Virus record (IMG/VR): IMGVR_UViG_3300024518_001978
Span: 1 to 29,684 of that record
DNA length: 29,684 nt
Direction: 5' to 3' (one strand)
Source of the DNA: a virus
Every line of letters starts with the position of its first letter. Positions within the stretch are counted from its first letter, which is position 1. The position numbers and the translations under genes are program-made. Shown piece after piece: positions 1 to 29,684 of this stretch. The notes under the pieces are model-generated. The model had not been told where the DNA came from and did no database searches. It was given only the letters and a program-made list of their open reading frames with translations.

Positions 1-130
1 AGCCAGCCCCGTCGGCCGAGACCGGAGTCCGCCAGCCCTTCGCCGTCTGAGCCGGCCTGAAGTGAGCGACTCGCCAGCCGTGCAGATGAGCCAGCTCGAT
101 TACCTGATCCTGGAATTCGGCTTCAGTCAT
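1..130 (-). CDS. VRR-NUC domain nuclease, N-terminal fragment (cut by window edge)
   Basis: Only the first 43 codons are inside the window; the gene runs off the left end. The translated start contains TEAEFQDQVIELAHLHGW, then VAHFRPAQTAKGW and TPVSADGAG. This is the usual opening of phage VRR-NUC proteins: an amphipathic helix, then a strand that reads HFRPA, then a loop that leads to the catalytic G-x-PDL segment. That catalytic part lies outside the window. Family members are small PD-(D/E)XK-type structure-specific nucleases, often thought to resolve branched DNA in phage replication. The ATG at 128..130 overlaps the TGA of the DnaC-like gene by four bases (ATGA), so translation is probably coupled. 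The position at the end of a replication and recombination operon fits the role. The nuclease motif itself is not seen here. Confidence 0.75.
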   Translation of the reverse strand, partial: MTEAEFQDQVIELAHLHGWRVAHFRPAQTAKGWRTPVSADGAG

Positions 131-945
131 GACGATGCCCGTCGTCGATACGAATCCCACTGACACCGCAACCGGATCGACCCCTGAGAGAGCCGATCGA
201 CAACGTGACTCCCGAGCTTTGCCGCCGCGTCTTCCTCCCCGGCGAAGTTCGCCGTCACCAGCGTCGGCCGCCGTGCCCGCCACCGTCCGTCGATCAGCCG
301 ACCGAGAGCCTCAGCCTGATAATCCGACAGCGAAGCACCCGGAGCCACGGGATCCGACAGCACCAGAAAGCCAGCCCGGAGGTAAGGCCCGAGCACCCGC
401 TTCTCGTCCTTCGCTGAATTCATCGCGTCGCGCAGCTCCGACCGCAGCGACGAAGCGTCGAGCCATCTGGCGGAGACCTGAAGCCGGATAATCCCCTCAC
501 GGCAGATCGCCACCGCCAAGTGATCCTTGCCCGTGCCCGGAGGCCCGATCAGGAAGACACCGTCGCCCGCTTCGAATCGAGTCTCGATCGTCTCGACGTA
601 CTCTCTGACCCGTGCGACAGTCGCCTTCTGAACTGAGTCGTAAATCTCGTAATCGTCGAGCGTCGCCGACTGGAGAGGATCGAGCCGCTCGCCCGTGTCC
701 CGCTTCAGAGCCCGGAGCTTCGTGAAGATGTCTCGCCGCTTCGCCTCGGCCTCTTCGGCCTCTCGCCGGATGCGTATCTCTTCCCACTGCTGCGGAGTCT
801 TTTCGAGAGCCCTGAACTTCAGGATATTCGGAAGCCGCTCCGGCCCGTCAGCCGACTCGGGAGCCGACTCGATACCGAGACGCTCCTGAGTCAGCCGCTG
901 AGCTTTGGCCAAATCGACCGGCTGTTTTTGGAATGGATCTGTCAT
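127..945 (-). CDS. DnaC/IstB-like AAA+ helicase loader
   Basis: This 272-residue protein is a DnaC-like ATPase that would load the replicative helicase at the phage origin. A charged, helical N-terminal half (about residues 40-120) would contact the helicase. The AAA+ core follows: Walker A GPPGTGKDH at 134-142, a Walker B-like FLVLSDP at 193-199, a sensor-1-like TLVTANF at 228-234 and an arginine-rich QGSIRLRC near 252-260. Two departures from consensus are visible. The Thr/Ser after the Walker A lysine is Asp, and Walker B ends Asp-Pro rather than Asp-Asp or Asp-Glu. ATP handling may therefore be unusual. The ATG overlaps the stop of the upstream small gene by four bases and its own stop overlaps the VRR-NUC start. 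The preceding initiator-like protein (1234..1668) is a plausible partner. The family call is firm; the functional details are inferred. Confidence 0.82.
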   Translation of the reverse strand: MTDPFQKQPVDLAKAQRLTQERLGIESAPESADGPERLPNILKFRALEKTPQQWEEIRIRREAEEAEAKRRDIFTKLRALKRDTGERLDPLQSATLDDYEIYDSVQKATVARVREYVETIETRFEAGDGVFLIGPPGTGKDHLAVAICREGIIRLQVSARWLDASSLRSELRDAMNSAKDEKRVLGPYLRAGFLVLSDPVAPGASLSDYQAEALGRLIDGRWRARRPTLVTANFAGEEDAAAKLGSHVVDRLSQGSIRLRCQWDSYRRRASS

Positions 946-1214
946 TTAATCACAGTCCTGATATTCCCGGCTTCGTCCAGTTGGACAGCGTCCAGAATCT
1001 CCAGCCGGTTTGCCTTCGAGTCGTCCGTCTTAATGACGATCGCCACTTTTCCACTTGGCAAAATACCGGCCGCAACAGACCTATTTGCACCGACCGGCAG
1101 GCCACGAAGCAGATTCGTCTTGACGGCTTCCACTTTTGCCAGAGCTGCAATCACCTTGTTCTGTGCAGCCGTTTCGGATTTCTTCGCCGCTGCCAGTTCT
1201 TCGAATGCGTTCAT
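942..1214 (-). CDS. Hypothetical 90-aa protein between initiator-like and helicase-loader genes
   Basis: I do not recognise this protein. It has an N-terminal helical part rich in Ala, Lys and Glu (MNAFEELAAAKKSE onward, about residues 1-38), then a short beta-rich segment with GILPSGKVAIVIK and a C-terminal DEAGNIRTVIK. I chose the ATG at 1212..1214 because it is preceded by a strong GGAGGGGGAAGCG ribosome site. A longer reading from 1247 would overlap the upstream gene and has no comparable site. Its stop overlaps the helicase-loader start as ATGA, so it is probably expressed together with it. It could be a small accessory factor of the replisome, but that rests only on position. Confidence 0.65.
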   Translation of the reverse strand: MNAFEELAAAKKSETAAQNKVIAALAKVEAVKTNLLRGLPVGANRSVAAGILPSGKVAIVIKTDDSKANRLEILDAVQLDEAGNIRTVIK

Positions 1215-1233
1215 CGCTTCCCCCTCCCCGTGA

Positions 1234-1668
1234 TTACCACTCGCCACCGATCGACTCCCCCTTCGAGTTCATCGCACGAGACTTCGCTCCCTTCACCGGA
1301 AAAAGCCCCGTCCATCCCTGAGCCATCGACGCGGTGATTGACGCCTTCAGCCCGTCGGGATCGTCCTTAAACTGGCCGAGTATTCGCTTCAGGCTCACGT
1401 CAGCCCCGATAGGCCGCCTCTTCTCTGCCCGTCGGTATTCGATGAACTCTTCGACCGCGTCTCTCGCCGGAGTCAGGCCGAGCACTTCGACGATCGGCCC
1501 GACGGAAAGCTGAGCCCCGACGACCTCGACCGTCACCCGGATTGAGACGGGAGACTCAGCGAAGCCGTTGTCTCCCGTGATCTCGTCGACGGCTGTTCGG
1601 ACGAAGTGAGCCAGCGTCTCGACAGACTCACCGGCTTTAAATTTCTTCGCTTTCTTCTTCGCTGGCAT
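1234..1668 (-). CDS. Replication-initiator-like small protein with C-terminal helicase-loader motif
   Basis: This 144-residue protein begins with a lysine-rich tail (MPAKKKAKKFK). Its C-terminal half resembles the tail of phage replisome organiser proteins: a segment with EEFIEYRR (about 73-80), then LKRILGQFKDDPDGLKASI (about 93-111), then MAQGWTGLFP (115-124). In phage initiators a helix of the form SI-x-NGW-x-GLF near the C-terminus commonly precedes a DnaC-type loader gene, as here. The N-terminal half does not look like the usual winged-helix DNA-binding domain, so this may be a reduced or divergent initiator. The start has a strong GGGGGGAG site about eight bases upstream. The motif resemblance is visible; the function is inferred from motif and neighbours. 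Confidence 0.6.
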   Translation of the reverse strand: MPAKKKAKKFKAGESVETLAHFVRTAVDEITGDNGFAESPVSIRVTVEVVGAQLSVGPIVEVLGLTPARDAVEEFIEYRRAEKRRPIGADVSLKRILGQFKDDPDGLKASITASMAQGWTGLFPVKGAKSRAMNSKGESIGGEW

Positions 1669-1703
1669 ATCACCACTCCCCCCGAGTTGAATCGACTGCC
1701 CGG

Positions 1704-2228
1704 CTAAAACGGGATCTCGCCGCCGTCAGCGATCTCGTTGATTGCCGCAGCGTCACCTGCCGCCGCTGGACTATCCACAGACGCCTGAGTGTCAGGAGCC
1801 GCCTTCTCCGGAGCCGGAGACGTGTCGACCGGAGCACTCTGGAGAATCGCGTCAATCGTCAGAGCAGCCGACTCGGAGATCGGAGTCTCCCCCCGAGGAG
1901 GTAAGGCTAGTTCGAAGTTTTCGACCGTCCGTCCCTTGTACTCTTTGTCAGTCGCCGACAACTCAGCCGTGTTCCCCGTCAGATCCATCTCAGACAGTCC
2001 GCCGCCACGCCAGCCAGCGTGACGAAGCTTCTTCAGCGCGTACTTGTGATCTCCGTTCGCCGGGAACCAGACGGACACCCGCCGCGTCATCGGGACGGAG
2101 CTCTCCCAGTCCCGTCCGGCTTGTTTGACTTCGTTGATATCGACTTCGAACTCGATCCCCGGCGTCCCCGTCTGTGCCGACACCGGCAGATGCTTTCGGA
2201 TCGTTCCTCGATAGTATCGCTCGCCCAT
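1704..2228 (-). CDS. Single-stranded DNA-binding-like protein with SSB-type acidic tip
   Basis: The 174-residue protein has a compact basic and aromatic N-terminal domain (about 1-110, with VSVWFPANGDHKYALKKL near 51-68). A disordered Ala/Pro/Ser/Asp-rich linker follows (about 125-165), and the protein ends in EIADGGEIPF. A flexible linker that finishes in an acidic tip of the form D-x-IPF is the hallmark of bacterial SSB, where it recruits repair and replication proteins. The N-terminal domain is not an obvious SSB OB fold by eye, so this could be a phage-specific ssDNA-binding family that has acquired the same tail. It lies next to the Sak4-like ATPase and the PD-(D/E)XK nuclease, the usual company of phage recombination SSBs. 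A GAGAGGG ribosome site precedes the ATG. Confidence 0.65.
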   Translation of the reverse strand: MGERYYRGTIRKHLPVSAQTGTPGIEFEVDINEVKQAGRDWESSVPMTRRVSVWFPANGDHKYALKKLRHAGWRGGGLSEMDLTGNTAELSATDKEYKGRTVENFELALPPRGETPISESAALTIDAILQSAPVDTSPAPEKAAPDTQASVDSPAAAGDAAAINEIADGGEIPF

Positions 2229-2260
2229 TGTTCAACCCTCTCTCTGGATTCGAGTAAGTG

Positions 2261-2282
2261 AAAAGCCCCCGGCCGAAGGAGC
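2261..2282 (-). terminator. Possible weak terminator after the Sak4-like gene
   Basis: In the gap between the Sak4-like and SSB-like genes the minus strand reads GCTCC, an eight-base loop, GGGGC, then TTTT. The stem is only five pairs with one wobble and the T run is short, so this is at most a weak or attenuating terminator. Confidence 0.3.
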
Positions 2283-2321
2283 GTGAACCGAACCGACTCG
2301 ACCGGGAGCAACGAAGCCGGC

Positions 2322-3125
2322 TCAGCCCTCAGCCTTCCCGGCCCTGCCAGCTCCGACCAGCCGTACGAACTCTTTGAAGTCTTCAGCCGCGCTCGCCTTG
2401 CCGATGAACTGACTCGGGAGTCCGTGCCGATTCTTCGCGTCGAAGGCCGCCGACCGCTCGCAGTGATACACCCGCGATCGGCCGCCCTTGCCTTTGCCCT
2501 TGCCCTCGTTGACGTCCGCAACTTCGTGATGGAAATTGACGAAGAGAATCGCATCGGCGAATTTCTTCGTCGCTGACCACGTCGCCGAATTCATCTCGGC
2601 AACGTATCGGTCGAAGTCAGCCCCCTCGGGATTCTTAAAGTTCTCCGTCGTCGTATGGGACAGCAACAGAATCGTCGTGCCCTTCGAGCGAAGCTGATCG
2701 AGATCGGCCAGCCACTCACGCCAGACCACAACCGCCGCCTTTGGCCCTTCCTGATACGCCAGAAAGCCCTTTTTGCTCATCTGCCCGCCGTAGTCCTGAT
2801 CGCAGACCTGACGATGCAAGAGGCCCTCGATCCCGTTCGCCGTATCGACGGCCAGAGCCCGAGGCCGATCCTTCGAGGCGATCATCTCCCGCGTCGCCTC
2901 CCGCACTTCTTTGAACGAACCGAACTGCGGGAAGTAATCGCAGGCCGGCGTCAGGCCCTTGCTCATCAGAGTCAGAAGCCCCGTCTCGTTCTCGCTCATC
3001 ATGAACGCCACTCCGGGAAACTGAGCCGCGAAGCTCGTCTTTCCCGACCCCTCGACCCCGTGAATCACGATCACATCGGCCCGCTTATCGACCGTCTTCT
3101 TCATCGTCTTCAGCCAGTCAGTCAT
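2322..3125 (-). CDS. Sak4-like RecA-fold ATPase (phage recombinase)
   Basis: This 267-residue protein is a RecA-fold P-loop ATPase of the kind found in phage recombination modules (Sak4 or AAA_24-like). Walker A is GVEGSGKTS (23-31), Walker B is ALAVDTANG (90-98), and a third strand ILLLSHT (152-158) matches the RecA-core pattern. Sak4 proteins promote single-strand annealing or strand pairing, usually together with an SSB and a nuclease; both sit directly beside this gene. A basic, Gly/Lys-rich loop (KGKGKGG) occurs near residue 208 and could bind DNA. I chose the ATG at 3123..3125, because it has an AGGGAG ribosome site and makes an ATGA overlap with the upstream nuclease gene. An in-frame ATG further upstream would run 60 bases into that gene. 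Alternative: a phage RecA-like or NTP-binding protein of unknown role. Confidence 0.78.
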   Translation of the reverse strand: MTDWLKTMKKTVDKRADVIVIHGVEGSGKTSFAAQFPGVAFMMSENETGLLTLMSKGLTPACDYFPQFGSFKEVREATREMIASKDRPRALAVDTANGIEGLLHRQVCDQDYGGQMSKKGFLAYQEGPKAAVVVWREWLADLDQLRSKGTTILLLSHTTTENFKNPEGADFDRYVAEMNSATWSATKKFADAILFVNFHHEVADVNEGKGKGKGGRSRVYHCERSAAFDAKNRHGLPSQFIGKASAAEDFKEFVRLVGAGRAGKAEG

Positions 3126-4234
3126 GAATTCGTCTCCCTGTAAGAACCCCAAACAACTTCGAGGAGATCGTGAAACAACGTCCCCCACCGCAGCGCCTCT
3201 GAGCGATCCCGATTCGATCGCACGATGCCGACTTCGTATCTGAGTCTGTGCTTCTCTCGACAGTCGAAGAACACACCGACCCGCGAATTCGTAATCAGAT
3301 CACGACCACCGTTTCCGTGATCCTCGTCGAGCTCAGCGTGTACCGACGAGACATACTCGAAGGCCTCGATCGATTCCTTGCCCGTGCAAAGTCCGAAGAA
3401 CTCGCATTGCTGGCCGAACTTCAGGCAACTCCCCGTGTTTTTCGGACTGACCATAGACCGCCGCGACTTCCGGATCTCGGCCGTGACTTCCCACAGCTCG
3501 GCCGCGTACTGCTTGAGCTCTTCGTCTGTCCGTGAGATTCGCCGCCGGCCGAACGTGCTCGACGGATCCGCTCTGATCGCCGCCCGAAGCCTGATGCCGT
3601 ACAGGTCGAGGAAGTCGGCTTCGTGAATCTTGCCAGTGAAGCCGCCGCTCTTGCCTTTGTTCGCTTCGTACTCCGCCTCGATCGCCGTCAGCGTGTCCGT
3701 CGGAACCGACCAGCCGCAGTACGAACCCGTCTCGGCCAGACGCCTGACGTCAGCCGCTGATATCGCTTTCGGCTTCGTCTTCGGCTTCGACGCCACGTCA
3801 TACAGGCAAGTCGAAACGCCGTGTTTCCCGTTCTGCCGCAGCGTCAGCAGATACTTCGAGACCTGACTGTCGATCGCCAGACGTCGCCAGTAGAGCGTCT
3901 CCGGACCCAGCGTGTCCGACGTCGACTTATGCTCGACGACGAGCTCGTCGCCCGTATCTAAGTCAATCGCCATCCCGTCGACCTTGCCGCCGTGATCGAA
4001 GATCGTTGAAACCCGGCCAGTCGCCGGATTGACGACGTCGGCCGTCAGCTCCATCTCGACCGCCGTCGTCTGATACCGCTTCCTGTCTTCGGCCGACCAG
4101 TGTTCGACGTACTCGAAGACGTAGGCCGCGACCTGAATCGCCGTGATCCGCTCGGCTGAGTCCAGCCAGTCGACTTGCCCCAGTATCCGATCGGCTACCA
4201 GTTGTTGGAGCTCTCCCTCTCCGTTGCCTGTCAT
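3122..4234 (-). CDS. RecB/Cas4-family PD-(D/E)XK nuclease with circularly permuted motif order
   Basis: The 370-residue protein contains all landmarks of RecB-family PD-(D/E)XK nucleases with an iron-sulphur cluster, but in rotated order. In the order seen they are: GKVD (83-86, the GxxD motif with catalytic Asp86); EHK (101-103, the ExK motif); QVSKY (124-128, the QxxxY motif); Cys270, Cys277 and Cys283; Cys325 in FFDCREKH; and GTLFH (351-355, the GxxxH motif). In ordinary family members the single Cys and GxxxH are at the N-terminus and the three-Cys group is at the C-terminus. An in-frame TAA lies two codons upstream of the ATG, so no N-terminal part has been missed. The expected role is end resection or processing for the neighbouring Sak4-like and SSB-like proteins. 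The family call is firm. The permutation is read directly from motif order and needs structural confirmation. Confidence 0.82.
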   Translation of the reverse strand: MTGNGEGELQQLVADRILGQVDWLDSAERITAIQVAAYVFEYVEHWSAEDRKRYQTTAVEMELTADVVNPATGRVSTIFDHGGKVDGMAIDLDTGDELVVEHKSTSDTLGPETLYWRRLAIDSQVSKYLLTLRQNGKHGVSTCLYDVASKPKTKPKAISAADVRRLAETGSYCGWSVPTDTLTAIEAEYEANKGKSGGFTGKIHEADFLDLYGIRLRAAIRADPSSTFGRRRISRTDEELKQYAAELWEVTAEIRKSRRSMVSPKNTGSCLKFGQQCEFFGLCTGKESIEAFEYVSSVHAELDEDHGNGGRDLITNSRVGVFFDCREKHRLRYEVGIVRSNRDRSEALRWGTLFHDLLEVVWGSYRETNS

Positions 4235-4290
4235 TCGTTAACCTCTCGATATCGTGTCTGCCAGAACTGACGAAACAAAATCGGCCGTTA

Positions 4291-4317
4291 ATATCTCCCC
4301 CTCGTCTTCCGGAATCG
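4291..4317. repeat. 27-bp direct repeat, copy 1 (non-coding; second copy at 6889..6915)
   Basis: The same 27 bases occur here and at 6889..6915, in the same orientation. At 6889 they encode the end of the zinc-ribbon protein and the ribosome site of the helicase gene. Here they lie just after the HTH gene stop, where the GGGGGAG site leads to no start codon. It looks like a relic of duplication or recombination between early-gene boundaries. Confidence 0.8.
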
Positions 4318-4488
4318 TTAACCCCCTCTCACCTTGTGAGCCATCCGGCAGGTCACGCCCTGTTCCCGGCAGGCCTTCTCGATTGTCACCCGGCCCACCT
4401 GAAACCGATCGGCAGCTTCCGGAGCCGTATGAGTCCGGCAGTATTCCGCTATCTGCGTTCGCTTCGCTTTCGCTTCCCGATGCGTCAT
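4318..4488 (-). CDS. Small helix-turn-helix protein (56 aa)
   Basis: The gap between the DNA methyltransferase and the nuclease holds a 56-codon gene with a strong AGGGGGAG site just upstream of its ATG. The translation contains TQIAEYCRTHTAPEAADRF followed by QVGRVTIEKACREQGV. This fits a helix-turn-helix of the resolvase or MerR-like small type: helix, the EAADRFQVGR turn, then a recognition helix TIEKACREQG. It is followed by a basic tail (RMAHKVRGG). Such very small HTH proteins in phages act as transcriptional regulators or excisionase-like DNA-bending factors. Which of these applies cannot be told. It is the only clear HTH protein I see in the window. Confidence 0.65.
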   Translation of the reverse strand: MTHREAKAKRTQIAEYCRTHTAPEAADRFQVGRVTIEKACREQGVTCRMAHKVRGG

Positions 4489-4506
4489 TCTGCTCCCCCT
4501 CTGTAT

Positions 4507-5538
4507 TTATGCGTTTGCCTCGACCATCTCCTCGTCAGAAAACAGCCGCCGCTCCTGCGGCTCGTCTGCCACATCCAGAGCCGTTGCCACATTGCGGACT
4601 GCCTGATTGTAATACGACTCCTTGAGTTCAATGCCGACCCCTCGGCGGCCGTTGCGGACTGCTCCGTAGACTTCGCTGCCGACACCCATGAACGGAGTCA
4701 GCACCGTCTCGCCTGGATTGCTCCACATCACGCAGGCCCGATTTATCACGTCAAGCTGAAGAGGATGCATATGCCTCTCGTCGCCCTCGTCTCGCCCTTC
4801 CTGATACGCTAGGACTGCTCCCGCGTCTTTCTTCCTGTCGCCCATATTGCCGCGGATGTCGTCCCACACTCCGGACGCATAGTTTCTCCAAATCCAGTGA
4901 GAAAAGCGGTTCTCTGTTTGCTTGCCGGTCCAGCCACGATATCGGTGCAGGTCTTCCGGAATCTCCCGACACCCGAAGTATTCGAGGAACCCCGTTTCGT
5001 GGGTCACTGGAATCGGATTCTCGCCCTTCTTGCGGAACGGAATCAGGTAGTCCGATGCCGCGACGTTCACCTGACAGCAATCCTCGACCGTCTGCCGGTG
5101 AGCCAACGCCTTCGTCATCGTCCGATTTCGAACGGCGAGCGGCTCTTTCCAGATGCAGATTCGCGGCGTGTATTCGAAGCCGTGCCTCTGATGCAGCTTA
5201 ATAATATCGCCAGGGAAGTCGTTGTATCCGCAGATGTTTGCCCCGTCTTTCGGCGTGTCCATGCAATGCACCGCGGTAATCCGCCCCGGCAGCGTGACCC
5301 TCGCAATCTCGGAGACGACAAACTCGTAATGCTCGAAGAATTCGTCGTACGACCGACAGTTCGACAAGTCCCGCTCGCTCGACGAATAGTGGTACAAGCA
5401 CCCGCCGCCGTCGCTGGCGAATGGCGGCGAGTAAACGGAAAGATGAACCGACTCGTCTGGAAGAGTCGGCAACACCTCGCAGGTGTCCCCATGATAAAGA
5501 GCGTATCTGTCCGTGAGCGTCTGATCTATTACAGCCAT
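4507..5538 (-). CDS. N4/N6 (beta-class) DNA methyltransferase
   Basis: This 343-residue enzyme would transfer a methyl group from S-adenosylmethionine to the exocyclic amine of cytosine or adenine in DNA. The catalytic motif IV is SPPF at 37-40, the form favoured by cytosine-N4 methylases but also found in N6 enzymes. The SAM-binding motif I comes late as PFMGVGS (282-288), followed by GIELKESYY (302-310). Motif IV before motif I defines the beta class. The central part (about 60-250) includes a large target-recognition region. The start overlaps the end of the helicase gene by ten bases, with an AAGGA site upstream. No restriction endonuclease is adjacent, so it is an orphan methylase that probably protects phage DNA or marks it for regulation or packaging. 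Confidence 0.88.
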   Translation of the reverse strand: MAVIDQTLTDRYALYHGDTCEVLPTLPDESVHLSVYSPPFASDGGGCLYHYSSSERDLSNCRSYDEFFEHYEFVVSEIARVTLPGRITAVHCMDTPKDGANICGYNDFPGDIIKLHQRHGFEYTPRICIWKEPLAVRNRTMTKALAHRQTVEDCCQVNVAASDYLIPFRKKGENPIPVTHETGFLEYFGCREIPEDLHRYRGWTGKQTENRFSHWIWRNYASGVWDDIRGNMGDRKKDAGAVLAYQEGRDEGDERHMHPLQLDVINRACVMWSNPGETVLTPFMGVGSEVYGAVRNGRRGVGIELKESYYNQAVRNVATALDVADEPQERRLFSDEEMVEANA

Positions 5539-6890
5539 TCCGGCAGCATCCTTTCCATAGAACCATATTGAGTACGTTCGTGGATGACCGCTTCACCCAT
5601 GAACTTCGTCAGCAAATTGAACATCTGATCGGCCCGTGCCGACTTACGTTTCAGATTGTCGAGAACTCCCCGCCCGCCTTCAGTTGTGATAATCTTGATA
5701 GTGACTTTGTTTTTCTGTCCGAATCTCCACGACCGTCGGACCGCCTGGTAATACTGCTCGAAACTGTCACTCGGAAACATGACTTGATGATGGCAATGCT
5801 GCCAGTTGAGTCCCCAGCACCCTATCTTAGGCTTCAGTACCAAGCACTTCAGATCGCCGGCAGAGAACGCCAGCAGCCTCTCCTCTTTCTGTTCGTCGCT
5901 CATTGATCCGCTGACCTGCAACGCATCGGGGACCATCTTCTCGACCGCGTCTGCCTCCGGATTGAGGTGACACCAGACAAGCGAATGCCCGTCGTGGCCA
6001 TCGACTTCTTCGGCGGCTCGCTCACAGCGTTCTGTGATCGTGTTCCGCCGCTCGTACTGATGATCGGCCATCGTTTTCGGCGGAGTGATAAATAGTTGAC
6101 CCGGTCGCGGCTTATTGCATTCCAGATTTATCTCGGTCTCTTCCAGTTCCGGCAGAACGAAATCCCCGTCCTGAAATCCGATGTCTGATGGCTTCCGACA
6201 AGCCCTCGCCCACGAACAGACCCATTTCCAGAATGGCTCTTCGGCATGCCCGATGAGACGATATTTACTGCGGCCCCATCCGCGATGGTCCTTCCCTGTT
6301 TCCTGCTTGAAGAACCGCCCGAGCATGTCCCGGTAACCTAGACCGCCGAGAGCTTCGGAGGATGTCCCGAGTTCATGGAAATCATTCGGAGCCGGAGTTG
6401 CCGTGCAGAGATACCGATACGGAATCGTCCGCATAAACTCCGTCACTTGTGCAGTCGTTTTTCCGTCCGCCGATTTGATTGCACTCGCCTCATCGCAGAC
6501 GACAGCCTCGAAATCGGAGCTATCGAACTTGTGCAGCTGATGGTAGTTCGTGACGACTATTTTCGCTTTCGCACCGAACTTCCCGTCCCTGGCTCGCTCG
6601 ACTTCTATTCCAAACTTCTCAGCCTCTTTGAGAGTCTGATATGACACCGCCAGAGGCGTAAGGATGAGCGTCCTCTTGTTTGTCTGCCTGGCGACGTTCT
6701 CGGCCCAAACTAGCTGTAGAAGCGTCTTGCCGAGCCCGCAATCCGCATACGTCGCACTCCGGCCGCTACGTGTCGCCCACTCGACCAGATGCTTCTGAAA
6801 GTCAAACAGGACGTCCGGCATCCAGACCGGATCGAACCCGTGCTGACCGCCGAGCTGTGACTTTCGCTCAATGAATGCCTCGTACGTCAT
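5529..6890 (-). CDS. SNF2-like DEAD/DEAH-box helicase or translocase
   Basis: This 453-residue superfamily 2 ATPase has motif I DCGLGKT (50-56), motif II DEAS (133-136), motif III TATP (163-166) and motif VI QAVRRSWRFGQ (382-392). The RxWRxGQ form of motif VI is typical of SNF2-type proteins. It is shorter than cellular SNF2 enzymes and has no visible extra domain, as is usual for phage versions. These phage helicases are commonly found next to a DNA methylase and act in replication or recombination as dsDNA translocases. Both sides here fit: the methylase lies downstream with a ten-base overlap and a zinc-ribbon protein lies upstream with an ATGA overlap. The ATG follows a GGGGGAGAT site that is part of the 27-bp repeat. 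Confidence 0.88.
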   Translation of the reverse strand: MTYEAFIERKSQLGGQHGFDPVWMPDVLFDFQKHLVEWATRSGRSATYADCGLGKTLLQLVWAENVARQTNKRTLILTPLAVSYQTLKEAEKFGIEVERARDGKFGAKAKIVVTNYHQLHKFDSSDFEAVVCDEASAIKSADGKTTAQVTEFMRTIPYRYLCTATPAPNDFHELGTSSEALGGLGYRDMLGRFFKQETGKDHRGWGRSKYRLIGHAEEPFWKWVCSWARACRKPSDIGFQDGDFVLPELEETEINLECNKPRPGQLFITPPKTMADHQYERRNTITERCERAAEEVDGHDGHSLVWCHLNPEADAVEKMVPDALQVSGSMSDEQKEERLLAFSAGDLKCLVLKPKIGCWGLNWQHCHHQVMFPSDSFEQYYQAVRRSWRFGQKNKVTIKIITTEGGRGVLDNLKRKSARADQMFNLLTKFMGEAVIHERTQYGSMERMLPEWL

Positions 6891-7084
6891 ATCTCCCCCT
6901 CGTCTTCCGGAATCGGATCGTCAGAAACCCAGTGAGCGACCCCGCACTCACACTGAGCAATCAGCACCCCCACCTGAAACCGAATCCGCCTACCGCAGGC
7001 CGAGCACGGGAACGAGACGAACCCGTCTCCCTCGTCGTCGCACGGCCGCCAGCCGGCCAGCAGTAGTTCGTCAGGCGTTGCCAC
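6887..7084 (-). CDS. Small zinc-ribbon-like protein (65 aa, GTG start)
   Basis: The protein has one CxxC pair (CSAC near 27-30) and a CxC pair (CEC near 45-47) that flank a short beta-rich segment, the pattern of a minimal zinc ribbon. The C-terminus is acidic (DDPIPEDEGEI). The start is GTG at 7082..7084, preceded by GGGGTGATCT; I see no better ATG in frame. Its stop overlaps the helicase start. I cannot assign a function. Small zinc ribbons in phage early operons often bind nucleic acid or a host protein. Confidence 0.6.
   Translation of the reverse strand: MATPDELLLAGWRPCDDEGDGFVSFPCSACGRRIRFQVGVLIAQCECGVAHWVSDDPIPEDEGEI
6889..6915. repeat. 27-bp direct repeat, copy 2 (coding end plus ribosome site)
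   Basis: This copy contains the last codons of the zinc-ribbon gene and the GGGGGAG ribosome site of the helicase gene. It is identical over 27 bases to 4291..4317. Confidence 0.8.
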
Positions 7085-7087
7085 AGA

Positions 7088-7264
7088 TCACCCCTTCAGC
7101 GTCTTCGACCGGCTGAGGATCTCGACGACGACTTCCGACAGCCCCTTACCCGTCTGAGTCGACACCTCTTCGATCCGAACCCTGAGCACCTTCGGCAGGC
7201 TCAGATTCAGAGTCGTAGACCGTTCGCTCTCCGGCTTCTGAGGCCGGCCAATTTTCGCATTCAT
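7088..7264 (-). CDS. Small ribbon-helix-helix DNA-binding protein (58 aa)
   Basis: Translation of the gap between two early genes gives a 58-codon gene. It has a basic start (MNAKIGRPQKPE), a beta strand STTLNLSLP, then two helices (LRVRIEEVSTQTG and LSEVVVEILSR). This is the ribbon-helix-helix layout of CopG/Arc-type regulators: the strand pairs in a dimer to contact the major groove. Its ATG makes an ATGA overlap with the stop of the upstream 46-residue gene. As the second gene behind the strongest visible promoter, it could autoregulate the replication operon. The fold call is made from pattern only. Confidence 0.68.
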   Translation of the reverse strand: MNAKIGRPQKPESERSTTLNLSLPKVLRVRIEEVSTQTGKGLSEVVVEILSRSKTLKG

Positions 7265-7401
7265 CTCGGCAACCTTCTCGTTCGTGCTTCGTTTTCCTGA
7301 CGATCGGCCTCAATCTGATCGAGTCCGAAGTCCGGGAAGAGATCCTCGAACCGAGGCCCCCCGTCGTCAGCGTTTGCTTCGTTCCATTCTTCAGGCGTCA
7401 T
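7261..7401 (-). CDS. Short acidic leader protein of the replication operon (46 aa)
   Basis: The gene starts at the ATG 7399..7401, about eight bases after a GGGGGAG site, and encodes 46 residues with a strongly acidic middle (EANADDGG, then FEDLFPDFGLDQIEAD). A longer reading from 7470 would begin inside the promoter, so I reject it. It is the first gene downstream of the promoter at 7460..7489. I do not recognise it. Small acidic early proteins of phages often inhibit or mimic DNA for host factors, but nothing here proves that. Confidence 0.6.
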   Translation of the reverse strand: MTPEEWNEANADDGGPRFEDLFPDFGLDQIEADRQENEARTRRLPR

Positions 7402-7459
7402 CGTTTCTCCCCCTATTTGTTTTTGACTGGCCTCGCCAGCCCCGTCTCTCATGGTGCGT

Positions 7460-7489
7460 ATTTTACACACGACCTCATTTACTTGTCAA
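7460..7489 (-). promoter_or_regulatory. Sigma70-type promoter of the replication operon
   Basis: On the minus strand a perfect -35 box TTGACA (7484..7489) is followed by 18 bases and a -10 box TAAAAT (7460..7465). The segment is conspicuously AT-rich against its surroundings. Transcription would start near 7453 and give a leader of about 50 bases before the GGGGGAG site of the 46-residue gene. It lies just behind a strong terminator, so it opens a separate transcription unit. Confidence 0.75.
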
Positions 7490-7512
7490 AATAATTCGAG
7501 ACTAAATCTGAC

Positions 7513-7565
7513 AAAAAAAGCCGACCGGCTCCAGAGACGGGAAGGAGTCTCGGAACCGGCCGGCT
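7513..7565 (-). terminator. Strong rho-independent terminator ending the late operon
   Basis: The minus strand forms a stem of about 19 pairs (AGCCGGCCGGTTCC with its partner GGAGCCGGTCGGCT, wobble pairs included) around a TCCTTCCC loop, followed at once by seven Ts. It lies 47 bases past the stop of the last methyltransferase gene. It would separate the morphogenesis and sugar-modification genes from the replication operon. Confidence 0.85.
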
Positions 7566-7567
7566 AC

Positions 7568-7598
7568 GGCCATCGGGAGAGGGAGTCTACCGACGGCC
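7568..7598 (-). other. Second hairpin directly upstream of the terminator
   Basis: GGCCGTCGG and CCGATGGCC can pair with one wobble around a 13-base loop on the minus strand. There is no T run, so it is not a terminator itself. It may stabilise the 3' end of the late transcript or assist pausing. Confidence 0.4.
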
Positions 7599-7611
7599 TG
7601 GGGTGTCGTTG

Positions 7612-8094
7612 TCAGCGTCTCGCAACGAGCCTGAAATCCCTGTCAGGTACGTGATGCTTCGGCCGCTCACGTATGACCTGCGTAAACCCGGCCAGCCTCA
7701 AAGCCGCTTCCAGCGTTGCCGGAGTCCAAGCCCAATGATGCCCGAAGAGCTCGTTTTTTCTTCGGGGATCGCCGTACAAAACCCACATTCCCCACTGATC
7801 GACCGGCTTTCCGTTCGCGCCGCTCAGCGTTGCGATCGCTGAATCGAGATTCGGAAGCTCAAGAATTAACTCGCCCCCGAATATCAGAGCTTCGCGGAAG
7901 CCCGTCAGGAGCTCCTCGGCTTCCCACTTGTAAAAATGCTCGAAGACGTGAATCAGCTCGAAGGCCTCGGCCCCGTAAGCCTCTTCCGGGATCGGAGGCA
8001 ACGTCGAGACGATGTCCGGCTTCACACGAGGATCGGCGTCGATCGTCTTCCACCCGGCCCGCCGTTGACGGCCGGCTCCGACAAGATACTTCAT
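7612..8094 (-). CDS. Short class I SAM-dependent methyltransferase-like protein (160 aa)
   Basis: The protein begins KYLVGAGRQRRAGWKTIDAD, followed by PDIVSTLPPIPEEAYGAEAF and ELIHVFEHFYKWE, then FGGELILELPNLDSA. The DAD, DIV, HVFEH and GGELILELPN elements match the second half of a methyltransferase type 11 fold. The usual N-terminal glycine-rich SAM loop is reduced to VGAGRQRRAG, and the protein is short for the family. Such reduced forms are common in sugar-biosynthesis clusters of bacteria and phages. The start overlaps the upstream methyltransferase stop as ATGA. It is the last gene before the terminator at 7513..7565. The substrate is probably a sugar or surface polymer, judged from the glycosyltransferases upstream. 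Catalytic competence is uncertain. Confidence 0.7.
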   Translation of the reverse strand: MKYLVGAGRQRRAGWKTIDADPRVKPDIVSTLPPIPEEAYGAEAFELIHVFEHFYKWEAEELLTGFREALIFGGELILELPNLDSAIATLSGANGKPVDQWGMWVLYGDPRRKNELFGHHWAWTPATLEAALRLAGFTQVIRERPKHHVPDRDFRLVARR

Positions 8095-8711
8095 AGCTCC
8101 CCCCTGAATCGTGCTTCGCTTTCGGAATGATCTTCGAGCCGGCAGTCGACCTGCCCGTCCGGAGTCGTAATCGTGACCAGCTTCATGAGTCCGCCGCAGG
8201 CCTCAGCCGGCCCGTCGCGCGCGACGATGAAGGAATCCCCGTTGCCGTTGTCGTAAATCGTCGAGCCCATCCGCCGCACGTTCAGGCCGATGCCTTCGAT
8301 GAGAGACTTCAGGCCCTCGGGCAGGATCCGCCAGCAGTCGATCGGATGGTAATGAACCGGCCAGGACCACGGAGCCAGCAGCACCACCTCTCCGCCCGGC
8401 TTCAGGATCGTCGCCAGTTGCGAGAGGAACCGGAAAGGATTCTGCGTGTGCTCCAGCGTCTGGCCAGAGATCACCACGTCGAAGGCCCCCGCGCTGGACC
8501 AGCTCGCCGCCTTCGGATCGATGACCTGATCCACGTTCGCCCCTTCCCTGATGTCGAGACCCGTATAGCTCCGGAAGCCGAGCCCCTCGACCGCCGACCT
8601 GTAGGAGCCATTTACGTCATAGCTCCCGACGTCGGCAACATCCTTTGCCGGACGTTCCGCGACGTACTCCCGGAGAGCCCATCCCATCACGACCTTCGAT
8701 TCGATGTGCAT
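8091..8711 (-). CDS. SAM-dependent methyltransferase (type 11/12)
   Basis: This 206-residue class I methyltransferase has motif I DVGSYDVNGSYR (about 27-38), an acidic ribose-binding strand YTGLDIREG (about 49-57), motif IV FDVVISGQTLEH (about 78-89) and LKPGGEVVLLAP (about 103-114). It resembles phage and bacterial enzymes that methylate sugars or small molecules beside glycosyltransferases. The stop overlaps the next methyltransferase start. The two methyltransferases lie downstream of two glycosyltransferases, so methylation of a transferred glycan is a reasonable inference. I see no DNA-methylase motif (no PPY/F after a D/N/S). Confidence 0.8.
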   Translation of the reverse strand: MHIESKVVMGWALREYVAERPAKDVADVGSYDVNGSYRSAVEGLGFRSYTGLDIREGANVDQVIDPKAASWSSAGAFDVVISGQTLEHTQNPFRFLSQLATILKPGGEVVLLAPWSWPVHYHPIDCWRILPEGLKSLIEGIGLNVRRMGSTIYDNGNGDSFIVARDGPAEACGGLMKLVTITTPDGQVDCRLEDHSESEARFRGEL

Positions 8712-9353
8712 CTATTTTGACCTGACGTGAAAGAAGGATCGGAGCTCAGCCCGAGCGATGACCGACTTCGAGACGCCAGACCGCCGTAGCGCGACCGGCA
8801 GACTGAGCTGATCCCGCCGGCTCCCTGATTCGATGTAGGACCACCACAGCCGGGAGAACCGCTCAGAGGCCGCTGTGTGCCGTCTCATAACGAAGCCGCC
8901 GTAATACAGGCCAGCGTTCGGCCGCCAGCCTTCGAGCCGCCTCATGTCCATCTCAGCGTTGATCACGCCGATATCGTCCTTCTTCTTTTTCCGGCAGGCC
9001 CGGCCCTCCTTGTAGATGCACCGCCGATAGTGCCGGATCAGAGCCACGTCAGCCGGGAACCGCTCGAAGGCCTCCACAGGATCGCAGCACAGACGGCAGT
9101 GACGATCGCACCAGATCGACGCCTCGGCCTCGATACCGGCCGCTCTGAGGATGTCCGCTGCCAGAACCTTGTACCGCTTCGCGTCGCGCACAGGATCGTC
9201 AGCCAGCCGCTCGACCTTGATCGTCCGCCAGACGGGATGAGCCGCCGGCTTATCAGTGAAGCAGACGTACTCGACCGCCGGATTGACGATCTCCGGAGTC
9301 AGGAGCCGAAGCCGCCGCTCGCCGATGGAAGCTGTGACGACGACGATCTTCAA
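8712..9353 (-). CDS. TOD1/MUCI70-like (DUF616-type) glycosyltransferase
   Basis: The 213-residue protein starts with KIVVVTASIGERR and has VEYVCFTDKP (about 27-36), SIWCDRHCRL (79-88, a DxD-like position), DVALIRHYRRCIYKEG (102-117), NAGLYYGGFVMRRH (146-159) and SRRDQLSL (178-185). This series (FTD, W-x-D, H-x-x-R-x-C-x-Y-x-E, and RDQLS near the end) matches the GT-A-fold family known as TOD1/MUCI70 or DUF616. Bacterial members occur in surface-glycan clusters. The start codon is TTG at 9351..9353, overlapping the upstream TGA, with AAGGAG eight bases before it. The donor and acceptor are unknown. Confidence 0.75.
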   Translation of the reverse strand: MKIVVVTASIGERRLRLLTPEIVNPAVEYVCFTDKPAAHPVWRTIKVERLADDPVRDAKRYKVLAADILRAAGIEAEASIWCDRHCRLCCDPVEAFERFPADVALIRHYRRCIYKEGRACRKKKKDDIGVINAEMDMRRLEGWRPNAGLYYGGFVMRRHTAASERFSRLWWSYIESGSRRDQLSLPVALRRSGVSKSVIARAELRSFFHVRSK

Positions 9354-11110
9354 CCGACAATCTCCTTCATCCGTGCCAACCAGCGATCGGCCGGAAACTT
9401 CACCGCCGACGGACTACCACCGAGAGCCGCTTCGAGCATCGGAGCCAGCGACTTCGCGTCGAGCCAGTCTTCAACCCGAGCCGTCCGCACGTCCACGAAG
9501 AGAGACGTTATCGCCGGATCGTCAGTCGCCAGAACCGGGATCCCGGCTTGTGCCGCGTTGGCCAGTTTGACCGTCGGCTTGCCGAGCAAATTCATCTGAG
9601 TCCGCACCGACAGCCTCGGAGCCAGCACCAGCGAAGCCCCCTTGAGTCTCTGCCATGAGTGGTGAGCGTGATCGATCACAACCTCCCGGCCGATGAGCTC
9701 GCCGGCCTGACGTATCACCGCAGCCCCTGACTGGCCGAGGAAGTCCTTCATCCCCGCGTAAACAATCGGCCCGGCAGAATCGTACCAGTCGAGCCCGATC
9801 CGCGGATCCGCATGATGCGGAACGAAGTGAATTTTCACCTCTCGAAGGTACCGCTCTGCCGCATCCTTCATCGGAATCGTCGAGACGATGAGCTCATCGA
9901 ATCCGTACTCCTTCCACATCCGGCTGAGCCAGTCCTTCGGCGAGAGTTGAGCCGCTCGCCGATCGGAGAACCACAGATCGAGAGGCTCCCAGATCACCCG
10001 CTTCGCAGCCGCACGGACCACGGGAGGCACCCCGCACTTCACCGCAAGGCAGACGTCATACTTCTCAGCGCCGAGCTCAATCTTGCCTCGGCTGTTCTTC
10101 TCCGCGAAGCCGTACTCCGCGACCAGAGGCCGCCCCCTCATCCGGTAAGAGCCCCAGCTCGTCGGCCCGATCACCACCCCGCGCAGCTTCACTCCCGGAT
10201 CCCCGCCCTTGTATTCGTGACCCGCTTCCTTGCAGAGCTGAACGAACCGCGCGTAAGGCATCGCCGGCTTGCCCTTCCTCGCCCCGACTCCGGTCACGTA
10301 ATGCTCACACATCGAGCGGAGAGGCTCGTCCTTCTTCCCCGTCTGGAGATCGACACCGAGCTCCGACCAGCCGCGAACGTGATTCCGGATCTTGTCTTCG
10401 AGTGTCGGCTTGTGAGGAATCCCGTTCGGCCTGGAAAACTTGTGATACCAGCGCGCACCCGGCAGGCAGAGCACCCGCCGCCCGGCCTGTCGATACTTTT
10501 CATGGATGTATCCTTCCCCACCGGAGAATCCCTTCATCTCCGGATTAAACCGGAGCCAACTCTCACGCCGCGCCGCGAACAACCCGAGCCCGTGCTGAGG
10601 GATCTCGAAGGCCTCGCCGTCTGGATCCTTGCCGCGTTCATCGACGCCCCACGTCCCGAACATATGCGACCGCCAGACCGGCCGCATGTGCGTTGCCTCG
10701 ACCCGATGCGGCCCGTAGTTGCTCAGCAGAGGCCCGTGAAGCAGATCGTCTGACTTCGGATTCGCATCGAAGTAATCGACGAGAGACTGGAGAGCTCCCG
10801 GAGCCAGAAGAACGTGAGAGTCAATACAGATCACCCACTTTCCGGCCGCCACATCGAACAGGTGTCCCCGAGGAGGAACCGACCCCTTCGGCTCCGGGAA
10901 CGGAACGTACCGGCCGCCGTCCTTCACCCGTCCTTCGATCAGAGACTTTATCGCCTGACCGTCCTTCGAGTCCGGATTGTTGTCGACAACGACGATCTCG
11001 AACCGCTTCATCAGTTCGACGTGATAGAACCGCAAAGCCTGAACCGTGAAATAGACCTCGTCGAAGTTATCGAAAGCCGCCATCCCGATTGTGAAGTCTG
11101 CTCCGCTCAT
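9350..11110 (-). CDS. Two-domain glycosyltransferase: GT2/GT27-like N-terminus plus GT-B-like C-terminus
   Basis: The 586-residue protein joins two transferase-like domains. The N-terminal GT-A domain (about 1-240) has VVDNNPDS (41-48), the metal-binding triplet DSH (97-99), GLGLFAARRESW (174-185), GGEGYIHEKYRQAG (197-210) and a late His (223, in RWYHKF). The DSH and GGE-x layout recalls polypeptide GalNAc-transferases (GT27), although some bacterial GT2 proteins share it. The C-terminal part (about 310-586) looks like a GT-B or GT4 half: WEPLDLWF, FVPHHADPRIG, GPIVYAGMKDFLG and a final AAQAGIPVLATDDPA. It lies three genes downstream of a Thr/Ser/Pro-rich tail protein and may glycosylate it. 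Host surface glycan modification is the alternative. Confidence 0.78.
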   Translation of the reverse strand: MSGADFTIGMAAFDNFDEVYFTVQALRFYHVELMKRFEIVVVDNNPDSKDGQAIKSLIEGRVKDGGRYVPFPEPKGSVPPRGHLFDVAAGKWVICIDSHVLLAPGALQSLVDYFDANPKSDDLLHGPLLSNYGPHRVEATHMRPVWRSHMFGTWGVDERGKDPDGEAFEIPQHGLGLFAARRESWLRFNPEMKGFSGGEGYIHEKYRQAGRRVLCLPGARWYHKFSRPNGIPHKPTLEDKIRNHVRGWSELGVDLQTGKKDEPLRSMCEHYVTGVGARKGKPAMPYARFVQLCKEAGHEYKGGDPGVKLRGVVIGPTSWGSYRMRGRPLVAEYGFAEKNSRGKIELGAEKYDVCLAVKCGVPPVVRAAAKRVIWEPLDLWFSDRRAAQLSPKDWLSRMWKEYGFDELIVSTIPMKDAAERYLREVKIHFVPHHADPRIGLDWYDSAGPIVYAGMKDFLGQSGAAVIRQAGELIGREVVIDHAHHSWQRLKGASLVLAPRLSVRTQMNLLGKPTVKLANAAQAGIPVLATDDPAITSLFVDVRTARVEDWLDAKSLAPMLEAALGGSPSAVKFPADRWLARMKEIVG

Positions 11111-11661
11111 TTCTCCCCCTCAATCCTGAAAAACAATTCCCCGATTTCAGAAGCTCCCGCAGCAAGAAGAGCCGCGTCTGCGTTGCTTGTGTGAGTCTCG
11201 ATGTTAAACCGAAGCAAGCACCGCCCCCCCGGAGCCAGACCAGACACCACCCCGGCCAGCCAGAGCGACCACTCTTCGAATGTCCAGAACTCTCCGAACG
11301 TGATCCACGTTGCCGTTATCACATCGAACCGCAGATCAAAGACGAGAGGCTCGGCCGGCTTTGTTTCGTGAATCAGAATCCGCTTCTCAACACCGTTGAC
11401 CTTCCGCATGTAATAAAGGAAGAGCCGATCGTCTGAGTCTGATCCGAATGCCGAAGCCCCTGAGTGAGAAGCGATTTGAACCAGAAACCCCGGACCACAA
11501 CCGATATCCAGAACCAGCTCCCTCTCCTTGAAGTCCGCAGCCTTTGCGATGCCCTCGGCTTTCAGGATGAAGTCCTTCGGATTCGCTGCCCACTTGTAAC
11601 CAGGCGTATCCGGATGAAACGCCTTCGCTATGTTCTTAAATCGTCGCTTCTCTCTGCTCAT
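11107..11661 (-). CDS. SAM-dependent methyltransferase (184 aa)
   Basis: A clear class I methyltransferase: motif I LVLDIGCGPGFL (49-60), acidic FGSDSDD (72-78), FDVITATWITFGEF near 107-120 and LAPGGRCLLRFNIE near 140-153. I chose the ATG at 11659..11661, which follows GGGGGAGAA and overlaps the upstream TGA as ATGA. A longer in-frame start at 11763 would run deep into the upstream gene. The C-terminus (ASEIGELFFRIEGEK) forms the usual final strands. It stands between the Cys-rich protein and the two-domain glycosyltransferase, so its acceptor is likely a sugar or small metabolite of the same pathway. The substrate cannot be read from the sequence. Confidence 0.78.
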   Translation of the reverse strand: MSREKRRFKNIAKAFHPDTPGYKWAANPKDFILKAEGIAKAADFKERELVLDIGCGPGFLVQIASHSGASAFGSDSDDRLFLYYMRKVNGVEKRILIHETKPAEPLVFDLRFDVITATWITFGEFWTFEEWSLWLAGVVSGLAPGGRCLLRFNIETHTSNADAALLAAGASEIGELFFRIEGEK

Positions 11662-12080
11662 TTCTCCCCCTCGTAAAAACGCCCCCACAGCCCGATCGGA
11701 CAATCCGTCGAAGCCCACCGCACCTTCCGCTGCATGACGCACCCGCAGCGAGGATGCCGGCATGTCCCCTTCGCTTTGTTGTAGAGCTCACAGCCTCGGC
11801 AGATCGTGATCCGTTCCCGCCTGACTGACTCGGGAACTTTCTTCCCGGCCGTTGCAACGTGCCGCAGCACCGCCCGGCCGAAGTTCGCCGCCTTCTTCCC
11901 GATCGACGGCTCCCCCTCGATGTCGATTCGCCCCTGACGATAATAGAAGCCGGCCAGCTTCTCGAACCGATCGACGTCGAGGAGCTCGTCTCCTGCGCGG
12001 AACCGATCCAGATCGGCTCTCCAGAGTTGCGAGACGTGAACGCCTTCCCTCACCGTGATCGTCAGCCCCGAATACCTCAT
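11658..12080 (-). CDS. Cys-rich phage structural-region protein (140 aa)
   Basis: The N-terminal half begins RYSGLTITVREGVH and is followed by a segment with GKKAANFGRAVLRHV. The C-terminal part carries Cys in the order CRGCE, GTCRHPRCGC and TDCPIGLWGRF. This C-x-x-C, C-x(4)-CGC, CP-x-x-x-W pattern is common in small phage proteins near tail genes and suggests one or two metal ions or disulphides. Their function is unknown to me. The ATG at 12078..12080 shares its A with the upstream stop (TGATG), after a GGGGGGTG site. A longer start at 12146 would overlap the upstream gene and is rejected. Confidence 0.7.
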   Translation of the reverse strand: MRYSGLTITVREGVHVSQLWRADLDRFRAGDELLDVDRFEKLAGFYYRQGRIDIEGEPSIGKKAANFGRAVLRHVATAGKKVPESVRRERITICRGCELYNKAKGTCRHPRCGCVMQRKVRWASTDCPIGLWGRFYEGEK

Positions 12081-12580
12081 CACACCCCCCCGACGAACGT
12101 CGCGACGACTTCTGCCGTCGTGCCTCCCCCTGACCCGTCGCAACAATCATCCTCATCAATCGTGATCGTAAACGTGACCTCGACGGCAGCACACTCGCCA
12201 GCGCTCTCGTCGATCACAACCGAGTCAGCCTCGACCGTCCCACCCGATGAAGAGCAACCGTCGAATGAATAGACCAGCGACCAGTCGGCCGGATTGTCTC
12301 CCGTGCAATAAATCTCCACGGACAGAATCACCGGAGCAACCCCGATTGTAATGTCAGCCGTTGACGGCCCCGGATTAGGAGGATCGGTCAGAGGCTCTTC
12401 TGCATGATTGCAGGCCCCGCCGTTGACGATCTCAACCGTACCGCCGCCCGTAAGCTGAAGACAGCAACCGCCCTCAGCCGTCGTTGTCGTCGCTGTCGTG
12501 CCCGTCGTCGTCGAAGAAGACGAGCTCGTCGAAGAGCTCGAACCGCAGCACTCGCAAGGACCGATGTTCGTTGTCGTCAT
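12080..12580 (-). CDS. Tail-region protein with Ser/Thr-rich N-terminal tract (166 aa)
   Basis: The protein begins MTTTNIGPCECCG and then has a run of about 23 Ser, Thr, Gly and Ala residues with almost nothing else (about 14-36). After GGCCLQLTGGGTVEIVNGG there is a beta-rich globular domain with DITIGVAPVILSVEIYC, VYSFDGC and a CCDGSGGG segment near the end. Paired cysteines (CECC, CC, CC) suggest metal binding or cross-linking. It is probably a minor tail or appendage protein paired with the longer Thr-rich protein just upstream, whose stalk composition it shares. I chose the ATG at 12578..12580 because the longer reading would overlap that gene. The ribosome site is weak, so translational coupling is likely. 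Confidence 0.65.
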   Translation of the reverse strand: MTTTNIGPCECCGSSSSTSSSSSTTTGTTATTTTAEGGCCLQLTGGGTVEIVNGGACNHAEEPLTDPPNPGPSTADITIGVAPVILSVEIYCTGDNPADWSLVYSFDGCSSSGGTVEADSVVIDESAGECAAVEVTFTITIDEDDCCDGSGGGTTAEVVATFVGGV

Positions 12581-12582
12581 CT

Positions 12583-13725
12583 TCAGGCCCCCGCAGTCGT
12601 GCCCGACGGAATCTCCAGCGTGTCGACGTCGAGCTGAGAAGTCGACAGACAGATCGTCGCCTTGTCGACTTCGATCGTCCCGTCGACACAACGAACGTCC
12701 GTCACGACCTCGAAGGAGACGTCACAGTCACCCGAGCAGGCGAACGGTGGACAAGGAACCTCCGTTGTCTCCGTGCCCGTCGTGCCCGTCGTCGTCGACG
12801 GGGGCTCTTCTGTCGTTGAAGTCGTCGTTGACGATGAGCCGGGTGGCTCCTCTGTCGTCGACGTCGTTGTTCCGGGAGGCGGCTCCGTCGTGTCTGTTGT
12901 CGTCGATGGATCTTCAGTCGTCGTCGTCGAAGAAGTCGTTCCCGGCTCCGGAGTCGTCGTCGAAGAAGTCGTTCCCGGCTCATCAGTCGTGCCCGTCGTT
13001 GTCGATGAACTCGAAGAACTCTCCTCTGTTGTTGTCGTGTCCGTCGTGCCCGTCGTCGTCGACGGAGGCTCCGTCGTGTCTGTCGTCGTACTCGGAGGCT
13101 CCGTCGTCGTCGTGTCTGTCGTGTCTGAACTGGTAGAGGAACTCGGAGGCTCTGTCGTCGACGTCGAGACGCATGAGTCAGCCGACAGCGAATTCGAGAT
13201 CCTGACGACAGCCCATTTCAGCCCCGTTCCCGCTGGCTTCCAGATGATCTGAGCCGAGCCCTCTCCGTCGACCGTCGTCAGTTTCGAAGCATCTGCCGGA
13301 GTGATATCCGCGTAAGTGTGATCCTCGTCGTCAACCTGAAGCTGGACCTGAACGACTCCTGAGATCACGGCCCGCGCGATCACGTCTTCCTGAGCCGGCT
13401 CAAGCAAAACAACGAACTTCCCGACGTGATCACAATTCGGGCGCGTCCCCTTCAGCGTTACCGGATTCCTCTTGAATTCAGAAAGCTGATCGGCGTTCTC
13501 GGGATCGAAGAGACTGTCAGTAATCCCAAGGATCTCGAACTGATTCAGATCGGTTGACCCGACGTTCTTGATCTTGACGATCCCGGATTCTTTGCCGAGG
13601 CCGCGACTATTCCCCGGAGTCGAGGCCAGAAGAGCCCTCTTGTGGGCCGCCGCCGCGTCAACGAACTCGTTGTACGCTGAGGCCGGAATCTTCAGCGGAT
13701 CGCCCGGAGCTTTCTTCTCTGCCAT
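12583..13725 (-). CDS. Tail protein with mucin-like Thr/Ser/Pro stalk (380 aa)
   Basis: Three parts are visible. Residues 1-186 form a globular domain that starts MAEKKAPGDPLKIPASAYNEF and contains VARAVISG-type beta strands; I associate this opening with structural proteins of planctomycete-type prophages, from memory. Residues about 187-322 are a low-complexity stalk made of Thr, Ser, Pro, Glu, Asp and Gly, with short units such as TTEPPSTTTG and EPGTTSSTTTP. Residues 323-380 form a Cys-containing end (CPPFACSGDC and VRCVDG) that finishes in SGTTAGA. The composition is that of an extended O-glycosylated mucin stalk. Glycosyltransferases follow in the same operon. It probably forms a fibre or collar appendage on the tail. 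The host-binding role is inferred. Confidence 0.75.
   Translation of the reverse strand: MAEKKAPGDPLKIPASAYNEFVDAAAAHKRALLASTPGNSRGLGKESGIVKIKNVGSTDLNQFEILGITDSLFDPENADQLSEFKRNPVTLKGTRPNCDHVGKFVVLLEPAQEDVIARAVISGVVQVQLQVDDEDHTYADITPADASKLTTVDGEGSAQIIWKPAGTGLKWAVVRISNSLSADSCVSTSTTEPPSSSTSSDTTDTTTTEPPSTTTDTTEPPSTTTGTTDTTTTEESSSSSSTTTGTTDEPGTTSSTTTPEPGTTSSTTTTEDPSTTTDTTEPPPGTTTSTTEEPPGSSSTTTSTTEEPPSTTTGTTGTETTEVPCPPFACSGDCDVSFEVVTDVRCVDGTIEVDKATICLSTSQLDVDTLEIPSGTTAGA
12760..13167. repeat. Low-complexity repeat region encoding the Thr/Ser/Pro stalk
   Basis: The plus strand is built largely of GTC, GTT and GGCTCC-type triplets in imperfect units. A clear 33-bp (11-codon) tandem pair has 29 identical bases at 12920..12948 and 12953..12981. 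It encodes two successive copies of EPGTTSSTTT plus one more residue. Length variation by slippage is expected here. Confidence 0.8.
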
Positions 13726-13734
13726 GTCAGCCCC

Positions 13735-14529
13735 TTAGATTCCCAGAAGACTGAGATCGACCGCCGGATAGACTTCCTCAACGTAAGCCGCAATCGGCCG
13801 TCTGGCCAGATGCCCGGCCGTCGCGTCTTCTTCTTCTCGATACCTGACCCACAGATAGTCCCAGCCGTACTTGAGAGGAACCGTGATCGGCCCGACAGCG
13901 AAGCTCGTCGCGTTCGGAGAGGCAGCGAATTTGTACGACAGCTCCCACGTCTCGTAATCCCGCAGAGTCCCGGCCGCACCGAGGAAGAGCACCTCGCCGG
14001 CTGCAAAGCCCTTGAACGTCGCGTCGTTCACTCCGCCAGTGAGCGCGAAGACCGTCGCTTTGTAGGCCGCTGAGACAGTCGCAACGTCGAGGAAGTGAGT
14101 CTCGGAGAACTGATACTGAGGCACGACCACATCAACCCCGTCGACCCCCGTGTCAGTCACCCCGATCGCTCCTTCGAAGTCGGGAGCCGCCGGGATCAGC
14201 AGAGGATGAGGCGTCGACGAGCGAGTCTGAATCCCGATCGTCTTGTGAGCCGTCCCGCCGCCCGTGTCGAAAGCGAAGGACGAGTCGCCGACTTCCTTCG
14301 GCTCGAACCGGCCCCACGTCACAGAGCCGAGCCACGCTTCGTCTCCGAGCCGCTCGTCGATACTGACCGACTTCTTGACCAGACCGCCGAAGATCGTCGA
14401 GACGGCCGCGTCGAGCTGAGCCTGCGCTACGAACTCGTCGTTAGTCCCGAATACATTGTATTCCGATTCGATCGTCGGAGAGTCGCTCTCGACGAGCTTC
14501 GAACCCTGCCATCGTTGCGTGACTGTCAT
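13735..14529 (-). CDS. Predicted tail-tip or minor tail protein (264 aa)
   Basis: This 264-residue, mostly beta-rich protein has EYNVFGTNDEF (about 23-33), PAAPDFEGAIGVT (about 113-125), YQFSETHFLD (about 138-147) and YKFAASPNATSFAVG (about 201-215), and ends near PAVDLSLLGI. I do not know a functional name. It recalls, from memory only, a recurrent conserved protein of planctomycete prophage-like clusters. The position right after the tape measure and before the stalk protein is where distal tail or tail-tip proteins are encoded. No catalytic motif is visible. It would be a structural component of the tail tip. Confidence 0.6.
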   Translation of the reverse strand: MTVTQRWQGSKLVESDSPTIESEYNVFGTNDEFVAQAQLDAAVSTIFGGLVKKSVSIDERLGDEAWLGSVTWGRFEPKEVGDSSFAFDTGGGTAHKTIGIQTRSSTPHPLLIPAAPDFEGAIGVTDTGVDGVDVVVPQYQFSETHFLDVATVSAAYKATVFALTGGVNDATFKGFAAGEVLFLGAAGTLRDYETWELSYKFAASPNATSFAVGPITVPLKYGWDYLWVRYREEEDATAGHLARRPIAAYVEEVYPAVDLSLLGI

Positions 14530-14540
14530 TCCTCACCCTT

Positions 14541-16550
14541 TCAAGCGAACGTCGGAGCCGCGTCCTTCACGGCCCGCACAGTCGCCTTTGCGTGTTTCGC
14601 CGTCTCTTCCGTCGCCTTTGCCGTCCTGTCCTCAGCCGATGAGCCTGAGCCCAGAGCGACCGCTTGAAAGACGGAGAAGGCTCCCTCGACCGAGCTCTTC
14701 GTCTTCTCTTCCTTCTGAGTCACCCCCCGCGACTTCTCAGCGACCTTTGCCGCCTGCTTCGCCTTCTCGCCCTCCTGAGCTGACGCCTCGGCCGCCCGCT
14801 TATCGGCCGCCGCTTTGATCGATGCCGCCAGCTCTTCCCGCGCCGAGTCGATCGCCAGTTGATTCTCCGCCAGCTCGGCCGTCAGAGCCGCCTCACGATT
14901 CGCGTCGGCCGTCTCCTGCTGCGAGCTGAGCTCCTTCTGAACCGCCGTCCTCTGAGACTCGATTCTGGCCAGGCTCGACTTCCGCTCCTGCTCCCGCTCG
15001 ACGATCGCCTTGTCTCGATCCCTGTCGACCTGCTGATTGACTTCCCGCGTCGCTTTGTTGATCTCTTCGCTCTTGTCCTCGGAGCCCGTGACCGTTGCCT
15101 TCAGCTTCGACCACGCCGACTTAAAGAATCCGACCGTCGAATTCCAGCCCTTACGAAGCCCGGACGTGAACACCGAGAAAGCGTCAGCGATCACGTCCCA
15201 CGTCTTCACCCCGATCGACTGAATCTCAGCCCATTGATTCGTCATAACTGAAGCCGCGTTGAAGACCGCGTTCGACCAGACCGTCTGAAAGAAGTTCGTA
15301 AACTCCGACCACTTGCCGCTCATCGAAGAGACGACCCGAGCCCACTCCGCTTTGAGAAACAGGGCCGCGATCTTGAAAGCCGTCTTAAGATCGCCGGCAC
15401 CGACCGCGTCTCTGATCGCTCCCCATGATTCGAGAGCCCTGTCCTTAAACGAACTGAAAGCCGCCGAGCCGGCCTGAGTCGCTCCCTCGATCAGCGAGCC
15501 GAAGTCGACGAAGTAAGCCAGGAGAGCCACGATCCCAGCCGTGACCAGACCGATCGGAGAGACGAGAGCCCCCATCACCGCGACGACGACACCGATCACC
15601 GTTCCAATTGCACCGAAGCCCAGCGAGACCAGACCGAGGATCGAAGCGAAGGCCGAGGCCAGGGCCCCGACGACCAGCAGCCCGACCCCGGCCGCCACGA
15701 TGCCCGCGACGACGAGAGCGATCGTCTTGACCAGAGACTGATTCTCAGTCGCCCACTCCGCCAGAATCTTGACGACTCCGGAGACCTTTTCGAGCATCTC
15801 GGCAATCGCCGGAAGGAGAGCTATCCCCACCTCAGCAGCCGCGTCAGTCGCCGTCGACTGAACCCGCTTGAGCTGATTCGCGAACGATCCAGAGCTTCTG
15901 ACAGAGTCACCCTGAGCCGCTGACGTGTCTCTGACGATGATCGCCAGCCGAGCCATCGCCTTCTGTGCTTCCGTCGCCTTCTTCGGATCGATTCCGTCCT
16001 CAAGCAACTTTGCCTTGACCGCCGCCGCCGATACCACGACCCCGTACTTTTTGACCGTCTCGGAGCTCCCCGTCAGAGCCGCCGTGAGATCCCGGAAGAC
16101 GTCCGAGTCAGACTTATTGTTGAACGAAGCCAGATCGACAGCCAGACCCGCCAGCGTCTTCGAGGCTTCCTGAGCGACCGCCGGATCGACTCCCACCGGA
16201 ACGAGCAAATCCTGAGACTCGGCAAGGAAGCTTGCGATCGAAGTCTTCGACCGGCCGACCTCTGCCGCGAACGTGTCCGACCACTTCTTGACCTCCTCGG
16301 CATTCGCACCGAAGACGACGTCGAACTTATTCATCGTCTCTTCGAGATCGCTCGCCGCTTTGATCGCCAGACCGAAGGGAGTAGCCAAAGCACCGCCGAC
16401 GGCCAGAAGCCGAGCCCCGAGCCCGGACGTGAACTTCGCGAAGCCCTGAAGCCGCTTCTGAGCTGACCGCAGGCCCCGCCGTAGCTTCGAGTCCTCAGCG
16501 AAGAGCTCGACGAATGCCCGGCCGGCTCTGACCCCTTTTGCTCCTGCCAT
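14541..16550 (-). CDS. Tail tape measure protein
   Basis: A 669-residue protein with the layout of phage tape measures. An N-terminal TP901-type region contains KRLQGFAKFTSGLG (about 29-42) and ALATPFGLAIKAASDLEETMNKFDV (about 54-78). A long, very hydrophobic Gly/Val/Ala-rich region follows (about 270-345, several potential membrane segments). The C-terminal half is a strongly helical, charged coiled coil (about 480-640). It sets tail length and may pass into the host envelope at injection. At about 0.15 nm per residue it predicts a tail of roughly 100 nm. It follows the two chaperone frames with a two-base gap, the standard order. No lysozyme or peptidase domain is visible. Confidence 0.93.
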   Translation of the reverse strand: MAGAKGVRAGRAFVELFAEDSKLRRGLRSAQKRLQGFAKFTSGLGARLLAVGGALATPFGLAIKAASDLEETMNKFDVVFGANAEEVKKWSDTFAAEVGRSKTSIASFLAESQDLLVPVGVDPAVAQEASKTLAGLAVDLASFNNKSDSDVFRDLTAALTGSSETVKKYGVVVSAAAVKAKLLEDGIDPKKATEAQKAMARLAIIVRDTSAAQGDSVRSSGSFANQLKRVQSTATDAAAEVGIALLPAIAEMLEKVSGVVKILAEWATENQSLVKTIALVVAGIVAAGVGLLVVGALASAFASILGLVSLGFGAIGTVIGVVVAVMGALVSPIGLVTAGIVALLAYFVDFGSLIEGATQAGSAAFSSFKDRALESWGAIRDAVGAGDLKTAFKIAALFLKAEWARVVSSMSGKWSEFTNFFQTVWSNAVFNAASVMTNQWAEIQSIGVKTWDVIADAFSVFTSGLRKGWNSTVGFFKSAWSKLKATVTGSEDKSEEINKATREVNQQVDRDRDKAIVEREQERKSSLARIESQRTAVQKELSSQQETADANREAALTAELAENQLAIDSAREELAASIKAAADKRAAEASAQEGEKAKQAAKVAEKSRGVTQKEEKTKSSVEGAFSVFQAVALGSGSSAEDRTAKATEETAKHAKATVRAVKDAAPTFA

Positions 16551-16552
16551 GC

Positions 16553-16858
16553 TCAGACTCCGAACTTTTCGCTGACCTGATCCTTCGAGAGCCCGTCAAC
16601 GAAGACGGCCTTCAGAATCGAGATATCTAGCTTCCCGTGTTTCGCCTTCGCCCGCCGCTGCCGATCTGAAATCTCGTAGACGTGAAAGTCAATCGCCGAC
16701 CACGGCTTCCGCCGCTTCTTCGGATCCCTGACCGTGTTTGCCACCATCGCTTCCACCGAAGCAGTATGCCACCACAGCCCCCGATCCCGTCCTTCGTTCA
16801 TCTCCACCAGATCAGCCAGACTCAACGACCACGGCACCACACCGACGAACCCGGCCAT
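16553..16858 (-). CDS. Tail assembly chaperone, downstream (T-like) frame
   Basis: This frame encodes MAGFVGVVPWSLSLADL, then LWWHTASVEAMVANTV, RDPKKRRKPWSAIDFHVY and a C-terminal helix that ends SEKFGV. The W-x-HTA-x-x-x-A-x-x-x-N-x-x-RDPKK-x-x pattern followed by a DF segment is typical of the second tail-assembly-chaperone frame (lambda GT type). The frame is -1 relative to the upstream chaperone and stays open well upstream past its stop, to about 16993. The product may therefore be made as a -1 frameshift fusion. Alternatively it starts independently at the ATG 16856..16858, which has GGAGAGG about twelve bases upstream. I give the independent start coordinates; the coordinates of a fusion would be 16553..17355. 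Confidence 0.7.
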   Translation of the reverse strand: MAGFVGVVPWSLSLADLVEMNEGRDRGLWWHTASVEAMVANTVRDPKKRRKPWSAIDFHVYEISDRQRRAKAKHGKLDISILKAVFVDGLSKDQVSEKFGV

Positions 16859-16881
16859 CTGAAGAAATATCCTCTCCGCGT

Positions 16882-17355
16882 TCAGCTCTTCCCGCTGACG
16901 ATCTCCTGAGCCAGCGCGTCGAAGTCCGTCTTCTCCATCCTCTCGATCGCCGCCTGAGTCTGCACCGCCGCCGCCTTCTCCGTCGCTCCCCACAATCTCG
17001 CCAGAGCCCGACGGAGAGGCCGGCTCCGCTCCGCTGGGAAAAAATCAAGGATCGCCTCAATCAGTTGACGCGAAGCCTCGACGACCACTTCCTCGGAATT
17101 CAGAGCGTCCCCGAATTCTTCCTCTGATACTCCTTTGTCTCTGAGCTGACGATCAAGAAGACAGACCACCACCTCGAAGAACAGCACCGGATCGGAAGTA
17201 ATCTGATCGATGACCGTCGACCCCGCCTCGATTGCCTCGAAGAGATTCACCCCCGTTGCCTTCTTCACTGCCCGCACCGATCCGCCCGTGACAGAGAAGA
17301 CCCACTTCCGCCCCTCGCCGTCGACGAAAGCCGTCGGCCTCAGTTCCTCGCTCAT
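16882..17355 (-). CDS. Tail assembly chaperone, upstream (G-like) frame
   Basis: The 157-residue protein opens with FVDGEGRKWVFSVTGGSVRAVK, then KATGVNLFEAIEAGST and SDPVLFFEVVVCLLDRQL. This is the strand-then-helix pattern of phage tail chaperones, which coat the tape measure during tail assembly. It is followed by the -1 frame open reading at 16553..16858 and then the tape measure. Just before its stop the RNA reads AGC GGG AAG AGC TGA. This is not a canonical X-XXY-YYZ slippery site, although GGGAAG resembles part of lambda's. The gene begins right after the terminator at 17370..17408. Length and place agree with the family. Confidence 0.75.
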   Translation of the reverse strand: MSEELRPTAFVDGEGRKWVFSVTGGSVRAVKKATGVNLFEAIEAGSTVIDQITSDPVLFFEVVVCLLDRQLRDKGVSEEEFGDALNSEEVVVEASRQLIEAILDFFPAERSRPLRRALARLWGATEKAAAVQTQAAIERMEKTDFDALAQEIVSGKS

Positions 17356-17369
17356 ACCTTCCCCTCATG

Positions 17370-17408
17370 AAAAAACGGCCGAGCCGATCCCGTAATCGAC
17401 TCGGCCGT
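17370..17408 (-). terminator. Rho-independent terminator or attenuator before the chaperone gene
   Basis: ACGGCCGAG pairs perfectly with CTCGGCCGT on the minus strand. An inner CGAT/ATCG extension lies inside the hairpin, and the stem is followed at once by TTTTTT. It lies between the 75-residue gene and the tail chaperone gene. It would make downstream tail genes depend on readthrough or antitermination. Confidence 0.8.
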
Positions 17409-17426
17409 GTATTAAAGAAACCGACT

Positions 17427-17654
17427 TCAGACCGAAGCCGGAGAAGCCTTCTCAAGAGCTTTGATCAGCAGCCCTCTCGGGATGTTGACGTACTCCGTCG
17501 ACGGCTTGCCGACTGCCGGATTTATCTCCTTTGCCAGCACCACTGCCGCCGCGTCTCCGAGAGCCGCCTTGACGTCGTCGCGCCGAACTGCCACCGCTCC
17601 GCAAGCGTTGCCCCGAGCCTTGCAGCCAGCGAGAAGAATCTCTCTCTCGTTCAT
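17427..17654 (-). CDS. Hypothetical 75-aa protein between tail tube and chaperone genes
   Basis: I do not recognise this protein. It has an Ala-rich N-terminal half with two Cys (LLAGCKARGNACGAVAVRRDD) and a C-terminal half with KEINPAVGKPSTEYVNIPRG and LLIKALEKAS. The ATG at 17652..17654 is preceded by a TGGGG element. It is flanked on both sides by terminators, so it may be an independently attenuated small gene. A position between the tail tube and the chaperones is unusual for a non-structural protein; it may be a small tail factor. Confidence 0.55.
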   Translation of the reverse strand: MNEREILLAGCKARGNACGAVAVRRDDVKAALGDAAAVVLAKEINPAVGKPSTEYVNIPRGLLIKALEKASPASV

Positions 17655-17678
17655 CGAATTACCCCAGATTGATTAAAG

Positions 17679-17699
17679 AAAAACCCGACCGACGGCCGG
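17679..17699 (-). terminator. Terminator after the tail tube gene
   Basis: CCGGCC and GGTCGG pair (one wobble) around a three-base loop on the minus strand, and the stem is followed by one further G and TTTTT. It starts six bases after the tail tube stop. It would raise tail tube transcripts over downstream genes. Confidence 0.65.
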
Positions 17700-17704
17700 A
17701 ACTA

Positions 17705-18145
17705 TTAAGGAACTGTGAACCACTCCGGAGGAGAGTCCGTGTTCGGAGTAGGCTTCAGAACAACCGAGACCGTCACCGCCTCTTCGAGAGGCTCCGACCG
17801 AGAGAAGTTCTCGACGACGCAAGTCATCCGCAGGCCCTGAGAGCCAGACGTACCGCTCGGCCCGTCGAGAGCCACGACGTTGAGAGTCGTCCCGTTGAAG
17901 AACGCCCCCTGAATCGCAGTGAAGTCAGCGTCCGCAGGATCGTAGACCATCTCGAATTCAATCGAGGAGTCCTTCAGGCCCTGCACATACTCACGCCAGC
18001 CGCCCGAGCCCCGCGAAGAGGCGTCAGCCGATGCCGCTTCCAGATTGAGAGTGACGTCCTTCGTCAGCCCGATCGCATCCCAAACGGGAGTTGCGTAAGT
18101 CCCCGTGTTCCGATTCAGCTCACAGGTGAGCCCGGTAATCGCCAT
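17705..18145 (-). CDS. Major tail tube protein
   Basis: The 146-residue protein begins MAITGLTCELNRNTGTY, with WDAIGLTKDVTLNLEAASAD and then SSRGSGGWREYVQGLKDSSIEF. It ends with a beta-rich segment (VENFSRSEPLEEAVTVSVVL). An N-terminal G-x-x-C/Y strand, the W-x-x-I-G-x-x-KDV strand, a flexible Ser/Arg/Gly loop and the Y-x-x-G-x-x-D-x-S-x-E-x-E element are typical of siphovirus tail tube subunits. It has a strong AGGAG ribosome site eight bases before ATG and is followed by a terminator, both expected for an abundant structural protein. It is upstream of the chaperones and tape measure in the usual order. Confidence 0.85.
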   Translation of the reverse strand: MAITGLTCELNRNTGTYATPVWDAIGLTKDVTLNLEAASADASSRGSGGWREYVQGLKDSSIEFEMVYDPADADFTAIQGAFFNGTTLNVVALDGPSGTSGSQGLRMTCVVENFSRSEPLEEAVTVSVVLKPTPNTDSPPEWFTVP

Positions 18146-18184
18146 TTCAGCTTCTCCTGAGAGAGTCTCGAAGTCTCTCTTCTC

Positions 18185-18652
18185 TCACTCAATCGGCTCG
18201 CCCAGGTCGAGGAGATATCGGATCGCCTCACCCGGCTGAGCCGGCTCCGGATCCGCTTTCCTCGACGAGAGGAGAGCGTCTCCGATTATCCCTGCCCCGA
18301 ATGGAATCCCGGCACCCGTCGCAATCAGGCCGGCTCCGATCGCCAGCTTCGCAATTGTCCCGAGTGTCTTCCGGTTTGCCTTCGAGGCGTCTTCGTCCTT
18401 TGCAGCCGTCCCGTAGTTGTGAACCGTTGTCGGAGAGTCGATCGTCAGTGTTGAACCCACCTCTTCCCCCTCTCCACTCAATCCCGGCACCGCCTCCGCG
18501 TTGATCGCTCGCCGTAATTCCTCATTGTGTTTCGCCTGAGCCGCCATCTGATCCGCTACTGACTGTTGATGCTGAAGCCTGATCCCCTCGATCGCCTTCA
18601 GATAAGCCGGCCCGCTCGATGACTCTCTTGTCTCCGTTGTCTCCGTCATCAT
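18185..18652 (-). CDS. Hypothetical protein with C-terminal Gly/Ala-rich membrane segment (155 aa)
   Basis: The protein has a Thr/Ser/Glu-rich start, then a helical region (AYLKAIEGIRLQHQQSVADQ, about 16-35). A short beta motif of the type seen in phage proteins (STLTIDSPTTVHNYG, about 67-81) follows, then a hydrophobic glycine-rich stretch LAIGAGLIATGAGIPFGAGI (about 103-122) that could cross a membrane. The C-terminal tail is acidic. It might be a holin-like or tail-associated membrane protein; the evidence is only the hydrophobic stretch. Two ATG codons lie in tandem (18652 and 18649). The second sits at a better distance from the GGGGGAG site. Confidence 0.6.
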   Translation of the reverse strand: MMTETTETRESSSGPAYLKAIEGIRLQHQQSVADQMAAQAKHNEELRRAINAEAVPGLSGEGEEVGSTLTIDSPTTVHNYGTAAKDEDASKANRKTLGTIAKLAIGAGLIATGAGIPFGAGIIGDALLSSRKADPEPAQPGEAIRYLLDLGEPIE

Positions 18653-18758
18653 CTCCCCCTTCCCGAAGAGCTGAACCTACTGGCCTCTCAAGCCGACGAA
18701 GCTCCCCGTCGAGGAATTCTCGACGGGAAGCGTTTACTCGTTCGACGAAGCCTGTCAT
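18522..18758 (-). CDS. Doubtful 78-aa reading frame overlapping the next gene
   Basis: An ATG at 18756..18758 opens a frame of 78 codons. The first 35 residues (TGFVERVNASRREFLDG, then ELRRLERPV) could form amphipathic helices and fill the 103-base gap between two genes. The rest overlaps the 155-residue gene and is rich in Gly, Asp and Ser, as expected for a shadow frame. The ribosome site is weak (GGCGGG). It may be a small real gene or nothing. Confidence 0.28.
   Translation of the reverse strand: MTGFVERVNASRREFLDGELRRLERPVGSALREGGDDDGDNGDKRVIERAGLSEGDRGDQASASTVSSGSDGGSGETQ
18705..18727. repeat. Perfect 9-bp inverted repeat with 5-bp centre
   Basis: CCCGTCGAG and CTCGACGGG are perfect inverted copies around GAATT. 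No T run follows on either strand, so it is not a terminator. It lies in the gap between the 85- and 155-residue genes and could be an operator, a protein-binding site or an RNA hairpin. Confidence 0.6.
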
Positions 18759-18761
18759 CTG

Positions 18762-19019
18762 TTAACCCGCCGGAGCGTTGCCAGGCTGACCAGCCGCCGC
18801 TCGCTGTTGAAGGATTGCGTTCGCCGTCCCGTCCTTCTCAAGTCGAGTCGCCGCCAGAGCTCCGATGAGCTGAGACGAATTCAGGAAGCCCATTTGCGCT
18901 TGCTCCTGAATGAACGTCGCCGAGGAGTTTCCTCGAATCGCCGCCTGTCGAATCAGCTCCGACCGTTCGGCAAAGCCCTGATCGAGAACCACCGAAACCG
19001 TCGGGTTTAGTTCGCTCAT
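18762..19019 (-). CDS. Hypothetical 85-aa protein following the trypsin-like protease
   Basis: The protein is mostly helical, with SVVLDQGFAERSELIRQAA and FIQEQAQMGFLNSSQLIGAL, and has an Ala/Gly/Pro-rich end. I do not recognise it. Its ATG overlaps the protease stop as ATGA, so the two are translationally coupled. It may act with the protease, for example as an inhibitor or chaperone, but nothing in the sequence proves that. No membrane segment or Cys is present. Confidence 0.6.
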   Translation of the reverse strand: MSELNPTVSVVLDQGFAERSELIRQAAIRGNSSATFIQEQAQMGFLNSSQLIGALAATRLEKDGTANAILQQRAAAGQPGNAPAG

Positions 19020-20065
19020 TTCTTCCCGCCTTCCCCTGTTAGAAGCTTCTCATGGAATCGAAGTCGGATCGGAGAGCCCCGAGGATAGGACCGTTTCGCA
19101 ACCGTCTTCCCCTCGATCGTCTCAATCCAGACTTCGACCGGCCGCTCGGCCTGTCGCTTCAGATATTCAAGCCGCCCTTCCAGAGCCGCAATATCTACGA
19201 CCGGAGTCTCCGGTCGACCCTCGACCTTCCGGAGCCGTGATTCGACGACCGTGATCGTCTGAGTCAGCTTCTCGATCCCACCTGCCAGCCTGTCAACCTT
19301 TTTGCTGACATCAGCAGAATGGTCCGGCTTAAAATTGTCGAGCCGTTTTTTTAACGCGACGAGCTCGGCTTCAAGATGCTCAATCCGCTGGACCTTCTGC
19401 CTGTCCGGGATGTCCCGAGGCGGAGGCACCGGCAGAGGAGCCACCCGCCCCGAAGCCGGAGGCCGGCAGGGAACGCCCCAGCGAGCGCAGAACGGCCGAC
19501 AGATCGAGACCGGGACAAATACCGTCTGAGTCTCGCTCGTCGCCGTAATGATCCCGTAGAGCCGGGAACCGATCGCAATCGCGCCGCCTGAGTCCCCCTG
19601 CCTCGACGGAGAGCTGACGATCCCCGCGCTGAGGATCTGACCCCGGCCGCGTCGATAGCCCTTCGCGTCAGACTTGCCCGAGTCAGGACCGAGCCCGTCG
19701 AGGTAGACGGCCAGACCGTCAGGCCCGTCGTCGCCGATCGTCGCCACGTCGTAAGTCGTCGGAGCCGTCCGCAGGATCGCCAGGTCCTCGGAGTCGTGCT
19801 TCGCCACGACCTCGGCCGGCTTGCCGTGTACCTCAGCCCGGCCGTAGCTCAGAACGTGCTTCGCCGTCAGAACGTAGTCGAAGGCTCGATCCCGACCGAC
19901 GATGACCCCCGTCCCATATTCGACCGTCCTGACCGTCTCACACTCCCGCCGCCCGTTGACGACCCGGCATACCTGCTGCCCCTCAGAAGTCGACGTCACC
20001 CGCACAATTTGAGCCTCGGCCTGAGCCGTGACCAGCACCAACACAACCGCGAACAGCATTCCCAT
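19016..20065 (-). CDS. Secreted trypsin-like serine protease with coiled-coil tail (349 aa)
   Basis: The N-terminus is a signal peptide (MGMLFAVVLVLVTAQAEA, probable cleavage near residue 18). A chymotrypsin-fold (S1) domain follows with the full triad: His70 in LTAKHV, Asp94 in SEDLAIL and Ser159 in GDSGGAI. YGTGVIVG (50-57) marks the first barrel strand. After about residue 205 come a Pro-rich hinge and a coiled coil (about 222-310), then a basic end. The protein would act outside the cytoplasmic membrane. The start has GGGGGAAG just upstream. It stands inside the morphogenesis operon, between a one-helix membrane protein and a small coupled gene. Roles to consider are host envelope breakdown, virion maturation or a moron-type cargo. 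The protease call is firm; the role is open. Confidence 0.88.
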   Translation of the reverse strand: MGMLFAVVLVLVTAQAEAQIVRVTSTSEGQQVCRVVNGRRECETVRTVEYGTGVIVGRDRAFDYVLTAKHVLSYGRAEVHGKPAEVVAKHDSEDLAILRTAPTTYDVATIGDDGPDGLAVYLDGLGPDSGKSDAKGYRRGRGQILSAGIVSSPSRQGDSGGAIAIGSRLYGIITATSETQTVFVPVSICRPFCARWGVPCRPPASGRVAPLPVPPPRDIPDRQKVQRIEHLEAELVALKKRLDNFKPDHSADVSKKVDRLAGGIEKLTQTITVVESRLRKVEGRPETPVVDIAALEGRLEYLKRQAERPVEVWIETIEGKTVAKRSYPRGSPIRLRFHEKLLTGEGGKK

Positions 20066-20076
20066 TTCTTCCCCCC

Positions 20077-20391
20077 TTAGTTGTTGTTACCTCTCGCAAT
20101 TTCGACCCGGAGCGCGTTGATCGCCTCCGTGTTTCGGTCGATCACCATCCCCAGCTTTTCGTCCGACCGCTTCATTTCTTCGAGCTGAATCCCGATCGTC
20201 TTCCGATCCACAACGTACGGAGAATCCGTCCTGATGAGCTGCCGGATCTCGTCCGCCGGGATGATCTCGGAAGCCTTCGCCGTGATCCAACCGCACCACC
20301 CCACTCCGCCCGTGCAAAGCAGACCGACAAGAGCCATCAGAACCCGATCCTTGTATTCCGCGAAGCCAGCCATAAAGCGTTTTCCGATCAT
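20077..20391 (-). CDS. One-helix membrane protein with coiled-coil tail (104 aa)
   Basis: The protein has one hydrophobic segment (about 18-36: VLMALVGLLCTGGVGWCGW). This is followed by a soluble helical part with IPADEIRQLI and a C-terminal coiled coil (IGIQLEEMKRSDEKLGMVI, then NTEAINALRVEIARG). This layout is shared by phage Rz-like inner-membrane spanins and by single-helix holins or tail-anchor proteins. It lies eleven bases upstream of the trypsin-like protease and may work with it in the envelope. No lipobox is present. Confidence 0.65.
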   Translation of the reverse strand: MIGKRFMAGFAEYKDRVLMALVGLLCTGGVGWCGWITAKASEIIPADEIRQLIRTDSPYVVDRKTIGIQLEEMKRSDEKLGMVIDRNTEAINALRVEIARGNNN

Positions 20392-20417
20392 TGCTCAACC
20401 TTGCCCGTTGAAGCGTG

Positions 20418-20942
20418 TTAGGGATTTGCCGCTTTCCAGATGTTGGAGATATTCTGCTTCTCTTCCTCGAAGGCCGGCATCATGAACGGCCGCGCCGCGA
20501 TCCGCTTCGTGAGTCTCCGGCCTGTCCTCTGTCTGATCGCCTTCCGGAATCGGCCCCGCTTATCCCGTCCGGACTGGAACGTCCTGATCTCGTCGAACGT
20601 GATCGACCCGCCGCCGTATTCCAGAGCCTCAAGAGCCTTCGCCCCGCCCTTCGCTTCCGGGAAGACGACCGGCCCGATCACCACCGACTCGGCCACCCGA
20701 TCGAACCCGAACCTGATTCCCCGCTTCAGCGTCCCGATCTGACTCCTCGGAGGTGAACCCGGAGCCGATCTAACTTTCTTCTTCCCGCCTGGCTTAATCG
20801 AGCTCTTCGACCGCTGGCGAACGAAGGCCCCGAACTTCGAGAGGAACTTCCGCTTCTCCGTCGTCAGCGCGTTGATCACCCCCTTCCGATCGAAGAAGAC
20901 GTCCTTAATCTTGAAGCCGACGCCGAGAGGATTTGAAGCCAT
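20418..20942 (-). CDS. HK97 gp10-like head-tail connector or tail completion protein
   Basis: The 174-residue basic protein has an N-terminal helix with KFLSKFGAFVRQRSKSSI, a Pro/Gly-rich loop GSPPRSQIGTLKRGIRFGF and a strand VIGPVVFPEAKGG. It has YGGG and then a C-terminal RIAARPFMMPAFEEE. The last element, R-PFM-x-PA, is a signature of the gp10/virion-morphogenesis family that forms the neck or tail-completion ring. The usual helix, beta-sheet, long loop and C-terminal R-PF order is kept. It follows the other joining genes, in accord with that role. Confidence 0.78.
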   Translation of the reverse strand: MASNPLGVGFKIKDVFFDRKGVINALTTEKRKFLSKFGAFVRQRSKSSIKPGGKKKVRSAPGSPPRSQIGTLKRGIRFGFDRVAESVVIGPVVFPEAKGGAKALEALEYGGGSITFDEIRTFQSGRDKRGRFRKAIRQRTGRRLTKRIAARPFMMPAFEEEKQNISNIWKAANP

Positions 20943-20945
20943 CGC

Positions 20946-21383
20946 TCAACCTCGATAAATCACCCGGAGAACTGACAGCGCAACCCGCTTGACGACGTGA
21001 GCCGGATCGTAAAGCCGAACCTGGACCGCCCCTTTCAGACGAACTATCTCTCCGTCCGAGACCGTCAGCGCCGCGTTATCCCGATCCCGGATGACACCGA
21101 GAACCTCTTCCAGAGTCAGAAGATGCGTCGCCATGTCGGCCGCCTCATTCGACAGCCGCCGGCCGATCCCGATCTCAATCGAGTGATCGTCGTGATCCGT
21201 AGTCCGGCTCGCATTCTCGATCTCCATCGAACTTGCAACGACGACCCCCTTCGGAGACGTCAGCTCATCCGCCTCGAACTCCGGAACGAAAACCCGCGCG
21301 AAGATAATGCCTTCGGTCAGCCCGGCCGCGTTGATCAGGGAGACGACCGCATCGGCCGTGTCTAGTGTCTGCTGAACTGGCAT
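20946..21383 (-). CDS. Putative tail terminator or minor head-tail protein (145 aa)
   Basis: The chosen ATG at 21381..21383 lies two bases after the stop of the preceding gene; a longer reading from 21470 would overlap it. The protein has DTADAVVSLINAAG near the start, then VFVPEFEADEL, VVVASSMEIENASR, HSIEIGIGRRL and a C-terminal end with VKRVALSVLRVIYRG. A helix followed by a beta sheet of this kind, in this position, fits a siphovirus tail terminator or minor tail protein (gpU/gp18-like). Similarity is at the level of pattern and place only. Confidence 0.6.
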   Translation of the reverse strand: MPVQQTLDTADAVVSLINAAGLTEGIIFARVFVPEFEADELTSPKGVVVASSMEIENASRTTDHDDHSIEIGIGRRLSNEAADMATHLLTLEEVLGVIRDRDNAALTVSDGEIVRLKGAVQVRLYDPAHVVKRVALSVLRVIYRG

Positions 21384-21385
21384 GA

Positions 21386-21793
21386 TCAGGCCCCCGCCGT
21401 TGTCGTTGTCGTCGTTATCTTGTCGACCTCGACCGCATGGATCCGGAAGACCAGATACCCCTTGTCCCAATACCGGAACGGCTCGCCAACCAGATCGATC
21501 ACGTCGAACTGCCGGGAGTAATCCCCGACCGTCTCCGTGATCGAATCGCCTCGAGCCGGCTCTTCTCCGACGCCGAGGATGACTTCCAGCTCCGACCTCC
21601 TGACCAGATAGTCCCGGACCTTCAGCCGGATCTCTGAGCCGTCGTCTTCAATCGCGTTGACCAGCGTGTCAGCAGGAACCGCCGTCAGCGAGCCGGAGAG
21701 AACCGGAGACTGCCGCGCATACGTGACCGTGACTCCGGAGACCGATCGGATTGACAGCCAGCCAGCCAGCTCTGCCCGGCTTTGAATCGTCAT
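21386..21793 (-). CDS. Putative head closure or head-tail joining protein (135 aa)
   Basis: The protein is beta-rich, with LSIRSVSGVTVTYAR near the start, the segment RRSELEVILGVGEEPARGD and YWDKGYLVFRIHAVEV near the end. It finishes with six Thr in a row and AGA. The order after the capsid gene, with gp10-like and terminator-like genes following, matches head-closure proteins of siphoviruses. The Thr run at the very end echoes the stalk composition of the later tail proteins. It starts after the terminator that follows the capsid gene. The function is inferred from synteny. Confidence 0.55.
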   Translation of the reverse strand: MTIQSRAELAGWLSIRSVSGVTVTYARQSPVLSGSLTAVPADTLVNAIEDDGSEIRLKVRDYLVRRSELEVILGVGEEPARGDSITETVGDYSRQFDVIDLVGEPFRYWDKGYLVFRIHAVEVDKITTTTTTAGA

Positions 21794-21809
21794 CCTCGCC
21801 CCTCCTATG

Positions 21810-21846
21810 AAAACGGCTCCCCCGGCCGAAGACCGAGGGAGCCGGG
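21810..21846 (-). terminator. UUCG-loop terminator after the major capsid gene
   Basis: The minus strand has a 14-pair stem (CGGCTCCC and GGGAGCCG at its base, wobble pairs included) closed by a C(UUCG)G tetraloop and followed by TTTT. It starts 27 bases past the capsid stop. It would give abundant capsid transcripts, with partial readthrough into the joining and tail genes. Confidence 0.82.
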
Positions 21847-21872
21847 AACCGCTTCAGGTAACTGCGTCAACA

Positions 21873-22802
21873 TCAGACAACGACCGCTTCGGTCGAGACG
21901 ATCGAGTCCGTCGGAACGATCGGAATCCCGAAAGCTTCCGTCGGGAACGGAGCCGGAGCACCCGTCCCGTTCGTCGCCGTCCGGCTTTGCTGAAGCTGAC
22001 GAAGGCTCGTCCGATTCAAAGCCAGATAAGACGGACCACGTCCCGACGGGAACGTGTTGATCAGCTCGGAGAGCTTGTCGTCATCGAGAGTCGCCGTCGC
22101 GTCGATATTGCAGAGCCGACCGACAGATCGAGCCCCGCCGATCTGCATCCCGAGCCATGCGAAGATCGGAGTCGCGTAGACCGGATATCGGCCCGTCGCC
22201 CCGTCGATGAACTGACTGACCGAGTCGCCCATCATGATATTACCATTCATCCCGGCGATCATGACCGCGTCCCGGAGATCAGTTCCCGTTCTCACAGCAA
22301 GAACAGAAGTCTGAACATTCGCAGCCACTCCGCCACCGTCGATCACCATCTCGTCGGCCAGAGCGTCGAGCTGAGCGTTGTCGAACAGACCGATGAAGCC
22401 GGCCGCGTCGGCCCCGACACCGTAGATCATCTGAGACTCGCCAGCGGAGAAGCCCGACCGCAGATGCCGGGAAGCTTCCCGAGCGATATACGCCGTTGGC
22501 CCCAAACGATACTGATCGGCGATTGCCTGATCGACCACGAAGGAGCAATCCAGCAACTTGAGAGTCACAGTCACTTCGGTATCGGTCGACTTGAAGTTCT
22601 CACGCCCGTCATTGACAGACCGGAATCCCACCGTCGGAGCACCCGTCTGCTTGACATATTTATGAGTGTCGCCGTCAGTCTCCTCAGCAGCCGTCAAAGC
22701 CAGAAGAGGAGCCTCGTCGAGGAGATCGCTGATCCCCGGATCCATGTTGTTTTTGTCGTTCAGCTTCGCCAGATCGGCAAGCGTGAGGAATGCATCAGCC
22801 AT
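21873..22802 (-). CDS. Major capsid protein (HK97-fold)
   Basis: The 309-residue protein begins with LTLADLAKLNDKNNMDPG and a helix-rich N-arm. It then has THKYVKQTGAPTVGFRSV, VTVTLKLLDCSFVVDQAIAD near residue 85, and a long helix-sheet core. The VTVTLKLLD-x-x-F-x-VD element is the usual spine strand before the long helix of HK97-fold coat proteins. It follows a maturation protease with a scaffold part and is flanked by a terminator, as is typical for the most abundant head protein. The ribosome site is AAGGACG. Its shortness suggests that little or no delta domain is present; scaffolding is probably supplied by the C-terminus of the protease gene. Confidence 0.85.
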   Translation of the reverse strand: MADAFLTLADLAKLNDKNNMDPGISDLLDEAPLLALTAAEETDGDTHKYVKQTGAPTVGFRSVNDGRENFKSTDTEVTVTLKLLDCSFVVDQAIADQYRLGPTAYIAREASRHLRSGFSAGESQMIYGVGADAAGFIGLFDNAQLDALADEMVIDGGGVAANVQTSVLAVRTGTDLRDAVMIAGMNGNIMMGDSVSQFIDGATGRYPVYATPIFAWLGMQIGGARSVGRLCNIDATATLDDDKLSELINTFPSGRGPSYLALNRTSLRQLQQSRTATNGTGAPAPFPTEAFGIPIVPTDSIVSTEAVVV

Positions 22803-22858
22803 TGTGATTCGTCCTTCAGTTTAAGTTTTGAGAATTGAAAGCCGCGAACCGTCAGAAG

Positions 22859-24070
22859 TCAGTTCGACTCGGATCGACCGTTGATCCGGACCTGCCTCGC
22901 CAGCATCTCGACCGACTTCGAAAGTCGACCGCCGAACTTCAGCACCGGCCCGGATTCACCGGCAGAACCGACCGGAGTTTCCTCGCCCGGCTCATGCTCA
23001 GCCGTCAGAGAACTCCGCTGCTTCAGCGAATCGAACTCCGTCGAAAGAGCGTCTTCGAAGCTGACTCCGTCGAGCAGATACTTCAGCCCCACATCGGCCC
23101 CGAACTTCGCCGAGAACTTCTCGACGTCCGCCCGGCTCAATGCCGCAGCTTCCAGTTCCGGCTCCGGCTCTGTTGCCGTCTCCGTCTCAGTCTCAACGAC
23201 AGCCACTTCGGCCGCCGTTTCCGTCTCAGTCGTTGCCTCGGATTCGAGGCCCGTGTCTTCAGAATCGCTCATCTGCTGAGCCTCCTCTTCCGCGACTTGG
23301 AAAGTGATCCCGCGACCGCCGCAGAACCGCGTAAAGAATCCCCGGAGCCGCTCAGCCGAAAGGCCGCCCGTGTTCTCCGGGATTGTGTCCGTGATGCCGA
23401 TTGCGTACTCAAGCAGCCCCTCGGCTTGTGAGAGGATCTCAGCCGTCGGACCCGAGTGATAAAGCCCGTCCGGATTCGCCGCCGGAGAGTCCACGAAGTC
23501 CGCTCCGTCCAGCGTCGAGAGCCTTACGTGCTGGAGGTTTCTGACGTTCTCGGCGGCGGGAGAAACGAAGTCGCCGTCGTCGGAGAACTCCTCGACGAAG
23601 GCCTGAGCCGCTGAGTGATCGGGATCGAAGACAATCGACAGACCGAAGGCCTTCGGATCTTCCTTCGCCAGCTCCAGAACGTACCCGCCCCTGTCGTCAC
23701 CCTTCCGGGAGACCGGAGAGAAGTGAACGTCACCCAGCACCCGCGACCCGTCTTCGCTGAGACGGAGATCCCGAGCCCGGCCGAGATAGCTTCCCAGACC
23801 GTCGGAGCTCATCGAGGGATGCGTGAACCGGACCTTAACCCCCGTTGATTCGTCGGCCAGAGCCACGACCTGAGAGAGAGCCGCTCGATCGATCCACATA
23901 TCGTGCCCGAGAGCTTCGCCTTCGGAGATCAGAGAGGCTCCGCGAATGATGCCAGCCTTTCGGCTTCCGCCGTCCATCTCGACTGGAGCCTCAAATTCCG
24001 TCGATCGTTCCGCGTTCAGTCGCACCCGTTCGGGAGCCTCTGTGATCACAGATAAGAGAGTTGGCCTCAT
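22859..24070 (-). CDS. Prohead maturation protease with C-terminal scaffold region
   Basis: The N-terminal part (about 1-220) is a herpesvirus/HK97-type prohead serine protease. It has VRFTHPS with His84, GRARDLRLSEDGSRVLGDV, and AFGLSIVF with Ser145. After a linker at about 225-260 comes an acidic, helical region (about 260-400) with many Glu and Thr (TETETAAEVAVVETETE). This resembles a scaffolding domain, degraded after assembly. Fusion of both functions in one protein is known from several phage groups. It lies between the portal and the capsid gene, the expected place. The full length would scaffold the shell and the protease would clear it. Confidence 0.85.
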   Translation of the reverse strand: MRPTLLSVITEAPERVRLNAERSTEFEAPVEMDGGSRKAGIIRGASLISEGEALGHDMWIDRAALSQVVALADESTGVKVRFTHPSMSSDGLGSYLGRARDLRLSEDGSRVLGDVHFSPVSRKGDDRGGYVLELAKEDPKAFGLSIVFDPDHSAAQAFVEEFSDDGDFVSPAAENVRNLQHVRLSTLDGADFVDSPAANPDGLYHSGPTAEILSQAEGLLEYAIGITDTIPENTGGLSAERLRGFFTRFCGGRGITFQVAEEEAQQMSDSEDTGLESEATTETETAAEVAVVETETETATEPEPELEAAALSRADVEKFSAKFGADVGLKYLLDGVSFEDALSTEFDSLKQRSSLTAEHEPGEETPVGSAGESGPVLKFGGRLSKSVEMLARQVRINGRSESN

Positions 24071-24072
24071 GG

Positions 24073-25530
24073 TTATTCTTCCTGATTGTCGACCTCGACG
24101 ACCTGAGCCGCCGACGAATTGTCCATCGTTACTGAGAGCCCGAGCTCGTCGATCAGCGATTCCTCTTCGGCCAGCTTCTCGGCGACGTCAGACCACTCGT
24201 CGCCGAATCGTTCGTGACGAACTTCCGAGCGTGTCTTCAGTCCAGCCTTGACCGCGTCGATGTCGCCTCGGATGTCCCGAGGATCGAGCCACGGAACGCC
24301 GTTCGCGTTCCACTTAAACGGGACGTCTTCGAGCGAGTCGAACTCTCTCGGGATCGTCAGACTCCCGTCGAGAATCCCGACCCCGATTCGCCAGATCGTC
24401 CAGCGTCGAAGGAGATCGGAGTTGTCGGCCCGCTTTGCCCGTGCTGAGATCAGATACTGAGTCAGCGCAGCCTTCGACCCGAAAAAGTTCGTGAACGATT
24501 CGTTGTAGAAGCTGAACGGGATGTCGAGAGCTTTCAGCGCTACCGCGATCATCGTGTCGCTGAACTGTTGGAACTCGAAGGCCGGCGTCTTGTTCTCTAG
24601 GAACTTCGCGTCTTCACCGGGATCCAAGTCGAGCACCATCGGCCGATTGGACAGCTTGACCGAGTGAGTGTCGTCCTCGCCGTCGCCGTCAGCGTCGGAG
24701 CTCGTCAGAGCCCCGAGGCCGTTCTCGGCCGCGTCCCGCGTCAGAACCAGACCGAATAAATTCGACAGTTTGCCGAGCTGATGCGCGTAGTCGAAGCCCT
24801 CGTAGACGTCCTGGAATCGACCCAAAGCCGCGACGATCGGACTGACACCACGAATCTGATCGAACCGAGTGTAGAACCCGTGCGCAAAGATGTTTCGAGC
24901 CGGGATCCAGCGATCGAACGTCAGGCCACCGCCCCGGCTTCGATTGTGGACCGCGTACCGCAGATGACGGCCAGAGAACGAAGTCTCGACCCCGTTGAAC
25001 GTCCTGTCAGCGTTGAAGTCTCCGGCGTCCCGGCGTTCTTCCGGCGTCTTCACCCTGTCGCCTTCGATCGCCTGAATCCGACCCGTCCTGAGCTTCATGA
25101 GGAAGATGTCGCCGTCGAGGCAGCGCATCGACTCGGCAATCCGCAGAGTCCGTGCCAGCGAATGCTTCCCCGCTGAATCGAAGTTCTCCGGCCGACTTGC
25201 CCGGCCGATGAACTCGGAGAGCTCCAGATCGAAGCTCGGGATCCCTGACTTGACCGAGAAGCTGAACGAGCTTGTGAAGTCCAGATGCTTCCGGATCGCC
25301 CACGCCGCTAGCTCGAAGTTCTGCGTGACATTCCGGCTCGTCAGAACGATCGACTTCCGGTCGCGATCCTTGATCTGATCGTCGAGGCTCGTCACCTGAC
25401 CCGATACCGTCCGCCGCTTCTTCGACCCGCTGATTGAATCGATCGACGAAGACGGAGACCCGTCCGTGTTGTTCCAGTCGATCGCAAAGGCCCGCTGGCC
25501 CGCCGCTTTGAGTGTTTGCAAGAGGCTCAT
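24073..25530 (-). CDS. Portal protein (lambda gpB type)
   Basis: The 485-residue protein begins with a basic tail and has SIVLTSRNVTQNFELAAWAI, a recognisable portal helix near 60-80. It carries LSRPENFDSAGKHSL-like segments (near 112-124) and FFGSKAALTQ near residue 347. The segment GVPWLDPRDIRGDIDAVKAG (411-430) with LKTRSEV matches the lambda gpB family, in which W-x-DP-x-x-D-x-x-A-x-x-x-GL is conserved. It forms the dodecameric ring at the packaging vertex. Genes on both sides (gpW-like and protease/scaffold) keep the lambda order A-W-B-C. The acidic C-terminus is normal for the family. Confidence 0.9.
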   Translation of the reverse strand: MSLLQTLKAAGQRAFAIDWNNTDGSPSSSIDSISGSKKRRTVSGQVTSLDDQIKDRDRKSIVLTSRNVTQNFELAAWAIRKHLDFTSSFSFSVKSGIPSFDLELSEFIGRASRPENFDSAGKHSLARTLRIAESMRCLDGDIFLMKLRTGRIQAIEGDRVKTPEERRDAGDFNADRTFNGVETSFSGRHLRYAVHNRSRGGGLTFDRWIPARNIFAHGFYTRFDQIRGVSPIVAALGRFQDVYEGFDYAHQLGKLSNLFGLVLTRDAAENGLGALTSSDADGDGEDDTHSVKLSNRPMVLDLDPGEDAKFLENKTPAFEFQQFSDTMIAVALKALDIPFSFYNESFTNFFGSKAALTQYLISARAKRADNSDLLRRWTIWRIGVGILDGSLTIPREFDSLEDVPFKWNANGVPWLDPRDIRGDIDAVKAGLKTRSEVRHERFGDEWSDVAEKLAEEESLIDELGLSVTMDNSSAAQVVEVDNQEE

Positions 25531-25531
25531 C

Positions 25532-25729
25532 TCAGAAGCCCCCCAGATCGACGGAGACAGCCTTCGGCCGCTGATTGCCGAGCGTGTCGTCCGTCGCCTT
25601 CAGCTCACGGAGAGACTTCCGCAGCTCAGCGAAGTCGTGCGTAACCGTCGTCCCGTCGTTGACGAACGTCTTCACACCGGCTCGCAGAATCTCTTCGATC
25701 TCTGCAATTGCTTGAGTGTTGTCGGCCAT
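25532..25729 (-). CDS. gpW-like head-tail joining protein (65 aa)
   Basis: A small helix-strand-helix protein: AEIEEILRAGVKTFVNDG, then TTVTHDF and AELRKSLRELKA. A helix ending in a G-x-x-x-x-x-x-DG turn, a short strand and a leucine-rich helix fit lambda gpW, which stabilises the packaged head and joins the tail. The position between the terminase and the portal is the same as in lambda. The portal start follows its stop by one base. Confidence 0.72.
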   Translation of the reverse strand: MADNTQAIAEIEEILRAGVKTFVNDGTTVTHDFAELRKSLRELKATDDTLGNQRPKAVSVDLGGF

Positions 25730-25752
25730 GAGCTCAATTCGATGAGATCAAA

Positions 25753-25778
25753 GCCGGCCGGTTTTTATACCGGCCGGC
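25753..25778 (-). terminator. Perfect GC palindrome, possible terminator after 25871..26173
   Basis: GCCGGCCGGT and ACCGGCCGGC pair perfectly over ten bases with a six-base AT loop. On the minus strand only TTT follows, so intrinsic termination would be weak. It is one of three palindromic elements in this 141-base intergenic region. Confidence 0.45.
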
Positions 25779-25795
25779 CGAGAGAGAGACGAGAG

Positions 25796-25843
25796 GGAGC
25801 CGAAGCTCCTTCGCGAAACAATCTCCCGGCCGGCCGGCGTATC
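25796..25843 (-). other. Structured intergenic segment: UUCG hairpin and GC palindrome
   Basis: At 25796..25809 the minus strand reads GGAGC-TTCG-GCTCC, a small hairpin with the very stable UUCG loop. At 25829..25843 lies another run built on CCGGCCGGCCGG, which repeats the arms of the palindrome at 25753..25778. No coding frame crosses the region 25730..25870. I see no clear promoter in it. Confidence 0.5.
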
Positions 25844-25870
25844 GTCAATTTCCGTTGTCGGAGTCTCCGG

Positions 25871-26173
25871 TCAGCATTCCTCCGGCTTCATCGTGAATTC
25901 ACGGACGTTCAAGAGCTGCCCGCAGTCCAGACAGACCGTCCGCCGATAGATGATTCGATCGTATCTCACACCGAGAACCGGCTCGACTTTGATCCCCGCG
26001 AAGTCCCGCACTCGATCCCGGCCGTCCTTGAACGCCTTACGATTCGTTGACCTGCACCGAGGACAAATCACCGGCAACATCGAGACCTCTTCGGCCGGCT
26101 TGCCTTCGCCATCGCGCCCGAAGTCGACCGGCTCCGTGACCGCCGGAGCCTTCTTTACTTTCTTCTTCGTCAT
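25871..26173 (-). CDS. Zinc-ribbon protein next to terminase (100 aa)
   Basis: The protein has a Lys-rich start (MTKKKVKKAP), then CPRC (about 37-40) and CLDC (about 81-84). Between them is a beta-rich region with a basic segment (RKAFKDGRDRVRDF). The two CxxC knuckles are about 40 residues apart and define a zinc ribbon with a long insert. It lies sixteen bases after the terminase stop. Small zinc-binding proteins near terminases can bind packaging DNA, but no such role is shown here. It ends in PEEC. Confidence 0.62.
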   Translation of the reverse strand: MTKKKVKKAPAVTEPVDFGRDGEGKPAEEVSMLPVICPRCRSTNRKAFKDGRDRVRDFAGIKVEPVLGVRYDRIIYRRTVCLDCGQLLNVREFTMKPEEC

Positions 26174-26189
26174 CCCTTCCCTCCCTGAA

Positions 26190-28283
26190 TCAGTGATAAG
26201 AAACGCGCCGCCGCCGTGACTTCGGCCGTCGTGTCGGCTCCAGACCCGGAATCGTAACCCCCATGATTGAAGCCGCCACCGCTGAACCTGACAGACAGTC
26301 GAGGAAGTGATTGTCCGGCTTCGAGGCCTTCAGCTTCCACTCCTCAGCCTCCCGGCCAGTCGATGCCGTGACCTTGATCCGGAACTCTGCCGATAGGTGT
26401 TCTGAGATCATCCGATGGACCTTCGGATCCCGCCCGAACAAAGTCAGCGAAGACGGATCGCCAAAGTCAGTCGAGAACCTGTCGTGCAGGAATCCCTTCC
26501 AGTAGTTCGAGTCGAACACAATGTGCGGAACCCGCTCGATAATGGATGACTTCCAATTCAAGCCGTACCGCTCGGCCTTCGCCTTCCGCTTGTACTCGTT
26601 GACCGGAGTGTTCGTCGCACCCACGAACCGACCGTGAGCCGGATAGACGTTCTGCGAGCCGATCAGCTTGTAGGCGTCCCTGACCGTCGACGTCTCGTAG
26701 TTCGCATCGATCAGAATCAGGCTCGGAGACAACGTGACTCCGTCGTCTTCCCGCTCGAACTTCCGGCCGAGGAGACTCGGGACGAACTCCTTCAGCCCGG
26801 CCATGATCGCCGACGAACCGGCCGCCGTCGGATACGTTTCCTGAAGAGACTTCGTCAGTTCGTCGAGCGTGAAGAAAGACCTGAGTTGATCCGGGAACGT
26901 CCCGTACTCCAGAACCGAGCCGGTAAAGTCAGCCCGCCAGCCGACCAGCGTGTAAAACAGAACCCGCTTCTGAATGTCGACGAAGCCCGTGATCGTCTCG
27001 ACTCCCGGCAGACACCGACCACGATCGAGACCGTTGACTCTCGCCGCGATCGAGGCCGCCGGCTGAAGCCGCAGATCGTCGGAGTCCACCACCGGCCGCG
27101 CTTCGTTCTGATACTCGAACCAGAAGCTCCGCTCGTCTGCGAGGAAGAGATTCATCGCGTTCTGAATCGCAGACAGCTCGTCGACGTTCTGACGGCCCTC
27201 CCACATCACAGACGCCCCGAGATCCATCTGAGCCCGGCTCTCCGAATAGAACTCCGTCGCCATAGAGATATCACCCCGAGCCCGGAGTGACCGATCCCGG
27301 AGCTCGCCGTACTCCCGCCAGAGATCCATCCGTTCCGGGAAGGCCTGCAAGAGTGATATTCGCTCGCCCTGCCAGTCAGGATGAAGCTCCGGATTCAGGA
27401 GCTGATCGGCCATGTCGCCTTCTTCGATCACCGTACAAGGCATCACCGCCGAGATTTTCTTCCCCGGCTCGGCCAGACCGAGCACCCCCTGAGCGATCTT
27501 CCGGATCCGTTTTTCCGTCTGGCTCGGAGACGTCGCCGACTCATCCGTCTGAGGATCGTCCGGAATCACGAAGTCCGGCCTGATCGTCCTTCCGTCGGGA
27601 AGCTTCGCTTTCATCCCGCGAATTGCACCCGTGATTCCCCGGACCTGAAGCACAGCACCGGCCGAGGGAGCGTTCTTCCCGCCGTGAATCCACGGGAGAA
27701 TGATTTCCTTCGCGGAGATCGTGATCGTGATTCGATCCCCCTCGCAGTTCAGCCGCTTTGCCGGATTCCCGTCGAGCCGCCGAATCGGAAGACAGACTTC
27801 CGGAAAGTCTTCGAGGAGCAGATCGTTGGACCTGATCTCAGTCGCGATCGAGTCGAGCAGATCAGAGGCGTGCGTCTCCGTCGCCCCGATCAGCACCACG
27901 AACCGCCGGAAGCCGAACAGCAAGGCCCACAGAGCAGCAGCCTCGACGAGAGACGTCTTGCCGGACGCCCGAGGCATCGCCAGAGCGAAGAGACCGCCTT
28001 CACGGATCGCCCGTTCGAGCTTCTTAATCACCCGGATGTGATCCTCAGACCACGCAAGCGAGAACGTCTCAGCCTGATAGACCTCACAGAACCGCTTCAG
28101 GCTCCGCTTCGCAGCACCACGCCGCCTGCCGTTCTTCGGCTTCGGGATCTTCCCGATGTCACGGAAGGCGACGGAAGCCTTCTGATTCGCATCAGCTTGC
28201 CACGCCAGCCGAGCCGCGTACGCTCCCGCCGTCTCAGCCTTGTTCTGCTTCCGCTTGTCCTTGTCCTTCGTTGCCGTGACCAT
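26190..28283 (-). CDS. Terminase large subunit (lambda gpA type)
   Basis: The 697-residue protein is the packaging motor. The ATPase domain has a Walker A of the form MPRASGKTS (about 103-111) and a Walker B PDFVIPDDPQ (about 237-245). The nuclease domain has acidic residues at GFVDIQKR (Asp near 436) and LILIDANYET (Asp near 526), and the C-terminal segment PDNHFLDCLSG near 660-675. These positions fit the gpA family. I chose the ATG at 28281..28283 because GGGTGGGAG lies just upstream; a longer reading starts at 28346 without such a site. It follows small unknown genes and precedes the gpW-like and portal genes. A recognisable small subunit is not seen in the window. Confidence 0.9.
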   Translation of the reverse strand: MVTATKDKDKRKQNKAETAGAYAARLAWQADANQKASVAFRDIGKIPKPKNGRRRGAAKRSLKRFCEVYQAETFSLAWSEDHIRVIKKLERAIREGGLFALAMPRASGKTSLVEAAALWALLFGFRRFVVLIGATETHASDLLDSIATEIRSNDLLLEDFPEVCLPIRRLDGNPAKRLNCEGDRITITISAKEIILPWIHGGKNAPSAGAVLQVRGITGAIRGMKAKLPDGRTIRPDFVIPDDPQTDESATSPSQTEKRIRKIAQGVLGLAEPGKKISAVMPCTVIEEGDMADQLLNPELHPDWQGERISLLQAFPERMDLWREYGELRDRSLRARGDISMATEFYSESRAQMDLGASVMWEGRQNVDELSAIQNAMNLFLADERSFWFEYQNEARPVVDSDDLRLQPAASIAARVNGLDRGRCLPGVETITGFVDIQKRVLFYTLVGWRADFTGSVLEYGTFPDQLRSFFTLDELTKSLQETYPTAAGSSAIMAGLKEFVPSLLGRKFEREDDGVTLSPSLILIDANYETSTVRDAYKLIGSQNVYPAHGRFVGATNTPVNEYKRKAKAERYGLNWKSSIIERVPHIVFDSNYWKGFLHDRFSTDFGDPSSLTLFGRDPKVHRMISEHLSAEFRIKVTASTGREAEEWKLKASKPDNHFLDCLSGSAVAASIMGVTIPGLEPTRRPKSRRRRVSYH

Positions 28284-28349
28284 CGCTCCCACCCTTCGAT
28301 CGCTCGATAAAAGCCAGCCGCCGGAAGGATTAGAAACGAAGAACAAACC

Positions 28350-28556
28350 TCATAGCTTCCCCCCTTCATTCACCGCTTCGCAGTGATCGTGAATCGGAAT
28401 CCATTCGAAGTTTCCATTGCTCGCGTTGTATCTTCCGGCTCCGGATTCGATCGCGTCAGACTGCCAGGAAAAACTCATCGACTTCATCCCCACAATCGCA
28501 CCAAAAATACTTCCAAAAATTATGCCCGCCCAAAACGCAACATGTTCGTCGCTCAC
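28350..28556 (-). CDS. Small membrane protein (68 aa)
   Basis: A hydrophobic stretch near the N-terminus (AFWAGIIFGSIFGAIVGMK, about 7-25) is followed by a polar tail with SWQSDAIESGAGRYNASNG. One membrane pass with a cytoplasmic or periplasmic tail is likely. Its ATG overlaps the upstream stop. I cannot tell a function; membrane-active phage peptides of this size include holins and superinfection proteins. Confidence 0.55.
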   Translation of the reverse strand: MSDEHVAFWAGIIFGSIFGAIVGMKSMSFSWQSDAIESGAGRYNASNGNFEWIPIHDHCEAVNEGGKL

Positions 28557-28735
28557 AGTTTGCCCCCTTCAGGCTTAATTGGCTCGCCGTCACCGCAGCC
28601 GTCATACGACTTCGTCACCGGCCGAACCGATGAGCCGCGTTCGCTCGTCGTGTTGACCACCACCGGAGCGTGCAGTCTGCACTCGCCGGAGTCAGACTTC
28701 CAGAAGATACACGATTCGCAGAATTGGAACGGCAT
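28553..28735 (-). CDS. Small Cys-rich protein (60 aa)
   Basis: CESCIFWKSDSGECRLHAP lies at about 6-24, and a later Cys lies in DGCGDGEP. The order C-x-x-C-x-x-W, then GECR-x-x-x-P is a recurrent phage pattern, possibly a small zinc finger. I use the ATG at 28733..28735 with GAGGGGGG nearby; a GTG codon one codon upstream is an alternative. The stop overlaps the next start as ATGA. The function is unknown. Confidence 0.58.
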   Translation of the reverse strand: MPFQFCESCIFWKSDSGECRLHAPVVVNTTSERGSSVRPVTKSYDGCGDGEPIKPEGGKL

Positions 28736-28747
28736 CACACCCCCCTC

Positions 28748-28981
28748 TCAGTGAAAAGTCAAAACCCCGTCATCAACTCGATAGCCGTCAGCGAAGACCT
28801 CGACCGCTCCACCGCCTCTGTGACCGCCGTCGATCGCATCCGCCGCACGTCGCATCCGAAACAGCCCGCCACGCACCACCGCAGCCAGCTCGATCGGCTT
28901 CCCCGCTTCCCGCTGTGACCAGCTCTCGAAGACCTCGGCACAGTCCGCCGCTCGATTCCAGCCGACGACGAAGAGCTTCAC
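28748..28981 (-). CDS. Hypothetical 77-aa protein
   Basis: This protein has KLFVVGWNRAADCAEVFESW at the start and a C-terminal part with EVFADGYRVDDGVLTFH. The middle is Gly/Arg/Ala-rich. The frame and its ATGA overlap with the preceding zinc-ribbon gene argue for a real gene. I do not recognise it and see no motif. Confidence 0.45.
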   Translation of the reverse strand: MKLFVVGWNRAADCAEVFESWSQREAGKPIELAAVVRGGLFRMRRAADAIDGGHRGGGAVEVFADGYRVDDGVLTFH

Positions 28982-29325
28982 CCGTCCAACCCCTCCAGAA
29001 GCTTGACCTTCTCCGGCCCCACCAGCTCAGAGAAATATCGAGACCCGCACCCGCACGGCTCCCGGCCCACGTCCCCGCCGTCCCACTGCACCCGAGGCCC
29101 CGCCTTACACCGCCGACAATAGAACACCCGAGCCAGATCAATCGACCGCGTCTTCCGACCGCACAGCCGAAGCAGCGTGTCGATATCCTCGCCGATCATC
29201 TCCAGCCACAGCCGCTGACCGCACTTCATGCACGGCCGAGCCGGCTCTGATGACGAAGTGATTCGGACGTCTTCCCAGCAAGCCGAACACCGCCAGCCGC
29301 GCGCCGTTGTCGGATCAACGTTCAT
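28978..29325 (-). CDS. Double zinc-ribbon protein (115 aa)
   Basis: Two pairs of CxxC-type knuckles are visible: CSAC (13-16) with CMKC (about 32-35), and CRRC (about 70-73) with CGCG (about 91-94). Between them is a helix (EDIDTLLRLCGRK). This makes two rubredoxin-like zinc ribbons in tandem. The ATG overlaps the upstream stop. It could bind nucleic acid or a host protein. It belongs to a group of five small Cys-rich proteins scattered in the window. Confidence 0.6.
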   Translation of the reverse strand: MNVDPTTARGWRCSACWEDVRITSSSEPARPCMKCGQRLWLEMIGEDIDTLLRLCGRKTRSIDLARVFYCRRCKAGPRVQWDGGDVGREPCGCGSRYFSELVGPEKVKLLEGLDG

Positions 29326-29642
29326 GTGTGACTCTTCGAGGCTCTGTCCCGCTCGATATCGTCGGCCGCTTCCTGCTCCTTGAATGCTGCGACAGCGGAT
29401 GACTGAACAGTCGGTTGAGGATCAGCCGACTCCGACTCCTCAACCGGATCTTCCCGAAGTCGAAGCTCATACTCCTCAAGAATCTCCCCGAGAGCCTCGC
29501 CCTCTTCCTCTGTAATTCGCATCCCGACGAACAAAGCCGGAGCCTCGTCGACACTCACGTTCAGCTCGACCGAAAAGACCGTCTTCGGAAGATTCAACTT
29601 CTCACAGATGGAATTCAGTAGCTCAAAAGAATTCGCAATCAT
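29322..29642 (-). CDS. Hypothetical 106-aa protein near the right edge
   Basis: The N-terminal half (IANSFELLNSICEKLNLPK, then VFSVELNVSVDEAPALFVGM) looks like a small alpha/beta fold, and the rest is acidic and helical (EEEGEALGEILEEYELRL). The strong GAGAGGGGGAAACA site upstream of the ATG makes it a real gene. I do not recognise it. The remaining 42 bases up to the window end hold only the possible tail of another gene (a frame that ends TGA at 29655..29657), which I cannot confirm. Confidence 0.6.
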   Translation of the reverse strand: MIANSFELLNSICEKLNLPKTVFSVELNVSVDEAPALFVGMRITEEEGEALGEILEEYELRLREDPVEESESADPQPTVQSSAVAAFKEQEAADDIERDRASKSHT

Positions 29643-29684
29643 TGTTTCCCCCTCTCACTCACTCAATTCTCTGACGTTTCCTTC

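Follow-up and report, generated by a model that had tools for sequence, protein, structure and literature searches.

The window, a 29,684-nt virus sequence from IMG/VR (record IMGVR_UViG_3300024518_001978, positions 1 to 29,684), encodes what is very probably a circularly permuted natural variant of the RecB/AddB/Cas4-type phage exonucleases (Fe-S PD-(D/E)XK enzymes), in which the relocated segment would pack in cis and which would resect DNA for Sak4 and SSB. In the proposed arrangement, the first ~55 residues of the canonical enzymes, carrying the first Cys and the GxxxH helix, would have been attached behind the old C-terminus via a short linker, and the new termini would lie in the stretch that connects the GxxxH helix with the helix following it. 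The coordinates of the gene, its motifs and its partner genes are collected in the table.

Canonical members of the family have one N-terminal Cys, three C-terminal Cys and the motif order I-II-III-QxxxY (PMC4176176). The motif order in the window protein is II-III-QxxxY-CCC-C-I; it is therefore a permuted variant and not an ordinary family member, although by homology, motifs and the four Cys its sequence places it in the RecB/AddB/Cas4 iron-staple PD-(D/E)XK family. The first-pass annotation had proposed this rotation, and all motifs and the four Cys were found at the residues it named, with every RecB/Cas4 landmark occurring once (GxxxH is single). Two extra Cys, Cys143 and Cys173, are not conserved landmarks. 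A missed N-terminus is excluded, as that annotation had argued, since an in-frame stop stands just ahead of the start (TAA-CGA-ATG).

Table. Predicted features of the permuted nuclease gene and of the adjacent recombination genes in the window
Feature	Position	Strand	Basis
Circularly permuted RecB/Cas4-type PD-(D/E)XK nuclease gene, 370 aa, ATG start	3122..4234	minus	ORF; PF12705 and phrog_1218 matches; rotation scan
Nuclease core, residues 1-310, corresponding to canonical ~55 to C-terminus	3305..4234	minus	phrog_1218 profile 101-353; hhalign
GKVD (83-86), motif II, D86 predicted catalytic	3977..3988	minus	invariant wherever covered, 72 proteins
EHK (101-103), motif III (D/E)xK	3926..3934	minus	K103 invariant where covered
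QVSKY (124-128), QxxxY motif	3851..3865	minus	Q124 and Y128 invariant where covered
Cys270, Cys277, Cys283, corresponding to the three C-terminal Fe-S ligands of the canonical family	3386..3427	minus	invariant 72/72
Fusion linker, residues 303-310 (DEDHGNGG), old C-terminus (VHxEL) to old N-terminus (LTNSR)	3305..3328	minus	
Relocated segment, residues 311-370, corresponding to the N-terminus of canonical members	3125..3304	minus	phrog_1218 profile 6-57
Cys325, equivalent of the canonical N-terminal Fe-S ligand	3260..3262	minus	invariant 72/72
GTLFH (351-355), motif I GxxxH	3170..3184	minus	G351 and H355 invariant where covered
Sak4-like RecA-fold annealase gene, overlaps nuclease stop by ATGA	2322..3125	minus	PF13479 E 6.4e-21; phrog_124 E 2.2e-23
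Probable SSB gene, C-terminal tip GGEIPF	1704..2228	minus	position as annotated SSB after Sak4 in Tunturi phages

Both PF12705 and phrog_1218 match the window protein in two stretches in reversed order: the middle and end of each profile align with residues 36-283/307, and the N-terminal part of each is matched by the last 80 aa of the protein on their own (phrog_1218 positions 6-57 of 364, E 6.9e-7; PF12705 positions 5-50 of 247, E 3.6e-5, a score above the cut-off). The PF12705 score of the window protein is 44.5 bits at a cut-off of 22, and the family is matched by 30/30 permuted members. For the rotation scan, a profile was built from 23 canonical-order relatives, and the window protein was rotated at every third residue. 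In its native order the protein matched this profile in two pieces, the larger scoring 172.4 bits, whereas rotation at ~306 gave one uninterrupted domain of 217.8 bits covering profile positions 11-334. In tblastn, the rotated query aligned with a phage protein of canonical order without a break at the artificial junction. Profile-profile comparison (hhalign) of permuted and canonical members gave E 3e-62, with 25% identity in those profile columns that aligned, leaving unmatched canonical profile positions 1-67 and the permuted C-terminus. The circular permutation is thus real at the sequence level, since rotation restores a single canonical domain, and the predicted structure is consistent with it.

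The IMG/VR and GTDB contigs were scanned with hand-made motif patterns and a 30-row alignment profile; narrow patterns (the single sequence, a 3-row alignment, Tunturi_2) matched no related loci. The core-then-segment order was found at 122 loci, which correspond to 72 proteins at 99% identity and 56 clusters at 70%, and the canonical segment-then-core order at 52 loci in the same scans; because one scan contributed the best 80 of 192 loci by similarity to the window and several loci share a contig, the ratio of permuted to canonical loci says nothing about abundance. The rotated motif order, which the first-pass annotation had suggested looking for in close homologues, is thus present in 72 non-redundant viral proteins, and the homologues show that the C-terminal 60 residues are not an unrelated domain, the finding it had named as fatal to the permutation. 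The four Cys are invariant in all 72, and D86, K103, Q124, Y128, G351 and H355 are invariant wherever covered; position 101 is D in 55 and E in 15 of the proteins.

The permuted homologues come from soil and environmental phages. The phage collection yielded two relatives, from the cultured Acidobacteriota phages Tunturi_1 and Tunturi_2, both permuted identically, and the plasmid collection gave no match to the permuted nuclease. One permuted member (L099) lies in an Acidobacteriia MAG contig, with Sak4 and then an SSB-like gene behind it. It is the sole true relative among seven genome-contig pattern matches, the other six being due to chance. Strong relatives occur in 3 of 396 Acidobacteriota genomes, with the permuted order in L099 only. 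A more distant permuted relative is probably already present, unremarked, in UniProt: the BFVD model A0A6J5NSY1 (uncultured Caudovirales phage), annotated solely as PD-(D/E)XK superfamily and 20% identical to the window protein, aligns sequentially over the entire permuted model (TM 0.78/0.83), unlike what is expected for the canonical order. Two loci carry frame breaks. In one canonical-order nuclease (L094:681-1904) the N-terminal segment and the core lie in two overlapping frames, either because of an error in sequencing or because the enzyme is split in nature, and a permuted gene (L021:3397-4330) has a similar break.

The canonical phage exonucleases (phrog_1218, PF12705; L106, L049, L085, L074 and L058) share the motifs and the four Cys and usually adjoin Sak4, but their first Cys and GxxxH are N-terminal, whereas those of the permuted protein are C-terminal. 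At the junction of the permuted proteins, the canonical C-terminus (...VHPEL) is followed after 8-19 residues by the canonical N-terminus (LTNSR...), this spacing being measured from HxEL to [ILV]T[NH]S in 30 permuted members. Both halves of the junction can be recognized in the canonical L106, which begins MNLLTSSR and ends FVHPELTAPGA. The new termini directly follow the GxxxH helix and precede the helix after it; the chain break thus falls between the GxxxH helix and the helix preceding GxxD, where the first-pass annotation had placed it.

In a tree of 45 proteins (de-rotated alignment, midpoint root), the permuted proteins form one clade with bootstrap 99 and SH-aLRT 94, and the same support (99/94) was obtained from the core with the moved segment left out. 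As far as these alignments go, a single origin of the permuted clade is shown. The clade is nested among canonical-order phage nucleases, the nearest being L045, L049, L085 and L106, with a join supported by only 83/39, and the window protein is its deepest branch. The canonical order is presumed to be ancestral, because, besides its position in the midpoint-rooted tree, it is found across the remaining superfamily as well (AdnA, AddB, Cas4). Close canonical-order relatives show this presumed ancestral arrangement in the same gene neighborhood; among them L106 (1489-2469, minus strand), which is near the permuted clade, comes from the same phylum as L099 and is followed by Sak4- and SSB-like genes, provides a natural control. 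No duplication intermediate carrying the segment at both ends turned up in six frames of 186 loci, nor among the 174 relatives, and tandem duplication as the route to the permutation is unproven. The origin of the relocated segment from the same gene copy is likewise not proven, because the segment-only tree (about 60 columns; 2 changes) does not resolve.

Purifying selection acts on both the core and the relocated segment in those close pairs for which it could be computed, with dN/dS of 0.04-0.30 for the segment in four of five pairs. Between Tunturi_2 (L002:8740-8920) and Tunturi_1 (L003), the relocated segment coincides with a sharply bounded mosaic tract of ~67% (63-72%) nucleotide identity, flanked by sequence of about 96% identity (mostly 90-100%). 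In this pair dS is 2.5 in the segment and 0.30 in the core, and the segment dN/dS is 0.10. The pattern looks like an exchange confined to the relocated segment. As for cassette exchange in the clade at large, the signal is clear in Tunturi_1/2, weaker in L016/L017, and not general.

These observations bear on how the segment reached its present position. It may have been captured from another nuclease gene with loss of the original N-terminus, rather than by duplication and truncation; we regard this as unlikely, though worth keeping in mind, as the unresolved segment tree fits capture and the Tunturi_1/2 mosaic tract comprises exactly this segment, which is hence exchangeable as a unit, but no donor was seen. 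The single conserved clade and the junction would fit one ancestral event of either type and weigh little either way. A related and similarly doubtful proposal is that the job of the staple has changed, making it a local C-terminal knuckle that could fold, be lost, or be exchanged among phages as a cassette, with the segment possibly swapped between subunits; cassette exchange is hinted at by the Tunturi_1/2 tract.

The window protein was modeled with AlphaFold2 as a monomer from 30 permuted sequences (pLDDT 89.4, pTM 0.85) and compared with a model of the canonical L074 (pLDDT 92.1, pTM 0.87). The comparator starts with E4-6 H8-16 H18-26 E29-31 H36-52, and the window model ends with H316-324 H326-335 E337-339 H346-368, preceded by a short strand 313-314. 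The remaining secondary structure runs parallel in the two models, so that the predicted fold is consistent with a canonical type whose secondary-structure order is rotated. The predicted core fold and the iron-staple Cys pattern resemble those of Cas4, ACE1 and the AdnA and AddB nuclease domains, but these enzymes have the canonical linear order, and the permuted model aligns to them sequentially only after the GxxxH helix. In sequential alignment with AdnA, the permuted model gave Z 10.1 (rmsd 3.7, 186 aligned, AdnA 838-1039) and the comparator Z 18.0 (rmsd 3.2, 234 aligned, AdnA 791-1039); the AdnA stretch missing from the permuted alignment is that which the moved segment would be expected to supply. 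Against ACE1 9iab the permuted model gave Z 8.9 (rmsd 3.1, 178 aligned); alignments with ACE1 began at ACE1 residue 73 or 76 for the permuted model, as against 3 or 9 for the comparator. A sequence-profile search of solved structures gave no significant relative, the best canonical match being 4ic1 (E 0.062).

In the window model, the pTM and the high pLDDT, 92-96 across most of residues 311-340, are consistent with segment 311-370 packing beside the active site, although a monomer model would not reveal a domain swap. The segment could instead act in trans, swapped onto a neighboring subunit in an obligate domain-swapped oligomer. The 41 residues between Cys283 and Cys325 would suffice for a cis or a swapped arrangement, and some canonical relatives form rings, e.g. 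the Cas4 protein SSO0001 (PMC4176176). However, the confidently predicted monomeric fold and the short linker between HxEL and TNS make a domain swap rather improbable. If the segment packs in cis at the position of the canonical N-terminus, catalysis would be unchanged, consisting of metal-dependent hydrolysis by H355, D86, E101 and K103.

The nuclease gene adjoins a gene for a single-strand annealing protein, in keeping with a phage nuclease-annealase recombination module. Among the genes tested, 38 of 42 permuted ones and 36 of 48 canonical ones were accompanied by a Sak4 homologue. The probable SSB gene further downstream had no family match of its own among the Pfam and PHROG profiles. 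In phage HK620, Sak4 acts as an annealase, and the SSB of that phage stimulates it (PMC5928155). Given the conserved catalytic residues, the four Cys, the overlapping Sak4 gene and the probable SSB, the window protein is most likely an ordinary Fe-S exonuclease, the end-processing nuclease of an annealing module. It would resect double-stranded ends to single strands, with the adjacent Sak4 and SSB acting during phage recombination. A role as a Cas4 of CRISPR adaptation was rejected: the window protein and that of Tunturi_2 have no NCBIfam match, to the cas4 model or otherwise, and the identified neighbors are Sak4, a methyltransferase and a helicase rather than cas1 or cas2. The latter two, a DNA methyltransferase and a SNF2/DEAD-type helicase (window 4507-6890, minus strand), are encoded by genes overlapping by 10 bases; since phrog_16 matches both (the helicase at 269-596, the methylase at 822-929), the two genes may correspond to a fused protein that has been split. 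Genes for terminase large subunit, portal, major head and tape-measure proteins lie at window 14541-28346 on the minus strand, and the 29.7-kb record therefore belongs to a tailed phage.

It is highly improbable that the permuted protein has ceased to be a nuclease and serves as a structural or regulatory partner of Sak4, as D86, K103, Q124, Y128, H355 and the four Cys are kept in effectively all 72 proteins. An artefact (misassembly, frameshift, or chance likeness of an unrelated C-terminal domain) has almost no chance of being the explanation and is refuted by the homologues: nothing specific speaks for it beyond the single-contig frame breaks of L021 and L094 in the data set, whereas the rotated order is common to the non-redundant set and to two complete cultured-phage genomes, and the segment on its own matches the family significantly and shows purifying selection.

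Permutations in the wider PD-(D/E)XK superfamily were reportedly mentioned by Steczkiewicz in 2012. In agreement with the first-pass annotation, which knew of no permuted member, the literature searched contained no described circular permutant of the RecB/AddB/Cas4 nuclease family, and a phylogenomic study of Cas4 does not mention permutation (PMC5704561). The CCGG-family restriction enzymes, e.g. PfoI, likewise combine a PD-(D/E)XK fold with an altered order of the catalytic residues along the sequence, but in their 'permuted' active sites single catalytic residues have migrated and the chain is not circularly permuted, unlike that of the window protein (PMC6344858). The closest named counterparts are the proteins of Tunturi_1 and Tunturi_2 (XJP11549.1 and XOB77130.1), which are 34% identical, share the permutation and have Sak4 and SSB annotated downstream; their motif III is DHK, as against EHK in the window protein. 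They are annotated merely as 'exonuclease', a word absent from the main text of the genome paper (PMC11924767).

For a natural circular permutant of this family, four Cys within 56 residues mean that the Fe-S cluster would no longer tie together the two ends of the chain. The predicted iron 'staple' would be local to the C-terminus, and the termini would now adjoin the GxxxH helix. A natural rotated clade thus offers a clean test of the role of the staple, i.e. whether it holds the termini or does something local. In linear-profile searches and sequential structure alignments such enzymes come out split or with too low a score (Z 10 versus 18 with AdnA), and more of them may therefore be hidden.
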